Positions 1-64,000 of a DNA stretch of 64,000 nt are shown in pieces. Under the pieces are notes generated by a model. It was given only the letters and a program-made list of their open reading frames with translations. It was not told the DNA's origin and did no database searches. Made by a program: the position numbers and the translations under genes. The stretch comes from Acetobacter sp. DsW_063 (GTDB taxonomy: Bacteria > Pseudomonadota > Alphaproteobacteria > Acetobacterales > Acetobacteraceae), in assembly GCF_002153745.1 (NCBI RefSeq), contig NZ_JOPL01000040.1, positions 1-64,000 of the forward strand, read 5' to 3'. Position 1 is the first letter of the stretch. The number at the start of each line of letters is the position of its first letter.

Positions 1-547
1 CACAACCTCTCGCTCAATTCAATACATTAATAGGTCCTGAACCTAGCCGGGTGACCAACGAACGTTATGAATCCGGTGTTCGCGCGGTATTTGCGTATGA
101 CCGCCGATTTGTTTCACGACCGATAATTCTGCCGACACGGTTAACACGCGGCGATGAATTTATACACGACGTCAACTCGCAAAGCGTCAGACTTCGTAGC
201 GACACGGGTTATTTTACATGAGTTTGGGGCAGCCTTAACGCGCCTCGAATTTCGAGACGAGGAAACATTAATAATACAACCGCGTCCATAGGGACTGCCG
301 GATTGGTCACCAAAACAGCGTTGTATTCCGCAGCAATGATACGGAAAAAATCAAACAAACCAGAACTCAAGACGAGACGACCGCCAACATGAGAGGGGGA
401 CGTCAACGGGCAAACAATAGTGGTTGTCTCGCAAAGCGATGATTGCGGCCACCATAGTCGCGGGGATGCACCAGGTAAACTCGATGGCTTACGAGCCACA
501 ACCGACAACAATTTAATGCACATTCGAAACAAACGATTGCAACGCGA
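1..547. other. Intergenic; no gene recognised
   Basis: Open frames here are short, lack ribosome binding sites and have no recognisable family features. No tRNA, rRNA or repeat is visible. The only structured element is the hairpin that follows. A gene upstream of the window may end before position 1. Confidence 0.5.
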
Positions 548-573
548 AAGAGGCCCCAAAATTGGGGCCTCTT
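548..573. terminator. Perfect hairpin, probable bidirectional terminator
   Basis: Arms AAGAGGCCCCAA (548-559) and TTGGGGCCTCTT (562-573) pair perfectly around a 2-base loop. It lies about 100 bases downstream of the leftward lipoprotein gene. The U-tract is weak on both sides, so termination is inferred from stem strength and position. Confidence 0.6.
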
Positions 574-670
574 CCTGTTCAAACAGTCTTTGCTTTCAGT
601 TCAATCCAACTCCCGCGACGCATGGGCCGCAATCAGCTTTTATTCAGACTGAACGACAGCCAAGCCGTTA

Positions 671-874
671 TCAGCCACGCGCTGCGGGAACAGCCGGGGC
701 AGGAGCCGGAGCAGGAGCCGGCGCAGGCGGCGGAGCAGCCTCGACGGGGGCAGGAGCCGGCGGCGGCGTGTCGTCGGAGCAGGCCGCGAGCAGGGCAAGC
801 GGGAGGGCGACAGCGGCGGCGGCCACCTTGCGCGTCAGTTTATGCCGGGCCGACATTTCAGAACGAGCGAACAT
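671..874 (-). CDS. Small proline/alanine-rich lipoprotein
   Basis: This is a 67-residue protein with a basic N-terminus, a hydrophobic stretch (VAAAAVALPLALLAAC) and a lipobox LAAC, so it should be lipidated and anchored in a membrane. The mature part is almost entirely Pro/Ala repeats (APAPAPAPA), a typical cell-wall-spanning or spacer sequence. An AAGGAG ribosome binding site sits six bases before the ATG and fixes the start. It diverges from the L,D-transpeptidase gene, so a cell-envelope role is plausible. I do not recognise a named family. Confidence 0.7.
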   Translation of the reverse strand: MFARSEMSARHKLTRKVAAAAVALPLALLAACSDDTPPPAPAPVEAAPPPAPAPAPAPAPAVPAARG

Positions 875-927
875 CCGTTACTCCTTGGAGTGAATCTATG
901 GGTGACCTGCGGATTTAGGAGCGACTC

Positions 928-2385
928 TTGGTAAAAAGTCAAACTACGATTTGTGTAGAGCGCCAGAAACAGGCGAATGCTCCGCTAAGATCGCCGAGCA
1001 GGCCATCTGACCGCTGTATTCCCGACTCTCCTCCCCGCTCACTGCTCCCAATATTTTTGAAGGCGTTCCGATACGCACGACGTAGTCCGAGCCTGATCGT
1101 GCTCGCTATGGCGTGGACGCTAGTCGCCTGCAGCACCATGCCTCAGCACGCCGATACGGAACTTGGGAACCGAATTGACGCTCCAGTCGGAGTGACCGTC
1201 GCCGGTGAGAAGCTGGATACGGAGCTGCTGCGCAGCTTCTATTCGCGCCATGATTTCGAAGCCGTGTGGCCTTCGCATGAAATGCAAGCGAACAAACTGG
1301 TTGAGGCCATCCTTCACGCTGGGGATCAGGGGCTGGATCCGGAATTGTTTCACGCATCTGCGCTGAAACATGCCGCGACGTTAACTCCGACCGATCGCGA
1401 TCTGCTCTTGTCTGACGCATTCCTGTCCTACGCGGACGCGCTTGCCCGAGGCGTCGTGCACGTAGATCATCGAAAGGATTACGAGGCGCTTGCCCCGGAG
1501 CCGGTCGATGTGGCCGCGGAGCTTGACCGGGTGATGGACAGCAGCGACCCCGCAGCTGCAATCAACGCCCTTGCTCCGACAACGCGAGACTACTTGACCC
1601 TACGCAAAGCTCTACAAAAATGTCGTGCAAGCGGAGCCCGTGCAGCGTCGACCTGCCAACACAAAATCGCAGTGAATCTTGAGCGCCTTCGCTGGCTGCC
1701 ACGGTCGTTGCCGCGTAACCGCGCCTGGGTAAACGTAGCTGCAGAGCAGCTTATTTTATACCGCAACGACAGACCGGTCTTCACAACCAGAATCGTTGTA
1801 GGCGAGGATATCGAGCGCAACCAAAGCCCCGAATTTCATACGGCGATCGACGCTTTCTGGGTAAATCCCCCTTGGGTCATCCCTGCGGATATCGCAAAAC
1901 GGGAGATCATGCCGAAGATCAGCCGTGACCCGAATTATCTGAAGCGCAACAAGATGGTCATGCTCTCCAATGGAGAAATCGAACAGCTTCCCGGCCCGGA
2001 GGCTGGACTCGGACAACTCATGTTCAACATGCCGAACCGATTTGACGTATATCTGCATGACACGCCGGACCGATATATTTTCAATCGAGACAACCGGCGT
2101 CTGAGCCATGGCTGCATTCGCGTGCAGAATCCTCGGGACTTCGCCGCTCTGCTCATGGAACAACCCGTCGAAAAAATCGACGAGGAAATCGCGACAGGAA
2201 CGACAACCAAGAAGAGCCTGCCGGAGCCAATGCCGGTATTCGTGGTCTATCTTACCGCTTTTGCGGACGCCGCCGGAAAGCTGCAACTTGTGCCTGATTT
2301 TTACAATCGAGATAATGCAATCTGGCGAGATCTTCAGCCCCGCCCACGCAAACGAAACCACACAATGCACGGAGCGAAGGTTTGA
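928..2385 (+). CDS. L,D-transpeptidase (YkuD domain), YcbB/LdtD-like lipoprotein
   Basis: Forms or exchanges 3-3 cross-links in peptidoglycan, or attaches proteins to it. The C-terminal YkuD domain (about residues 250-435) has the catalytic signature with His377 in YLHD and the nucleophile Cys396 in SHGCIRV. The middle region (about 95-240) resembles the peptidoglycan-binding and scaffold part of YcbB-type enzymes. A hydrophobic segment ending LVAC (Cys68) looks like a lipoprotein signal. The TTG start at 928 is chosen because TAGGAG precedes it. It gives an unusually long n-region, and a TTG at 1057 would give a normal 24-residue signal but has no clear ribosome binding site. Confidence 0.85.
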   Translation: MVKSQTTICVERQKQANAPLRSPSRPSDRCIPDSPPRSLLPIFLKAFRYARRSPSLIVLAMAWTLVACSTMPQHADTELGNRIDAPVGVTVAGEKLDTELLRSFYSRHDFEAVWPSHEMQANKLVEAILHAGDQGLDPELFHASALKHAATLTPTDRDLLLSDAFLSYADALARGVVHVDHRKDYEALAPEPVDVAAELDRVMDSSDPAAAINALAPTTRDYLTLRKALQKCRASGARAASTCQHKIAVNLERLRWLPRSLPRNRAWVNVAAEQLILYRNDRPVFTTRIVVGEDIERNQSPEFHTAIDAFWVNPPWVIPADIAKREIMPKISRDPNYLKRNKMVMLSNGEIEQLPGPEAGLGQLMFNMPNRFDVYLHDTPDRYIFNRDNRRLSHGCIRVQNPRDFAALLMEQPVEKIDEEIATGTTTKKSLPEPMPVFVVYLTAFADAAGKLQLVPDFYNRDNAIWRDLQPRPRKRNHTMHGAKV

Positions 2386-2463
2386 CATTTTTATGATTTT
2401 ATCAAATTCGAGCGCATATCCGGCGCCGATTAACGGCGCATCGCCTGCGGAAGCCTGTAGAGC

Positions 2464-2643
2464 TTAACCGACGCAAACGCTTACCAGCGAACGTATCTTA
2501 CTGCGTGCCTGCGCACGAAAAATCGGATATTCGGCGTGAGGATCGTCCTCGAACCTCGGCCTCGCCGCAGGCGCAGGCGCAGACAGCGATTCATCGATTT
2601 TGAAAATACACCGCATTTTGTTCAAAAAAGCATCAGACAGCAT
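2464..2643 (-). CDS. Possible small hypothetical protein
   Basis: A 59-residue frame starting MLSDAFLNKM and ending in a charged, proline-containing tail. It could be a short protein upstream or downstream of the flavoprotein operon, but the ribosome binding site is weak and no family is recognised. Apart from this frame, the 319-base stretch 2386-2704 holds nothing that I can identify. Confidence 0.25.
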   Translation of the reverse strand: MLSDAFLNKMRCIFKIDESLSAPAPAARPRFEDDPHAEYPIFRAQARSKIRSLVSVCVG

Positions 2644-2704
2644 TGTAGCCACTTCACTCCATCTCCAATTAGAACAAACGATTCTACGCCTACTTCGAAC
2701 TCCC

Positions 2705-3610
2705 CTACGCGAGTGGAGCAAAAACAAGGGATTGATGTAAGAAAATGCCAGCGGTTACACCATCAGCGGCGGCCCAGCTGGCATTATGCGGAACTCGAGC
2801 GATATCACCCGCAGCGTAGACGCCAAGCACTGAGGTCTGCTTCTTTTCATCCGTCCGAATGACAGGACCCAGTGGACAGTCATCCATCACGCAACCAAGT
2901 TGTTGCGCGATCGGGCTATTCAGCCGCCATCGAGGCATCACATACAGCGCGTCAATGAGGCTTTCTTCACCGCCAAGCAATGACAGCGAATGCAACTCCC
3001 CCTGCTCAGCATTGAGCTTGCCTATCTGCTCTGCTTTGACCGAAACCTTCCGCCTTGCCAACTGCTCCAATGCGGAGACATCCAACTCACTGCTTCCGTC
3101 AAGGTAGAGGGTAGTCTGTCCCCAATCGGCGATAAGAAGCGCCTGATGGACCGACATCGTCGATGAATAGAGAACGCCCAGGCGCTTTTCCGCAAACTCA
3201 TACCCGTGGCAATATGGACAGTGGAGCACACTGCGTCCCCAGCATTCCGCCAGTCCATCTATAGTCGGCAACAAATCGGAAATACCAAAAGCAAGCACCA
3301 GCTTTGACGCTGACAGCGTCTCTCCGTCGCGCGCCGTCACTTCAAACCCTTCTGGAATTGCCCGCGCGGCCTGCGCTTCCCCGCCAATCATGCGTGTCGT
3401 TGGATAACGCCGCACCTGGGCCATCGCAGCGTCGATCATAGTGGAAGGTCTGACGCCATCCTGACCAAAGAAACCGTGTGAAGCAGAGGCGAAACGGTTG
3501 CGTGGCCCGCCAGAGTCGATGACGCAAACCCGCCTGCGCGCGCGTGCAATATGGATCGCCGCAGAGAGACCAGCAAAACTTCCGCCTATGACAATCGCAT
3601 CAAATTGCAT
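2705..3610 (-). CDS. FAD-dependent pyridine nucleotide-disulfide oxidoreductase, thioredoxin-reductase-like
   Basis: 301 residues, about the size of bacterial thioredoxin reductase. The FAD-binding glycine motif is at the N-terminus (IGGSFAGLSAA), the redox-active CxxC is CPYCHG near residue 131, and the C-terminal FAD motif is YAAGDI. It probably moves electrons from NAD(P)H to a disulfide partner, but the substrate cannot be read from sequence. The ATG at 3610 is used because GGAG lies upstream. It overlaps the 3' end of the Rrf2 regulator gene, so the two are translated from one message and are probably functionally linked in redox sensing. Confidence 0.85.
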   Translation of the reverse strand: MQFDAIVIGGSFAGLSAAIHIARARRRVCVIDSGGPRNRFASASHGFFGQDGVRPSTMIDAAMAQVRRYPTTRMIGGEAQAARAIPEGFEVTARDGETLSASKLVLAFGISDLLPTIDGLAECWGRSVLHCPYCHGYEFAEKRLGVLYSSTMSVHQALLIADWGQTTLYLDGSSELDVSALEQLARRKVSVKAEQIGKLNAEQGELHSLSLLGGEESLIDALYVMPRWRLNSPIAQQLGCVMDDCPLGPVIRTDEKKQTSVLGVYAAGDIARVPHNASWAAADGVTAGIFLHQSLVFAPLA

Positions 3611-4064
3611 GACTCTGCTCCAGATCAATAATTTTTCCGCTCGCTAACATGCGGGCATGAAAATCTTCCCTGAGTTGCGCCAGCGTTACAGCCCCAAATC
3701 GGTCAAGCAGCAGAGCCTTCGCCTCTTCCAATGCCCGCCCGAGCGCGGCGTTTACAGACTGCTCCACCAGACACTCCGGCGATTCCGTTCTGTTTCCAAT
3801 GCTGAACAACTGCGGAGCGCCCAGAGAGTCGTAGACGTCGCGAAGTGTGATTTCCGTCAGTGGCCGAGCAATCTTCCACCCACCGCCATGCCCCTTTTCC
3901 GAACGCACGAAACCCGCATCACGTAATCCGGATAGAATTCTTCTGATCACGACGGGGTTGGTGTGCATTGCTCGCGCCATGAGTTCTGATGTCACGGCAC
4001 TCTCCATCTCCGCCATGTGGAGCAGGACGTGAAGGATCCCAGAGAGCTTGCTATCACGTTTCAT
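3600..4064 (-). CDS. Rrf2-family transcriptional regulator
   Basis: 154 residues with an N-terminal winged helix (KLSGILHVLLHMAE, then SELMARAMHTNPVVIRRILSGLRDAGFV, then the GHGGGW wing typical of Rrf2 proteins). Only one cysteine follows the helix-turn-helix (ECLVEQ), so it lacks the three-cysteine cluster site of IscR/NsrR and probably senses by another route. The ATG at 4064 is preferred over an upstream TTG at 4100. It is the first gene of a two-gene operon with the flavoprotein, and its start lies inside a palindrome. Confidence 0.85.
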   Translation of the reverse strand: MKRDSKLSGILHVLLHMAEMESAVTSELMARAMHTNPVVIRRILSGLRDAGFVRSEKGHGGGWKIARPLTEITLRDVYDSLGAPQLFSIGNRTESPECLVEQSVNAALGRALEEAKALLLDRFGAVTLAQLREDFHARMLASGKIIDLEQSHAI

Positions 4065-4084
4065 GCAACAATATATGTTGCATG
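4062..4084. promoter_or_regulatory. Palindromic operator over the Rrf2 start codon
   Basis: Arms CATGCAACA (4062-4070) and TGTTGCATG (4076-4084) are perfect inverted repeats separated by ATATA. The left arm contains the start codon of the Rrf2 gene. Rrf2 regulators usually bind dyads of this size, so autorepression by occlusion of the start region is inferred. Confidence 0.6.
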
Positions 4085-4381
4085 AATTTTGCAGAGTCAA
4101 ATGCGGTGCTCAGCCCGCAAGCCCCTCCCTCGATTTCGTGGATCTTCCAGGGATCACGTTCAACAGCGCCGTGATGCATGGCTGAGGCGGTAAGGGCACC
4201 CATGCAAGAGGCCGCCTATTGAGACGAGCCCTTTAGCCGAGGACGCCTCTCTCCCGTCTATGGTCACGACGCAGTTCATAGTGAAGCGTCCCGATCAAGA
4301 AACGATCAGGATCAATTCTCGAAAATTCTATCTGCGCGAATAAATTAATAAAATATGTGACTGCAAGATAATATTTTCAAA

Positions 4382-4400
4382 TCACACCGCAACCGTGTGA
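4382..4400. promoter_or_regulatory. Inverted repeat upstream of prpD
   Basis: TCACAC (4382-4387) and GTGTGA (4395-4400) form a dyad with a 7-base centre, just after an AT-rich stretch. It could be a regulator site for the prp operon. The factor is unknown. Confidence 0.3.
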
Positions 4401-4441
4401 AATAACGCCTTTCAAATGCCAAGTCGCGCAAATTCACCACT

Positions 4442-4458
4442 TTCGCAAAATTTGCAAA
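4442..4458 (+). promoter_or_regulatory. TTTGCAAA-type sites upstream of prpD
   Basis: TTCGCAAA (4442-4449) and TTTGCAAA (4451-4458) lie about 100 bases before the prpD start. The ShortR/PccR family of short-chain acyl-CoA regulators in alphaproteobacteria binds paired TTTGCAAA/TTTGCGAA elements upstream of propionate genes. The spacing of one base differs from the reported four, so the assignment is tentative. Confidence 0.35.
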
Positions 4459-4553
4459 ACAGACGCCGTTCCTCGCCCGAATTCGCTCGGTTGGCCATAG
4501 TCGAATTCGTCCGACCCGCCATACTCCGCCATGTTTTCTCAGACGAGGCCAAC

Positions 4554-6068
4554 ATGCATAGTTACGACATCAAGGTGCACCCCGAGAAAGATCGACTTCC
4601 GCGCGAGCAGCAACTCGCCTGGCGTATCGCCGAAGTCGCAGCCGATCCGGTCGCCGTGGAGTCTGCGGTCACCGAGATGATCATCAACCGCGTGATCGAC
4701 AACGCATCGGTGGCGATCGCTTCGGTCAATCGTCACTCCGTGATGAGCGCTCGGGCCGAGGCTCTGGCGCACCAACGCCCGGGTGGGGCGACGGTGTTCG
4801 GTTGCGGGCCGGATGTGCGCGTGCACGCCGAATGGGCGGCGTGGGCCAACGGCACCGCCGTGCGTGAACTGGATTTTCACGACACCTTCCTTGCCGCCGA
4901 ATACTCTCATCCGGGCGACAACATTCCCGGTATTCTGGCGGTCGCCCAACAGTGTCAGCGTTCGGGCAAGGATCTGATTCGCGGCATAGCCACCGGCTAT
5001 GAAATTCAGATCGATCTCGTGCGCGGGATCTGCCTTCACAAGCACAAGATCGACCACGTGGCGCATGTCGGTCCGTCGGTCGCCGCCGGCATTGGGGCGT
5101 TATTGGGCCTCCCGAACGAGACGATCTACCAGGCGGTGCAGCATGGTCTGCACGTGACGACGGCGACCCGCCAGAGCCGCAAAGGAGAGATATCGTCATG
5201 GAAGGCCTATGCCCCGTCTCACGCGGGCAAAATGGCCGTCGAGGCTGTCGACCGCGCCATGCTGGGCGAGACGTCCCCCAGCCCTATCTACGAAGGCGAA
5301 GACGGCGTCATCGCCTGGATGCTGGACGGCGCGGATGCGCATTACGTCGTTCGCCTGCCCGAGAAAGGCGAAGCAAAACGTGCGATACTCGATAGCTACA
5401 CGAAAGAGCATTCGGCCGAATATCAAAGCCAGGCCCTCATCGATCTGGCGTTCAGGCTTGGCAAGCAGGTCGGGAACTGGGACGACGTGAAAGACGTCCT
5501 GATCGAGACGAGCCATCACACGCACTACGTCATCGGCACCGGCTCCAACGATCCACAGAAATTCGACCCTACCGCTTCGCGCGAAACGCTTGATCACTCG
5601 ATCATGTATATCGTCGCGGTCGCTCTGCAGGACGGCGTCTGGCACCATGTAAAATCCTACGCCCCCGAACGCGCGGCCCGCGCAGACACTGTGCGTCTGT
5701 GGAAGAAAATCCATACGGTCGAACGTCCCGAGTGGACCGAGCGCTACCACTCGACGGATCCGAACGTGAAGGCCTTTGGCGGTCGCATCACCATCACCTT
5801 TGACGATGGCTCCGTCCTGTCTGACGAGCTCGCCGTCGCCAATGCGCATCCTCTGGGCGCCACACCATGGATGCGTCCCGATTATATAAAGAAATTCCGC
5901 ACTCTGACGGACGGAGTTCTCGATCCGAAGGAAATCGAGCGCTTTCTCGACGTAGCCCAGCGTCTGCCGGAATTGAGTGCGAAGGAGCTTTACGAGCTTG
6001 AAATTTCTTTGCCGGACGGGAAGCTCAAGAAAAACCCGAGAACCGGCATCTTCGGATTTGGGCAGTAA
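4554..6068 (+). CDS. prpD: 2-methylcitrate dehydratase (MmgE/PrpD family)
   Basis: Dehydrates 2-methylcitrate to cis-2-methylaconitate in the methylcitrate cycle that turns propionyl-CoA into pyruvate and succinate. The 504-residue length is near that of E. coli PrpD (483). The family blocks are present, notably [19 protein letters not shown] and [21 protein letters not shown] in the second half. The start is placed at ATG 4554, preceded by GAGG. The open frame extends 46 codons upstream, but that part does not look like PrpD and carries the regulatory sites. First gene of prpD-prpC-prpB. Confidence 0.93.
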
Positions 6069-6139
6069 TTACGTCGCGGGCCACGACCGAAAACGGGCGC
6101 TCGCAAGGGATCGAAAAAGAAAAAGGGGGACAAGCCGTC

Positions 6140-7309
6140 ATGACGCAAACCTCTGAAGCAAAGCGTCCGAAAAAATCCGTGGCCCTGTCAGGCGTCACCG
6201 CCGGGACCACGGCGTTGTGCACCGTCGGACACAGCGGGAACGACCTGCACTACCGCGGGTATGATATAAAGGACCTCGCGGAGAACTGCGAGTATGAGGA
6301 GGTCGCGCATCTTCTCATACACGGTCATCTGCCAGACCCGGCTGAACTCTCCGCCTACAAGGCGCAACTCCGCTCTCTGCGAGGATTGCCGGATAATGTG
6401 AAGCGCACGCTGGAACAGATTCCGGCGGCCGCGCATCCCATGGATGTGATGCGGTCCGGCCTTTCCGCATTCGGGTGCGTTCTGCCCGAACGTCGGGATC
6501 AGAACCCTGTCGGCGCCCAAGAGATCGCCGATCGCTGCATCGCCTCGCTCGGTTCGATTCTTCTCTACTGGCATCACTTCGCGACCAACGGGCGGCGGAT
6601 CGAGGTTGAGACCGACGATGACAGTGTGGGCGGCCATTTTCTTCACCTGCTCCATGGCGAAAAACCGCCAGAGGAATGGGTGAAGGCGATGCACGTCTCT
6701 CTCATTCTTTATGCCGAACATGAGTTCAACGCCTCGACCTTTACATGTCGGGTGATCGCCGGAACGGGTTCCGATATCTATTCCGCACTGTGCGGCGGCG
6801 TCGGCGCGCTGCGGGGTCCCAAGCATGGAGGAGCGAATGAGGTCGCGCTGGAGATACAGCAGCGTTACCAGACGCCGGACGAGGCTGAGGCGGACATTCG
6901 CAAGCGCGTCGAAAACCGTGAGGTTGTCATCGGTTTTGGACACCCGGTCTACACGATCGCCGATCCGCGCAACGAGATCATAAAGCGCACGGCATACGCC
7001 CTGTCGCGCACGCATGGCTCGATGCGTCTTTACAACGTCGCCGAACGGCTTGAGTCCGTCATGGCCGAAACCAAGAAGATGTTTCCGAACCTCGACTGGT
7101 TCAGCGCTGTTTCCTACAACATGATGCGTATTCCGACGGCGATGTTTACGCCTATTTTTGTGATCGCCCGTTCCGCCGGGTGGAGCGCGCATGTAATCGA
7201 GCAGCGTCAGGACGGCAAGATCATTCGCCCGTCCGCAGAGTATGTCGGACCAGACGACCGACCGTTCGTTCATATCCACCGGCGCGGCAATCGGGAGCAA
7301 GCAGCATGA
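6140..7309 (+). CDS. prpC: 2-methylcitrate synthase
   Basis: Condenses propionyl-CoA with oxaloacetate to give 2-methylcitrate. 389 residues of the citrate synthase fold with the catalytic His block GPKHGGANE, the second His block [13 protein letters not shown] and the C-terminal [12 protein letters not shown] region. The short length and these blocks fit PrpC rather than the large TCA-cycle citrate synthase. AGGGGGA precedes the ATG. It follows prpD by 71 bases and overlaps prpB by four (ATGA), so the three are one operon. Confidence 0.93.
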
Positions 7310-8220
7310 CATATCTGATCGGAAGCGAACGCGCGACCATCTCGGCGGGGAGGAAATTTCGCGAACTCCTGAACGCTCCGGGCATCCTCCGGCTACCGGG
7401 CGCTCACAACGGACAAGCCGCTCTTCAGGCGAGAGACGCGGGGTTCGACGCTCTGTATCTTTCGGGCGCGGCGATGACCGCCAGCATGGGCCTGCCGGAT
7501 CTGGGAATCATCACGGTCGATCAGGTCACATTCTTTATCAAACAAATCGTGCACGCCTCCAATCTGCCGCTTCTGGTCGATGGCGACACCGGCTACGGCG
7601 AGACGCTGAACGTCATGAACATGGTTCGCGCATTCGAAGACGCCGGAGCCGGAGCCGTGCATCTGGAAGACCAGTTGCTGCCGAAAAAATGTGGGCATTT
7701 AAACGATAAAAAGCTCGCCACCCCGCACGATATGGCGATGAAAGTCAGCGCTGCACGCAAGGCCGCGCAGGATATTGTCGTGATAGCGCGTACGGACGCT
7801 GCGGCGAGCGAGGGAATGGATGGCGCTGTCGACCGGGCCAAGCTCTACATCGAAGCTGGCGCGGACGCGATTTTCCCGGAGGCCCTGACAAACGCGGAAA
7901 TGTTCCGGGAATTCGCCAGACGCATGCCGGGCGTGAAACTTCTGGCCAACATGACAGAGTTCGGACGAACGCCGTTCTACACGGCAAGCGAATTCGAAGA
8001 CATGGGCTACAGCATGGTGATCTGGCCGGTCAGCTCGCTACGCGTGGCGAACAAGGCGCAGGCCGATCTTTATGAAACAATCATGCGGGATGGAGGCACG
8101 GAAGCGATGCTCAGCCGCATGCAGACCCGCGAAGAACTATACAAGACGCTTCGTTATCATGATTACGAGGCGCTCGATAAAAGCATCGTCGAGACCGTCC
8201 TGCCGTCCGTAGACGCCTAG
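7306..8220 (+). CDS. prpB: 2-methylisocitrate lyase
   Basis: Cleaves 2-methylisocitrate to pyruvate and succinate. 304 residues, the usual PrpB length, in the phosphoenolpyruvate mutase/isocitrate lyase family. The active-site loop KKCGH is present, as are the Mg-binding VDGDTGYG motif and VHLEDQ. The ATG overlaps the prpC stop, so translation is coupled. No prpE or prpR gene lies beside the operon, so propionate activation and regulation must be encoded elsewhere. Confidence 0.94.
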
Positions 8221-8626
8221 GGACTGGATATCTCGCGTACGCAGGTAAAAAACGCTGATACGACGACCGGGAGACATTGCATCGCGCGGCGGCGCCTGCG
8301 GGGCGGCCAGCGAAAAGTTGGCTATAAGACCAGTGTGTTGGAAATCTCCTTCAAAAGCGCAACATTACAAAATTCTGGCTTTGCTGCACCGGGCGAACGA
8401 CCTCCGAAACGGAGCCAGTTCGTCCGGAACGGCAGTCACAGGCTCAACAACCTTACAATCCGCCAGACTACACAAATTGACTCGAAATTTCGCCCTGCCG
8501 AAGACGCCCCCCTACCTCGCATCAAGAAGCCCGCAGATGCGTCAACGATATGGGCGTTTCTATTCCCATGAAATACATCTTGCCTGGAGCGGTCAGGATA
8601 GCACTACCGGCAATCCGTTCTCGCTG
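8221..8626. other. Intergenic between convergent prpB and nrsF
   Basis: About 400 bases with only weak open frames that have no ribosome binding site or family resemblance. I see no clear terminator hairpin with a U-tract. Confidence 0.5.
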
Positions 8627-9268
8627 CTACCAGCGCGTGAGCCACGGCAGCGCCAACCGGGTGACAAGCGAGACGACGCCACACCCAAGAGAATACCAGA
8701 CCGCCACGTAGAGCGGATCGTCGAATGGGCATGCCATGACGAAGGCCAGCGCTCCCCAGGCGGCTGCAGCTGAACCAGCCGCCCATGCCGTACCACGCGG
8801 ATCGACCGAGGCGCCTCGCCGGACGATTACGCCGAGCGCCAGCGCCACCGGCAGAGACAACTCGATGATCTTCCGCGCACAACGCAACCCATGTACCGGG
8901 TCCAGACGCCGCCACAGGACAATCGGGCCGACCTGAGCCGCATCGATCACCCATCCTGCGGCCAGAGCCGCGAGCACGACGTAGCCGAGCGCACGCAAAC
9001 CTGGGCGTGGCGAGCGTGTCGGGTTGAGCGAGCGCAGCGTCGTCGTCGCGCCGATCACCATAATCACGGTCAGGCTTGCCGTCTTCCACCAGAAACTTGG
9101 CATACCCATTGCACGCGGCATATCCGGGCGCATCCAGCCCAGCGACAGCAGGACGACGATTTCGACAACGCAGAGCAATGCGAGAATCAGGGCTGCGCGG
9201 CGTGGGCTCTGCCGTCTGACGGGTTGCAATTCGGCCGTCAGGCGGCCGATCAGGGGGTCAGTCGACAT
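8627..9268 (-). CDS. nrsF: NrsF-type anti-sigma factor (DUF1109)
   Basis: 213 residues with a short cytosolic N-terminus and about six hydrophobic membrane segments, the NrsF layout. Two conserved-looking cysteine sites occur in or beside membrane segments (GLRCARKI and VMACPFDDPLY), as in family members where periplasmic-side cysteines are needed for signalling. It should hold SigF at the inner membrane until an oxidant or metal signal releases it. The gene overlaps the sigma gene by 11 bases and is last in msrB-msrA-sigF-nrsF. Confidence 0.85.
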   Translation of the reverse strand: MSTDPLIGRLTAELQPVRRQSPRRAALILALLCVVEIVVLLSLGWMRPDMPRAMGMPSFWWKTASLTVIMVIGATTTLRSLNPTRSPRPGLRALGYVVLAALAAGWVIDAAQVGPIVLWRRLDPVHGLRCARKIIELSLPVALALGVIVRRGASVDPRGTAWAAGSAAAAWGALAFVMACPFDDPLYVAVWYSLGCGVVSLVTRLALPWLTRW

Positions 9269-9788
9269 CGGCGCCTCGCATCACTACATCGCTCAGCCGT
9301 CCCAGGCCTCGGTGAATGTTGACCTTCACCAACGCAGCGGATTGTCCGGTCCGCCTTGCGGCTTCCTCAATACTGAAGCCCTGAAGCTTCACCAGACGAA
9401 TGACTTCGGCCTGAGCCGGTTTGAGCCGCGTGAGCAAGCGTTCCAGAGCATGCGCCGCCGTGACGGCGTTCTCATGGTCCATGACTGGTAGGTCGTCATT
9501 GAGAGACGTCATGTCCACCCGTCGCATCGCACGCAAACGGTCGATCCATTTATAGCGCGCGATCGCCGCGATCCATGGAGCAAAACCTTGCGCTGGGTCG
9601 AACGTGTGCCGCTTTTCATGAACCGCCAGCAGCGTATCCTGCACTGCGTCATCGACCATAGAGGGCGGCAGGCGCCTCTGGAAATAACGGCGTAGCCATG
9701 CCGACGCCTCGCGCAACACGTGGCGATAGGCGTCGGCGTCGCCATTCTGGGCGGCAGCCATCCACCGGCTCCAGTCAGCTTCGGTCAC
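9258..9788 (-). CDS. sigF: ECF RNA polymerase sigma factor, SigF (ECF16) type
   Basis: 176 residues with sigma region 2 (DDAVQDTLLAVHEKRHTFDPAQGFAPWI) and region 4 (LKPAQAEVIRLVKLQGFSIEEAARRTGQS, then VNIHRGL). Partner of the NrsF protein encoded next to it. The GTG start at 9788 follows a strong AGGAGG. Perfect matches to the Caulobacter SigF promoter (GTAACC-N16-CGAA) occur before msrB, before the divergent cytochrome gene and before the methionine-rich gene, so it probably drives its own operon and both divergent units. Confidence 0.88.
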   Translation of the reverse strand: MTEADWSRWMAAAQNGDADAYRHVLREASAWLRRYFQRRLPPSMVDDAVQDTLLAVHEKRHTFDPAQGFAPWIAAIARYKWIDRLRAMRRVDMTSLNDDLPVMDHENAVTAAHALERLLTRLKPAQAEVIRLVKLQGFSIEEAARRTGQSAALVKVNIHRGLGRLSDVVMRGADVD

Positions 9789-9827
9789 ACAGCCTCCTGA
9801 ATCTGGCGCGCAGCTCTTCCTGCCACG

Positions 9828-10529
9828 CTATCCGGCTCCGGCCAAGGTCAGGACTGGATCGTCCCGGTATACGGAACCGAACAGAGACTTGAGAGCAGCC
9901 ACGCGCGGGGCGTCGTAGGCGGCGATGTAAGGGTTGTACGGATAGCGCGCGGCGAAATTCTGATGCTCGACCTCCGCCGGGTAAAACCCTTTGTCGGGCG
10001 CTACAGCGGTAGCAATTGGACCGGAAAAGGCGTGCGCGGCTTCAAGCTGGGCTATGTAGGCGCGTGCGATCACTGCCTGTTCCCGCGTTCGAGCGAAGAG
10101 AACCGAGCGGTACTGGCTGCCCTCATCGGGAAACTGGCCGTCCGCCTGCGTCGGATCCAGCGCCACTGAAAAAAAGACGCGCAGGAGGGCGCTGTAGCTC
10201 ACCTGCGCAGGGTCGTATTCAACTTCGACGAATTCCGCGTGGCCTGTGCCACCGCCGCTGACAACATCGTACTCGGCCGTGCTGCGCGACCCACCGTCAT
10301 ACCCCACGCGCGTCGCAGTAACGCCACGCACGTGCTGGAACACGCTCTGCACGCCCCAGAAGCACCCCCCGGCGAACACCGCCGTTTCATGCCGCCCATC
10401 CGTTACGGACGTTTCTTTAAGAACAGGCGCCGGAAGCAAGATCGCCGAGCGCTCAGCCGCAGCCTGACACGCTGCGCCGAACAGTGTCGTGACCAGAATG
10501 GGAAAGACCCAGAATGTGGAGGTTTTCAT
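9828..10529 (-). CDS. msrA: Exported peptide-methionine (S)-S-oxide reductase
   Basis: Reduces methionine S-sulfoxide in proteins. 233 residues: a signal peptide (hydrophobic stretch ending near GAACQAAA), then the MsrA domain with catalytic Cys in GGCFWG and the GTGHAEFVEVEYDP block. No further cysteine follows the catalytic one, so recycling must use an external thiol. The export signal places it in the periplasm with the molybdenum enzyme and the methionine-rich protein of the locus. It lies 12 bases after msrB and 39 before sigF. Confidence 0.93.
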   Translation of the reverse strand: MKTSTFWVFPILVTTLFGAACQAAAERSAILLPAPVLKETSVTDGRHETAVFAGGCFWGVQSVFQHVRGVTATRVGYDGGSRSTAEYDVVSGGGTGHAEFVEVEYDPAQVSYSALLRVFFSVALDPTQADGQFPDEGSQYRSVLFARTREQAVIARAYIAQLEAAHAFSGPIATAVAPDKGFYPAEVEHQNFAARYPYNPYIAAYDAPRVAALKSLFGSVYRDDPVLTLAGAG

Positions 10530-10541
10530 GGAGACGATCCC

Positions 10542-11006
10542 TCAGGCCGGGGTGAAGGAGAGGGCCACGCCGTTCGTGCAATAACGCAGACCCGTCGGAG
10601 CCGGCCCGTCATCGAAAACATGACCAAGATGACCGCCGCACGTGGCGCACAGAACCTCCGTGCGTTCCATTCCCAGAGAGTCATCGGCGTGTTCCTGCAC
10701 TGCTCGCGGCAATGCGCGAGTAAAGCTGGGCCAACCAGTGCCGCTATCGAACTTTGCTGCGGCGTCGAAGACCGCCGTAGCGCAACCGATGCAGGAAAAA
10801 CGCCCCGGCCTGTGCTCGTCCAGGAGCGGGCTGGACCAGGGGGCTTCGGTGCCCGCTTCGCGCAACGCGTTGTATTGGGCGGATGTGAGAGCCCGGCGCC
10901 ATTCGGCGTCGGTTCGCGTAACCGGAAAATGTGTCTGAGCGCGGCTGGCCTCGCCTGCGACCGACAATATCGCAGCAGCAAGGAGGAACTGGCGTCGAGC
11001 GAACAT
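10542..11006 (-). CDS. msrB: Exported peptide-methionine (R)-S-oxide reductase
   Basis: Reduces methionine R-sulfoxide. The 154-residue protein has zinc-binding CIGC and CATC pairs, the GTGWPSF block and catalytic Cys in RYCTNG. The N-terminus ARRQFLLAAA matches a twin-arginine signal, so it is probably exported folded with zinc bound. First gene of the leftward operon, with a perfect SigF-type promoter about 40-65 bases upstream and GGAGA before the ATG. Confidence 0.93.
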   Translation of the reverse strand: MFARRQFLLAAAILSVAGEASRAQTHFPVTRTDAEWRRALTSAQYNALREAGTEAPWSSPLLDEHRPGRFSCIGCATAVFDAAAKFDSGTGWPSFTRALPRAVQEHADDSLGMERTEVLCATCGGHLGHVFDDGPAPTGLRYCTNGVALSFTPA

Positions 11007-11044
11007 GGCGGGTCTCCGTCCATTCGGTAAGTGACGCTGCGTTC

Positions 11045-11070
11045 TTCGACAGATCGCGTCGACCGGTTAC
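11045..11070 (-). promoter_or_regulatory. SigF-type promoter of msrB-msrA-sigF-nrsF
   Basis: On the minus strand GTAACC (11070-11065), a 16-base spacer and CGAA (11048-11045) match the consensus reported for Caulobacter SigF exactly. It sits about 40 bases before the msrB ATG, which implies autoregulation of sigF. Confidence 0.8.
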
Positions 11071-11102
11071 ACCTTCGGCAACCACTTATTTTTTCGCGCG
11101 AC

Positions 11103-11128
11103 GTAACCTTTCGGTCGCGCCCGACGAA
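11103..11128 (+). promoter_or_regulatory. SigF-type promoter of the cytochrome b/molybdoenzyme genes
   Basis: GTAACC (11103-11108), 16 bases, CGAA (11125-11128), 35 bases before the ATG at 11164. It is divergent from the msrB promoter. Confidence 0.8.
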
Positions 11129-11163
11129 CGTGCGATCATGGCATCTGTGAAAGTTTTCCCGGT

Positions 11164-11787
11164 ATGGCGCATCGCCCTCGTTCGCCGTCGCTCGTTACCC
11201 GCATCACGCATTGGGTCGGCGCCCTGTCCATGCTCGTAATGATCGGCAGCGGCTGGCAGATCTACAATGCTTCTCCGCTTCTGCCCTTCATCTTTCCTGC
11301 ATGGGCGACATTGGGCGGATGGCTCGGCGGCGGAATTGCGTGGCATTTCGCCGCGATGTGGTCGCTGATGGGTAGCGGAGCTGTCTACCTGATCCACGGC
11401 ATGGCGTCGGGGCGTCTGCGCCGTGACCTGCGGCCTCGCGCCGCGCATTTGCTGCTGCGCGATCTCGGGCTGGCCGCCCGCTTACGCCTGACACATGCAC
11501 CCGCAACATACAACGCCATACAGCGCCTGCTGTACAGCTGCGTTTTGGGCGTCGTCATACTGGCGGTCGCAACGGGACTGTCTATCTGGAAACCCGTGCA
11601 ACTTGGTTTTCTGGCGTGGGCTTTTGGCGGCTACGACATCGCCCGATGTCTGCATTTCGCATTGATGTGCCTGATCGTCGGTTTCCTGATCGTGCATGTC
11701 TGCCTCGCTTTGATCGTGCCTTCGACACTGTTTGGCATGGTGTTTGGGCGGCGCGTTATTGTGATCGACGAGGACGAATCCTCATGA
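11164..11787 (+). CDS. Membrane cytochrome b, YedZ1-like partner of the molybdoenzyme
   Basis: 207 residues with four or five membrane segments and the start RITHWVGALSMLVMIGSGWQIYN typical of b-type cytochromes that serve molybdopterin oxidoreductases. Conserved-looking histidines in several segments (THW, AWHFAAMW, CLHFAL, VHVCL) could bind two haems. It should pass quinol electrons to the periplasmic molybdoenzyme whose start codon overlaps its stop (ATGA). It belongs to the cytochrome b561 group rather than the MsrQ/YedZ family, as in the Azospira YedZ1 system. Confidence 0.82.
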   Translation: MAHRPRSPSLVTRITHWVGALSMLVMIGSGWQIYNASPLLPFIFPAWATLGGWLGGGIAWHFAAMWSLMGSGAVYLIHGMASGRLRRDLRPRAAHLLLRDLGLAARLRLTHAPATYNAIQRLLYSCVLGVVILAVATGLSIWKPVQLGFLAWAFGGYDIARCLHFALMCLIVGFLIVHVCLALIVPSTLFGMVFGRRVIVIDEDESS

Positions 11788-12533
11788 AACGTCCAACGAT
11801 CGATCATAGCCTCATCGCCTCGGAGTTACGGCGCGTAGAGAGACGATTCATGCTGAAAAGCGCGTTGTCGCTGGGCGGGCTGGCGATGCTGTCAGGCTGC
11901 GCGATCGACGACGAACCATCCGTCGAAAAGGCGCTGGCCACGATCATGGGGTTTACCGATCGTGTTCAGGCCATGATATTCAGCCGCAACCGGCTGGCCC
12001 GCGAATTCTCTACCGCGCAAATAACGCGTCCGTTTCCATTCAACGCCTATTATGATCAGGACGACATTCGCGTCGTCGATGAAACACGCTGGCGATTGGA
12101 GGTTTCCGGTCTGGTTTCTGACAAGCGCCCCTGGTCTTTGGCGCAGTTCCGGGCTCTTGAACAGCAGCGACAAATCACACGCCACATTTGCGTCGAGGGG
12201 TGGAGCGCTATCGGTTCATGGTCAGGCGTGCGGCTCTCAGCATTTCTTCAACATATTGGAGCGGACACACGGGCCAAATACGTCAAATTCGGGTGCTTCG
12301 ACGATTATTCGACCAGCATCGATATGGAGACCGCCCTGCATCCTCAGACGATCATGGTTCTGGATTTCGACGACGCGTCTCTTCCGCCTGCCTATGGCGC
12401 GCCTATGAAGATCAGGATTCCAACCAAGTTGGGCTACAAAAATCCGAAATATCTCGCGTCGGTAGAAGTCACAAATATTTTCCCTGGTGGATACTGGGAG
12501 AATCAAGGTTACGACTGGTTTGGAGGATCATAA
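11784..12533 (+). CDS. Periplasmic molybdopterin oxidoreductase, YedY1/MsrP-like
   Basis: 249 residues of the sulfite-oxidase fold. The Mo-coordinating Cys is in HICVEGWSAIGSWSGV and the domain ends with the usual NIFPGGYWENQGYDW tail. The N-terminus has twin arginines (ERRFMLKSAL) followed by a lipobox LSGC, so Tat export with lipid anchoring is likely. It probably reduces methionine sulfoxide in exported proteins with electrons from the cytochrome encoded upstream. It is the second gene of the rightward SigF unit, next to the methionine-rich protein, as in hypochlorite-scavenging loci. Confidence 0.85.
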   Translation: MKRPTIDHSLIASELRRVERRFMLKSALSLGGLAMLSGCAIDDEPSVEKALATIMGFTDRVQAMIFSRNRLAREFSTAQITRPFPFNAYYDQDDIRVVDETRWRLEVSGLVSDKRPWSLAQFRALEQQRQITRHICVEGWSAIGSWSGVRLSAFLQHIGADTRAKYVKFGCFDDYSTSIDMETALHPQTIMVLDFDDASLPPAYGAPMKIRIPTKLGYKNPKYLASVEVTNIFPGGYWENQGYDWFGGS

Positions 12534-12543
12534 AAATATTCCT

Positions 12544-12569
12544 GTAACCCGATGCCTCCGCCATTCGAA
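12544..12569 (+). promoter_or_regulatory. SigF-type promoter of the methionine-rich gene
   Basis: GTAACC (12544-12549), 16 bases, CGAA (12566-12569), about 60 bases before the ATG at 12632. This third exact match in under 2 kb gives the small gene its own SigF-driven transcript. Confidence 0.8.
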
Positions 12570-12631
12570 GAGTATCATACGGGAGAGGGCGAACGCTTTC
12601 TCTCACGCAAAACCTGCCACGGAGAAAAAAC

Positions 12632-12967
12632 ATGTCTTTCCGTTCACTCGTTCTGGCAACGGCCGCTTCTTCGATTTTCGCGTTGGGCGGCGTCGCTCAC
12701 GCACAAACCCCGGCTGCTGCTGCCCCCATGTCTCCCGGAACCGTGATTCCTGACGGCGCGACGACTGGCAACATGGCGCGATCCAAAATAATGCCTGCCG
12801 GAGTTGGACACATGAGTATGGCGGGCGACGCTTCGCACGAGCATATGTCACCGAATAACAGCATGGCGAAAATGCATGCAGGAATGATGATGAAGAAAGA
12901 TGCGGCGCCTCCTGCTCCAAGCATATTGAATACGCACGACGAGAAATCAAACAGTTCGGAAAAATAA
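12632..12967 (+). CDS. Secreted methionine-rich protein, MrpX-like
   Basis: 111 residues with a clear Sec signal cleaved after AHA (residue 24). The mature 87 residues contain 11 methionines plus several histidines, concentrated in GHMSMAGDASHEHMSP and MAKMHAGMMMKK, in a disordered Ala/Pro/Gly context. In Azospira a comparable periplasmic Met-rich peptide (MrpX) absorbs hypochlorite and is regenerated by YedY1. The same neighbours here support that role. A copper-binding function is the main alternative because of the Met/His clusters. GGAG precedes the ATG. Confidence 0.8.
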   Translation: MSFRSLVLATAASSIFALGGVAHAQTPAAAAPMSPGTVIPDGATTGNMARSKIMPAGVGHMSMAGDASHEHMSPNNSMAKMHAGMMMKKDAAPPAPSILNTHDEKSNSSEK

Positions 12968-13039
12968 TTTTCTTAAAAAAATTCTCTTCGAAATCTTGCC
13001 TTGTGTTTTTTCAGAATCGCCTGCAGGAGCAGATCGTCC

Positions 13040-14119
13040 ATGTCACTGATACGGCAGAAAGCAACAGAAAAAGGAAATCTTGGGCGCGTCGGTATTGTCA
13101 TCGGCGTTCCTGTTGCTCTTGCGTTCGCCTTTATCGCCGCCGCCGGCTGGTTCACCCCCGATCGCCTGACGCCGGCCACGGTTGTGCGCACGTTTGACAG
13201 TGTTGACGGTCCACACCCCGGTTTTCGTCGCAATCACGCAAAAGGCGTTTGCGTGAGCGGATGGTTCGAGGGAAGCGGCCAGGCCTCTCCTTACTCCAGC
13301 GCCGCGTTGTTCAGGGTGGAGCGCTCTCCAGTCATCGGACGCTTCGCGCTGGCGGGCGGACAGCCCTATCAAGACGACGCGCCAGACAAAGTGCGCAGTC
13401 TCGCCCTTCGGATCATGCCCGCCAACGGCGGCGAGTGGCGTATGGGCGTGAACGATATTCCGGTATTCCTCTTTCGCAATGCGCGTGATTTCAACTCGTT
13501 CCTGATCGCCTCCCTTCCGGAAGCGACAACGCGCAAGCCGGACCCCGCTCGTATCGGCGCGTTTCTGGCCGCGCACCCCGAAACGGCTCGCGCGCTCAGC
13601 CAGATAAAACAGCGCTCCCTATCGTCGGGCTTCGCCAACGACGCCTATAACAGCCTTGACACCTTCCTATTCGTCAACGCGGGCGGGCAAGCGACGCCTG
13701 TGCGCTGGACAATGGAGCCGGAGCAGCCTGCTCCAGCGCAGAATAGCGTCAAGACCGGTCGCGATTACCTGTTCGACGACCTTACGGCGACATTGGCCGA
13801 GCATCCATTGCGGTGGAAGTTGATGATCGTTCTTGGACAACCTGGAGATCCTACGGCTGATCCCACTGTCGCATGGCCTGTCGGGCGAACACGCATCGAC
13901 GCAGGGACGCTTGTTCTCGACAAGGCGGAAGGCGAGGATGGCGGACCATGTACAGGCATCACGTTCGATCCCCTGATCTTGCCTGAGGGTATAACTCCTT
14001 CCGACGATCCGATCCCCGCCGCACGTTCGGCTGTCTACGCCCGTTCTTTCACAGCACGGTCAGGCGAGACGAAGGCGCCCAGCGCGATCAATCTAAATTC
14101 CACCCGGAGCGGAAAATAG
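13040..14119 (+). CDS. Catalase-related haem peroxidase, membrane-anchored (SrpA-like)
   Basis: 359 residues. One N-terminal membrane segment (VGIVIGVPVALAFAFIAAAGWF) precedes a minimal catalase domain with the distal-side block HPGFRRNHAKGVCVSGWF and the C-terminal YARSFTAR region that should provide the proximal tyrosine. The family decomposes or uses peroxides in the periplasm. The start is the ATG at 13040 behind CAGGAG. It lies 72 bases after the Met-rich gene with no obvious new promoter, so it may be co-transcribed from the SigF promoter. The cytochrome b561 gene follows two bases later. Confidence 0.85.
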   Translation: MSLIRQKATEKGNLGRVGIVIGVPVALAFAFIAAAGWFTPDRLTPATVVRTFDSVDGPHPGFRRNHAKGVCVSGWFEGSGQASPYSSAALFRVERSPVIGRFALAGGQPYQDDAPDKVRSLALRIMPANGGEWRMGVNDIPVFLFRNARDFNSFLIASLPEATTRKPDPARIGAFLAAHPETARALSQIKQRSLSSGFANDAYNSLDTFLFVNAGGQATPVRWTMEPEQPAPAQNSVKTGRDYLFDDLTATLAEHPLRWKLMIVLGQPGDPTADPTVAWPVGRTRIDAGTLVLDKAEGEDGGPCTGITFDPLILPEGITPSDDPIPAARSAVYARSFTARSGETKAPSAINLNSTRSGK

Positions 14120-14121
14120 TC

Positions 14122-14679
14122 ATGTCTGAAAGAAAATATTTCTCCCCGCTCGCACGGGGACTACACTGGGCCATGGCGCTGATGATTCTCGCTATGTTGT
14201 TCATCGGCGTCGCCATGGTCGCCAGCACGGGCCCGGCGTATCATCGCCTTGTCGGACTCCACCGTCCTCTGGGAATAGCGATTCTGGCTCTGGCTTTTTT
14301 ACGGCTGGTCAACCGCGTCGCATCCGGCGCGCCGCCACTGCCGACGACGCTGCCCCAAGGGATACGCATCCTCGCAGGAAGCTCGCAGGTCGCGCTTTAT
14401 CTGCTGATGATCGCCCTGCCGCTGGTCGGATGGGCCATGCTGTCCGCAGGAGATTATCCAGTTTCGATGACAAGCGGCGTCACCTTGCCTCCGATCGTGT
14501 CGCCCGACCCTGCTCTGTACGCTTCCTTGAGGGGGCTTCATACGTGGTTGGCGCTAGGACTGTTCGGCGTAATCCTCGCACATATCACTGGGGCGCTTGT
14601 TCATGGTCTCCTGCTCAGGGACGGCGTATTTCAAGCTATGTTATGGAGGCGTCCGCAGGCCTCAACACGGATTGAGTAA
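14122..14679 (+). CDS. Cytochrome b561 (CybB family)
   Basis: 185 residues with four membrane helices and the family start RGLHWAMALMILAMLFIGVAM. Histidines in helices 1, 2 and 4 (LHW, GLHRPLG, GLHTWLALG, LAHITGALVH) are the expected haem ligands. Catalase-like proteins of the SrpA group are often paired with such a cytochrome, which probably delivers quinol electrons to the periplasmic haem protein. It begins two bases after the catalase-like stop. Confidence 0.86.
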   Translation: MSERKYFSPLARGLHWAMALMILAMLFIGVAMVASTGPAYHRLVGLHRPLGIAILALAFLRLVNRVASGAPPLPTTLPQGIRILAGSSQVALYLLMIALPLVGWAMLSAGDYPVSMTSGVTLPPIVSPDPALYASLRGLHTWLALGLFGVILAHITGALVHGLLLRDGVFQAMLWRRPQASTRIE

Positions 14680-14764
14680 AGCATAGAGAACATACTTTAC
14701 CATATTATGATTTTTATTTTTAAAAACTGAACTTTTATAAAATATCTATACTTGTCGAGTTTAT

Positions 14765-14788
14765 CGCTGAGAGCCAAAGCTCTCAGCG
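14765..14788. terminator. Hairpin between convergent cytochrome b561 and frmA
   Basis: CGCTGAGAGC (14765-14774) pairs perfectly with GCTCTCAGCG (14779-14788) around CAAA. An AT-rich tract lies on its left. It is placed to stop both converging transcripts, although neither side has a long U-run. Confidence 0.5.
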
Positions 14789-14814
14789 AATTCAGACTCT
14801 ATGCCCCTGATGCG

Positions 14815-16264
<1,450 letters not shown>

Positions 16265-16278
16265 AGAGCGCCTTCCGG

Positions 16279-16293
16279 TACTGGGTAGGAGTA
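16279..16293. promoter_or_regulatory. Candidate FrmR operator
   Basis: TACT (16279-16282) and AGTA (16290-16293) flank GGGTAGG, the TA-rich arms around a G/C tract expected for CsoR/RcnR-family repressors. It lies 15-29 bases before the frmR ATG. Confidence 0.6.
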
Positions 16294-17083
16294 TATAAAG
16301 AGAGACCAACGTGGACGGCAAGCGTCATTTTGACTACTTCACGATGTCATTACACGGGGAGTCTATCTCTGGTGTTGGGCACGGCTGCAAATAGCCATTA
16401 CGTCGTGCCGCACAGTGGACGGCACGGGGCTATCCGGCGCATGATTTCGGCGATCGTCCACTCTCGAGTTAAAATTCGCAACCTAAGCAAGACGTCTGCC
16501 ACGAGAATATTACGAAAAAACCAGCCCGACTCTACGTTATTCAATAACTATGCGATAAAATTCACTGAATACATAAGACGTAATCAATATGCATTATTGA
16601 TTATTTTTATAGGGACGAAAATTTTAATTTTACAACATTACTATAGATAAATTTTCTATTGCTACTAAAAAAAGACCGGCAGAAATCTGTCCGTATGAGA
16701 TCAGGTCAACGCTGCAAGCCTTGCCCGCGACGCAAGATTTAGACCCGACCTCATACGCCAGTCGGTACCAAAGCACATTTACTTTTCGCGTTTTGGCAGC
16801 TTAGTAATCAGCTACCCCCGACACCATGTAAGGACACTTCTCCGGTAAGCATCGCTTACCGGAGACCGCGCCCCACCGCATCGCCACCCTGCAGGCCATC
16901 CAAATGAAAACTGCAACGATCCAGAGAGCAATAGGACGAGAGGGCACAAACGGTTCTATCGCTCTGAACGCATTCGACGTGCTTCAGAGCCACGTCTGGC
17001 CGAGAACACAATCCGACACACCTTCCTCCGACGCCTGAGAAAAACGTCTCCGTCCGAGCGTCATCTCGCACCCGTTCGTCGGG
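16294..17083. other. Long intergenic region
   Basis: Nearly 800 bases between frmR and the Gfo/Idh gene. The centre (about 16490-16660) is strongly AT-rich. The open frames present have no ribosome binding site and no family resemblance. The only clear structure is the hairpin at 16840-16864. Confidence 0.5.
16840..16864. terminator. Perfect hairpin downstream of the Gfo/Idh gene
   Basis: CTCCGGTAAGC (16840-16850) pairs with GCTTACCGGAG (16854-16864) around ATC. It could terminate the leftward operon that ends at 17084, but it lacks a U-tract and is 220 bases away. Confidence 0.35.
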
Positions 17084-18220
17084 TTACATCTCGACCCAGA
17101 TATTACCCTTTTCAGCCGACGTCAAACTCGCATCGATGAACCGCATGCCCCTGACGCCCGCATCAATCCCCGAAATCTCTCCGACTTCCGTTTCCGAAGA
17201 CGCTGGCAAACCCTCTGAACGTATCAAACTGGCGGCGTCGCGATATAATTGTGCGAACGCCTCGTAGAATCCCTCAGGATGCCCAGTCGGCAAACTGCCC
17301 TCTCCGGGCTGCTCGCCCCTTCTCATCAACCGCTCACACCCACCGGCGTCGGCCAACAAGAACTGGTTCGGTGTTTCCTGCGCCCAGGACAACGCCCCCT
17401 TCTCGCCGCAAACACGCAGGGTCAATGCATTACGGGCCCCCAACGTGACCTGACTGCACCACAAAGAACCGGTGGCCCCATTGGCAAACTTCAGCAACAT
17501 ACGCGCATCATCATTGACTACGCGATTTCCCACCGGCGGCGCCGTCATGGCCAACAGAGATTCACAGTGTTGACCCGACACATATTCCGCCAGGTGAAAC
17601 GCGTGGGTGCCAATATCGCCGACGGCGCCGCCACGGCCGCCTTTGGACGGGTCAGTCCGCCATTCCGCCTGCTTGTTACCTGCGTCCTCGATCGACGTCG
17701 CCAGCCAATCTTGCAAATATTCGACGGTAACCGAACGTATGCGTCCCAGCACTCCCTCGGCGATCATTCGTCGCGCCTTACGGATCATCGGATACGCTGA
17801 ATAGGTATGGGTCAGAACAAAAATCACGTTCCGCCGCTCAAGCGTCGCTTGCAGTGCATCGATCCCGTCCCACGTGGCCGCCAGCGGCTTGTCACAAATG
17901 ACGTGGACACCCTGTTCAGCGAACGCCTGCGCAACAGGAACGTGCAGAAAATTCGGCGTAACAACTGATACGGCGTCGAGCCCGATCTTCGCCACGTCCC
18001 GCGCCATATCCCTGTAGTCGACGTAACACCATTCAGGAGCAATCCCTATCGACGCAGCGCTTTGCCGTGCTCGTTCTGGATTGGATGAAAAACACCCGGC
18101 AACGAGGTCGAAATCTCCGGAAAGGCGGGCGGCGGCACGATGCACCGCGCCAATAAAGGCTCCCTGACCGCCACCAACCATGCCCAGACGTAATGGTCGC
18201 TGATAACCCTGTAATTCCAT
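17084..18220 (-). CDS. Gfo/Idh/MocA-family oxidoreductase
   Basis: 378 residues. The N-terminal Rossmann fold has LGMVGGGQGAFIG and the family motif CDKPLA near residue 110. The C-terminal domain has the GGRGGAVGDIGTHAFHLAEYV block, whose aspartate and histidine act in hydride transfer to NAD(P). Members oxidise sugar or polyol hydroxyls. It lies six bases after a TIM-barrel isomerase gene, a common pairing in pathways for inositols, glucosides or rare sugars. The substrate cannot be determined. Confidence 0.85.
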   Translation of the reverse strand: MELQGYQRPLRLGMVGGGQGAFIGAVHRAAARLSGDFDLVAGCFSSNPERARQSAASIGIAPEWCYVDYRDMARDVAKIGLDAVSVVTPNFLHVPVAQAFAEQGVHVICDKPLAATWDGIDALQATLERRNVIFVLTHTYSAYPMIRKARRMIAEGVLGRIRSVTVEYLQDWLATSIEDAGNKQAEWRTDPSKGGRGGAVGDIGTHAFHLAEYVSGQHCESLLAMTAPPVGNRVVNDDARMLLKFANGATGSLWCSQVTLGARNALTLRVCGEKGALSWAQETPNQFLLADAGGCERLMRRGEQPGEGSLPTGHPEGFYEAFAQLYRDAASLIRSEGLPASSETEVGEISGIDAGVRGMRFIDASLTSAEKGNIWVEM

Positions 18221-18226
18221 GACCTG

Positions 18227-19282
18227 TCACCCCACGCCGAGAATTCGTGCCGTATCCTGCGCCGACAACTGAACGCCTGCGAAATCGTCAAACGATTTCT
18301 GCGTCGCGTCGATAATATGACCGGCTATTAACCCTGCTCCTTCTCGCGCTCCTGCCTCAGGGCTTTTGATACAGCATTCCCACTCCAGCACAGCCCATCC
18401 ATCGAAACCATACTGCGTCAGTTTCGAAAAGATCGCTTTGAAATCCACTTGTCCATCACCGATCGACCGGAAGCGCCCTGCACGATTGACCCATCCTTCG
18501 TAACCGCCATAGACGCCCTGATCGGCAGTTGGGCGAAATTCTGCGTCTTTCACGTGGAACATCTTTATTCTGTCGCGCCACTTATCGATAAACGCCAGAT
18601 AGTCGAGCTGTTGAAGGACAAAATGGCTTGGGTCGAACAGGATGTTACAGCGACGATGGCCATTCACTTCTTTCAGGAACCTTTCGAAAGATGCGCCATC
18701 ATGCAGATCCTCTCCGGGATGCAATTCGAAGCACAGATCGACACCTGCCTCGTCAAACTGGTCCAGAACAGGCCTCCACCGCTTACCAAGCTCACTGAAC
18801 GCCGTCTCGATCAGACCGGCCGGGCGTTGCGGCCAAGGATACAGATACGGCCATGCCAATGCGCCGGAAAACGTTGCGTGCGCCGTGAGCCCCAGACGAC
18901 GGGACGCCTGAGCGGCGAGTTTCAACTGGCCTGCCGCCCATTGTTGCGTCGCGACCCGATCCCCCCGCACCGCCTCAGGGGCGAACGGCGCAAACAGCTC
19001 GTCATAAGCGGGATGAACTGCAAGCAACTGTCCCTGGATATGCGTGGAAAGCTCCGTAATCTCGACCCCGACTGCATCCAGAACGCCGCGAACCTGATTG
19101 CAATATTCGTCGCTATCCGCCGCCGCCTGCAAATCGAAAATCGACGGCGTATTCGTCGGAATCTGAATACCTTTGTATCCCTGCTTCGCCGCCCATTCAG
19201 CCAGGCCTTCGAGGCTATTGAACGGTGTAGATTCCCCGATGAACTGGGCAAGAAAAATGGCAGGACCTTTAATTGTCCGCAT
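18227..19282 (-). CDS. Sugar phosphate isomerase/epimerase (AP endonuclease 2-type TIM barrel)
   Basis: 351 residues. Metal-binding positions of the xylose-isomerase-like barrel are visible: FELHPGEDLHDG (Glu, His), LFDPSHFVLQQLD (Asp, His), MFHVKDAEF and the late VLEWEC glutamate. It probably isomerises or epimerises a keto-sugar or inositol intermediate with the dehydrogenase encoded six bases downstream. Large open frames on the opposite strand here are shadows. Confidence 0.83.
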   Translation of the reverse strand: MRTIKGPAIFLAQFIGESTPFNSLEGLAEWAAKQGYKGIQIPTNTPSIFDLQAAADSDEYCNQVRGVLDAVGVEITELSTHIQGQLLAVHPAYDELFAPFAPEAVRGDRVATQQWAAGQLKLAAQASRRLGLTAHATFSGALAWPYLYPWPQRPAGLIETAFSELGKRWRPVLDQFDEAGVDLCFELHPGEDLHDGASFERFLKEVNGHRRCNILFDPSHFVLQQLDYLAFIDKWRDRIKMFHVKDAEFRPTADQGVYGGYEGWVNRAGRFRSIGDGQVDFKAIFSKLTQYGFDGWAVLEWECCIKSPEAGAREGAGLIAGHIIDATQKSFDDFAGVQLSAQDTARILGVG

Positions 19283-20081
19283 GATCAGCCCCCTTCCCGC
19301 AACAACTTTGTCTCCAATCGACGCTTACTCTCGCTGTCGAGAACGAGCTTCTCACCGCCCGGTCAACCTCAGAAATCAGCCGGACCGACTCGTCAGTTCG
19401 TAGAGCGAAAGGAGATTCTTTTATCAAGAACATATCTTTTCCAGATGCCGTCAACAATTCTGGCGCCACAGCGACGCCACATGGGGCGACGGGCGCCCAC
19501 ATACTTCAAGAGGAGACATATTTATATCCATCACATGAACGACGCCGATACGATTCGCGCAAAGCTGCGGAGCATTTGGATTATCCGCACATTCCATATC
19601 AGACAACCTAAACTGGCCCCTAAACCCACTGCGTCTTGGAAGATAGTATCCAGAACGTAACGTGTTTCGCGTTCCATTTTGACCCATGCTTTCGCACGCG
19701 GATAAAGCCTCGAACTGACACAGGTTCCACCTCCTGTGTGAGCGACTGGATCCACCGGAAGAAGAAGGCGCAAGCGGTTGTCCGATTCTGCCAACCGTCC
19801 TGCGCCACGAATCACACGAGCGGACTTATCGTCCAGATCCACGAGAACACCCGAAATTCATCTATATCTCGAGAATGGCCACGGCCGTAAAATTATTCCG
19901 ATCCAGTTTCTTTCAGCCGCTGGCAATCAGTGCTGGCCGCCGGAACAGCTGGCGCTCTGATAAACGCTCACAAAACACCCAAGCCAAGCAATCAAAATTT
20001 CAACGCGGGATTTCAAAGGAAAAATTCGATCCCTGAATATTATACCAACAAGTTTATCGATAGCACCAATGCGTCCCTCAG
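19283..20081. other. Intergenic region, no gene recognised
   Basis: About 800 bases between the isomerase and glycosyltransferase genes. Frames such as 19531-19842 (minus) have no ribosome binding site and no family features. The right end (about 19975-20070) is AT-rich. A decayed regulator cannot be excluded. Confidence 0.4.
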
Positions 20082-23075
20082 CTATGCCTGCGGCGTGCTG
20101 GCTGCAAAAACACGTTGCAGAATTGCATTAAGGCGCACCGTGTATGATTTTTCGCTGTTCTCGTCTTCAAGCGCACGCAAGGCGCCCGTGCGCACCGCGC
20201 TCCAGAACTCTTCGTCGGCATACAAGGACGCAACGCGCGAGGCGAACCGGGACGGGTCATCGACCGGACCAGAAACGATTTCCAGACCGTCGCGCCAGCC
20301 GAGTTGACGGCAGAGAAGATCGGACGCGACAACAGGAAGGCCGTAGGAAGCCGCCTCATGCACCTTATAGGGCACGCCTCCCGCAAAGCGTGTAGGCGCC
20401 ACGAAGATCTTGTGAGAAGCGTAAAGCGGCGCGACATCATCGACCGCGCCCAACAATTCGACGCCGGGGAACGCGCCGAGCGAGCTCAGATCGACGCCTG
20501 CCCCCCGGTATCCCGCAACAGTGAGGCGTATGTCAGCCCCTGACGCTTCACGCACCAGCGGCAGTACATGCTGGATAAACCAGACGAGACTATCGTGATT
20601 CGGCGATCCAGTTTCATGCATCGCCCCGACAAACAATAAATCGCGCCGTTCCGTCCAATTCGCGGGAGTAGGGCGGACTGGCTGCATGTGCCCCAGCTCC
20701 ATGACATTGGCGTATCCCGCTTGTCTGATCGCGCTGGCGTCCAGCGCGCTGGTGGCGACGACAGCCTGACACAACCATGCGTGCGTCAGTTCAGCCGACA
20801 CAGCGTCCGCCACCGACGATGATTGGGGTTCGCCTGCCAACTGCGCACGAAGAGCGGTTCTCGGCGCGTCCAGCGCCTCCGTATCAAGCACAATTCCATT
20901 CATAGGCAAGCCAGCCGCATGCGCCAGCAGAATTGGCGCCAGACGTTCGAGATTGTGGGTGCGGCCGACCCAAACACAATCGAAAACGCCGCTCCGCTCG
21001 GTCAGGAGTCTGTCGAAATCTTTCAACTCCAGGCCGTTAAGAACCTCAACATCGGATGGAAATTCAGCGAGAATCTTGGAAAGCGGTTCGGTGGCTGAGT
21101 AAATCGGCGCCACAGTCACTTGATGACCGAGACGGCTCATCGCGCGCACGATATCGTTCGAACGCACGAACCCAGAGCCAAGCCCGCGACATGGCACTTT
21201 GTCTTCGACAAATAGAATACGTTTGCGCGACAACGCCCCCAAACGCGCCCTGGTGCGAAGAGACGGCGCGGGCGGCGGTAAAGTCAGAAAACGCTCAGCA
21301 TGACGGCTGCGCAGGGTGGCGCGATCCGACGCTTCCAACGTGACGTCTTCCGACGCGACGATGTCCACCGAGGCGAACATCTCAGGTTCGTAAAGAGTGA
21401 TGGCGTCAAGCGCTGCCGCCCGCAACCCAAGATCGACGATCGCTGCAGCCGGAGAGCCATACGCCCTGTCGAAACCATTCAGCGCGCCAAGCAACGCCCG
21501 GTCGACCATCAGGCAGGGCGTCGAACCGCAGGAAACTTCCCGCGAGAAACACGCCTCCGGCGTTTCGGGCGGAGCGCCTTCAAGATAACGCTCAAGCGAG
21601 GCGTCACGCCAAAGGATGGCCCCGGCCTCCAGCAACCGGCCATCCGGCCGAACGGCGCGCCCGGTGACAAGACCAACCCGTTTTCGTCCAGATCCTCCGA
21701 CCGCATCGAAATGGCTCAGCGCCGCCTGAACGGCCCCATGCCCCATCTGGACGCCCTGCCCTAGCCAGAGCGCCACCTGCGCCGTCAGATATGGCAACGC
21801 CGACGCCATGGCGTCGGCGTGGGTGGCGCCACTTTCCAGCCTGATGACCCGAGCGCCGATAATGAATTGCTCTATACGCGCCGTGTCGTCCCGGGAGCCT
21901 GCGTCGACAATCACCAGTTCGGTAGGCTTATGAAATGTGCAACGTAATGCGGAAAGGGCGGCGAGCGTCTGGGGAAACCTGTTGCGCACGTGCACGACGA
22001 CGCTTAACTGAGGCGTTCCACTGAAAGAAAAATCCAGCGGACGTCGCGCAAGAAGCGCAATCAGCGCCTCGGCGCGACACGCCGCGAGATGCTCATACTC
22101 ACCTTGATCGAGCGACGGCAGTGACTGAACCTGGGTCTCGCGGCGCGAAATCCAGTGGGCGAACGCGTCCCGAACCAGACCACGCTCAATGTCTTCGCGT
22201 ACAGACCCGGAGTGAAAATACGCCTCAAGATCGATTTCCGGATGCGGACGCCGCCGCTCAAGACAGCCGAAACGAACGAAATGCTCATAACCCGATCGAA
22301 AATTTCCGGCCGCCACGGCTTCGCCGATATCCGGGTAGAGATCGAGATAGAAACTTTCGGAAAACCATGGGAGCGCCGAGAACTGGCCGGGCGTGCGGTT
22401 GGTCAGGAAATGCTGCAACGCGCTTTGAAACAGGCCATCCCGCAGGGCCTTTCTGACTGCGGGATACGTCTCAAGATACCATGGAGCGTCAAAATACCAC
22501 GACGTGCGACGAACATCAGCTTCCTGCGGAGCAGCCAGCAATGTGGCGAAAGCGCCTGTTTCGGGAATGGAGGACGCCGGATGCAACTCGTTGTCGGGCA
22601 GCGGCGACGGCGCGAGAAGTGAGTCGTTGTAAAAGAGCTGCGGATCGAAGAAGGGGCTGCCGGACCGAAACTCCCGGTCGCCCGTTCGCAGGTAATGATC
22701 GTAGCCGTTGAGCGCCCCCGAACGATCGAGGGTCGCGCGCGTCAGATCCGGGTAGCGGGACAGATACCAGGGCTCCGAAAACAGCCCGTTCGGCGACCGG
22801 TCTTCGTGACCGTATTGCGAGTAATGGTCAAAGCCTGAGACAAAGCCATTCTGGCGAATAGCCTCTTCAATGTCAGGATAGGCGCCGCGATACCACAGCT
22901 CATCGAAATACTTGTTGGGCGACAGTCCGCGCGCGGCGCCTTCATTCCGATAATGCGCCTCCAGCGCGCCGCTGTCGGCGGCGGCCAGTTCTCCAAGCTC
23001 GGAAGCGTAACGGGCGCGGTACCAGTCGGCGTCAAAGCTGGACCAGACTGGCGTCTTCAAGGACTCCGGCGGCAC
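20082..23075 (-). CDS. Multidomain glycosyltransferase with N-terminal WYxxxYPD repeats
   Basis: 997 residues in three parts. Residues about 10-310 contain six or seven divergent repeats of about 45 residues, with the pattern F-D-x-x-W-Y-x-x-x-Y-P-D-I followed by a G-x-x-H-Y/F-x-x-x-G segment. Residues about 355-600 look like a GT-A (GT2) domain, with LSVVVHVRNRFPQTLAAL and VDAGSRDDTARI. Residues about 640-990 look like a GT-B (GT4) domain, with GLDxxx-type EAASYGLPVVAS near the end. It probably builds a surface polysaccharide. A GTG start is used because AAGGTGAGG precedes it. It stands alone, without export genes nearby. Confidence 0.8.
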   Translation of the reverse strand: MPPESLKTPVWSSFDADWYRARYASELGELAAADSGALEAHYRNEGAARGLSPNKYFDELWYRGAYPDIEEAIRQNGFVSGFDHYSQYGHEDRSPNGLFSEPWYLSRYPDLTRATLDRSGALNGYDHYLRTGDREFRSGSPFFDPQLFYNDSLLAPSPLPDNELHPASSIPETGAFATLLAAPQEADVRRTSWYFDAPWYLETYPAVRKALRDGLFQSALQHFLTNRTPGQFSALPWFSESFYLDLYPDIGEAVAAGNFRSGYEHFVRFGCLERRRPHPEIDLEAYFHSGSVREDIERGLVRDAFAHWISRRETQVQSLPSLDQGEYEHLAACRAEALIALLARRPLDFSFSGTPQLSVVVHVRNRFPQTLAALSALRCTFHKPTELVIVDAGSRDDTARIEQFIIGARVIRLESGATHADAMASALPYLTAQVALWLGQGVQMGHGAVQAALSHFDAVGGSGRKRVGLVTGRAVRPDGRLLEAGAILWRDASLERYLEGAPPETPEACFSREVSCGSTPCLMVDRALLGALNGFDRAYGSPAAAIVDLGLRAAALDAITLYEPEMFASVDIVASEDVTLEASDRATLRSRHAERFLTLPPPAPSLRTRARLGALSRKRILFVEDKVPCRGLGSGFVRSNDIVRAMSRLGHQVTVAPIYSATEPLSKILAEFPSDVEVLNGLELKDFDRLLTERSGVFDCVWVGRTHNLERLAPILLAHAAGLPMNGIVLDTEALDAPRTALRAQLAGEPQSSSVADAVSAELTHAWLCQAVVATSALDASAIRQAGYANVMELGHMQPVRPTPANWTERRDLLFVGAMHETGSPNHDSLVWFIQHVLPLVREASGADIRLTVAGYRGAGVDLSSLGAFPGVELLGAVDDVAPLYASHKIFVAPTRFAGGVPYKVHEAASYGLPVVASDLLCRQLGWRDGLEIVSGPVDDPSRFASRVASLYADEEFWSAVRTGALRALEDENSEKSYTVRLNAILQRVFAASTPQA

Positions 23076-23194
23076 TTTACCTCACCTTGCCTGAAAGTAG
23101 GCTGTGGCGATGCGTCGACTTGCAGGGTCAGATAGACGCCCCGAGTGAACATCGCCGCAGTCAACGCGATCACGCCTGACGTTACCAGCAGGCG

Positions 23195-23692
23195 CTACGA
23201 CTGGGCGCGACGGGTCCGCCACAGCGCCACGAAATCGATCTGCTGTAAAATGACGGGCAGGAATCCGGCTTCGCGAGTGAGATCGGCAAGGTAGTTGCGG
23301 GCGGCGGGAAACAACATTCTCGGCGCCTCCACCAGCAGCAACGGCTCAAAAGTCTCGGCTGTGGAGTTTCGCAAAGAAAACAGTCCGGCGTAGACGATCC
23401 TGGCATTGAACAATGCGACAGGCTGCTGCCCTTCCGCAGGTGGCTCGCCCACCCCTTCGCAGCGTAGCACCAACTCGACTTCGAAGTCGGGAGAGTTCTC
23501 ACCGATCTGTTTGGCGCCGACGTCCAGTTGCAGCGTCGTGTGCGGGCGCTGGGGCGGTCGAGTGTGGATCAGTGGCGCGTTGTGGACGTCGAATGTGACG
23601 GAGCGGACATACTGCACACCCATAAGAATGGACGGACCAGTCTGCTGCTGGGCGCTGCCCGCGACTGACTCCATCGTGTTAGCATCGACCAT
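23195..23692 (-). CDS. secB: Protein-export chaperone SecB
   Basis: Cytosolic tetrameric chaperone that keeps precursors unfolded and passes them to SecA. The core matches SecB: GPSILMGVQYVRSVTFDVHNAP, then FEVELVLRCEG, YAGLFSL and the C-terminal EAPRMLFPAARNYLADLTREAGFLPVILQQIDF. The start is uncertain. ATG 23692 gives 165 residues. An upstream in-frame ATG at 23749 adds an atypical N-terminus, and neither has a good ribosome binding site. Confidence 0.9.
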   Translation of the reverse strand: MVDANTMESVAGSAQQQTGPSILMGVQYVRSVTFDVHNAPLIHTRPPQRPHTTLQLDVGAKQIGENSPDFEVELVLRCEGVGEPPAEGQQPVALFNARIVYAGLFSLRNSTAETFEPLLLVEAPRMLFPAARNYLADLTREAGFLPVILQQIDFVALWRTRRAQS

Positions 23693-23789
23693 CTTGAAGA
23701 ACACGCTCCGTTTCGATGTATACCTTACAAAGGGTTCCGTAGCAGACATCGCGCGTATGAGCGAGTGCGGCGGTCAGCGAAGACCGTTT

Positions 23790-24095
23790 TCAGGCGAAGC
23801 GTCCATGCAACACGCCAAGAGCTGGCATCGGCTTCCACCCCTTTGGCAACTCGGCGCGGTGAATCGGCGCGATATGATAGGTCGGCGCCGGGTCCGGAGA
23901 TTGCTCGAGAAAATGAGCGTAGGCGCGGACCTGATCACGCCGCCAGGCGCAGTCCGTCAGGGCGGCTTCGCGCGTCGGATAGATATTCGCCACTTTTCGC
24001 GTGCGCCCGATCAGAGCGACGACGGCCCACATTCCATCCCGCGTATTTTCACCCCGTTTCCTGCCCGGCAAATCGAATGGCAGAATGGTAGTCAT
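23790..24095 (-). CDS. Conserved-looking hypothetical protein
   Basis: 101 residues, soluble, starting MTTILPFDLPGRKRGE and containing MWAVVALIGRTRKVANIYPTREAALTDCAWR. There is no signal or membrane segment and I do not recognise a family. The composition and continuous frame between secB and the divergent lapA-pyrF-trpF operon suggest a real gene in line with secB. Confidence 0.55.
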   Translation of the reverse strand: MTTILPFDLPGRKRGENTRDGMWAVVALIGRTRKVANIYPTREAALTDCAWRRDQVRAYAHFLEQSPDPAPTYHIAPIHRAELPKGWKPMPALGVLHGRFA

Positions 24096-24275
24096 CGGTC
24101 GGGGCGATCCTTTCCAACCCGGGGGGACACGCCTTCTGACGGCGTTCCGTCACGACACCATGCACGGCGACCCGATGCAAGATTTGCCCGTCCAATTGAC
24201 AGAACGCGGCCGATGGCCGAGCCATCAACCAGCGCTTTCCTTGCTCCGGGCGCAGCGTGACGTTAGGAACAGATC

Positions 24276-24623
24276 ATGATCCGCCTTATTCTTATAATAC
24301 CATTTCTGCTGGCGCTGATCCTCTTCGCCGCCAGCAATCAGGACTCCCTCCAGATGTGGCTCCTGACATACGGGTGGTCGTCGTCTGTCGGAATCGTGGC
24401 GTTAATCGTCGCCGCCATATCGTTTTTGCTCGGCGCGTTCTCCGTATGGGTCGTGGAACTGGCCCAGCGGCGGCGTGCGCGAAAAGCGGAAGCACAAATC
24501 CGTGAGCTGAACGCCACGCTGGCGCAGCGCGACGCCGAACTTGCGCAGCTTCGTCGGGACGCAGTTATGGTCCCGCCGATTTCCGAGACGCCCCACACCA
24601 GCCTGCCGCCGCAGCCGCTCTGA
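24276..24623 (+). CDS. LapA-domain membrane protein (DUF1049)
   Basis: 115 residues: two membrane helices (LILIIPFLLALILFAASNQ and VGIVALIVAAISFLLGAFSVWVV) around the N-x-x motif region typical of LapA, then a basic patch and a cytosolic coiled coil (KAEAQIRELNATLAQRDAELAQLRRD). In enterobacteria LapA works with LapB in lipopolysaccharide assembly. In alphaproteobacteria the short form is commonly found before pyrF. AGGAA precedes the ATG, and pyrF starts 13 bases after its stop. Confidence 0.78.
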   Translation: MIRLILIIPFLLALILFAASNQDSLQMWLLTYGWSSSVGIVALIVAAISFLLGAFSVWVVELAQRRRARKAEAQIRELNATLAQRDAELAQLRRDAVMVPPISETPHTSLPPQPL

Positions 24624-24636
24624 AAGCGAAACGCAG

Positions 24637-25344
24637 ATGACCGATCGACAGACCGGGCTGATCGTCGCCCTGGACACGCGTGACCCGACGCAGGCGGAGC
24701 GCTGGGCGCAAGCGGTTACGCCCCACGCCTCGGTCATAAAACTTGGACTCGAATTCGCCTATGCGGCGGGCTTCGACGCCGTCGCGCGACTTGCCGCTGG
24801 GCGGGCGCTCTTCCTCGACCTCAAGCTGCATGACATCCCCAATACAGTCGGCGCAGCTGTCGGCAGTCTGACGAGTCTGAAGCCGGCCATGCTGACGATT
24901 CATGCAAGCGGCGGAAGCGCTATGGTCGCCGCCGCCAGCGCGGCGCGAAATGACGCATTTGACACTGGGACGCGGCCGCTGCTGCTCGCGGTCACGGTCC
25001 TGACCAGCCTGGACGACGCAGCACTTGCAGAAACCGGCGTTGCGGGCGGCGCACGGGCGCAGGTGCTGCGGTTGGCCGAACTCGCGCTGCGCAACGGGGC
25101 GGACGGCCTTGTCTGTTCAGCTCACGAGCTGGAAGCCCTGCGTCGCGAACTCGGCGAGTCTCCTGTATTGGTGACGCCCGGCATCCGCCCCGCAGGCGCT
25201 GCGGCGGGCGATCAGAAGCGCGTCATGACGCCGGGAGAGGCCCGCAGGGCCGGCGCCGACTGGATCGTGGTCGGCCGCCCCATCACTGGCGCAGATGACC
25301 CGGCCGCCGCCGCCGCCGCCATAGCGGCAGAACTGACGTCGTGA
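24637..25344 (+). CDS. pyrF: Orotidine 5'-phosphate decarboxylase
   Basis: Last step of UMP synthesis. 235 residues, with the family signatures VALDTRD at the N-terminus, the catalytic FLDLKLHDIPNTV (Lys/Asp charge relay), VTPGIRPAG and VVGRPIT, which bind phosphate. The ATG at 24637 gives normal length. The open frame reaches further upstream but overlaps lapA. It shares GTGA with trpF. Confidence 0.95.
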   Translation: MTDRQTGLIVALDTRDPTQAERWAQAVTPHASVIKLGLEFAYAAGFDAVARLAAGRALFLDLKLHDIPNTVGAAVGSLTSLKPAMLTIHASGGSAMVAAASAARNDAFDTGTRPLLLAVTVLTSLDDAALAETGVAGGARAQVLRLAELALRNGADGLVCSAHELEALRRELGESPVLVTPGIRPAGAAAGDQKRVMTPGEARRAGADWIVVGRPITGADDPAAAAAAIAAELTS

Positions 25345-26030
25345 GCGGCACAGTCGGCGTCAAGATTTGCGGGTTGACTGAAGAGGTCGGGGTCGCCGCC
25401 TGCATAGACTGTCGCGCCGACTGGATCGGTTTCAACTTCTTCAGCCGGTCCCCACGTTACGTGACGCCCGAGCGTGCGCGAGAACTGGCCGCCATCGTGA
25501 AGGCCTCCGCGTTTCAGCCCGTCATCGTCGGATTGTTCGTCGAACCGTCCGAGCAGGAAATAGAGCGGGCGCTTGCTCATGCGCCCCTAGCCGCCCTGCA
25601 GCTATACGCCTCGCCCGAGCGTGCCCTCGTCCTGAGGGAGCGGTTTGGCCTGCCGACCTGGCTGTCTTGTCCGGTGTCGGATGCCGCCGACCTGCCAGCC
25701 GAGGGACGATTCGAGCGACTTGTCGTCGAATCCCGCCCTCCGAAAGACGCGACGCGCCCCGGCGGCAATGGCGTCGCGTTCCCGTGGGCGATTACAGCCG
25801 ACTGGGCCGCGCCATCGCCCTGGATGCTGGCTGGCGGCCTGCGGCCGGAGACCGTCGCCCAGGCTATCGCTGAAAGCGGCGCGGTCGCAGTGGACGTCGC
25901 CTCCGGCGTCGAGCGCTCTCCGGGCGTCAAGGACCCTCATGCGATCCGGCGCTTCATTGCGGCCGCGCGCAACGAGAATGCGACCGGAAGCGCTTTCCCT
26001 CTTGAGTCTCGTGGAGATGCTGCTATCTAG
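25341..26030 (+). CDS. trpF: Phosphoribosylanthranilate isomerase
   Basis: Third step of tryptophan synthesis from chorismate. 229 residues of TIM barrel with the catalytic VKICGLT at the N-terminus, FFSRSPRYV, the LAGGLRPETVAQA phosphate-binding loop and DVASGVERSPGVKD. The GTG start overlaps the pyrF stop, so translation is coupled. Acetic acid bacteria often continue with trpB-trpA. Here a tRNA gene and an integrated element follow instead. Confidence 0.94.
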   Translation: MSGTVGVKICGLTEEVGVAACIDCRADWIGFNFFSRSPRYVTPERARELAAIVKASAFQPVIVGLFVEPSEQEIERALAHAPLAALQLYASPERALVLRERFGLPTWLSCPVSDAADLPAEGRFERLVVESRPPKDATRPGGNGVAFPWAITADWAAPSPWMLAGGLRPETVAQAIAESGAVAVDVASGVERSPGVKDPHAIRRFIAAARNENATGSAFPLESRGDAAI

Positions 26031-26043
26031 CCTTGCCGACGCC

Positions 26044-26134
26044 GGAGAGATGGCCGAGCGGCTTAAGGCGCACGCTTGGAAAGCGTGTGTGCGTTAATAG
26101 CGTACCGTGGGTTCGAATCCCACTCTCTCCGCCA
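26044..26134 (+). tRNA. tRNA-Ser (anticodon GGA), CCA encoded
   Basis: Acceptor GGAGAGA pairs with TCTCTCC, discriminator G, then CCA. The D-arm has GGCCGAGCGGCTTAAGGC, the anticodon loop is CTTGGAAAG within a five-pair stem, a long variable arm follows, and the T-loop is GGTTCGAATCC. The long variable arm and GGA anticodon define serine. Its last 17 bases are duplicated at 40182-40198, which makes it the attachment site of the adjoining element. Confidence 0.95.
26118..26134 (+). repeat. attL core, 3' end of tRNA-Ser
   Basis: TCCCACTCTCTCCGCCA, identical to 40182-40198. Integration leaves the tRNA gene intact. Confidence 0.85.
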
Positions 26135-26220
26135 GATACGACATACCTAACTGATTGAAATCATTGTTTTAGGCGTTCAGTTCGCGTTGTGCCGATTGTA
26201 GCACCGGACTGTAGCACCAG

Positions 26221-28026
26221 ATGCCTGTCGGATCGTTCGTTTACCGTCGCGGCGACACCTATTCGTTTCGTTGTAAGGTGCCTGCAAACCTCCGTTCCAA
26301 GGGGGTTAGACGGGAGGTCTTGTTCGCCCTTGGAACGAGGGATCGGGACGTTGCTCGACTACTCTGCGCTGCGGTAGGGCTACGGCTCGGACAGGTCTGG
26401 CGGGATGTCGAGCGCGTGGCGGATTACAAACAGGTAGAGACGCTGATCCGGGACTGGTTCAAAAGGGCCTTGGCTAAGGCGTGGCACGACAACTTTCTTG
26501 ATCCCGAACGCCACGCAATCCCCGCCGATTGGACATCTGCGACTGGCGAATGGCATCCCCTGTCGCAGGATGACAGAGCGCGCATGTTGGCTGATTATGC
26601 CGATCACTTTGAGCGGCAAGTCGAAGAAGGCGACATCGGTCCGGCGAACTATCGGAAAGAAGCACGACGATTAGCCGACGCGGGATCGGTCCCACTGGAT
26701 AGTCGCGAGGTTGAGGTGGTCGCCGGTCAGATGCTTTCGGGCGATGCGGCGATTGCCAACGCTACCGCCCGCTGGGCGACTGGCGAGACGGATTATCAGC
26801 CGGTGTGGGGGCCTGAACTGCCGGAGACCATGTTTCCTCGATTGGTGAAAGAGGTTGATTCCGACACTTCGCGTCGGCAGCGCAAGACGCGTTCAGTGCC
26901 GAAACACGGCGTCGATGCCGCCGGGCTGACGATCTCACAGGCTTTCGAGCGCTATGTGAACGAGCGCAAGCCGAAACCGGCCACGATCACTGGGTATCGA
27001 ACAAGCGTTCAGCGTTTCGTCGACATCATCGGCGACAAGGATGTCGCCCATGTTACAAAGCGGGATATAGCGGCCTTTAAAGATGCGTTACTGGGCTTCC
27101 CGAAGGTGCTGAAGGCTGCCGATCGGGGCTTATCGGCGCGCAGCGTGATCGACCGCTACAAGGATCGACCGGAGGCGCAACGGCTGTCTGCCGTGACGAT
27201 TAACGCGAAGCATATCTCGGGCGTGTCGGTATCGCTGCAATGGGCCTCGGAGAATGGCTATATCGACACTGTGGTATCGCGCGGGGTGCGCGCAAAAGGA
27301 CCGAAAAAGTCCAAGAAGGACGAGAGGCTGCCATACAGTATCGTGGATCTGAACACGATATTTAGCCTTCCGGTCTATACAGAAGGTTATCGTCCCATCG
27401 GCGGAGCGGGCGAAGCAGCCGTGTGGGTGCCGTTACTCGCACTGTTTACCGGCGCGCGATTGGATGAGATTGGCTCATTGAAGGTCGAGCACGTCACGAA
27501 AATAAGCGGTATCGATCTGATCCTGATCGACGACGGCAAGACTGACAACGCCTATCGTAAAGTTCCGATTCACGACGAACTAAAGCGCTTAGGATTCTTG
27601 CGCTATGTCGACGGACGGCGGAGCACTTCGAAGGGAACTGATAAGCTATTTCCACTTATGCGCGTGGGAAGCTCGAAGAAAGACAGCACGGCGTTCTCTC
27701 AATGGTGGGGTCGTTACGCGCGCGCGGTGGTGCCTGACAAGCGGAAGGTGTTTCACTCATTCCGGCATACGGTGAAGCGGACATTGCGGAACGCCAGCGT
27801 TGAAAAGCCACTTCGCGACGCCCTCATGGGGCACGAAACTGACGACGTGGCTGAAGATTACGGTCTGGATGAAGACGGCATCGGATACGAGATTGAGAAT
27901 CTGCACAAAGCAATACAGAAGATACGGTATCCCGGCCTAGAGATTATAATTGCCACGGCCCCTGCTTCAAAACGCAAAAGGTATCGGCGGTATACGCCAA
28001 AGAGGTCACGCTCTGACAGGCCGTGA
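26221..28026 (+). CDS. Tyrosine recombinase (phage-type integrase)
   Basis: 601 residues. The N-terminal part (MPVGSFVYRRGDTYSFRCKVPANLR) resembles the DUF6538-type arm-binding region of long integrases. A SAM-like core-binding domain is at about 245-350 (ISQAFERYVNERKPKPATITGYRTSVQRF). The catalytic domain has Arg in GARLDEIG, HxxR in HSFRHT, the GHE motif and the nucleophilic Tyr in EDYGL. It should integrate the element at tRNA-Ser 87 bases upstream. The C-terminus is very basic. Confidence 0.92.
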   Translation: MPVGSFVYRRGDTYSFRCKVPANLRSKGVRREVLFALGTRDRDVARLLCAAVGLRLGQVWRDVERVADYKQVETLIRDWFKRALAKAWHDNFLDPERHAIPADWTSATGEWHPLSQDDRARMLADYADHFERQVEEGDIGPANYRKEARRLADAGSVPLDSREVEVVAGQMLSGDAAIANATARWATGETDYQPVWGPELPETMFPRLVKEVDSDTSRRQRKTRSVPKHGVDAAGLTISQAFERYVNERKPKPATITGYRTSVQRFVDIIGDKDVAHVTKRDIAAFKDALLGFPKVLKAADRGLSARSVIDRYKDRPEAQRLSAVTINAKHISGVSVSLQWASENGYIDTVVSRGVRAKGPKKSKKDERLPYSIVDLNTIFSLPVYTEGYRPIGGAGEAAVWVPLLALFTGARLDEIGSLKVEHVTKISGIDLILIDDGKTDNAYRKVPIHDELKRLGFLRYVDGRRSTSKGTDKLFPLMRVGSSKKDSTAFSQWWGRYARAVVPDKRKVFHSFRHTVKRTLRNASVEKPLRDALMGHETDDVAEDYGLDEDGIGYEIENLHKAIQKIRYPGLEIIIATAPASKRKRYRRYTPKRSRSDRP

Positions 28027-28106
28027 AACCAAAGGTTCGGAGGGCCATCGGCAGAAACGGCGAACTCCGCGACATCGTCCACGGAGCCCACAATCAGGGT
28101 TACTAA

Positions 28107-31100
28107 TCAGCCACTTTTAAGCACGTTGCGAAGATTGCCGGGTCTCGTGGCGTGCTTGATGACCGTATCGATCACCCAAGCGTCGCCGTCGAATTTTGGC
28201 GTGCCGCTCTGAACCTTCATATCCTGTCCAGTGGTGTTGGAGACGTTCATTGTGATCTTCGGGGCTGATGACGTTGCGGGCTGTGCCTGCATGGCGGGAG
28301 CGTTCGCATTTGCTGCCCCGGCATACGCTGCGGCGATATCCTGTTGAGACTGATACGCCGATCCCATTGCCGCCATCTGGCCACGGGTGAAGACGCCCTC
28401 GCCCCGTTGCAGGATCGCCGGGATTTCGTTTCCGGCGATGCCGCCGGTGTGATAGCGCGTCGCCTTATCGAACAGGCCAGACGGAACCACGCGGGTGAAG
28501 GTCTGCTCGCCCATGCCCACGATGCCGCCGGTGTGGAAACCCGACACGAGCGAGCCGACGCCGCTAAAGTCTGACAGGTCGCCAGCCTGCGCTGCTCCGA
28601 ACGCACTTGTCGCGGTTTTTCCAAGCCCGAACAGACTTAGCAGGCCGCTCCCGCTATCGCCGCTCGTGCTTCCGCCCCCAAGCATTTTTAAGAGCGGCGA
28701 CATCGCAAGCTTAATCGCGATTGCGTCGATCTCCTTCATGACGGACTGGCCGAAGCTTCTCCACGAGGCCGTTCCGCTCGCAAGTTGCGTTGAAAGCGTG
28801 TCGGCGAAGTCGCTGGCGAAAGTGGCGGTCGCCTGATCCATTTCGTCTGTTACGTCGCTCCACTGGCGCCCCAGCTTGGCAGTTGCGCCCTCCGTCTGCC
28901 GATTTACCTCGGCGATCTTCGCCCGGATGAAATCGGCGGTTTCGGCAGTAAGCTGCTGCCGCTCCCCGTTATCGGTCACGAATTTATCGATAGAGGATTG
29001 AAGCGCCGACGCCTCGTAAGTGACTGTATCCTGAGCGGCCTTCCTGCGTCCTGCGGCGCTGTCGTCCCAGCTTTTTAGAATGTCGGCTGCCGCCTCCCTG
29101 TTCGCATTCACCTGCTGACGAACCAACGCCAGCCCCTCGGCGGCATACGCTTGATCTGCGGCCTGTGACGCCTGGACTCCCGTTTGCGTGGATGTGGGGT
29201 CTTGCCGGGCGGCGGCGACGAGTTCCGCCTGCTGGCGCTTCATGCGATCAAGCTGCTTCTGGAACGACGCTTGTGGACCCTCTGATAGCTCAAATGCTGC
29301 GCTGGCCGCGTCCTGCTGCGCCTTCGTGACGTTCGCTTGCAGTGCGGCAAGCGCCTGTTGCGCCTGTTCGAAACGCTTCTGTGCAGCGGTGGCCTGATCC
29401 AATTTGGCGGCAAGGTCCATGATCTGCGCCGATTGGGCCTTCAACGGCGCACCGGCGGTCTTGAGCTTTTCAGCCCATTTCGCGGTCTCGGTCCCGCCGC
29501 CCGTCATGCTCGCGTTAAGCTCTGCGAGGCGTGCTTTCAGTTCTGTGACAGCATTCGTGGCTGCGCCTGCGGCCTTGGCGCCTCGATTCATAGCGTCGAT
29601 GCGTGCTGCGGCACTCTCTTTATCGAAAAGCTGATCGGCCTCGGCGCTGGCCGCTGCTCCTGTGCCGTTCTGGCGGGTAAAATCTTCCTTGTCATACTGA
29701 GCCTGTAGCAAACCGGCGCTTAGCCCATTGTCCTGTCTCTGGCGGGCCTGAGTGAGCGCAAGGCGGCGTGTCGCGTTCCTGACGGCGTCTTGCCCATTGG
29801 CCGCGCCGATACCGTCCAGCGACGTTTGCAGGGCCTTGCGCTGGGCGTCTGTGAGATTGCGGCCCTGTCCAGATTGATCGGCAGGATCGGCTTTTAAGTT
29901 CGCAGCGACCATTGCAGCCTGAAAACCACCCTGAGCGCGGGCCGATGCTTCGACAAGCTGATGGTTCAAGTCGGCTATCGCTGCTGCGGCTGGTGTCGCT
30001 CTCTGGCGAAGCAAATCCAGCACTTGCGAGGCACGCAAAACCCCATCGTTATACGGGATAGTCACGTCGTGGCCGGTTTGGATGGCTTGGTTTAATTTCT
30101 GGATCAGTCCGGCGCTGTCGTCGTGACTGAAACCAAGCGTCTTTACCGCTGCCGATAGCGCGTCGGCTGCTTCCGACGCCTCGTGTTGCTGCTTCGCGGT
30201 TGCTGCCGCCGCCGCATCGGCAGCTTTGTCGGCGTCTGCTTGGGCTTGAAGCTGTGTGATCAGGCTCTTCGTGGCGGCGATGCGCTCATTCAAAACTGTT
30301 CCCGTGCTGCCAATCTCTGGCGTGTCGCTGGCGAACATATTGAATGCTGGCTGATTCTTCTGTTGCGCTTGAAGGTCCGCAAGCTGTTGTTTTGCCCGTT
30401 CTAGCTGGGTTGAGACGGTGCTTGTCATGTCGTCTGCGGCCCGCTGCGCCAGCTTGGCGATACCCTGATCGAATGAGGCGAGAAGCTGGCTTAAACCTAG
30501 CTTCTGGTCCAGTTCGGCTCGAAACTGGTCCAGCGCCGTGGACATGTTTTGACGGGCTGCTTGGAGCGACACGGGTAGGTCGTTGAACTGCTTTTGGACC
30601 CTTGCGCCCATCGTCTCGACGGCCTGAGCGACCGTCTCGGTATCCAGCTTCCCGGCGTGCGCCATTTCTTCGAGCTGGCCGACTGTGACGTGCAGTGAAT
30701 CGGCCAACGCTTTTCCGAGCGGCGGCATATCCTGCATGACCACTTTTAGCTGACGCATATTGACGTTGCCGGTGGCCATCCCCTCCGCCAGTTCGCGAAA
30801 AGCGCGGTTGGCTGCGGCGCTTGTCGTGCCGGATACGTGCGCGAGAGTCGAAAGTGTCGTCGTGAAATCGACAATCTGCTCGCGGGACTGGCCGACGCCG
30901 CTTAACGCGATCTGGAAATTCGTGAAGCTCTTCACAAGCTCGCCGGTATCGATACCCGTCTGGACTGCGCCCCTCTCCAACGCATCAAAGGTCTCGGCAG
31001 CGACGTTTCTGGACGTGCCGAGAACTGCTTGAATGCGGCTGACGGACTGGGTGTAGGCGTCGCCTGCTTCGATCAGGGCTGCAACCTGCTCCTTCGCGCC

Positions 31101-31568
31101 TTCGATAACCTTTTCGAACGCATCTGCGGCGAGCGTGGCGGCGGTGAAGCCTGTCGCTAGGCTCGCTACGTTCGCCAGTGACGCACCTAGTCCAGATGAA
31201 GCGCCGGATGTGGCCGTTGAGGCTTTGGGGGCCGTTGTGGTGGCTGTGGCGGGCCTTGTGGCGGCGCTTGCCTGTGCAGAGGCGGCATTGTTGATCGCCG
31301 CTGCGGCCTTCTGCGCGGCTTGGGCCGTGGCGTCTGCCTGTCTCTGAAGCGCCGCGAGTTGATCGGTGCTTTTCTGTGTTGCCGCGCTCATGCTTGTCAT
31401 GCCTGAAGCGCGAGACATGGCGGCGTTAAGATCATTTACCGACGCTGCTGCGGCTTTGGCGCTGGCCGAAAGCGTCTTGATTGATCCATCGGCCTTTATG
31501 ATCTTCGTGACGAAGGTTCCGTCCCCGTTAAGCTCAAGGTCAACGGATAGCGTGCCGATGCTGGTCAT
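28107..31568 (-). CDS. Phage tail tape-measure protein
   Basis: 1153 residues. The N-terminal region (about 155-345) matches the tape-measure N-terminal domain, for example YTQSVSRIQAVLGTSRN and GMATGNVNMRQLKVVMQDMPPLGKALAD. Long Ala/Gln-rich helical and coiled-coil stretches follow. The C-terminus carries GFHTGGIVGMGE, YHTGGIAGNEIPAILQRGEGVFTRGQM, as in lambda-like siphophage proteins. It sets tail length and helps DNA entry. It starts in the last bases of the preceding small gene. No other tail gene is adjacent, which is odd for a functional prophage. Confidence 0.9.
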   Translation of the reverse strand: MTSIGTLSVDLELNGDGTFVTKIIKADGSIKTLSASAKAAAASVNDLNAAMSRASGMTSMSAATQKSTDQLAALQRQADATAQAAQKAAAAINNAASAQASAATRPATATTTAPKASTATSGASSGLGASLANVASLATGFTAATLAADAFEKVIEGAKEQVAALIEAGDAYTQSVSRIQAVLGTSRNVAAETFDALERGAVQTGIDTGELVKSFTNFQIALSGVGQSREQIVDFTTTLSTLAHVSGTTSAAANRAFRELAEGMATGNVNMRQLKVVMQDMPPLGKALADSLHVTVGQLEEMAHAGKLDTETVAQAVETMGARVQKQFNDLPVSLQAARQNMSTALDQFRAELDQKLGLSQLLASFDQGIAKLAQRAADDMTSTVSTQLERAKQQLADLQAQQKNQPAFNMFASDTPEIGSTGTVLNERIAATKSLITQLQAQADADKAADAAAAATAKQQHEASEAADALSAAVKTLGFSHDDSAGLIQKLNQAIQTGHDVTIPYNDGVLRASQVLDLLRQRATPAAAAIADLNHQLVEASARAQGGFQAAMVAANLKADPADQSGQGRNLTDAQRKALQTSLDGIGAANGQDAVRNATRRLALTQARQRQDNGLSAGLLQAQYDKEDFTRQNGTGAAASAEADQLFDKESAAARIDAMNRGAKAAGAATNAVTELKARLAELNASMTGGGTETAKWAEKLKTAGAPLKAQSAQIMDLAAKLDQATAAQKRFEQAQQALAALQANVTKAQQDAASAAFELSEGPQASFQKQLDRMKRQQAELVAAARQDPTSTQTGVQASQAADQAYAAEGLALVRQQVNANREAAADILKSWDDSAAGRRKAAQDTVTYEASALQSSIDKFVTDNGERQQLTAETADFIRAKIAEVNRQTEGATAKLGRQWSDVTDEMDQATATFASDFADTLSTQLASGTASWRSFGQSVMKEIDAIAIKLAMSPLLKMLGGGSTSGDSGSGLLSLFGLGKTATSAFGAAQAGDLSDFSGVGSLVSGFHTGGIVGMGEQTFTRVVPSGLFDKATRYHTGGIAGNEIPAILQRGEGVFTRGQMAAMGSAYQSQQDIAAAYAGAANANAPAMQAQPATSSAPKITMNVSNTTGQDMKVQSGTPKFDGDAWVIDTVIKHATRPGNLRNVLKSG

Positions 31569-31969
31569 TGCGGACGCCCTCCAAAAGCCCCGAGGTGTGG
31601 CGCTGAGGCATCCCCGGCGCGCTGCACGTAAGTCCTACCCGGAGGGGTTCGAAACAGCCCAACGGCCTTTTCTGCCGCGTCTTTGGCCACTGCATGAACA
31701 ACGGCGCAGGCCAGACGCGATCCCGCATCGGCCTTTGCGCAGATGCCGCGCCACCAGTCGTCTTTGCGCCAGACTAGCGCGCCGTCCTGTGTGACAAGGG
31801 CGACATATGGCCGACGTAGCAATGTTGCGAAGACGACTTCAGCATCGTCAGACACGCGGATACGGTTTTTGATGCGGGCCAGAGCCAAGAAAGGCCCCAT
31901 TTGCTCCGGCGCGAGTAGCAGCGGCTCGTTGTGTTTGGACTCGATCCGTCCAGTCGGTGAATTTTGCAT
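31565..31969 (-). CDS. Hypothetical protein coupled to the tape-measure gene
   Basis: 134 residues, starting MQNSPTGRIESKHNEPLLLAPEQMGPF. It contains VVFATLLRRPYVALVTQDGALVWRKDDWW and a C-terminal GRTYVQRAGDASAPHLGAFGGRPQ. AGGGAA precedes the ATG at 31969. An open frame extends upstream but has no binding site. The stop overlaps the tape-measure ATG by four bases, so translation is coupled. By position it could correspond to a tail assembly chaperone, but I see no family match. Confidence 0.6.
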   Translation of the reverse strand: MQNSPTGRIESKHNEPLLLAPEQMGPFLALARIKNRIRVSDDAEVVFATLLRRPYVALVTQDGALVWRKDDWWRGICAKADAGSRLACAVVHAVAKDAAEKAVGLFRTPPGRTYVQRAGDASAPHLGAFGGRPQ

Positions 31970-32105
31970 GATGATTTCCCTGAAAATAGGTGATCTTTTC
32001 AGAGAAATTATAGCACATAACTGGGTTATTTGCATTTTCTATCTGTGCCACACTGACGGCCAATCTTGGGGCTACAGGTGGGCTACAATATGGCTACGGG
32101 TAAGA

Positions 32106-32130
32106 AAAAGCCCGCTTCGAGCGGGTTATG
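32106..32130 (-). terminator. Rho-independent terminator
   Basis: CCCGCT (32111-32116) and AGCGGG (32120-32125) form a stem. On the minus strand it is followed by CTTTTTCTTA. It terminates the small gene at 32159-32353 before the tape-measure unit. Confidence 0.75.
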
Positions 32131-32158
32131 TTCGTGGCGGTTCCATTGGTGCGACCTC

Positions 32159-32353
32159 TCAGTTCGGAAGGACGATAATCTGCGTGCCATCCCCTACCAA
32201 AGAAAAGGACCGCTCTTCGCCGTCCAGATTCACCCCAGAGGTGACATCCACCCCGTTTATCTTGCGGTATCGCAGTGTCCCCCGCACTCTTGCAGACTCT
32301 ACGGCGTCGGCGACTTTTGAGTAATCAGAAATAAACCACGATTGGCGTGACAT
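32159..32353 (-). CDS. Small hypothetical protein of the element
   Basis: 64 residues, soluble, mixed composition (MSRQSWFISDYSKVADAVESARVRG). The middle and C-terminus look like beta strands (GTLRYRKINGVDVTSG, SFSLVGDGTQIIVLP). CCGGAG precedes the ATG and a terminator follows, so it is probably expressed. No family is recognised. Confidence 0.6.
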   Translation of the reverse strand: MSRQSWFISDYSKVADAVESARVRGTLRYRKINGVDVTSGVNLDGEERSFSLVGDGTQIIVLPN

Positions 32354-32435
32354 GCTATTATCTCCGGTTGATGGCCAATCGTAGGTAAATCAGCCTCGAT
32401 TCGTCAATCGGATATTTCAAAAAGTTGCTTTGTAG

Positions 32436-32687
32436 TTAGCGATAGATAACTAACGGCGTAGCATCTTCCGCGAGGTAGAGATCAAGGGTCTCGCAATACC
32501 ATATGGCTATTGCGCCATCCCCAAATTCAAATTCGTGGACGATGAAAAACAGGCCACCAACCGCCACGAACCGGGAGAAGTAACGGGCCTTCCTCGCAGA
32601 AACCATGAGATTGAACCGGCTATCATCGCTGATCACATGCTGGGGAAAGCTTTCTCGGCGCTCAATCACTGCCGGGACGGCGCTCAA
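32436..32687 (-). CDS. Hypothetical protein of the element
   Basis: 83 residues, beginning MSAVPAVIERRESFPQHVISDDSRFNLMVSARKARYF, with hydrophobic strands later (VAVGGLFFIVHEFEFGDGAIAIWYCE). The start overlaps the stop of the 122-residue gene upstream (ATGA), so the two are co-translated. Function unknown. Confidence 0.55.
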   Translation of the reverse strand: MSAVPAVIERRESFPQHVISDDSRFNLMVSARKARYFSRFVAVGGLFFIVHEFEFGDGAIAIWYCETLDLYLAEDATPLVIYR

Positions 32688-33052
32688 TGGGCTGCCCCGG
32701 CATACATGAGGGAAACCCCGAGGTCGCCAAAAAACAGGGCGGCCCGCGCCAGTTCTCTCTTATCTTCGATAGCAAACAATTCTGCCCTTAAAGTTGACTC
32801 ATCCCACGCGAAGCCTCGCCCATCGGGAATGCCGTCAATCTCTGCGATCTCAGCGATCACATGCGGCTGGTCGTTGAGATTACAGTGATGGAGGTCAACG
32901 ATTCCCCAAATGAGGCTTTCGCTACGGGTCGTGGTTATGTCCCGCGCCATACGCAGCATCTCCGGCATATTGTGCGCCGGGATAAAATGCGTCGCGTCAT
33001 CCGGCGCACCAGTTGGGTTAGGAAGCAGCGAGTCTCCACCGTCTTGAATCAT
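32684..33052 (-). CDS. Hypothetical protein of the element
   Basis: 122 residues, acidic, with HFIPAHNMPEMLRMARDITTTRSESLIWGIVDLHH and a C-terminal helix ELARAALFFGDLGVSLMYAG. AGGGGGG precedes the ATG at 33052. First of a coupled pair with the 83-residue gene. It lies 34 bases downstream of the Rep-like gene and may share its transcript. No family is recognised. Confidence 0.55.
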   Translation of the reverse strand: MIQDGGDSLLPNPTGAPDDATHFIPAHNMPEMLRMARDITTTRSESLIWGIVDLHHCNLNDQPHVIAEIAEIDGIPDGRGFAWDESTLRAELFAIEDKRELARAALFFGDLGVSLMYAGAAH

Positions 33053-33086
33053 GATTACCCCCCTATCTGGTTGAGAGATAATTATA

Positions 33087-34685
33087 TCACGATTCGCAGA
33101 TTTCCGCCATTTCTAAAGGCATTTTCGTCCTGCCAACGGGTGTTGTTCCGTCATCCGGCGCATAACGTTTGGGTCTAGGATATATCAACGCCGAAGTCCG
33201 CTCCGCCATCTTTGCGATACGGCGAGTCTCGATTATCGTGTTTGCGATGATATCGGGATCGGCCCGCCCTGCATCCGACCTAGCGGCTGTGTGGGCCTTT
33301 CGTGACAACGATACGCAGCGCGTCGGTCTATTGCCGGACTGCTTTTGAAGGTCTGTTTTCAGGCGGCCTTGTTCCGACATGTCCTGAGACGTGATTGGCG
33401 ATCCGTCCTTGCGCCTGCCCATAACAAAGCTTGGGTCGATGCTTTTGGACAGGTATTGTTGAACGCGGGGAATAACATCATGACGGAGTATAGGCGCTTC
33501 GCCTGCGATCCAGAAAGGGAGGTCATTTGGGCATACGGAAAGCAGGCGCAGATACAGGGAGTCGGCTGTTTCCCGCGCCTTGAATGGGATGCCCTTGTCT
33601 GTCGCAAGCTGTTTAAGCCTTACTGAACAGCGCTTGGCCAGACGACTGCGTATCGTGGCCGTGATGGTTGAGTAGTCGCCGGGGGGTAAATGCAAGGCCA
33701 TATGACAATGCAGCCCCTTTCCTCCGGCATGGTCGTTTTCAAGCATGCTGACGGAGAACGTCGATGTGCTGGTATGATGACGGATCGCATCACGAATGGT
33801 CTTGCGTATCACGGAATCCGTGACGCCCTCATCAAGCCGGGTTAGGTTGTAAGCCAGAACCTGATTTGCAGGCTCTGCCGATTCCAAGCTGCCTTCGACC
33901 GCACGAAGAAGTCTCTCCACCTGGGTTGCAGGTGTGTATGTTCGTGGTGTGTGGACTCGTGGTTTGTAGCTTCTAGGTCTGTGGCTTGCAGGTTGCGAGT
34001 TGGGTTCTGCCTCTAACTCTGACTCTGTCGCCCCATATGTCTCTACCTTCTTCATATGGTCTTTAGGATAGTGAGAGTCCTTATGGTCTTTAGTATCTAT
34101 ATTCCTAAAGGACTCTTTTAAGCCTCCCTTCGCGGCGCAATCGGCCATTTCGCTAGGCACTTTGTCCGACTGCGGTTTTTCTGCGGTGGCTGATGGTCTC
34201 GGCTGCGATTTCAATTGGTGAAAAACTGCACCCTTGCTCACTTCGTGAGGGGAATTTGCATCCTCGGCTGGCGCAATTTCAATTGGTGAGAAATTACATA
34301 CCCCGGCTTCCTCGACGGCGTGCTTCACTCCGTCTGAACTCATGTCGGGAAGCTCGGCGATGATCGCGGCCGCATCTGCATCGGTCATCAACCGGCGCGA
34401 GGAATTGCTTGCTGGCTTGATTACGGATGCAATGAGCGCCTCGATATCGGCGGATGACTTGTGGAGATATGGCCGCCACACGCTCCCCGGCACCCCGGTT
34501 TCCTTCGCCCAATCGCAAAAGCTGTCTGCGACGATCTCCATGGCCGCATCGGCGTCACCCATACGTGCATGAGCTTCCCTCACCTGATCGGTGACGATCT
34601 CCTTAAAATATGCATGTTCTTCCGGCTGCTCCGCCTTGATGTAGGCAGACAGTCGGGCAAGGAACTCTGTGGCAGATACTTTCAT
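33087..34685 (-). CDS. Candidate HUH-endonuclease replication protein
   Basis: 532 residues. The N-terminal 270 are variable, acidic and partly low-complexity (PRSYKPRVHTPRTYTPATQ). The C-terminal region resembles a rolling-circle Rep: a possible motif 1 (VLAYNLTRL, about 285), a clear His-x-His motif 2 (GLHCHMALHLP, about 328) and a possible motif 3 with nucleophile Tyr (VQQYLSKSIDPSF, about 418). If correct it nicks the element's origin to start replication. The match is by motif only. A relaxase or an unrelated phage protein remains possible. Confidence 0.5.
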   Translation of the reverse strand: MKVSATEFLARLSAYIKAEQPEEHAYFKEIVTDQVREAHARMGDADAAMEIVADSFCDWAKETGVPGSVWRPYLHKSSADIEALIASVIKPASNSSRRLMTDADAAAIIAELPDMSSDGVKHAVEEAGVCNFSPIEIAPAEDANSPHEVSKGAVFHQLKSQPRPSATAEKPQSDKVPSEMADCAAKGGLKESFRNIDTKDHKDSHYPKDHMKKVETYGATESELEAEPNSQPASHRPRSYKPRVHTPRTYTPATQVERLLRAVEGSLESAEPANQVLAYNLTRLDEGVTDSVIRKTIRDAIRHHTSTSTFSVSMLENDHAGGKGLHCHMALHLPPGDYSTITATIRSRLAKRCSVRLKQLATDKGIPFKARETADSLYLRLLSVCPNDLPFWIAGEAPILRHDVIPRVQQYLSKSIDPSFVMGRRKDGSPITSQDMSEQGRLKTDLQKQSGNRPTRCVSLSRKAHTAARSDAGRADPDIIANTIIETRRIAKMAERTSALIYPRPKRYAPDDGTTPVGRTKMPLEMAEICES

Positions 34686-35053
34686 TGGTGGTCTGGGGGT
34701 CAGAAGGTTGCGGCGGAAGCTTGCGGGCTCAGTTCGGTCTGGGCTGTATCGGATCGGAGATGTTCGCCTCAGCGAAGGACGCGGCTGGTTCGACCGCCGC
34801 GCCCCCCGCCTCGGGCAAGCTCCTGACCTTCCGGGCCAGACAATTATTTTAACAGCTCGAATGCGTGGATTCTACAAAATTCGATCCAGTCGGGTATTTT
34901 GCCGGATTTTGGAACGTGTGGCCCCGTATATATTGGCAGGGGGTTAACGGGGCGGTGATTGCTGGATTTCGGAAAGCCGGGCCGTCACAGACTGCTATGG
35001 ATGGAGGGTTTTTCCAAAAAATCTAAGACTTCGTCTTTTTTGATACATCCACG
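34686..35053. other. Intergenic region of the element
   Basis: About 370 bases between the Rep-like and HTH genes. No gene is recognised. If the Rep-like call holds, this stretch is a possible origin. It ends in a short hairpin. Confidence 0.35.
35015..35041 (-). terminator. Weak rho-independent terminator after the HTH gene
   Basis: AAGAC (35025-35029) pairs with GTCTT (35033-35037), extended by A- and T-runs on either side. On the minus strand a T-run follows. It sits just after the HTH gene stop. Confidence 0.45.
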
Positions 35054-35671
35054 TTATTCGTCAGACTCGACGACAAGCTCGCCCTCGGCAGACTCGTCAG
35101 CCAAGCTCTCTTTCATCAAAGCAAGGTCCGCGTCATCCAAGTCGCCGTTTTCTGCGCGCTGGCGGCGTCGCATGTCGGCCACTTCCTCGTCGCTGATCGT
35201 TCTGACGACAAGCTCGGGAATGATGATATCTGCGGCCTGCTTGCTTACCTCAAGAACCTCCGCGCCAGTGCGGATAAGGTTGCGTAATGCCTCCGCACCG
35301 GCGCTTAATGCGCGTATGGCCTTGGCGTCCGGTGCCGGGTTCGACATCTCGCTCCTCAGTCGCGCTTGCAGTGCTTGCGTGTCGGCCCAAGCTGTTTGTC
35401 GCCAGTGTCGAGTTGCCGCTTCACGGTCGGCGACGTCAGGGATTGTCGCTATAGCGACGCTTGGGACTGGTGATGTGCTGGCCGATCCAGTTGGCGACGC
35501 GGCGATAGCCTTGCGGCGTCTCTCAAGAGCCGCTGGTAGATGCGTCGCGACGGATCGCTCTGAGACGCCAAGCTTAGCGGCGATCTCGGTTTGGGTGTGG
35601 CCACGGCTATTCAGTTCGGCTGCTTCATCCCACGAGGCCGTATTGGCTCGGTTGTAAGATCGCTTGCTCAT
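35054..35671 (-). CDS. Helix-turn-helix protein, possible terminase small subunit
   Basis: 205 residues. The N-terminal HTH (ASWDEAAELNSRGHTQTEIAAKLGVSERSVATHL) is followed by an Ala/Ser/Pro linker, long helices (ATRHWRQTAWADTQALQARLRSEM, RALSAGAEALRNLIRTGAEVLEVSKQA) and a strongly acidic tail. This layout, a DNA-binding head, an oligomerising helical middle and an acidic end, is seen in phage small terminase subunits but is not specific to them. A transcriptional regulator is the alternative. No large terminase is nearby. Confidence 0.6.
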   Translation of the reverse strand: MSKRSYNRANTASWDEAAELNSRGHTQTEIAAKLGVSERSVATHLPAALERRRKAIAASPTGSASTSPVPSVAIATIPDVADREAATRHWRQTAWADTQALQARLRSEMSNPAPDAKAIRALSAGAEALRNLIRTGAEVLEVSKQAADIIIPELVVRTISDEEVADMRRRQRAENGDLDDADLALMKESLADESAEGELVVESDE

Positions 35672-36106
35672 GGCGTTTCTGGTCCTGCAAAGGTTGTGGT
35701 GCTGGTTCTATTATACCACGTAAAATAGTGAATTAATTTCACGATCTGGCTTCTGCCTGATCGATTGCAGATTCAGGGATGGCGGAAAGGCACGATGCGT
35801 CGTGCCGCTCTTCTATCCTTCACGACAAAACGGCGACCGTATTTCGCTTCTGCCTGATCGATGCCCTCGCCCCATCCTCCATGACCGATGAATGACCCCT
35901 CCGGTGATGAGCATGACGCCTTTCCGACGACGGTATCTCCCGGTGGCGACGATCTCGGCCTGATTTGGCGCTTCCTATTTTCCCGTCTCATTGTCGTGTC
36001 TGAAATCTATTTTTTGCGTGCGTCTCGGTGGCTTCCAGTGTCGTCCGATGCGTGTATAAACATTGGCAACGAAGGTAGTCTGAATTTATACGGGTGTGGA
36101 TAACTT
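35672..36106. other. Region with a 17-bp direct repeat, no clear gene
   Basis: GCTTCTGCCTGATCGAT occurs at 35749-35765 and 35846-35862, 97 bases apart. A 72-codon minus-strand frame (35773-35991) covers the second copy but has no ribosome binding site. An AT-rich stretch around 35710-35740 and the right end may hold the promoters of the divergent HTH and serine recombinase genes. Confidence 0.35.
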
Positions 36107-36766
36107 ATGGCTGACGGTCGGTTCATCGCTTACTATCGTGTTTCGACGGATCGGCAGGGCCGCTCGGGTCTTGGGTTAGACGCTCAACGCAAGGCGGTGA
36201 CGGATTATCTCAACGGTGGCTCGTGGTCGCTGGTCGGTGAGTTCACGGACGTTGAGAGCGGCAAGAACAATGATCGTCCTGAATTGGCGAAGGCGATTGA
36301 GCTTTCCCGACTGACTGGCGCGAGGCTGATTATCGCCAAACTGGATCGCCTGTCGCGAAATGCGGCGTTCCTGATCAATATGAGGGATGCCGGGGTTCAG
36401 TTCATCGCTGCGGACATGCCGGAGGCGAACGCCTTCACGGTTGGCATCATGGCGCTGGTGGCTCAACAAGAGCGTGAAGCTATCTCAGCACGAACGAAAG
36501 CGGCGCTTGCTGCGGCGAAGGAACGCGGGACGGCTTTAGGTGGCTGGCGTGGAGGCCCGAAGGTTGATTCTGCGCTTGGCCGCGAAACCCAGGTATCGAA
36601 GGCCGATGCATTCGCGGCGCGTGTGATGCCCGTCATACGTGAGATGCAAGGTCAGGGTATGAGCTTGCGAGCGATTGCTGCCGGACTGACTGAGCGCGGA
36701 ATTATGACGGCTAGGGGCGGTGCGTGGAGTGCTGCGAGTGTGAGGAATGTGTTGTCCAGACTATGA
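36107..36766 (+). CDS. Serine recombinase (resolvase/invertase family)
   Basis: 219 residues. The catalytic domain starts FIAYYRVSTDRQ with nucleophile Ser13 and continues with the family blocks AKLDRLSRNAAFLINM and GIMALVAQQEREAISARTKAALAAAK. The C-terminal segment (MSLRAIAAGLTERGIMTARGGAWSAASVRNVLSRL) is the recombinase-type HTH. A small resolvase or invertase rather than a large integrase. It could resolve multimers or flip a segment of the element, but I found no obvious inverted site pair. Confidence 0.88.
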   Translation: MADGRFIAYYRVSTDRQGRSGLGLDAQRKAVTDYLNGGSWSLVGEFTDVESGKNNDRPELAKAIELSRLTGARLIIAKLDRLSRNAAFLINMRDAGVQFIAADMPEANAFTVGIMALVAQQEREAISARTKAALAAAKERGTALGGWRGGPKVDSALGRETQVSKADAFAARVMPVIREMQGQGMSLRAIAAGLTERGIMTARGGAWSAASVRNVLSRL

Positions 36767-36875
36767 AGTGACACCGATCAATCTGGATTGGTATTTTTCG
36801 ACGCTCGTCATGGATATTCATAAGCGGCTGGCTTCCCTCACGCGTCGAAGCTAATGGGGGAACTCGCACTCATAG

Positions 36876-37271
36876 CTACTCGACATTTTTCGGATCAAAA
36901 GGGCGCACATAAATCCAGTAAGACCGACGGTGGCCGACGGTTTCATCAAACTTTCTCATATGTAGTCGGGCAAATGATTTCTCGGGTTTCGTTAAATTGT
37001 AGTTTTCTGAACAATTGGAGAACGTAATTTTATCAAGCCTTAGGCCATTAAAATCTATATGTTTACTGAAGAAAACGTCAATGAAGTTGTCGTGTAATTC
37101 AATTTTTGCACCCAAGAGCAATTTCTTTTTGTCCCCCTTCGAGTGCGTCACAATATTTTCGCTAATTATCACGCATTCAAGTAGGATTTTGTCGTTTTCG
37201 TCGGTTTTCCAAATTTTAACTTTATCAAACTCAGAGGCCGTGTCGCTGTGGTCGAGATTGTTTGTCGTCAT
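36876..37271 (-). CDS. Hypothetical protein, AT-rich gene
   Basis: 131 residues, Lys/Asn/Asp-rich (VKIWKTDENDKILLECVIISENIVTHSKGDKKKLLLGAKIELHDNFIDVFFSKHIDF), with predicted beta strands and no signal peptide. Base composition is clearly lower in GC than its neighbours, which suggests separate acquisition. AGGAG lies almost directly before the ATG, an unusually short spacing. No family is recognised. It might be accessory cargo. Confidence 0.55.
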   Translation of the reverse strand: MTTNNLDHSDTASEFDKVKIWKTDENDKILLECVIISENIVTHSKGDKKKLLLGAKIELHDNFIDVFFSKHIDFNGLRLDKITFSNCSENYNLTKPEKSFARLHMRKFDETVGHRRSYWIYVRPFDPKNVE

Positions 37272-37316
37272 GCTCCTATCGTAACACAGAAATCCCGTCG
37301 GAAGTAATATCTGAGA

Positions 37317-37694
37317 TTAAGGCGTAGGCCCCTTCTCTTTTGGGTCCATCATCTGAGACGGGCCAAGCTGATCCGCAACAAACACTCTAACGCCGCTTCC
37401 CGAGCATTCCTCTGTAGTGACGTCGTTTTGTGTGATGACTTTGATCGTCTCGCCATTAGGGCGCTTGAAGGTCAGTAGGTAAACCTCTCGCGCCGTATCC
37501 TTGTCGAACTTCTGAAACGCCAGAAGTTCGTGCGTCACGTTCGGAGTCCCAAGCTCGCCCTGCGTGATCTTCCCCGCGTTTTTGAGCTTCGTAGCCGCAA
37601 TCGTCTCGGGCCAGTGCGAACACGGCACGAGGCTTCCAGCATGCGCTGCGCCGCTTATTGTGGCTACCAACAAGCCTGTAAGAACGCCCCTCAT
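37317..37694 (-). CDS. Exported hypothetical protein
   Basis: 125 residues with a Sec signal (MRGVLTGLLVATISGAAHAG) and a small mature domain with two cysteines (LVPCSHW and TEECSGSG) that could form a disulfide. It ends in a Pro/Lys tail. The ATG at 37694 starts the signal, and an upstream in-frame start adds an atypical extension. It diverges from another exported protein gene at 37784. Function unknown. Confidence 0.6.
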   Translation of the reverse strand: MRGVLTGLLVATISGAAHAGSLVPCSHWPETIAATKLKNAGKITQGELGTPNVTHELLAFQKFDKDTAREVYLLTFKRPNGETIKVITQNDVTTEECSGSGVRVFVADQLGPSQMMDPKEKGPTP

Positions 37695-37783
37695 TGTATG
37701 GTAGGCTCCGGCTAGGTTTGACACTGGCGTATTTTTTAGACCTTGCTGATCGCCTGAAAGCAGACAACGGGCAAGATGGGCGT

Positions 37784-38284
37784 ATGACCAGTTTAAGACG
37801 CATCGGCGCTATAATCGCAGCACTAGGAACGCCGCTGACGCTGCCGACTGTTGTCATGGCGCAAGCTACTGATCCTGCATTGGGTCCACGCACGGAAGTA
37901 ACGGCGACCATACGCCTTCCCACGTCATCACTGATCTTTGAGGGTGAGGGGTTACAGGCCCTCGACGACTCAGGACACTTCGCAATCGGCGTCCATCTGC
38001 CGCAAAAGGGACTTCGGGCAGAAGAGTGTGACACGCCTTTCCTGACCATCGGCATGGGGACGATCAATAAGCTTCCGGGAGAGTGGGACGACAATGATCG
38101 GGCGGCGATCCAGCGTAGCGCCAAAGCCTATCAGGCGCTGACGCATCCGACCTCGAAGACGGTCACGATCAAACTACGGAACTTCTCTGAATACCTGGGT
38201 GTGAGTCGCTTCGACGTGGACGCTAAACTATGCATTCTCTCGATTGACGACACAGACGACGCGGTGACGCCCGCTCTGAAATAG
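37784..38284 (+). CDS. Exported hypothetical protein
   Basis: 166 residues with a signal peptide (MTSLRRIGAIIAALGTPLTLPTVVMAQA) and a beta-rich mature part (RTEVTATIRLPTSSLIFEGEG, FAIGVHLPQKGL). Two cysteines (EECDTPF and KLCILS) may pair. It diverges from the exported protein at 37317-37694, with 89 bases between the starts holding both promoters. Function unknown. Exported pairs in prophages are often host-modifying cargo. Confidence 0.6.
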   Translation: MTSLRRIGAIIAALGTPLTLPTVVMAQATDPALGPRTEVTATIRLPTSSLIFEGEGLQALDDSGHFAIGVHLPQKGLRAEECDTPFLTIGMGTINKLPGEWDDNDRAAIQRSAKAYQALTHPTSKTVTIKLRNFSEYLGVSRFDVDAKLCILSIDDTDDAVTPALK

Positions 38285-38314
38285 CACGCTCCGAAAACCC
38301 CAGCATCCACCGCC

Positions 38315-38653
38315 TTAGTCGTCCCAAACGCCTGTCGATGCGGATTGCGCCAACATACCGACAGTGAGAGGTTTAGGCTCAGCCTTCGGGCGCTTCCTGT
38401 TGAGTAAGCCGAACAGAAGTGCGCCGATGACGCCCTCGCCTTCTTCCGGGAAATACTCCCCAAGGCAGAACCCGTCATCCTTGACGCGAAAGCGCTCGAA
38501 ATAGCGGCGCATCAGGTCTCCGGCGTCGTCGTTATACATTCGAAGATCGCCCCGAAGCGCGGTGGCCTCGGTCAATTCGCGTGGCTTCGGCCCCGGCACT
38601 TGCTCGGAGACGAATGACAGGACTTCAGATAGCGCGTCCTCGTAGCGTTTCAC
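38315..38653 (-). CDS. DUF1493-like protein
   Basis: 112 residues. The segment RGDLRMYNDDAGDLMRRYFERFRVKDDGFCLGEYFPEEGEG fits the DUF1493 pattern (L-x-x-D-L-x-x-x-x-D-D-A then a helix and F-x-V-D), a family related in appearance to acyl-carrier proteins and often found near phage or toxin genes. No Ser attachment site is evident. It converges with the exported protein gene. Its role is unknown. Confidence 0.5.
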   Translation of the reverse strand: MKRYEDALSEVLSFVSEQVPGPKPRELTEATALRGDLRMYNDDAGDLMRRYFERFRVKDDGFCLGEYFPEEGEGVIGALLFGLLNRKRPKAEPKPLTVGMLAQSASTGVWDD

Positions 38654-38841
38654 CTACTATCTGACCTTCCGGATGAACGTGGCATTACAGCCCCCGCCTG
38701 ATTTCAAATCGACTTCAATAACGCCGCTCGTCTCGACGACATAGCCGATGCTTGGAATCGCTCGCCCCACCTATAGCAAGGTTGTCGTGAACGCTGTCGA
38801 AGCGATAACCTTAATTATTAGATTACACTGGATCGTCGCCC

Positions 38842-39525
38842 ATGCACTGTATCGATTACATGCTTCTTCGCCGCCTCGTCCCGCATTACCGGGGCGACAA
38901 AGCCGCGCGACAAGAGGCGAATTTGCGGCTTCTGGCGATGTATCTCGATCCGACGCTTGATTCGTGGGGCGTGGATACTCGTCTGCGTAAGGCGCATTTT
39001 CTCGGCCAAACTTCCGTAGAAAGCTGGGATTTCTGCGATCTCGAAGAAGAGGCCAGCGGTAGCGCCTACGAAGGCCGCCGCGACCTTGGCAACACTCAAC
39101 CCGGCGATGGCGAGAGATACAAGGGACGCGGGCTTATACAGGTCACTGGTCGCTACAACTATGGACAGACGAGCGGCAGAGTTAAGGCGTATGACATCCA
39201 GCGGCGCAGCGCAGAACAGTTCAAAGATAATCGCGGGCCGCTATGTGTTTTGCCAGATGTCGATTTCGTTGGACGTCCCAAGGATTTGGCGACGCTGCCT
39301 ATGGCGATCACCGCCTCATGCGCATTTTGGAAACGCTACAATCTAAATAGATACGCCGATGCGGATAACTCATTCGCCGTCACCTACCTGATCAACACAG
39401 TTGGCGATCAGAAAGTGAAGCGGAAGCAGAGGACTGAGGACGCAAAGCGACTACTGCTCGAACCTGAAGCGCGTGAGATCAAGGGCGCTTTTCAAAGCGC
39501 TACCTTATCTGGATCACGGTCTTGA
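38842..39525 (+). CDS. GH19 endolysin (chitinase-class lysozyme)
   Basis: 227 residues of the glycoside hydrolase 19 fold. The catalytic glutamates fit the Glu in TSVESWDFCDLEEE and the family core is YKGRGLIQVTGRYNYGQTSG. ASCAFWKRYNLNRYAD and VTYLINTVGD continue the domain. Phages use such enzymes to cut peptidoglycan at lysis. There is no signal peptide, so a holin would be needed, and none is apparent beside it. The end overlaps the convergent gene by 26 bases. Confidence 0.85.
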   Translation: MHCIDYMLLRRLVPHYRGDKAARQEANLRLLAMYLDPTLDSWGVDTRLRKAHFLGQTSVESWDFCDLEEEASGSAYEGRRDLGNTQPGDGERYKGRGLIQVTGRYNYGQTSGRVKAYDIQRRSAEQFKDNRGPLCVLPDVDFVGRPKDLATLPMAITASCAFWKRYNLNRYADADNSFAVTYLINTVGDQKVKRKQRTEDAKRLLLEPEAREIKGAFQSATLSGSRS

Positions 39526-39967
39526 AATGACCTCCGGCTCCGCGCCCTGTCGTCAGGCACATGATATATTTCCCTGACGTCGGGAGGATCGTATGAGCCT
39601 CTTTTTCCTCCGTGCCGTCGTCCAGACCCGGCAGAGACTTTCCCGTCAGCCCGTAAACCCCGGTTATCTCATTCCTCGCCGGTTTGTATCCCGGCTCGAA
39701 TACCGAAAGGTAGACGTTCTGCTCTGGTCCATCGTCTAACGTCGTGTCTAACCGCTGTCCCTTGCGCGCAATGAACGTGTAACAGGCGTATTCGCCCCGG
39801 ATGATCGTCCGCTCGATAGTAGCTTGGCTGGTGTGCGGCTTGAACTGGATCGGATACGAGACCCGAGCATCTGGAAGGCCCGGAGGTCGATCCGGCGCTT
39901 CCTGTGCAAAGCTGGTCGTAGTGCAAAGTAAACAACCGATCAGAGGCAGGAGAAGCAGCTTGTCCAT
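39500..39967 (-). CDS. Exported hypothetical protein beside the endolysin
   Basis: 155 residues with a signal peptide (MDKLLLLPLIGCLLCTTTSFAQ) and a beta-rich mature domain (EYACYTFIARKGQRLDTTLDDG, GKYIMCLTTGRGAGGHFKTVIQIR) reminiscent of PPC/pre-peptidase-like secreted domains. That resemblance is weak. The start is ATG 39967, since the upstream extension is Pro/Cys-rich and unlikely. It converges with and overlaps the lysin gene tail to tail. Function unknown. Confidence 0.55.
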   Translation of the reverse strand: MDKLLLLPLIGCLLCTTTSFAQEAPDRPPGLPDARVSYPIQFKPHTSQATIERTIIRGEYACYTFIARKGQRLDTTLDDGPEQNVYLSVFEPGYKPARNEITGVYGLTGKSLPGLDDGTEEKEAHTILPTSGKYIMCLTTGRGAGGHFKTVIQIR

Positions 39968-40181
39968 AGCCCGACACTCGCACGGATCAAAGGGGGGCGG
40001 AAGCGGGCATCTGAGGCACGCTCCCCCCTCCGGCAAGCGTTGACAACGCGCCCGCGTGAAGCATCCTAGAAATCCACCAGCGGCTTGTTACGCTGGCTTG
40101 TAGCACCAACCGTTTCGGATGACTCGAATTATCTTTCTAAGACTTTGATTTCAATAGCTATTTTGTTGACTTTGAGCGGCG

Positions 40182-40198
40182 TCCCACTCTCTCCGCCA
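40182..40198 (+). repeat. attR core
   Basis: TCCCACTCTCTCCGCCA, an exact copy of the last 17 bases of the tRNA-Ser at 26118-26134. It marks the right end of the integrated element. No tRNA body precedes it. Confidence 0.85.
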
Positions 40199-40748
40199 TT
40201 CCATCGACTAAACCCTTGGAATCGTTAAATTTTATTAGCCCAAAATTCTGAGTTGGAGAGCGATTCTGGAGTAGTCTTTTGGAGAAGGCAAGCCCAGAGT
40301 TCTTATTAGGGTCCGGAGCCGGCCAGACCTCCTTCCATGAGGGAGGGAAAAACCTCGTAGGCATTTTTTGCCTTATCAATCTTAATCGATTCAGGGTGAT
40401 TCGGGTCAGAGTTGATACCTCCGAGTTTAGTCATGGGGTCACCCTTGATGCCTCACGTCGCCCTCAGAGTGCCTTTGCAGAGAAAGACGAACCTAGGGCC
40501 ATTGTAGCAAAGTGGGATGGTGTCGCTCGCGTCTGCCGTGTCCCAAAGGGGCAAGCCCTGCTCCTTTTAGTCGCAGGGTTCCGAAGGTCGCTGAGCCGGA
40601 TGTCAGAGCGTAAGAACATAATATTTCGCAGTAAGTCACGCCATGCTGAAAATGCGCAGGCCTCAATCGCGTTCGCGGTTTCCTCATATAATAAATAGTG
40701 GCATTCAAATTGCGGTGTAACCTAACCAAAGAAGGATTTAGGTCAAAG
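40199..40748. other. Intergenic region just outside attR
   Basis: About 550 bases without a convincing gene. A 139-codon plus-strand frame (40279-40698) has no ribosome binding site or family features. GC content falls towards the right. Confidence 0.4.
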
Positions 40749-41222
40749 ATGTCTCACAAGCCCCTGACTGCATGGCGATGCGACAAATGCGGAGAGCGTG
40801 TGGATGAAAAAAATGGTTGGTTAGAGTGGGAAGCAGGAGAAAATTACGGTCCGAGGAATTTCAAAATCGTACACAACCAAAAAAAATGTTGTTTCCACGA
40901 TGCTTCAAAAGACAGAAAAGATAATCATTTGCGCGACTATCTTGGCACGGATGGTCGAGAATTACTTTTAACGATTTTGTATCCAGGTGATTTTTTCGTA
41001 AAAAATTTCACTCAAGGGGAGTGGGATTCCCCTGATATTCCTCAATTCACCGAAATTCTTCGTCGACTTCATGTTTCTTACTACGAGGAGGCTCGTCCTT
41101 ATTTGAGTCAAGCATACTCGAATTATGAAATGGACGGTGCAAACGAAGGTACAATCACCAGTTCCAGTTTTTGTGAACGAATTTTTTCCAAATACAAAGA
41201 CAGCGACGACGTCTTGGTATAG
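40749..41222 (+). CDS. Zinc-ribbon hypothetical protein
   Basis: 157 residues starting MSHKPLTAWRCDKCGERVDEKNGWLEWEAGE, with one CxxC and later HN...CCFH that could complete a zinc site. The rest is alpha-helical and acidic. Codon use is AT-rich, unlike the core genes. A strong terminator follows. It converges with the TIR gene, so the two share a low-GC patch and may have arrived together. I do not recognise a named family. Confidence 0.6.
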   Translation: MSHKPLTAWRCDKCGERVDEKNGWLEWEAGENYGPRNFKIVHNQKKCCFHDASKDRKDNHLRDYLGTDGRELLLTILYPGDFFVKNFTQGEWDSPDIPQFTEILRRLHVSYYEEARPYLSQAYSNYEMDGANEGTITSSSFCERIFSKYKDSDDVLV

Positions 41223-41235
41223 ATTTTACTTTGAT

Positions 41236-41266
41236 GGGCTCCTCAGTGTTTCAGGAGCCCGTTTTA
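41236..41266 (+). terminator. Rho-independent terminator
   Basis: GGGCTCCT (41236-41243) and AGGAGCCC (41253-41260), then GTTTTA. It terminates the zinc-ribbon gene and lies between it and the convergent TIR gene. Confidence 0.8.
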
Positions 41267-41321
41267 TAAAAATGAATCCATACCCAACGAGTGAGTTCAA
41301 AGAGAAGGTCTCATAATAAAT

Positions 41322-42161
41322 TCAGCGAACTCTATTCATATCTATAACAAAGCCGACCGCCTGAAGTTCACGACAAACTATATATTTCCACGTACCACCC
41401 TTATCCATATCCGTGTAAACAATCCCGCTAATATCGGAGGGGGTTTCAACATCCCCTTTTTTCAAGGCGCATACGTGTCTACGCCCCAATTTTGCGGTCA
41501 GATATCCATGCTCAAAAATAACATTCTGGCGCGCTCGTGGTTGTTCTGCCACTTCGGAGGACATGCGTCCCAAGTCGCATGGAGTGTATAAAATTATAGC
41601 AAATCCACAATCGGTTTCGTCCTCGATTTTTTCAATTATAGTTTTACCGGAATTTATTTGTTCATGTAATATTACAGCATCCAAGCCCAGCGCTTCAATC
41701 AACCTAGCAACTTCCGTTTTTGCAAGGTCATCGCGTCCGTGAACAATAAAAATCCTTTTTGAAGAAGGGTTAATCGGCTTCGTCTTTTTACCCTCACTCG
41801 TATCTGAAAATAGGGATTTTTTAACGGAGTCAAAAACAGATATAGTTATGTCGTCTAATCCGTTACTGGATCGAACTATTGATTCCGATGTAATGACTAC
41901 AACTACACCGGAACCAAGACGAGAATACGCCTCATCTACAAGAAACTTGATGGGTCTTGTGGATTTTTTTATGGATATCCCCCTTATATTAGATTTTTCA
42001 ATAAAATTGCCTTCGAAATGAATTTCTTGATTTTTTAGGTAAGGCCTGACAACATTTTCTTCAATATTACCCAGATTAGTTTCATCGTATTGAATGTAGG
42101 TACGGTAATCGTCTGATTGGGACAGCTTTTCTTTTGTTTGCACAATAACAAAATAGTACAT
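41322..42161 (-). CDS. TIR-domain protein (CAP12/Pycsar-effector TIR type), candidate NADase
   Basis: 279 residues. The C-terminal half (about 136-279) matches the predicted nucleotide-binding TIR family: RIFIVHGRD (137-144), INSGKTIIEKIEDE (169-182, with Glu177 the likely catalytic residue), then RARQNVIFEHGYLTAKLGR (209-227). The N-terminal half (1-130) has a NIEENVVRPYLKNQEIHFEGNFIEKSNIRGISI segment seen in relatives of this family, plus a second alpha/beta region, and may sense a signal. Such proteins deplete NAD during phage infection. GAGGAG precedes the ATG. The gene is far more AT-rich than the chromosome. No nucleotide cyclase is nearby. Confidence 0.75.
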   Translation of the reverse strand: MYYFVIVQTKEKLSQSDDYRTYIQYDETNLGNIEENVVRPYLKNQEIHFEGNFIEKSNIRGISIKKSTRPIKFLVDEAYSRLGSGVVVVITSESIVRSSNGLDDITISVFDSVKKSLFSDTSEGKKTKPINPSSKRIFIVHGRDDLAKTEVARLIEALGLDAVILHEQINSGKTIIEKIEDETDCGFAIILYTPCDLGRMSSEVAEQPRARQNVIFEHGYLTAKLGRRHVCALKKGDVETPSDISGIVYTDMDKGGTWKYIVCRELQAVGFVIDMNRVR

Positions 42162-43236
42162 TTAATTACTCCTCAGCTCTCAAGAGGGGCAAGGAAGCCC
42201 AGATAGCCATTTTTAATGTTTCCGTTTTTGCCACTGGTAAGAGCAATCAACAAGGTACAGGTCAGACCGCGAATCAGACAAATTATGAAACGTCCCAAAA
42301 TCATCTGCTTGTGAGACAGGCGATGTCATCTTATTTTCTGCGCATTCTTCTCCGGGCGTCCTAGCTCGCTATATCGTTTCGTCATGGAAGCTGCACTGGC
42401 GATCGTGGCGTGAACCTTTAGCAAACCAGCTCCAACTCAACAGTTATCCGCTCGCAGATTACGTTGCTTTCGAACTCAGTGACTCTTTCTCGAGCGCGTC
42501 TCTCCGCATCCCCAGAGCAACGCCACTAGCGCATGTCTCAGAGATTTTTTTTATTTTCACGTAATTTCCGATGCGACGGTATGGTTTGGGCCACCCGCCC
42601 CTCCGGATCGTGACCGTCGGGCTGGCAAGTAAGCTGCGCATAGCCGCTTGCTCATAGAAACCGTGTTGTATCGTTATCGCGTAGGCATTCCATTCCATTA
42701 CATCAGAACAAACAAAGAATGTCGCCGCAGTGCAGGCATGATCGTCCGAATTCGGGTTGCGTCAATAATCCCTTATAATATCGATTTGATCGAAGAATTA
42801 ATTGGAAAATAAAAAACCACAATATTCAAAAAAATCTTACGACAAACAAAAAATAAATTGCATAATTTAAATAAATATAAAAAATATCGGAATAATTACT
42901 TTCAAATTGGATTTATTCAGGGGCACTGCAGACGCCAAGGAAACTCCGAGTTGACAGCTTTCACAATCGTCCAATTCGAACCTGCCATCATCGAAACTCA
43001 CCACCGATATATCGCAAACCTCAGTTGGCCACATCTTCCAACGAAAGCGTCGCCGCAAGAATTCTTTGGCATTGAAGACACAATTTCTGGGCTTCAATGT
43101 GTTGCGGTTTCGCAATAAACACCACATCCAGCTGACCCCATATCAACCCGCCATTGTTTCGGGCGAGGCGACCTCTGGTCATTCCACAACTCAGCGCCGC
43201 GTTCATGCTCCGCGCATACCCGGGAAGGGGATAGAA
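42162..43236. other. Long AT-rich intergenic region
   Basis: About 1.07 kb between the TIR gene and the TonB receptor gene. Short frames (for example 42459-42698 minus, 42867-43127 minus) lack binding sites and family features. The section 42760-42900 is very AT-rich and may hold the receptor promoter. No Fur-like site is clear to the eye. Confidence 0.45.
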
Positions 43237-45744
43237 GTGACGCCTAGTCCTAAAAGTTATCTACCGCATACCCTCATCGCGACATCCCTCATCACGGTCT
43301 ATGCCTCGTCACCGCTTCTCGCTGCAACAAACAGTGCAGAGACCAACGCCAGACTTCACGGCTCCGCCCAAAAGATAGTTACCGGAACGCCCGCATCCGC
43401 TCCCGCACGCCCCACAAGGCGCTTGACTGCTCCAGCGGCCGGTGCGCGTCGTTCCTCCACATCCTCCCCGAACGAAATGGTGGTGGTCACCGGCAACCGA
43501 AATGTCGCCCGCAAAGTGACCGACAACATCGCGCCGATCGACGTCATCACATCGCAGACTCTGCTTTCAACCGGCATGCCGGATCTTGGCTCGGCTCTGA
43601 TTAACGTCAATCCAGCCATCAACATGCAGGACCATCAGACCGACCAGGGAGCGTTGAGTTCTTCGATCCGGATGCGTGGCCTTGATCCTGATCAGGTCCT
43701 CATACTGATAGACGGAAAGCGTCGCCATACGACGGCGAACATCAACTCGGACAAAGGTCCCGATTCCGGGGAAACACCCGTCGACATCGACATGATCCCG
43801 GTCGCCATGATCGACCACATCGAGGTTCTGAGAGACGGCGCCGCGGCGCAATACGGCTCTGACGCAATCGCGGGCGTCGTGAATATCATCTTGAAAAAAG
43901 GTCCCAAAGGCGGGTCTGAACAGGGGCTGGTCGGCGCAAACTACGCGGGTGACGGTTTCACTTATCTGCTGCGTGGCGACCATGGCTTCAAATGGGGCAG
44001 CGACGGCTTTGTACGTATGGCTTTTGAGTTCAAGCACAATGACCTGACCTCACACGATCTGGTCGACAGCCGCACGGGCCGCAAAGATTTCCATCAGCTG
44101 GGCGAGCCTGATCAGACGCGCGAAAATTTCGCGATCAACTGGGGCAAGCCCATTCTCCACGACAAGGCCTATTTCTACGGCAACGTCATCTACGGCCATC
44201 GTCACGCAGAATCTCCACAGTTCTTCCGTACCGCGACACAGACGCCGCTGCCCAGCTATTATCCCTGGGGCTTTGATCCTGTCGACACATCGGAAGAAAA
44301 CGACTTTGCCGCCACGGTAGGCGTCAAGGGCGACGATTTTCTCGGCTTTGGCTGGGATTTAAGCAGCACCTACGGCGAAGATATATTCAATATCAATCAG
44401 ACGAATTCCGCCAATTTGAGTTATCTGGCGACTTACGGCTACACGCCCACCAACTTTCACCTGCGTGGACTGACCTCCACGCAGTGGACCAATAATCTCG
44501 ACTTCAAGCGATCCATTCCGGTCGGCCATCTCATGGCGGGACCGATCAACGTCGCTTTCGGCGCTGAACACCGCATGGAAAGCTATCGGATGAGCGCGGG
44601 CGACCCTGCATCTTACTACGGAGCCGGATCTCAGGCACTCGTCGGATTGTCACCGACAAATGCAGGCATCTGGTATCGCGATGTCTACGCAGGGTATCTT
44701 GATGTCGACATGCAACCGATCAAGCATCTTGACGTCGATATCGCGGGACGCTTCGAGCACTATACGGACGCAGGCGACGCCAAGACTGGAAAGATTGCCG
44801 CGCGCTACGATTTCACGCCACAATTCGCCATCCGTGGCGCGATCAGCACCGGATTTCGCGCCCCGACGCTCGCTGAAGAGCATTATGCGACCCTCGGTGT
44901 AGCCCCCACCTACGCTGGCGGTCAGCTCGCGGTGAACTCCGCGGCTGCACGGCAGTTGGGCGCAGTGCCGCTTACGCCCGAATATTCGACAAATGCGAGC
45001 GGCGGCGTCGTCATTCGACCGATCAAAAACTTCAATATTACGGCGGACGTCTATCAGATTAACATTCGCGACCGGATTGTGAACGGCGGAACATACTCCG
45101 GCGAACAGGCCGTGAACGCAATTGAAGCGTCAGGCATTCAGGTGCCCTCGTCCATCGCGGCAAGCGCCGTGACAGCGAGCTATTACTCCAACGGCGCGAG
45201 CACCAGAACGCAGGGACTGGATATCGTATCCAACTATCATCTCGATATGAAAAAGAACGGAGTGCTCGACCTCAATCTTGGGATCGATCTCAACCGCACC
45301 ACGCTAACGCACCTTGGAAATGACACCAACGGCAATCCGTTGCTCAATGCGCAGCGAATCTCCTATCTCACAAGCAATACGCCGCGCAGCAAGATCATCA
45401 TGGGCGCGCATTGGAAACGCGACAAGTTCGACGTCATGCTTCAGGAAATGCGTTGGGGCCAGACGAAAGACATGATGACCTACCAGTCAGGTCCTTATGC
45501 ATACTCTTCCACCCATTTCTTCCAGTTTATCAACCCCCCGGTGTGGACGACGAACATTGAGTTTGGTTATCAGGTTCTCCCTCGCGTACATCTCGCTGTA
45601 GGCGCAAACAACCTGACAAACCGGATGCCGAAAAAACTGCCCATGGACGGTCGCTATTACAACGCCGAGGCTTACGACGTTTACGCAAGCCAGATCGGTT
45701 TCAATGGTGGCTACTACTACTTCCGGGTGAACGCGACTTACTGA
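43237..45744 (+). CDS. TonB-dependent outer-membrane receptor
   Basis: 835 residues. A signal peptide (LIATSLITVYASSPLLAA) is followed by an Ala/Pro-rich spacer, a TonB-box-like EMVVVTGNR, the plug domain (PDLGSALINVNPAINMQ, SIRMRGLDPDQVLILIDGKRRH, EVLRDGAAAQYGSDAIAGVVNIILKKG) and a long beta-barrel ending in an aromatic residue (YYYFRVNATY). It imports a ligand too large or rare for porins. The GTG at 43237 behind AAGGGG is chosen, although the frame is open further upstream. It may serve the adjacent hydrolase and ABC genes, but that is inference from position. Confidence 0.92.
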   Translation: MTPSPKSYLPHTLIATSLITVYASSPLLAATNSAETNARLHGSAQKIVTGTPASAPARPTRRLTAPAAGARRSSTSSPNEMVVVTGNRNVARKVTDNIAPIDVITSQTLLSTGMPDLGSALINVNPAINMQDHQTDQGALSSSIRMRGLDPDQVLILIDGKRRHTTANINSDKGPDSGETPVDIDMIPVAMIDHIEVLRDGAAAQYGSDAIAGVVNIILKKGPKGGSEQGLVGANYAGDGFTYLLRGDHGFKWGSDGFVRMAFEFKHNDLTSHDLVDSRTGRKDFHQLGEPDQTRENFAINWGKPILHDKAYFYGNVIYGHRHAESPQFFRTATQTPLPSYYPWGFDPVDTSEENDFAATVGVKGDDFLGFGWDLSSTYGEDIFNINQTNSANLSYLATYGYTPTNFHLRGLTSTQWTNNLDFKRSIPVGHLMAGPINVAFGAEHRMESYRMSAGDPASYYGAGSQALVGLSPTNAGIWYRDVYAGYLDVDMQPIKHLDVDIAGRFEHYTDAGDAKTGKIAARYDFTPQFAIRGAISTGFRAPTLAEEHYATLGVAPTYAGGQLAVNSAAARQLGAVPLTPEYSTNASGGVVIRPIKNFNITADVYQINIRDRIVNGGTYSGEQAVNAIEASGIQVPSSIAASAVTASYYSNGASTRTQGLDIVSNYHLDMKKNGVLDLNLGIDLNRTTLTHLGNDTNGNPLLNAQRISYLTSNTPRSKIIMGAHWKRDKFDVMLQEMRWGQTKDMMTYQSGPYAYSSTHFFQFINPPVWTTNIEFGYQVLPRVHLAVGANNLTNRMPKKLPMDGRYYNAEAYDVYASQIGFNGGYYYFRVNATY

Positions 45745-45767
45745 TCAACGCCCATCTCTGAATGAAG

Positions 45768-45803
45768 AAACGGCCGCATCGAAATCGATGCGGCCGTTTT
45801 TCT
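45768..45803. terminator. Strong bidirectional terminator
   Basis: CGGCCGCATCGA (45771-45782) pairs with TCGATGCGGCCG (45785-45796), flanked by A-rich sequence on the left and TTTTT on the right. It ends the TonB receptor transcript and can also end the convergent VOC operon. Confidence 0.85.
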
Positions 45804-45855
45804 TTAGTATCAGCCGGAGAACAAGGCGAATTCTACCGGATCCGCCTTACGAAGA

Positions 45856-46272
45856 TCAGCGTGCAAACAGCGCGCTATCATCCTTGAATGCCTTGAATTC
45901 AAGGGCATTTCCCGCAGGGTCGAAGACGAACATCGTAGCCTGCTCGCCCGGCTGCCCAACGAACCGAACCTGAGGCTCCATTCCAAAGCGAACGTCTGCA
46001 GCCTTCAGCCGTCCGGCCAACGCTTCCCACTCCGACATCTCGAGGACTGCGCCAAAATGCGGGATTGGAACATTGTGACCGTCAACCGCTCCACCCCCGG
46101 CAGCTTTGCATGCGTCCGGGACAAGATGCGTAACGATTTGATTCCCGTAGAGATCGAAATCAATCCAGGTCGCGCTGCTACGACCTTCGGGGCAGGCCAG
46201 GACTTTGCCATAAAAGGTTCGCGCTGCGTCAAGATCATCGACAGCAAAAGCAAGATGAAATGGTCTGGACAT
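45856..46272 (-). CDS. VOC (glyoxalase/dioxygenase superfamily) protein
   Basis: 138 residues with two beta-alpha-beta-beta-beta modules. Likely metal ligands are His in PFHLAFAVDD, His in PIPHFGAVLEM and Glu in GNALEFKAF, the usual VOC pattern. Members act as lyases, isomerases, dioxygenases or binding proteins, and the substrate is not evident. It lies 65 bases downstream of the LysR gene in the same direction, so it is probably in the operon M24-LysR-VOC. Confidence 0.8.
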   Translation of the reverse strand: MSRPFHLAFAVDDLDAARTFYGKVLACPEGRSSATWIDFDLYGNQIVTHLVPDACKAAGGGAVDGHNVPIPHFGAVLEMSEWEALAGRLKAADVRFGMEPQVRFVGQPGEQATMFVFDPAGNALEFKAFKDDSALFAR

Positions 46273-46337
46273 CGTTTTCCTACGTCAATTTGGGCGCCAT
46301 TTTGCGCCACAGGAACCAAAGGGAAGTTTTTCTCTTC

Positions 46338-47267
46338 TCAGAGAGAAGCCGACCTTACGTTCCCAATTTCGGAATGCAGGGTGCCGCGCGCTCTAGGCAC
46401 AGTAACGCCGTCGTCGAATGCTCGAAGCAGGCGTTTGATCAGGCGCTCGCGTGGCGACAAAGCCCCCCAGATAAGCCCGATTCTTCTTTGCGGCGCGGGC
46501 GACGGAAGCGAAATCTTGCGCAACCGCAATCCTGCTGGCCAAGGCGGGGCCCAATCTGGAACCAGCGATGCACCGATGCCTTCATTCACCATAATGGCGA
46601 TTGATTCCAGAGAATCGAGTTCGATCTGTTCATGCGGACGCAAATTGTGCCGGGTCATATAACTGTCGGCCAGACGGCCACTCCAGTGATTGCGACCATA
46701 CCGGATGAAGTTGTTGCTGCGCAGGATCTCGAACGGATCGTCGGAAGGCTCTTCTGGGGGCGCGATGACGATCATTCGTTCCGTACGGATTGTACGAAAT
46801 TCGTAGGTTTTTGAAAGGTCGAAGGGTGGCTCCACGATGAACGCGGCGTCGAGGCTGCCTTCCTGCACCATGGCGAGCAACTGTGCGGAAGATCCTGGGA
46901 CAATATGAAAGTCGATACCCGGAAACTGCTGCACGAACCGACGCAAGACGCCCGGCAGGAGGCCGGTGACCATTGTAGGAATGGCGCCAACGCGCAACCT
47001 GCCGACAGGCCGGTCCAGCGCCGCTATGCTGCGCAGGTCATTGACCTGCCCCACGATCACCCGAGCCTGCTCGACAATCGCCGCTGCGTTTATGGTCGGC
47101 TGCACCGTTCTTCCGTTGCGCTGCAGCAACGTATGACCGATCTCGGCTTCCAGCGCATTGATACGTTGGGCGACAGCAGCCGGCGTCACGTTGAGCGTGC
47201 GCGCAGCCTCCGCCAGCGAACCGCGCTCAACGACAACGAGAAATGTCTCCAGAAATCGGGTATCCAT
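46338..47267 (-). CDS. LysR-family transcriptional regulator
   Basis: 309 residues. The N-terminal winged helix is typical (FLETFLVVVERGSLAEAARTLNVTPAAVAQRINALEAEIGHTLLQRNGR). The effector domain follows from about residue 90 (GRLRVGAIPTMVTGLLPGVLRRFVQQFPGIDFHIV). It starts nine bases after the M24 gene stop and probably regulates this operon and possibly the receptor. The effector is unknown. Being co-directional with its likely target rather than divergent is less usual for LysR. Confidence 0.9.
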   Translation of the reverse strand: MDTRFLETFLVVVERGSLAEAARTLNVTPAAVAQRINALEAEIGHTLLQRNGRTVQPTINAAAIVEQARVIVGQVNDLRSIAALDRPVGRLRVGAIPTMVTGLLPGVLRRFVQQFPGIDFHIVPGSSAQLLAMVQEGSLDAAFIVEPPFDLSKTYEFRTIRTERMIVIAPPEEPSDDPFEILRSNNFIRYGRNHWSGRLADSYMTRHNLRPHEQIELDSLESIAIMVNEGIGASLVPDWAPPWPAGLRLRKISLPSPAPQRRIGLIWGALSPRERLIKRLLRAFDDGVTVPRARGTLHSEIGNVRSASL

Positions 47268-47276
47268 CAGCAGTCC

Positions 47277-48494
47277 TTATTTCCGGAACAGGCGCGGCGT
47301 GATCGTACTTAATCTCTCCGGCGGCCCTGACTCATTGATGACGAATGTCTCGCCCACTCCCGCCGCGAGACCGCTGTCGGCATCTCCGAGCATGATATGC
47401 ACAAAGAGGACCATACCCGCTTCAAGCAGGAGCGGATTGCCGGAGTAGATCATCGGAGGCGCGTCCATCCAGGTCGGGCGGAACGTTGCGCCAAGCGAGT
47501 AGCCGCAAGCCGAATAACGCGCGGTGCGATAACCGCCACGATCCAGTCCTGCGCGATGCACGTCATCGAGATGGCCGATCGGCGTGCCCGCACGGGCCGC
47601 GTCCATCACCTCGGCGAGAGTCTCCACCGTGCAGGCATGCATGCGCTCTGCGGCAGGCAGGGACGCGCCGATGGCGACCGTGTGCTCGATACAGACATTA
47701 TACCGCTGAAAGGACGCCCCTAATTCCAAAATAAGCTGATCCTGATCAGCAAGCTGGCGCGCGCCTCCGAATCCTCGACCATAGATTGCCCGCGGCCCAC
47801 TATTCACCATCGGGCCACCGGCCGGCATGTCGCCGCCGCCCGCCAGCATGGCGCGCACTCCTTCGGCGGTGACGAGGGAGTCCATAATTCCCGGCCCGGC
47901 ACGCTCGACCATCGCGATCACCGCATCGTCAGCCAGCCTGCTGGCCTTGCGCACCATGGAAAGCTCTGCTGGCGATTTACGCAAACGCAGAGTGCGGACG
48001 ATGTCCGAGGCGTCCTCGAGAAGGAAACGCTCTCCAAGCTCCGAGCGCACGCGCTCCCAGTTGGCGCCTGTCAAGCCATAGGTTGCAAGCTCGACCCCAA
48101 TCCGCTCCCCGGACAGGCCCAGTTCCGCCAGCAACCGTCCGACTTCGCCAGCCGGGTTTTCATCGACCGCATTAAACCAGAGCGCGACATTTTCGTAGAG
48201 CGACCCCGCGAGCGCCTGCGCCTGATCCGGACGGCGGGTAAGCAGGACCGCGGCCCGGCCGTCGGCGGTAATGACGCCACATTGAAAGAAGACATAACCC
48301 GCAGTGTCAAAACCGGTCAGATAGAGGTGACTTTCCTGAGCGAACACGAGCAACGCGCCCAGCCCTCGGGCCCGAAGCGCGGCGCCGGTGCGCGATAGGC
48401 GCTCCGCGTGCTCTTGCGGATGAAAGCTCAGACTGACCTTTCGACCACTCCCCGTTTCACCCACAAACCCGCGTGCGGTATCGATGTCGGACAC
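47277..48494 (-). CDS. M24-family creatinase/aminopeptidase-fold hydrolase
   Basis: 405 residues: an N-terminal creatinase-like domain (to about 165) and a pita-bread domain. Classical metallopeptidase metal ligands look changed: LILELGASFQRYNVCIEHT where Asp-x-G and a second Asp are expected, and YSLGATFRPTWMDAP where a His normally sits. This resembles creatinase and ectoine hydrolase (DoeA), which cleave C-N bonds of small compounds without that metal site. A GTG start follows GGGAG. It diverges from the GntR gene and is probably repressed through the palindrome between them. Confidence 0.82.
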   Translation of the reverse strand: MSDIDTARGFVGETGSGRKVSLSFHPQEHAERLSRTGAALRARGLGALLVFAQESHLYLTGFDTAGYVFFQCGVITADGRAAVLLTRRPDQAQALAGSLYENVALWFNAVDENPAGEVGRLLAELGLSGERIGVELATYGLTGANWERVRSELGERFLLEDASDIVRTLRLRKSPAELSMVRKASRLADDAVIAMVERAGPGIMDSLVTAEGVRAMLAGGGDMPAGGPMVNSGPRAIYGRGFGGARQLADQDQLILELGASFQRYNVCIEHTVAIGASLPAAERMHACTVETLAEVMDAARAGTPIGHLDDVHRAGLDRGGYRTARYSACGYSLGATFRPTWMDAPPMIYSGNPLLLEAGMVLFVHIMLGDADSGLAAGVGETFVINESGPPERLSTITPRLFRK

Positions 48495-48585
48495 GCTTAA
48501 TTACTCCCAATATCAGCTTCGAGGACGGGAGCTTCCATGCTCCACCGCGCTGTCGGTTTGATCCGGTGTTCCGTCGAACGACCAT

Positions 48586-48595
48586 TGGTATACCA
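48586..48595. promoter_or_regulatory. Candidate GntR (FCD) operator
   Basis: TGGTATACCA is a perfect palindrome of the type bound by FadR/VanR-like GntR proteins. It lies between the divergent M24 and GntR starts, so one site could control both units. Confidence 0.6.
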
Positions 48596-48627
48596 CTTGC
48601 ACATCGACTTGTCATGTTGCTATCGTA

Positions 48628-49308
48628 ATGGTCATGGATTTATTCCCACCCTCGGAAGGCGCAGCCCCGGACTCACTCGCGCGGACGGCCTACACCCGCC
48701 TGCTGTCGTTACTGCTCAGTGGCGAACTCGCGCCTGGCGACCTGATTCAGGAGCGACGCCTCGCAGACTGGCAGGAGCTTTCTCGTACGCCAGTTCGCGA
48801 CGCCCTGAACCGACTGGAGGCGGAGCGGCTACTTACGCGCAAGGGGCGCCACCTCTTCGTCGCAACGATCTCCGTACGTGAGATCATCGACATCCTTCAT
48901 GCGCGCCGTCTGCTGGAAGGCGAAGCGGCCCGGATCGCCGCGACCAAAATGGATCAGCATCAGGTCACTGCGATCCGTACCGCCGTGCAGGAGATGACTG
49001 ACGCCGGAGACGTGGAAGACGAACAACATTGGCGCGTGGACGATATGCTTCATCTCGGAATAGCCGACGCGGCCGAAAACGGAGAAATTCGTCGTATGAT
49101 CGGCGCCTTGCGCCAACGCACGCGGATGTTCGGCCTACGCCGCATTCCCGGCAGGTTCGACATCGGGCGTCTGGAACATCTGCGCATACTCGATGCGATC
49201 GAAGCGCGGAACCCGGCCGCCGCAGCGCAGGCCATGTGCGATCACATCGACCACGCGCAACAGGCGATCGTCGCATTGCTGCAGCAATCAGGGGGCCACG
49301 GTGGCTAA
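48628..49308 (+). CDS. GntR-family regulator, FCD (FadR) subfamily
   Basis: 226 residues. The winged helix is at about 15-80 (LARTAYTRLLSLLLSGELAPGDLIQERRLADWQELSRTPVRDALNRLEAERLLTRKG). The helical FCD ligand domain has the metal-binding pattern with His in DDMLHLGIADAA, RRIPG and LEHLRILDAIEARNPAAAAQAMCDHIDH. It likely represses the cluster and is released by a small acidic ligand. It starts at ATG 48628 or 48634. Its stop overlaps the start of the amidotransferase gene. Confidence 0.9.
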   Translation: MVMDLFPPSEGAAPDSLARTAYTRLLSLLLSGELAPGDLIQERRLADWQELSRTPVRDALNRLEAERLLTRKGRHLFVATISVREIIDILHARRLLEGEAARIAATKMDQHQVTAIRTAVQEMTDAGDVEDEQHWRVDDMLHLGIADAAENGEIRRMIGALRQRTRMFGLRRIPGRFDIGRLEHLRILDAIEARNPAAAAQAMCDHIDHAQQAIVALLQQSGGHGG

Positions 49309-49996
49309 ACTTCTCTATCTGGCCAATGGCGCCAAAAAATACGCCCCTGGCCGTCTGGATCAATTTTTTGAACGGCAGAATCTTTCAGTCGACGTTTTTT
49401 GGGCGTTCAACAACGAGTTCCCTGAATCACTTGATGAATATGAAGGAATTTTTCTCTCGGGCAGTCCCCATGGCGCTTACGAGGATATCCCCTTCATCCA
49501 CCGCGAGCACGATCTGATCCGCGAGGGCGCCGCACGCAACATACCCATGCTGGGCCTCTGCTTTGGCCACCAGATTCTCGCCTCCGCACTTTGCGGACGC
49601 GAGCAGGTGTTTCGCAGGGAAAGCTGTGAAGTCGGCTACAAATGGCTCGATGTCCATGCACCCGCCGAGCGGGACCTTTTGTGTGGCGGTTTCAACAAAA
49701 CCACGCATATGTTTGTCTGGCATAATGACGAAGTTCGCGCCGGACACCCCAATATGCAGATTATTGCTTCATCGGATGTTTGTCCCAACCACATCTGGCG
49801 CTTTCGAGATCAGCCAATCTGGGGGGTGCAGGGACACCCTGAAATCCCGATGGCTGACGCCCGTGAGTGGTTCGAAAGCGTTCGCAGTCGTCTCGAACAC
49901 GACGGCGCCAACATCGAGGACTTGCTGGCGCAAGCGAGTGACGCAGACGACGGAAAGACCATGCTGAGCCGCTTTGCGAAGCTTCTTCACGGATGA
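49301..49996 (+). CDS. Class I glutamine amidotransferase-like protein
   Basis: 231 residues with the catalytic triad of class I amidotransferases: Cys in GLCFGHQI, and His and Glu in VQGHPEIP. It resembles GMP-synthase-like stand-alone hydrolases, some of which cleave gamma-glutamyl amides. In this transport and hydrolase cluster it may release ammonia or glutamate from an imported compound. A GTG start follows CAGGGGG and overlaps the GntR gene by eight bases. Its stop overlaps the binding-protein ATG. Confidence 0.85.
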   Translation: MAKLLYLANGAKKYAPGRLDQFFERQNLSVDVFWAFNNEFPESLDEYEGIFLSGSPHGAYEDIPFIHREHDLIREGAARNIPMLGLCFGHQILASALCGREQVFRRESCEVGYKWLDVHAPAERDLLCGGFNKTTHMFVWHNDEVRAGHPNMQIIASSDVCPNHIWRFRDQPIWGVQGHPEIPMADAREWFESVRSRLEHDGANIEDLLAQASDADDGKTMLSRFAKLLHG

Positions 49997-51027
49997 AGGG
50001 TTTTCGGGCCCTCCTTTCCGCTTGCCTGCTTGTCTGGGCCATGCCGGCCGCCGGCTCCGATCTGGTGTTCACCAGTTGGGGCGGCGCCTATCAGGATGCA
50101 GTCCGGGACGCGTGGCTTACACCATTCAGCAAGGCAAGCGGCATTTCCGTTCTCGAAGATACCGGCCCTGCCCTCGCTAAAATTCGTCTGATGGTCGAAA
50201 CCGGGTCGGTGACGTGGGACGTAGTCGCAACCAGCGGCTCAGGGTTCGCCATGGGTTCGCGACTGGGTCTATTCGAACGCATCACCGACACGATGGTCGA
50301 TCAAAGCCATATCATTCCGGGAGCACGAAACCCCTACGGCGTACCATCGGAAATTTTTGCGACGGTTGTGGGGTATTCCACACGCACTTTTCCACAGGAC
50401 CCGCCGCGAAATTTTGCAGACTTCTGGAATACTAGGAAATACCCGGGAGAACGCCTTCTACCCGCACTTCCGACTGGCGTTCTGGAGGCTGCATTGCTGG
50501 CGGACGGGGTGAAAAAGGAAGACGTTTACCCGCTACTCTCCTCGGACACTGGCCTCAACCGCGCGATAGAAAAAATTCGCGAAATTCGGCCATATGTCAG
50601 CTTCTGGTGGTCCTCCGCCGCACAGGTCGTCCAGGCGCTGGCCAGTGGAGATGGCGTAATGGCGCTTGGTTGGAGCGGCAGGTTTCAAGACGGAATCGAC
50701 GCCGGGCTGCCGATCGCCATGGCTTGGGACCAGAGCATCATGCAGGTTGGCTATTTCATGATCCTGAAAGGCGCGCCGGATCGCGACAACGCGCTTGCGT
50801 TGCTACGATATATTTCCTCAGCGGACGCTCAATCCCGCCTCAGCAAATACATTGCCTATGGCCCGACAAGAACCGACGCATTGTCGATGATACCGACTTC
50901 TCGACTCCAACGTCTCCCATCCACACCCGAGAGGCTTGAAAAAGGCTTGCTGATAGACAGCAACTGGTGGGCGGAGCACGGGCGCAGGGCGACGGAACTC
51001 TACACAAGCGTCATGGAAGGAAGCTGA
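49993..51027 (+). CDS. Periplasmic substrate-binding protein, polyamine/PotD-like
   Basis: 344 residues with a signal peptide (FRALLSACLLVWAMPAAGS) and the start LVFTSWGGAYQDAVRDAWLTPF characteristic of the PotD/PotF-like family. It delivers ligand to the permease encoded two genes downstream. Family ligands include spermidine, putrescine and other small cations or amides, and the specificity residues cannot be judged here. It overlaps the neighbouring genes at both ends (ATGA and TGATG), so expression is tightly coupled. Confidence 0.9.
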   Translation: MKGFRALLSACLLVWAMPAAGSDLVFTSWGGAYQDAVRDAWLTPFSKASGISVLEDTGPALAKIRLMVETGSVTWDVVATSGSGFAMGSRLGLFERITDTMVDQSHIIPGARNPYGVPSEIFATVVGYSTRTFPQDPPRNFADFWNTRKYPGERLLPALPTGVLEAALLADGVKKEDVYPLLSSDTGLNRAIEKIREIRPYVSFWWSSAAQVVQALASGDGVMALGWSGRFQDGIDAGLPIAMAWDQSIMQVGYFMILKGAPDRDNALALLRYISSADAQSRLSKYIAYGPTRTDALSMIPTSRLQRLPSTPERLEKGLLIDSNWWAEHGRRATELYTSVMEGS

Positions 51028-52196
51028 TGACAAACTATTCGCCACCAGCGGTTGGGGGTGCGTCAGGCGAAATTACGCCCGCATTTTCGCGCGCGGAATA
51101 TATGAGCCGCCTTGCTGGCGTCCAGGCGGACATCCGGGCGGGGGGCCACGACGCTCTGCTGCTATTCATTCCAGAGTCGGTCACCTGGTTGACTGGATTT
51201 TATACGCGCGCCTACAGCAGTTTCCAGTTTGTGATTGTTCCGGCAGACGGAGAGCCAACCGTCATATGCAGGGATATGGAACAGTATTACCTCGACCGTA
51301 GCAGCATCTTTCAAAAACGTGCCGTTTGGACAGATAGCGACGAACCTCTCTCCGTGGGGCTCTTCGCTATTCAGAGAGCCGTGGGTAAACGCCCTAAACT
51401 CGCCGTGGAACTCTCGGCCTGGACTCTCAGCGCGGCAAGGTATCGCGCGCTTATCGAAGCATTTCCGGATGCCGTGATTAGCGACGCATCTTCGCTCATT
51501 TCCACGAAACGCCTCATCAAATCCCCTGCCGAGATCGAGTATCAGCGCAAGGCCGGGCAAGCTGCGGCGGCTGGCATGCAAGCCGCCGCAGCGGCAGCCT
51601 GCGCCGGAGCGAGTGAGCGCGATCTCGCAGCCGCGATCTGCTCCGCGATGATCACGAGCGGCAGCGATAGTCCTGGCCCAGGCGTTCTTTCCTCCGGAGA
51701 GAGAGCTTACCATCTGCACGGCGCGTATGGCGACCGCATGCTCGAGGTGGGCGATATTGTTCAACTTGAAGCCATGGCCTGCGTCCGACAATATCACGCG
51801 CGCTTCATGCGGCCGATCTCGGTTGGTCCCGCCCGCGAGGATACCCTACGTGCGGTCGAAAAACTCGTGGCCATTCAGGACGCCGCCCTTGCAGTGGTTG
51901 CGCCCGATGTAGAAGCGAGCGTGCCCGATGCTATTTATCGCGAGGGCGTTCTCTCCTCCGGACTCGCAAAAAAATACACCAACAAGACTTTCTATTCCGT
52001 CGGTCTGCTTTTTCCACCTGCAGGCGGAGAAAACCTGGAGGCGACGCCGCAGAGCGCCTGGCGGTTCAAAGCAGGTATGGTTTTCCATAGCTACGTGCTT
52101 GCTGGAAATCTTGGCATGTCCGAAACAATCGCCATTACAGACACCGGATACGAGCGGCTTACAACCTTCCCTCGCCAGTTGCTAACCAGCGGATGA
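51027..52196 (+). CDS. Second M24-family creatinase-like hydrolase
   Basis: 389 residues, the same fold as the divergent M24 protein but well diverged. The creatinase-type domain is followed by pita-bread blocks with unusual ligands (VQLEAMACVRQYHARFMRPI, then FYSVGLLFPPAGGENL in place of the His-containing loop). It probably cleaves a C-N bond of a small compound. The gene is embedded between the binding protein and permease genes with overlaps on both sides, which ties its substrate to the transporter. Confidence 0.82.
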   Translation: MTNYSPPAVGGASGEITPAFSRAEYMSRLAGVQADIRAGGHDALLLFIPESVTWLTGFYTRAYSSFQFVIVPADGEPTVICRDMEQYYLDRSSIFQKRAVWTDSDEPLSVGLFAIQRAVGKRPKLAVELSAWTLSAARYRALIEAFPDAVISDASSLISTKRLIKSPAEIEYQRKAGQAAAAGMQAAAAAACAGASERDLAAAICSAMITSGSDSPGPGVLSSGERAYHLHGAYGDRMLEVGDIVQLEAMACVRQYHARFMRPISVGPAREDTLRAVEKLVAIQDAALAVVAPDVEASVPDAIYREGVLSSGLAKKYTNKTFYSVGLLFPPAGGENLEATPQSAWRFKAGMVFHSYVLAGNLGMSETIAITDTGYERLTTFPRQLLTSG

Positions 52197-53854
52197 AAGC
52201 TCAACGCCCGAAGGAAAACAGGCGGCTCGCGCTTGCAACGGCGCCGCTGGTTCTGTTCCTGCTGCTGTTCTTCGCGTATCCTGTCGCACGCCTCTGCGTC
52301 CTTAGCTTCGCAGACCCCGAGGGGCCGCTGGCAAGTTACGCGCGCCTGCTTTCTGTTCCGGCCTACCGCGCCGGTCTTGTGGCGACATTCGGCATATCGT
52401 CCCTGGTCACGATCCTTTCCGTGTTGTGCGCCTATCCTGTGGCCTACCTTATGGCCAGCGTCCGTCCACGCCTTGCCGCGCTACTCGGCCTATGCGTGCT
52501 TCTACCATTCTGGACGAGTTCGCTCGTGCGCACCACAGCATGGATAATCCTCCTGCAACGCTACGGCGTTATCAACAGTCTGCTGCTTCACGCCGGGCTG
52601 ATCCGGTCGCCCATTTCATTCATCTACAATCTTTCTGGCGTGCTCATTGGCATGACCCACGTGCTCATGCCCTTTGTCGTATTGCCGCTCTATGGCGCAT
52701 TTCGCGGCCTGGACCGCAGTCAACTGGACGCGGCAGAAGGTCTCGGCGGGTCGTGGTTCAAAATCATCGGTCGGCTTGTTCTTCCACTCACTTCGCGCGC
52801 TGCATGCTCAGGGGCGGCGATCGTTTTTATGAGCGCTCTCGGCTACTACGTCACGCCAGCCCTCATGGGCGGGGCTCGCGAGACGATGGCGGCGCAACTC
52901 ATCGCTTTCAACGTCGAAGATCAACTGGACTGGCCAATGGCTGGCGCATTTTCCAGTATCATTGTGGCGGCGTCTGTCATGATTTTTGCGTGCGCCCAGC
53001 GATTGAGCGGTCCGGGTGGACTGTTTGGCGGCCCTGTGAAAGCGACACAGGCGACCCGCAGCAACGTCGTAATCCGGCGATCTCCCCTCGATTGGGGCGT
53101 CGCCGCATGCGGTGCTGCTCTACTCTTCTTCCTCATACTTCCTCTTCTGATCATTGCGCCGATGAGCTTTGGCGCATCGCCATTTATGTCCTTTCCACCC
53201 GAGCACCTTACCTGGCGGTGGTACCACCAAGTTTTTACGCGCCCCCAGTGGCGCGCGGCTCTATGGAACTCTCTCCAGATCGGAATGATCGCTGTTACAG
53301 GAGCGACTATCCTTGGTTCTCTTGCTGCGGTTGGTCTCGACGCCTTGCACGGACGCGTCCGCACTGCCGCAGAAATGCTGATCATCATGCCGATGATCGC
53401 TCCGGCAATCGCTCTTGCGATAGGGCTCTATTACGAATTTGCGCCCCTGCACCTGCTGTCCGGGCATTGGGGACTGGGACTGGGCCACATTGTTCTCGCA
53501 TCTCCGTTTGTATTCATCGCGGTCCGCAGCGCCTTGCAACGTTTTGACCCCACGCTACTCGACGCGGCGACGGGCCTAGGAGCAGGTCCTCTGCGCATCA
53601 CATATCGCGTTTTACTGCCCGCCATCGCGCCGGGCGTCGCCGCTGGCGCTATTTTTGCTTTTGTCACCAGCTTTGATGACGTGGTGCTGGCGCTCTTCCT
53701 GACAGACGTACGCAGTCGCACCCTACCCCGCCTTATTTACGAAAACGTATCACAGGACATTAACCCCACAGTCGCCGTAGTATCGACCCTGGTAGCGTTA
53801 GCAACTCTGCTGGTTCTCTCGATCAATCTCCTGCTCACGAAGTCAAAATCATGA
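52193..53854 (+). CDS. Fused ABC permease (PotB-PotC-like domains in one chain)
   Basis: 553 residues with about twelve membrane segments in two homologous halves. Each half carries an EAA-type loop for the ATPase: LDAAEGLGGSWFKIIGRLVLPLT in the first (about 181) and LDAATGLGAGPLRITYRVLLPAI in the second (about 460). In most polyamine-type systems these are two proteins. The fusion may fix a heterodimer. It starts within the stop of the M24 gene and ends within the ATG of the ATPase gene. Confidence 0.9.
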   Translation: MKAQRPKENRRLALATAPLVLFLLLFFAYPVARLCVLSFADPEGPLASYARLLSVPAYRAGLVATFGISSLVTILSVLCAYPVAYLMASVRPRLAALLGLCVLLPFWTSSLVRTTAWIILLQRYGVINSLLLHAGLIRSPISFIYNLSGVLIGMTHVLMPFVVLPLYGAFRGLDRSQLDAAEGLGGSWFKIIGRLVLPLTSRAACSGAAIVFMSALGYYVTPALMGGARETMAAQLIAFNVEDQLDWPMAGAFSSIIVAASVMIFACAQRLSGPGGLFGGPVKATQATRSNVVIRRSPLDWGVAACGAALLFFLILPLLIIAPMSFGASPFMSFPPEHLTWRWYHQVFTRPQWRAALWNSLQIGMIAVTGATILGSLAAVGLDALHGRVRTAAEMLIIMPMIAPAIALAIGLYYEFAPLHLLSGHWGLGLGHIVLASPFVFIAVRSALQRFDPTLLDAATGLGAGPLRITYRVLLPAIAPGVAAGAIFAFVTSFDDVVLALFLTDVRSRTLPRLIYENVSQDINPTVAVVSTLVALATLLVLSINLLLTKSKS

Positions 53855-54846
53855 ATTCTTCCTTCTCAGGCAAGCCGGTCGCTCTCAACCAGGTAAGAAA
53901 ATCTTACAACGGAACTGAAATACTCAAGAATATTTCGCTCGATATTTCGGCCGGAAGGTTTTGCACGTTTCTTGGCGCCTCCGGATCCGGCAAGAGCACT
54001 CTGCTCAAGATCATTGCAGGTTTCGAACACGCAGATTCCGGAGAAATAAGTATTGGTGGTCGGAACATGGCCCAGGTTCCAGCTCGCCGACGAAATATCG
54101 GGATGGTATTCCAGAATTACGCCCTGTTTCCTAATATGAGCGTCGCTCAAAATATCGCTTTTGGACTTGAGACGCGTCGCGTATCCCGGAATGAAACGAG
54201 AGCGCGCGTTAATGAAATGCTGGAGATCATCGGACTTTCTGGCTTTGGTGAGCGTCTGCCCTCAGAACTTTCCGGCGGGCAGCAGCAACGCGTGGCGCTC
54301 GCCCGGGCGATGGTCATTCGACCTGACGTGCTGCTTATGGATGAACCCCTTGGCGCGCTTGACCGCGTGATCCGACAATCGTTGCAAACGCAGATAAAAG
54401 ATATTCAACGTAGTTTCGGCATCACAATTTTGTTCGTCACTCACGATCAGGAAGAAGCCCTGCATATGTCGGATGACGTAGTGATCATGAGAGATGGTAT
54501 GATCGAGCAGATCGGGTCGCCGCAAGATCTTTATGCCCGCCCGGTTAACCGCTTCGTTGGATCATTCCTTGGCGATTGCAATTTCATTTCGCGCAACGGA
54601 AAGGAATACGCGATACGTCCGGAGGCCACATATATTGGAGACGCCTCGAATGGTCGCGATCACATCCTTGACGGCGTGCTTTCTCAAATCGTTTTTTTGG
54701 GTGGTCGCGAAAAACTGACCGTCATGGTGGGCGACATGAACTTCACGGCCATCCGAAACGTGAGCAATACAAACGAACCTATCTTGCCAGGCTCGCCGAT
54801 CCGTATCGGTTTTTCTTTACGTGACGCGACGGCCCTTGCAAAATGA
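53851..54846 (+). CDS. ABC transporter ATP-binding protein, PotA-like
   Basis: 331 residues. Walker A is GASGSGKST, the signature LSGGQQQRVALARA, Walker B VLLMDEPLGALD and the H-loop VTHDQEEALHMSDD. A C-terminal TOBE-like domain (about 240-331) is typical of importers for polyamines, sugars or ions. It energises the fused permease encoded upstream, with which it overlaps by four bases. A 134-base gap follows before the next gene. Confidence 0.93.
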   Translation: MNSSFSGKPVALNQVRKSYNGTEILKNISLDISAGRFCTFLGASGSGKSTLLKIIAGFEHADSGEISIGGRNMAQVPARRRNIGMVFQNYALFPNMSVAQNIAFGLETRRVSRNETRARVNEMLEIIGLSGFGERLPSELSGGQQQRVALARAMVIRPDVLLMDEPLGALDRVIRQSLQTQIKDIQRSFGITILFVTHDQEEALHMSDDVVIMRDGMIEQIGSPQDLYARPVNRFVGSFLGDCNFISRNGKEYAIRPEATYIGDASNGRDHILDGVLSQIVFLGGREKLTVMVGDMNFTAIRNVSNTNEPILPGSPIRIGFSLRDATALAK

Positions 54847-54980
54847 CCACCCCCCTTTAGATACATAAAATGTGAAGTATGAATTTATAAAATGGCGTTT
54901 GAAGACGCTGGCGGCAACGTCATACAACCAGCATCGCGGTTTTCTCACGTGAGTAACGCGCCAAGAACTGCCAGAGGAAC

Positions 54981-56255
54981 ATGATGGCACACGAAGCGCC
55001 CTGGCGTACGGAACCTGATTTTGCGCTCGCGCAATCGCTTTTCGATACCTTCCAAACTATTGGCTTTGACGGACGTGGCATTACGCGCGCCTCCTACGGC
55101 GAAGGCGAAGAGCGCGCGCACAACCATGTCCGCTCCGTTGCTGCCGATTTGGGTCTTGAAGTTCGTACCGATTGGGCGATGAATCTCTATGTGACCCTTC
55201 CCGGTCGCGATCGCAGCCTACCGGCCGTCATGACAGGCTCTCATCTGGACTCCGTTCCAGTGGGCGGCAATTTCGACGGCGCAGCAGGCGTCGCGGCTGG
55301 CCTGTCGGTTTTGTCCGGCTGGGTGCGCGAAGGCGCAACGCCTTCCCGCGACGTTACGCTGATGGCGATCCGCGCCGAAGAAAGCGCCTGGTTCCCTGTC
55401 TCCTACATAGGATCCAAGGCCGCGTTCGGACTACTTGATGCAGCCGCATTGCAGGCAAGGCGGACAGATACACGCCGTACCCTGGCCGAGCATATCGCTG
55501 AAGCAGGCGGAGACCCCGAAGCATTCAAACAGCCAGGCCTTGATCCAAAGCAGATCGATTGTTTCGTCGAATTGCATATCGAGCAAGGGCCGACGCTCAT
55601 CGGGAAGAATGCACAAGTAGGGATCGTCACGGGCATTTGCGGCAGTTCACGCTATCGACACGCCGAGGTCCATGGCGTTTGGGCTCATTCGGGCGCTACT
55701 CCGCGAGCTTATCGCCATGACGCAGTCATCGGCGCTACACGTCTGGTCGAGCGCCTTCATCGCGAGTGGTTGGAAATCGAAGCCGATGGCGGAGAAATGA
55801 CCTTGACATTCGGCGTCTTCCAAACTGATCCGACCCAGGCAGATTTCAGCACAATCGCAGGCAAGGTTGGTCTGTCGATTGATGTCCGTTCACGGTTTCC
55901 CGAACTTCTGAGCAAAATGAATGCGCGTATTCTTGATATCGCACAACAGATCGCCATGGATAATGACGTCGAAATCAAGCTCGGCCCCCATACCGGAAGC
56001 ACACCGGCTCAGATGGATGACACAATTCTCAAAGATATCATGACACTGGCAAGAAATTCTGAAATTTCCGCGATTGCCATGCCTAGCGGAGCTGGTCATG
56101 ATTCGGCGATTTTCGCCGACCTGGGCGTGCCTACGGCCATGTTGTTTGTACGTAACCAGAACGGAAGTCACAATCCGGATGAAGCCATGGATTTCGAGGA
56201 TTTCAAGGCCGGCTCGAGACTATTGTCTCAAATTCTGGCTAACAGATCAGCTTGA
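54981..56255 (+). CDS. M20-family Zn-dependent amidohydrolase (carbamoylase/allantoate amidohydrolase type)
   Basis: 424 residues. Metal ligands of the hydantoinase/carbamoylase group are seen in GSHLDSVPVGGNFDGAAGV (His, Asp), RAEESAWFP (Glu), VELHIEQGP (His) and the C-terminal NGSHNPDEAMDF (His). The dimerisation and substrate segment has GSSRYRHAEVHGVWAHSGATP. It hydrolyses a ureido or amide bond of a small molecule. AGAGGAAC precedes the ATG. It belongs with the transporter cluster and may act on the imported compound. Confidence 0.88.
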   Translation: MMAHEAPWRTEPDFALAQSLFDTFQTIGFDGRGITRASYGEGEERAHNHVRSVAADLGLEVRTDWAMNLYVTLPGRDRSLPAVMTGSHLDSVPVGGNFDGAAGVAAGLSVLSGWVREGATPSRDVTLMAIRAEESAWFPVSYIGSKAAFGLLDAAALQARRTDTRRTLAEHIAEAGGDPEAFKQPGLDPKQIDCFVELHIEQGPTLIGKNAQVGIVTGICGSSRYRHAEVHGVWAHSGATPRAYRHDAVIGATRLVERLHREWLEIEADGGEMTLTFGVFQTDPTQADFSTIAGKVGLSIDVRSRFPELLSKMNARILDIAQQIAMDNDVEIKLGPHTGSTPAQMDDTILKDIMTLARNSEISAIAMPSGAGHDSAIFADLGVPTAMLFVRNQNGSHNPDEAMDFEDFKAGSRLLSQILANRSA

Positions 56256-56288
56256 CGCAAAATTCATTTCGACTGGAACTAAGGAACT

Positions 56289-57605
56289 ATGAAGCTTTCT
56301 CTTACAGGCGACAGCATTCTGTTTCGCCGACTAAATAGCGTGACTGACCCAACAATTTCTCCATTGTTCGATATCATTCGCAGATGCGACGTTTCTTTCA
56401 CCAACCTTGAGTTGGTCCCCAACGATTTCGAAGGAGATCCGGCGCTCGACCATGGCGGCACGCATTTCGGCGCTCGGTCGTGGGTACTAGACGAACTCCA
56501 GAATGCAGGGTTCGATCTGTTTGCTGCCGCGACAAATCATAGTCTTGATTACGGTATCTCTGGTCTGCGTAAATCAATAGCTGAACTTGAGAAGCGGAAC
56601 CTCTGCTACGCGGGCATTGGGGCGAATCTTGAAGAAGCACGGCGCCCGACTTACTTCACTCACCCCACCGGCACCGTGTCCATGATCTCCTGCGTCTCCA
56701 CATTTGCTCGTGGACAGGAAGCCGCGCCTCAGACGACGATCATGGCCGGACGCCCGGGCGTCAATCCGCTTCATTTCAATACCGCACACCACGTCACTGG
56801 CGCCGAAATGGAGCAATTGCAGTCGATCTATTCACGTTTGGGACTTGCGCGTGATCGTGAGCAAAAGATTCAGCTTGGCTTCGCCTTTCCCGCACCCGAG
56901 AACACTCTCAGCTTCGGAAATACAACCTTCACATTAGCCGACGTGACACGCACGCATACGACAGCAAATGAAAGTGATATTAGCGATATTTGCAGGTGGG
57001 TGCGCGAAGCTCGGCTTGTTTCGGATACCGTTGTGGTGAGCTTGCATGCTCATGAAAGCGGATATAACACGGCTGGAGAGTTGGATGTTGAAATTCCGGC
57101 GCCCTTTCTATCTGTGTTCGCCCGCCGAGCGATCGACGAAGGTGCTGATGTCGTGGTTTGCCACGGACCACACTTGCTTCGCGGGATGGAAATCTACAAA
57201 GGCCATCCTATTTTTTACAGCCTTGGGAACTTTATTGGACAAAATGAGTTGGTCGAACGCCTTCCCGCGGAGTCGTATAGTGTTAATCGAGCGCCGTTAG
57301 ATTTGACGCCTCATCAAGTTTATAAAAAGCGCAGCGAAAACGACCGTAAAGGTTTTCCATCCGATATTCGATTTTGGGAGACTGTTGTGCCAATATGCGA
57401 TTTCTCTGGATCAAAATTAAACTCCATTGAAATCCTTCCCGTTTCCTTAAACTTGTGTCGAAACGCGCATACCCGCGGGCGCCCAGCACTCGCAACGGGC
57501 AGTGAAGCAAAAAAAATTATTGATAAGTTCACGACACTGTCATCGGGTTGCGAAGGTGTTTTTTCGCGAGAGAATGATCGCCTATTTTGGCGCCCAGACG
57601 CTTGA
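56289..57605 (+). CDS. CapA-family metallophosphatase-fold protein
   Basis: 438 residues. The N-terminus LSLTGDSILFRRL, followed by FTNLELVPNDFEG and ATNHSLDYGISGL, and the later VVVSLHAHESGYN and VVCHGPHLLRGMEIYKGHPIFYSLGNFIGQ are the CapA (PGA_cap) metal-site blocks. CapA proteins are linked to poly-gamma-glutamate, but members without signal peptides occur in catabolic clusters. This one has none, so it is probably cytosolic. It lies 33 bases after the M20 gene behind AAGGA. Its reaction here is unknown. Confidence 0.85.
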   Translation: MKLSLTGDSILFRRLNSVTDPTISPLFDIIRRCDVSFTNLELVPNDFEGDPALDHGGTHFGARSWVLDELQNAGFDLFAAATNHSLDYGISGLRKSIAELEKRNLCYAGIGANLEEARRPTYFTHPTGTVSMISCVSTFARGQEAAPQTTIMAGRPGVNPLHFNTAHHVTGAEMEQLQSIYSRLGLARDREQKIQLGFAFPAPENTLSFGNTTFTLADVTRTHTTANESDISDICRWVREARLVSDTVVVSLHAHESGYNTAGELDVEIPAPFLSVFARRAIDEGADVVVCHGPHLLRGMEIYKGHPIFYSLGNFIGQNELVERLPAESYSVNRAPLDLTPHQVYKKRSENDRKGFPSDIRFWETVVPICDFSGSKLNSIEILPVSLNLCRNAHTRGRPALATGSEAKKIIDKFTTLSSGCEGVFSRENDRLFWRPDA

Positions 57606-57710
57606 TCCCAACGCTTTCAACTCCCGCGGGCGAGCAATAGACCCCGGAAGAAAATACCTTGTTTTTACAGATAAAATATCAATTTTCTTTAAATAACAAA
57701 AATATTTACA

Positions 57711-58000
57711 GGAATTCGCGTAGAATTACCCGAGCCCACTGAGTTGTCTGTGCATGGGCGAGGAGAGGCGAATCTGCGCATTCTGCCGAGCCTTGCTCCG
57801 TTTGTCGGAGAAAGCGACGCTGAGGCCCGAGATAAATTCGAAAGCTATCTGCGTTATCTTGATCACGGCGAAAGCCTGCGGGGGTTGTCATCATACGCCA
57901 GCTTGGGCATCGACCTGTCGGCATGGCCTGCTGATCGACCGATTGAACTGGATGACGTTGCGGAAACGAACAGTCATAAAAGCCGTCAGTCCTTGATTAC
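57711..58000 (+). pseudogene. Fragment of an FMN-dependent monooxygenase (NtaA/SnaA/DszA type)
   Basis: An in-frame stretch of about 90 codons reads ELPEPTELSVHGRGEANLRILPSLAPFVGESDAEARDKFESYL and ends DLSAWPADRPIELDDVAETNSHKSRQSLIT. This is the internal part of flavin-dependent monooxygenases of the nitrilotriacetate/dibenzothiophene-sulfone type. The N-terminal barrel and the C-terminal third are missing and unrelated sequence follows, so it is a decayed remnant. It sits between the end of the hydrolase cluster and dnaE2. Confidence 0.7.
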
Positions 58001-58102
58001 CAGAAGCCCAAAAACCAGAGGCAACAGGAGGCGCCAAGTTAGGAGCCTCTCGTCCGCCATTGAAAAATTCAACTCGCGAGCCTCCGTTAAAGGCGTTCCT
58101 CC

Positions 58103-61100
58103 TCAATGAAAATCTCGTGACTTATTCAATGACACAGCTCGTCTTCCATTAGTTTCTGCAGATTTTTTCTTCCCATCGCTGTATAGTGCTACATCCAGCA
58201 ACATATGAGACAGATCGGTCAGTTCTAATGTGACAAGATGCACGACGTCTCCTTCACGCTGAATGCGCCCTCTCGCCGCAATCATAGACGCGGACAGGAT
58301 GATCGGGCGGTATTTCTCAAAAATATCCGGCCATATTACCAAATTGGCGATGCCTGTTTCGTCTTCCAGTGTAAGAAAACAAACCCCCTCTCCCGATCCT
58401 GGTCGCTGACGTACCAGCACCAGCCCGGCCACTTCTGCGCGCTTGCCATCGCGGGACCCCATGGCTATCCCGCAGGTCACAATCTCCCTCTCCCGAAGAC
58501 TCTGCCGCAGGAACGACACCGGATGCGCTCGCAGGCTGAGGCCCACATGGCTGTAGTCTCCGGCCACCTCGGCGCCATCAGTCATCGGTGCAAGCGTCAT
58601 GACTGGTTCATCAACCTCCCGCACTTGCTTCGCCGCTTCGAAGAGCGGTAACGGCTCGTCGCGCAATCCTTTGATCATCCATAACGCTTCGCGCCGAGCC
58701 AACCCGAGAGACGGCCTGAAAGCATCAGCCTCCGCCAGGCAGATCAGCGCCTCCTGCGACGCCCCTGCCCGACGCCAGAGATCATCGATCGAGGCGAACC
58801 GCCGACGCATACGCGCCGCGATGATCGCTGATACATGGACATTGGACAGGCCCTTGACCAGACTCATCCCCAACCGCACGGCAAAGCGACCATTGCCGTC
58901 CTTTTCGCCCTCCAACGTGCAGTCCCAGCGGGAATCGTTGATGCAGACAGGCCGAACTTCGACGCCGTGCTCACGCGCATCCCGCACGAGTTGCGCGGGC
59001 GCATAGAACCCCATGGGCTGGGAATTAAGTAACGAGACCAGAAACACATCAGGATGGTGACATTTCAGCCAGCTCGACGCATAGGCCAGAATAGCAAAGC
59101 TTGCTGCATGACTTTCAGGAAAACCGTAAGATCCAAACCCTTCGAGTTGCCGACAGATCCGTTCCGCGAAGTCCGATGGGTATCCCTTACGCGCCATGCC
59201 CTCCATCAGCCGTGTCTGGAATTGCGAGATCGTATCGGTGTTCTTGAAGGTCGCCATCGCTCTTCGCAACCCGTCCGCCTCAGCGGCTGTGAACCCCGCA
59301 CAGACCATCGCCACCTGCATAACCTGCTCTTGAAACAGCGGCACCCCAAGCGTGCGCTTGAGCACCTCCCTCAATTCCGGCGTCGGATAATCTTCAGCCT
59401 CCTTCCCTTCCCGGCGACGTAAATAAGGATGCACCATGTCGCCTTGTATGGGTCCTGGGCGAACGATCGCCACCTCAACCACCAGATCATAAAAAGTCCG
59501 GGGTTTGAGCCTCGGCAGCATCGACATCTGGGCACGAGATTCAATCTGAAACACGCCGATCGTATCAGCCTTGCAGATCATGGCGTAGGTGCGCGGATCC
59601 TCCGCCGGAATGGTCTGGAGCGTGAGATGCTGGCCTTTATGCTCGGCCAACAGGTCCAGCCCCCTCTTCATGCAGGTGAGCATCCCAAGAGCGAGGACAT
59701 CGACTTTCATGAATTTCAGCGCGTCGATATCATCCTTATCCCACTCGATGATCTGGCGATCATCCATAGATGCAGGTTCGATCGGTGCCAGCTCGTCCAG
59801 CCTGTCGCGCGTCAGCACGAACCCGCCAGGATGCTGCGAAAGATGACGCGGCGCCCCGATCAGACTCTGCGCCAGTTCAAGTGTCAGACGGACACGTCGG
59901 TCGGTCAGATCGATGCCTGCAACAGAGGATTGCTCGATACCTACCTTGCGTGACCAGCCCCATATCTGCTTGCTGAGCAAAGCGATTACATCCTCGGGCA
60001 AGCCCATGACCTTGCCAACGTCACGCAACGCCCCCCTGGCTCGGTAGCGAATCACCACAGCCGCCAAGGCGGCGCGATCCCGACCATAATGGTCATAGAC
60101 CCACTGGATGATTTCCTCGCGACGGGCATGCTCAAAATCGACGTCAATATCGGGCGGCTCTCTCCGTTCCTCAGAGATAAATCGCTCAAACAGAAGTGAG
60201 GTAGTCGAAGGATCGATCGCCGTAATGCCCAGCACAAAACACACCGCGCTGTTGGCGGCCGATCCTCGTCCCTGACAGAGGATATCGCGGCGTCTGGCCT
60301 CCCGAACGATCGAATGCACAGTCAGGAAATAGGGCGCGTAGTCCATACGCCCTATCAAAGCCAACTCATGATCGAGACTCTGCTTCACACCTGACGGAAT
60401 GCTCTCGCCATAGATTTTTCGCGCAGCGCGCCAGGTCAAGTATTCCAGCGCCTGCTGCGGCATCTGGCCGGGCGTTTCGATCTCGTCTGGATATTGATAG
60501 GCCAGATCATCAAGACTGAACCGGCAGCGCGTGACGATTTCCATCGTGCGATCGACTGCTTCCGGGTAACGAGAGAACAACCTTGCCATTTCTCCGGGCG
60601 GCTTGAGATAGCGGTCCGCGTAGCGCTCACGCGCAAAGCCGGCGTTCTCGATGGTGGTGTTGTGTCGCACGCAAGTGACTACATCCTGCAGAATGCGCCG
60701 ATCGTAAGTATGAAACAGCACATCGTTGGTGACGACGGTTTTTACGTTCTGAACGTGCGCCAGATTGGCCAGCTCGTAGAGCCGCATCTGGTCGTTTGGG
60801 CGCCGCCGCAACGTCAGAGCCATATAGGCGCGATCGCCAAATGTCGTACGCAGGCGACGCAGGTTTTCCGCGCACTCGTCATCCGCGATCTCAGGAGTCA
60901 GCACGACGAGCAGCCCCTCATTCCATTCGCCGAGATCGCGCCAGTGCAGGCTACATTTTCCTTTACCCGCACGAGCCTTGCCGATCGACAACAGCCGACA
61001 CAGCCTCCCATAAGCAGCCCGGTCTGTCGGATAGACCAGAACGGGCGGGCCATCTTCGAGATCGAGCCGACATCCCACGACCAAACGAACGCCGACGCTC

Positions 61101-61279
61101 TTGGCGGCAACGTGAGCCTGAACCATTCCGGCCAGAGAATTGCGATCACAGACGCCCAGCGCTGCGAACCCGAGCGCCTTCGCCTGTTCAAATAATTCGA
61201 TCGGAGAGGACACACCCCGCAGAAACGAAAAGTAGGTCGTGACCTGCAATTCGGCGTAGCTGCGGCAGGCGTCCATCAT
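58103..61279 (-). CDS. dnaE2: Error-prone DNA polymerase DnaE2
   Basis: 1058 residues, shorter than replicative DnaE. The PHP domain is N-terminal ([15 protein letters not shown]). The polymerase core has [17 protein letters not shown] (335-351) and the catalytic aspartates in PDIDVDF (376-382). A helix-hairpin-helix region and an OB-fold near the C-terminus ([28 protein letters not shown]) complete it. It extends past lesions during the SOS response with ImuA and ImuB. The ATG overlaps the imuB stop. Confidence 0.95.
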
Positions 61280-62841
61280 CCAAAGATGCCGTGAATGAAC
61301 CAGTTTTGCGAACCGGTTTCTCCATGCTCACCATCACCTGCACGGTAAAGCCAGAACCGTTCGCCGTTCGTATCCTCCACACGGAAGTAGTCCCTGACTA
61401 CCGTCCGTTCCGCGTCTCGGCTCCACCACTCCCCGAACACGCGCTCCGGCCCGTCGGCGCATTTCACCTTGCGCCGGATCCCCCGCCAGATGAAGAACCG
61501 TGGTGGTTGATCTGGCAATTCCGCCACCGCCTGCACTACTTCGGGTTTTGACAGCAGCCGGGTCGGGCGCGGCCACTGATCGGGCCAGCGAGAAGCATCA
61601 GTGACCGGAGCAAGAGGCGGCACGCGCTGAACCGAGCGTTCAGGCACGTCGCTTTCCAACGGAACGACACGATAGAGCGCATCGCTACCCAGCCGGTTGA
61701 CCAGCGTGTCGATCAACCCCGAAAGATCGGCCGTCGGTTCCTCGGTCAATGCCGACACCCGTTGCCGCTGCTCGATCGGCTCAGCCTGCGCCGCGAAAAG
61801 CTCCATTCTTTCGATCCCGAAACCGGGCTCTATGGTCTCGATCCGTTCGCTGAGCAAACGGGTCAGGTATTTCGAATCACGAACCGGTCGGGCAAGAGTC
61901 ACACGCACCACCTGCATGGCGCTATCGACGCGATGCAGCATCAGGTCCAGTCGCCTGGCTCCGAGCCCGCGCTTCTCCAGTTCGACGCAGAGCAGGGGCG
62001 CCAACAACCCAACATAACGAGCAATGGTCTCCGCAGCCGCAATGGGTTCCGCGAAATTACGCGACACCATAACAGGATCGACCGGACGGATCGGGTGGAT
62101 CGGCTCTCCTACCCGTCCGTAAGCCTGATCCAGCCTTCGGACGAGGCCGTCGCCAAAACGCAAAGTCAGCGGCGCGCGAGGGGCATTTTCCAGATCGCGT
62201 ATCCGCGTCAGACCCAGATCGGTCAGACCAGACACCGTCTCCGACGGCAGTCGCAGGACCCCGACAGGCAAACCCGACAGGGCCTTCGCGCAATTGCCCG
62301 GGTCCACCACCACGACCGCGTCCTTGGTGGTGCGCGCCACAGCGAACGCCGTTCCCAGAGTATCGGCGACAACCGCTCGGGCCGTAAAGCCGGCGCCCTG
62401 AAGGCGATGAACGACATCGCGCAGCATCGCAGCTTCACCGCCATGAAGATGATCTGTCCCGGTGGTCTCCAGCACCAGCCCGTCCTGACCGTCAACCGCC
62501 ACAATCGGCGCCACTCGCTGCTGAAGCCATAACGCCAGTCTTTCAAGAGCCTCGCGGTCTGCGTCAGGGCGGGCGTCCATGACTACCAAACCGGGAAAGA
62601 GCGCTTGCGCCTTGGCGATCGGCATGCCGACAGAAAGGCCAATCTTGCGACCTGCGAGATCGACTGCCAGCGCTACACGCCGACTGCCGTCGCGACCGGC
62701 AAGAAGCAGCGGAACATCGCTGGGAGGCGCTGCGTCCCCCAGTTCCCGGCGCAACCGGTCAGTAGCCCAGAGCGGCAACCACACCGATACGATGCGCTGG
62801 CGGGGTCGGAGCGCCAGCAATCCGCAGTCCTGCCGGTCCAT
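61276..62841 (-). CDS. imuB: ImuB, catalytically inactive Y-family polymerase-like protein
   Basis: 521 residues of the DinB/UmuC superfamily ([48 protein letters not shown]). The usual acidic catalytic residues of Y polymerases are not in place, as expected for ImuB, which acts as an adaptor to the beta clamp and DnaE2. A start at 62841 follows GGAGG at good spacing. A start 18 bases upstream lacks one. It overlaps imuA by about 83 bases and dnaE2 by four. Confidence 0.93.
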
Positions 62842-63517
62842 CGCCTGCCTCCACTTCAAAAACGCCGCTTTCGCCCGAACGAGTCCGGATCAATTCTAAC
62901 AACCAGCGGCTCTGTCCTACGCCCTGCACTGGCAGCTCTGCCGACGGCATGGCGGATACACGCCAGCGCGTAGACGACGCCGTCGGCTTGCCGAAATCCG
63001 CTCCATTGGCCAGACGGGGCCAGCGGCGAATGGCGATGCCGAGCGCCCCACCGCTCTCAGCGGCGAGTTGCAGTCGCCGCGACGCCGTCATAGTCAGACG
63101 TCCGACCTCCGCCACGACAGCACTCAGGCCCCCGTGGCGAAGCCCCTCTTCAAAACAGGCAAGCCCATCTGCGTCCGACTCCACCTCGACGAACACGACC
63201 CGCGTCGGGGGCAACCCCGCCTGTTGCAAGGATGGCGCAAACAGATCAGCTTTTTTGGCGATCCACAGAACCTGCCCCCCCGTAAGAGCAGCAAGTCCTG
63301 CCGAAAAACGTGCAGCCACGGCAGCATTAACCGCATCATCGCCGCCTCCCGCCACCTCGTGCAAAGCTCCCAAGGGTAGCCCGCCACCCGGCAGCTTCTG
63401 GTCGATCTCCGGCACCCCGAGCGGCGCCGCGGCCTTCCTGTGGCCCAGCCGCCCCTCCATTCGGCGTATTTTTTCACGCAGGGCATCCAGCGGGGGCGGC
63501 GTGACAGGGGCAGCCAT
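62759..63517 (-). CDS. imuA: ImuA, RecA-like component of the translesion complex
   Basis: 252 residues. The N-terminus (LREKIRRMEGR, LGVPEIDQKLPGGGLPLGALHEVAGGG) fits ImuA, a RecA-related protein without a convincing Walker A. It connects RecA and ImuB during induced mutagenesis. First gene of imuA-imuB-dnaE2 with a LexA box 40 bases upstream. The end overlaps imuB extensively in another frame. Confidence 0.92.
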   Translation of the reverse strand: MAAPVTPPPLDALREKIRRMEGRLGHRKAAAPLGVPEIDQKLPGGGLPLGALHEVAGGGDDAVNAAVAARFSAGLAALTGGQVLWIAKKADLFAPSLQQAGLPPTRVVFVEVESDADGLACFEEGLRHGGLSAVVAEVGRLTMTASRRLQLAAESGGALGIAIRRWPRLANGADFGKPTASSTRWRVSAMPSAELPVQGVGQSRWLLELIRTRSGESGVFEVEAGDGPAGLRIAGAPTPPAHRIGVVAALGY

Positions 63518-63556
63518 ATCAAGGGTCCATCAGTCTTTCCGGCAGGGTTGCCTAGT

Positions 63557-63571
63557 GTTCTCTTTTTGTTC
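63557..63571. promoter_or_regulatory. LexA (SOS) box of imuA-imuB-dnaE2
   Basis: GTTC (63557-63560), seven bases, GTTC (63568-63571) is the exact alphaproteobacterial LexA direct repeat. It lies 40-54 bases before the imuA ATG, in promoter position. Confidence 0.8.
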
Positions 63572-64000
63572 CATTCCAGATGGAAGAGTCAATGCGAAAC
63601 GCGAGGAGCCTTCTCCAGACGAGCAGTCCTGCAGGAAAGATCGAAGAGCTGCGGGGCCATAGACTGAGTGACCGATTTCAGACGCAGCAGACGTTGATTA
63701 ATGACGCCCTCGGGCATTCTCGTCGTGCCGCATGGCCAGAGCTGCGTTCATGGCTCCCAGGATCGCGGTAGAGCCACATCAAACAGCTTTAGTAAGCGGG
63801 CGCGCCCTGGCGACTCTGGTATGGGCAAGCGTCTTGAGTGATGGACGAAATCGAAAACGCTCTCGGGCTTGCTGCCCCATTCGCACATTACCGCTTCAAT
63901 TATTTTTATTCCTAAAGAACATGAATAATAAGAAGGTTTTCTTAATCATTGCCCCCCTCACCAAAGCTTGACGCAATGCCTGAGCGCCCGCGGCAGACGA
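63572..64000. other. Right end of the window, no gene recognised
   Basis: Short frames such as 63732-63971 have no ribosome binding site or family features. The divergent promoter for any rightward gene would lie here. The next gene is outside the window. Confidence 0.45.

Follow-up and report, generated by a model that had tools for sequence, protein, structure and literature searches.

Genes of the locus

Between positions 8,627 and 14,679 of the window (the 64,000-nucleotide stretch of Acetobacter sp. DsW_063 contig NZ_JOPL01000040.1 that was analysed) lie genes whose products contain the Pfam domains of NrsF, an ECF sigma factor, MsrA, MsrB, a b-type cytochrome and a molybdopterin oxidoreductase, followed by a peroxidase gene and a second cytochrome gene (Table 1). 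The stretch appears to be a stress-controlled gene set under one regulator, directed against oxidant damage outside the inner membrane.

Table 1. Genes and promoter elements of the locus (positions in the window)
Feature	Position	Strand	Evidence
nrsF, membrane anti-sigma factor, NrsF family	8627..9268	-	PF06532, 134.1 bits (cut-off 26.8)
sigF, ECF sigma factor, GTG start	9258..9788	-	Sigma70_r2 and r4_2
msrA, exported (N-terminal signal, by eye)	9828..10529	-	PMSR, 171.7 bits; TIGR00401 above cut-off
msrB, exported (Tat-like RR signal, by eye)	10542..11006	-	SelR, 150.3 bits; TIGR00357 above cut-off
P1, GTAACC-N16-CGAA before msrB-msrA-sigF-nrsF	11045..11070	-	exact match
P2, GTAACC-N16-CGAA before cytB1-yedY	11103..11128	+	exact match
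cytB1, b-type cytochrome	11164..11787	+	PF01292, 68.9 bits
yedY-like molybdopterin oxidoreductase	11784..12533	+	PF00174, 98.1 bits
P3, GTAACC-N16-CGAA before methionine-rich gene	12544..12569	+	exact match
mrpX-like methionine-rich protein, exported (signal by eye), repeat eroded	12632..12967	+	11 Met in 87 residues from Q25
catalase-family peroxidase, N-terminal membrane anchor (by eye)	13040..14119	+	PF00199, 79.5 bits
cytochrome b561	14122..14679	+	PF01292, 87.5 bits

The sigma gene is adjoined by the gene of an NrsF/DUF1109-family anti-sigma factor, which it overlaps by 11 bases, and judged by this partner and by the promoter, its product is probably of the ECF16 type. Against the NCBIfam equivalog model NrsF scored 65.9, under the cut-off of 300. 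The two cysteines characteristic of ECF16 anti-sigma factors are present as C130 and C180, both of which are unchanged in all 15 sequences aligned; their equivalents are described as important in Caulobacter (PMC3511200) and in Bradyrhizobium (PMC3420878). A search for solved structural relatives of NrsF gave none at E 1 or better.

MsrA and MsrB both scored above the cut-offs of their family models. The single cysteine of MsrA outside the signal region, C56, and C143 in the RYC motif of MsrB, whose SGTGWPSF segment has no cysteine, are the residues that we take to be catalytic. The start of yedY was corrected to 11784, where it overlaps the cytB1 stop. Its product has a lipobox-like LSGC sequence (by eye) and a cysteine, Cys136, that is invariant in 13 of 13 sequences, aligns with the cysteine in the RCVEAW motif of 1xdq and is presumably the molybdenum ligand. 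Assignment to MsrP was not supported, the score being 80.6 bits versus a curated cut-off of 207, nor was that of CytB1, the presumed electron donor of the enzyme, to MsrQ: in Pfam it matched PF01292 only and no ferric-reductase family.

The methionine-rich gene has the place of mrpX, 3' of yedY and behind the sigma factor's promoter, and its product is methionine-rich and, judged by eye, exported. It matched no Pfam or NCBIfam family. The model of the MXKDX pentapeptide repeat (TIGR02953, cut-off 41) was not matched by this protein or by those of the two near relatives L116 and L117, whereas the proteins encoded at the same place in all three of the more distant relatives tested scored 79.5 (L042), 72.9 (L044) and 61.7 bits (L056).

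The last two genes had been included in the range of the initial annotation but were left unmentioned in its reasoning. The nearest solved structure of the peroxidase is 3e4w (E 3e-30), with whose HAKG and RTLVY segments its own HAKG and RSAVY align, so that the distal His and proximal Tyr of the catalase core are present; we assume that these segments hold the haem residues. The adjacent cytochrome b561 is presumed to be its electron donor. Among the loci read, this pair stands behind the third promoter only in this genome and in two near relatives, the same three genomes in which the MXKDX signature is absent.

Promoter elements and their conservation

The three exact GTAACC-N16-CGAA elements claimed in the initial annotation were found where it had placed them, correctly oriented and 38 (P1), 35 (P2) and 62 bases (P3, counted from 12569 to the ATG at 12632) from the start codons. 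The chance expectation for the exact element in the window is 0.12, and three or more matches occurred in none of 100 shuffles. Since the base preceding GTAAC is T at P1 and P3 and C at P2, all three elements also fit the published ECF16 consensus (T/C)GTAAC-N17-CGAA (PMC8315932).

Element positions were counted in 26 SigF-NrsF loci, this one included; the compared loci are often closely related, and the counts are thus not independent. The element was present ahead of 16 of 18 msrB heads and 16 of 17 cytB1 heads and 3' of yedY in 16 of 22 cases (window included in all three counts), versus 3 of 244 control upstream regions. It was absent from the other two msrB heads, from one cytB1 head and from 5 of 11 sigF heads. 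Over 40 relatives' loci there were 58 cases of N16, and the other twelve spacings between 10 and 22 accounted for four in all. At 80 loci selected by a named YedY the signal was weaker, with 33 cases of N16 and 27 of the other twelve spacings together, nine of them N20.

Scanning of the whole genome (3.03 Mb, a 69%-complete assembly), as proposed with the initial annotation, yielded 10 exact sites versus 4 in the reversed control. The seven sites beyond the locus look like chance matches: six lie within ORFs of at least 400 aa, five of these six in antisense orientation, and one within a 186-aa ORF. Two sites 482 bases apart on another contig were considered as a second SigF operon; this was rejected, both being antisense in one 513-aa ORF.

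Because the sites exceed chance expectation, match the consensus and are conserved in place and spacing across relatives, control of the locus by SigF is very likely.

Distribution among relatives

The same layout with all three elements was found in 9 of 40 loci of the family and in all four other loci of the genus. Presence in the genus is patchy (4 of 49 genomes, including the window's own) and a copy is located on a Kozakia baliensis plasmid, which suggests that the locus moves. For comparison with empty sites the prpB-like gene was used, which was present in all ten genus genomes searched; in each of them the 1.5 kb on either side matched only the three prp-like proteins of the window (names by eye). 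Nine of these genomes gave no match to NrsF; in the tenth, G151, the SigF locus is at another place.

Comparison with known systems

This kind of locus is already known; in the present case a peroxidase pair is added and the usual methionine-rich scavenger is partly worn away. The system of perchlorate reducers, SigF-NrsF/YedYZ/MrpX, responds to hypochlorite and includes, in two islands, exported MsrA and MsrB (PMC4623255). With it the locus shares the regulator pair, the molybdoenzyme with its membrane partner, the methionine-rich gene and the exported sulfoxide reductases, a likeness drawn from published descriptions (PMC4623255, PMC8315932). It differs in that msrB-msrA lead the sigma operon, the methionine-rich repeat is eroded and the peroxidase and b561 genes are added; no chlorite dismutase or perchlorate gene was detected by Pfam among the nine locus proteins. 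In Brucella, BcrS-AbcS/bcrXQP has in common with it an ECF16 pair, divergent promoters of the same consensus and mrpX-like and msrQP-like genes, and HOCl induces both the sigma operon and the mrpX-msrQP-like operon; unlike here, the two operons as described in the text available include no msrA/msrB or peroxidase (PMC8315932). The resemblance to the Azospira and Brucella hypochlorite systems holds in outline, but does not extend to the methionine-rich protein, which fails the MXKDX model, or to the cytochrome, which did not match MsrQ's ferric-reductase family.

The EcfF-OsrA pair of Bradyrhizobium likewise has an NrsF-type anti-sigma factor with two cysteines, and its regulon contains three Msr genes, the sigma gene being autoregulated; its targets, however, are scattered over the genome and its consensus is GTAAC(g,a)-N14-15-(t,c)CG(t,a) (PMC3420878). 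Caulobacter SigF-NrsF uses the same GTAACC-N16-CGAA promoter and has a YedY gene in its regulon, but its msrA homologs are reported as unchanged, its targets are of the DUF2282/DUF692/DoxX type and sigF is reported as not strongly autoregulated (PMC3511200).

The initial reading as a SigF locus is thus upheld as regards control from three promoters, by the conservation of their place and spacing, and fails in two respects. It overlooked the peroxidase and b561 genes, and the addition of exported MsrA and MsrB to the system, which it took for a novelty, is already in print, both being described beside sigF, nrsF, yedYZ and mrpX (PMC4623255). Msr genes within ECF16 regulons are also on record (PMC3420878, PMC8315932), and the present layout is common to 13 relatives' loci.

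Alternative explanations

That the three elements are coincidental matches has next to no probability. A looser pattern gave no signal of a wider regulon in the genome (54 matches versus 77 in the reversed control), as coincidence would predict, but the exact pattern recurs at places defined by the genes and with fixed spacing over several genera, and this reading is close to refuted. It is quite unlikely that the inducer is a metal (chromate, cadmium or copper) instead of hypochlorite, with the His/Met-rich protein as metal binder. Caulobacter SigF genes do respond to chromate and cadmium and, as reported, not to generators of reactive oxygen (PMC3511200), and the stretches HMSM, HEHM and KMHAGMMMKK could bind Cu(I). 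The neighbouring genes, however, encode methionine-sulfoxide and peroxide enzymes, Pfam detected no metal exporter or copper oxidase among the nine locus proteins, and the relatives' proteins matched the MXKDX model in three of three cases, one with a chance-level CopI match (E 0.25).

The peroxidase-b561 pair requires separate consideration. From the present analysis alone, without precedent in published relatives, we infer that it is co-transcribed from P3. SigF might instead run only mrpX and the operons behind P1 and P2, the pair being a chance neighbour with its own or a constitutive promoter, which we consider rather unlikely. None of the 40 family loci showed the pair, a count to which the full-layout locus L043 cannot speak as it ends 39 bases past mrpX; homologous pairs occur elsewhere in genomes, a second copy on another contig of this genome has no element in the 11 kb read, and inside mrpX, upstream of the peroxidase gene, there is a sigma-70-like promoter match at 12765-12792 (two found in the region, 2.0 expected). 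On the other hand, the gap between mrpX and the peroxidase gene is just 72 bases, with no terminator-like site found in it, and the junction is kept in the two relatives; over 16 kb these share 89.7% and 95.2% identity with the window, a relationship so close that the argument is weak. Two of the 80 named YedY loci (L181 and L209) have a gene of this peroxidase family about 1.5 kb past cytB1-yedY, a hint of a functional connection.

The pair could also represent regulon capture: a haem peroxidase with its b561, of a family served in some bacteria by an ECF sigma factor of its own, would have been placed behind P3 while the sacrificial methionine-rich peptide of that operon lost its repeat. Of 14 loci elsewhere with such a catalase-type peroxidase, five have an ECF sigma gene of its own close by. 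At these (L122, L123, L127, L181 and L209) the peroxidase is of the same protein family as that of the window, and the sigma gene, unlike here, is not SigF by best match. By description, BCAL3477/BCAL3478 of B. cenocepacia is a similar arrangement, induced by H2O2 and reportedly not significantly by NaOCl (PMC2830190). The odds for capture are lowered by the finding that a sigma gene accompanies only 3 of the 12 pairs outside SigF loci, in addition to both Paraburkholderia loci, and we regard it as unlikely.

Proposed mechanism and significance

An ECF16 stress regulon of SigF-NrsF packed in one locus is in our judgement the best explanation, and we hold it with good confidence, together with the following mechanism. 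It builds on the observed genes, the three elements with their conserved place and spacing, and the conserved cysteines; release of SigF through cysteines, induction by oxidants and the enzyme activities are modelled on published relatives. In the resting cell SigF would be held at the membrane by NrsF. When the envelope is reached by a strong oxidant, be it HOCl or a similar agent that reacts with sulfur, the conserved cysteines of NrsF would be oxidised and SigF freed for transcription from the three promoters. P1 would then provide exported MsrB and MsrA and, by autoregulation, more SigF-NrsF; P2 the b cytochrome and the YedY/MsrP-like molybdoenzyme; and P3 the exported methionine-rich protein and, in this lineage, also the membrane-anchored catalase-type peroxidase with its own b561. 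The joint effect would be to restore methionines oxidised to either stereo-form and to clear the oxidant.

Since ECF16 members differ in signal, as in Caulobacter and S. meliloti, HOCl is not established as the inducer; S. meliloti RpoE7 fusions are reported to show no response to H2O2, cadmium or chromate (PMC6180224). In B. cenocepacia BCAL1105-1107, which encode an exported protein, a cytochrome b561 and an oxidoreductase, are induced by H2O2 and NaOCl (PMC2830190); conceivably, they are equivalents of mrpX, cytB1 and yedY.

As an ECF16 oxidant regulon the locus is compact and, together with its promoters, conserved over several genera of probable acetic acid bacteria. If capture is true, an enzyme supplied with electrons from the membrane would be taking over from a consumable methionine sponge, and sulfoxide repair and the removal of peroxide from the periplasm would both be under one sigma factor. 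The peroxidase added here may be a natural example of a module swapping its sigma factor.

Promoter elements and layout of the locus

The locus is carried by contig C159 of an assembly of 3.03 Mb that is 69% complete, and its two operons diverge at approximately 11.05 kb in the window, the cytB1 and yedY genes overlapping by four bases. The initial annotation had placed three SigF-type promoters (GTAACC-N16-CGAA) here, and a pattern search of the window recovered all of them as exact matches in the correct orientation. The expected number was 0.12, and none of 100 shuffles reached three. All three sites fit the consensus (T/C)GTAAC-N17-CGAA of ECF16, the sigma factor group of SigF-NrsF (PMC8315932).

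The genome-wide scan that had been proposed found the exact pattern at 10 places and the reversed pattern at 4, and the excess did not extend outside the locus. Six of the seven exact outside sites lie inside ORFs of at least 400 aa (five of the six antisense) and one inside a 186-aa ORF. A looser pattern gave no excess in the whole assembly (54 matches vs 77 for the control). Since the outside sites sit in ORFs and the looser pattern was not enriched, the signal is limited to the locus within the sequenced part of the genome, about one third being absent from the assembly.

Coordinates of the locus, its elements and other observed features
Feature	Sequence	Position	Description
Locus	window	8627-14679	
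P1	window	11070-11045 (-)	element before msrB
P2	window	11103-11128 (+)	element before cytB1
P3	window	12544-12569 (+)	element before the methionine-rich gene
Leftward operon	window		msrB, msrA, sigF, nrsF
Rightward operon	window		cytB1, yedY, methionine-rich gene, catalase-family gene, second b561-type cytochrome
MsrB motif	window	10575-10580	RYCTN, Thr after the catalytic Cys; Met there in 18/18 relatives' rows, RYCMN in 16
Mobile-type ORFs	window	26221-37271	integrase-like, tape-measure-like and resolvase-like by eye; possible prophage remnant
Mutagenesis-type ORFs	window	58103-63517	three ORFs resembling, by eye, a dnaE2-imuB-imuA cassette
yedY-like gene	relative's locus L046 (G079)	11253-12003	two overlapping frames, rest of locus complete; sequencing error or broken gene
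Plasmid match	Kozakia baliensis 177-kb plasmid NZ_CP014677.1	70089-73963	64% of locus query, 69% DNA identity
Second peroxidase-b561 pair	L118 (window genome, C141)	5154-6784	66% and 64% identical

Conservation in related genomes

NrsF matches were found in 72 of 150 family genomes, 71 exceeding the cut-off. Within the genus, 4 of 49 genomes have one, counting that of the window itself. From the 82 family match rows 40 regions were fetched, corresponding to 42 rows, mostly the best-scoring ones and with some near contig ends left out; the genus sample consisted of four loci besides the window. Genomes fetched from the family have contigs or almost identical regions in common with Kozakia baliensis, Gluconacetobacter diazotrophicus and an uncultured Acetobacteraceae bacterium, so the window probably comes from an acetic acid bacterium. 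With C or T allowed as sixth base of the element, the arrangement of msrB-msrA-sigF-nrsF opposite cytB1-yedY with all three elements was present in 9/40 family loci and 4/4 genus loci. The two boxes were separated by 16 bases 58 times in the 40 loci (630,907 bases), and by twelve other distances (10 to 22) four times in all. A scan of named genomes with a YedY alignment, of which the best 80 loci were kept, yielded a SigF match above 100 bits in 10 loci; in all 80 together, N16 occurred 33 times and the twelve other spacings 27 times, nine of these being N20.

Position was tested in 26 loci with SigF matches of at least 200 bits, by placing the genes first and then seeking the element (C/T sixth base) in the 200 bases upstream. 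It preceded 16 of 18 msrB genes (the msrB start of L046 being misplaced) and 16 of 17 cytB1 genes heading an operon, and followed yedY in 16/22 rows, two of which come from a single locus whose yedY is broken. When sigF headed an operon the element was present in 6/11 cases; it was found at none of 15 sigF and none of four cytB1 genes within operons, and at 3 of 244 other genes. For msrB and cytB1 heads against the control, Fisher's p was 4e-35, a value too small because of kinship among the loci. When the window was compared with each of its two closest relatives, 0/30 box positions differed in both cases, against 12/48 and 4/48 spacer positions, a comparison that is illustrative only, since the sites had been located by their boxes. 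L178 (Methylobacterium) and L202 (Sphingomonadales) contain msrB/msrA and cytB1-yedY with an element nearby in differing gene orders, so the Msr setting extends outside the family.

Regulator and repair enzymes

NrsF residues C130 and C180 are invariant in 15/15 aligned sequences and correspond by position to Caulobacter C131/C181 and Bradyrhizobium C129/C179, cysteines described as important in PMC3511200 and PMC3420878, respectively. MsrA has a single Cys outside the signal region, as in 18/19 relatives' rows (one of these 18, L054, is shortened at its end). MsrB lacks a Cys where the resolving one usually stands, and the same holds for 17/18 rows. With the positions that we take to be those of the resolving cysteines, both enzymes would depend on a thiol donor other than themselves. 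Each of the six genomes searched, that of the window among them, has one DsbD-type protein. The YedY-like enzyme retains the Cys aligned with that of the solved structure 1xdq, yet scores below the MsrP cut-off. The assembly encodes another YedY-superfamily protein on C133 and another MsrA on C142; no second MsrB was found in the 69% that it covers.

Similar gene sets are known from published work. Exported MsrA and MsrB adjoin sigF/nrsF/yedYZ/mrpX in two perchlorate islands (PMC4623255), Msr genes are a common theme of ECF16 regulons (PMC8315932), and anti-sigma, sigma and both Msr families occur near chlorite dismutase (PMC9751292). By its sequence and conservation, the locus is a real, conserved putative oxidant regulon of the ECF16 group, ordinary in kind.

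The 3' end of the locus

Past its signal, the methionine-rich protein of the window lineage (three sequences) contains between 8 and 11 Met. None of the three matches TIGR02953, the MXKDX-repeat model of MrpX, which scores 61.7 to 79.5 in 3/3 proteins at the same place in more distant relatives. Its gene has a dN/dS of 0.41-0.42, vs 0.04-0.34 in the eight other genes.

The gene content listed in the initial annotation needs extension, because a pair encoding a peroxidase and a b561 cytochrome at the 3' end had been overlooked. The solved structure closest to the peroxidase in sequence is 3e4w, a mycobacterial catalase-related peroxidase. Of the loci read, just three have the pair downstream of the methionine-rich gene: the window, L116 (G168) and L117 (G181:C45). 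Over 16 kb including flanks, identity with the window is 89.7% for L116 and 95.2% for L117. The second locus of G181, on C56, lacks the pair and matches Gluconacetobacter diazotrophicus PA1 5 with 99.9% identity along 10.95 kb. The pair was present in 0/40 family loci, the sequence of L043 stopping 39 bases after mrpX.

Elsewhere in genomes, homologous pairs stand apart from SigF loci. An ECF sigma gene, though not of the SigF kind, lies within 1.5 kb of 3 of the 12 pairs read (L122, L123, L127), with a likely anti-sigma beside it in L122, and is absent from this distance at the other nine, including the window genome's two other copies. One of these, L118, has no element in the 11 kb read. 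Genome G048 has two pairs (L123, L128), the peroxidase of L128 being split in two frames. In two Paraburkholderia loci (L181, L209) among the best 80 named YedY loci, a peroxidase of the same family follows cytB1-yedY by about 1.5 kb and is adjoined by an ECF sigma gene, followed in L209 by a zinc-finger protein; no b561 partner of either peroxidase was found.

A limited literature search found no published case of a peroxidase within a SigF locus. In B. cenocepacia, according to PMC2830190, a cytochrome b561-oxidoreductase set was up with H2O2 and with NaOCl, and a putative catalase and its divergent sigma gene were up with H2O2 only. To judge from the loci compared, the 3' end is the site of a lineage-specific change in this predicted regulon, and that change is worth testing.
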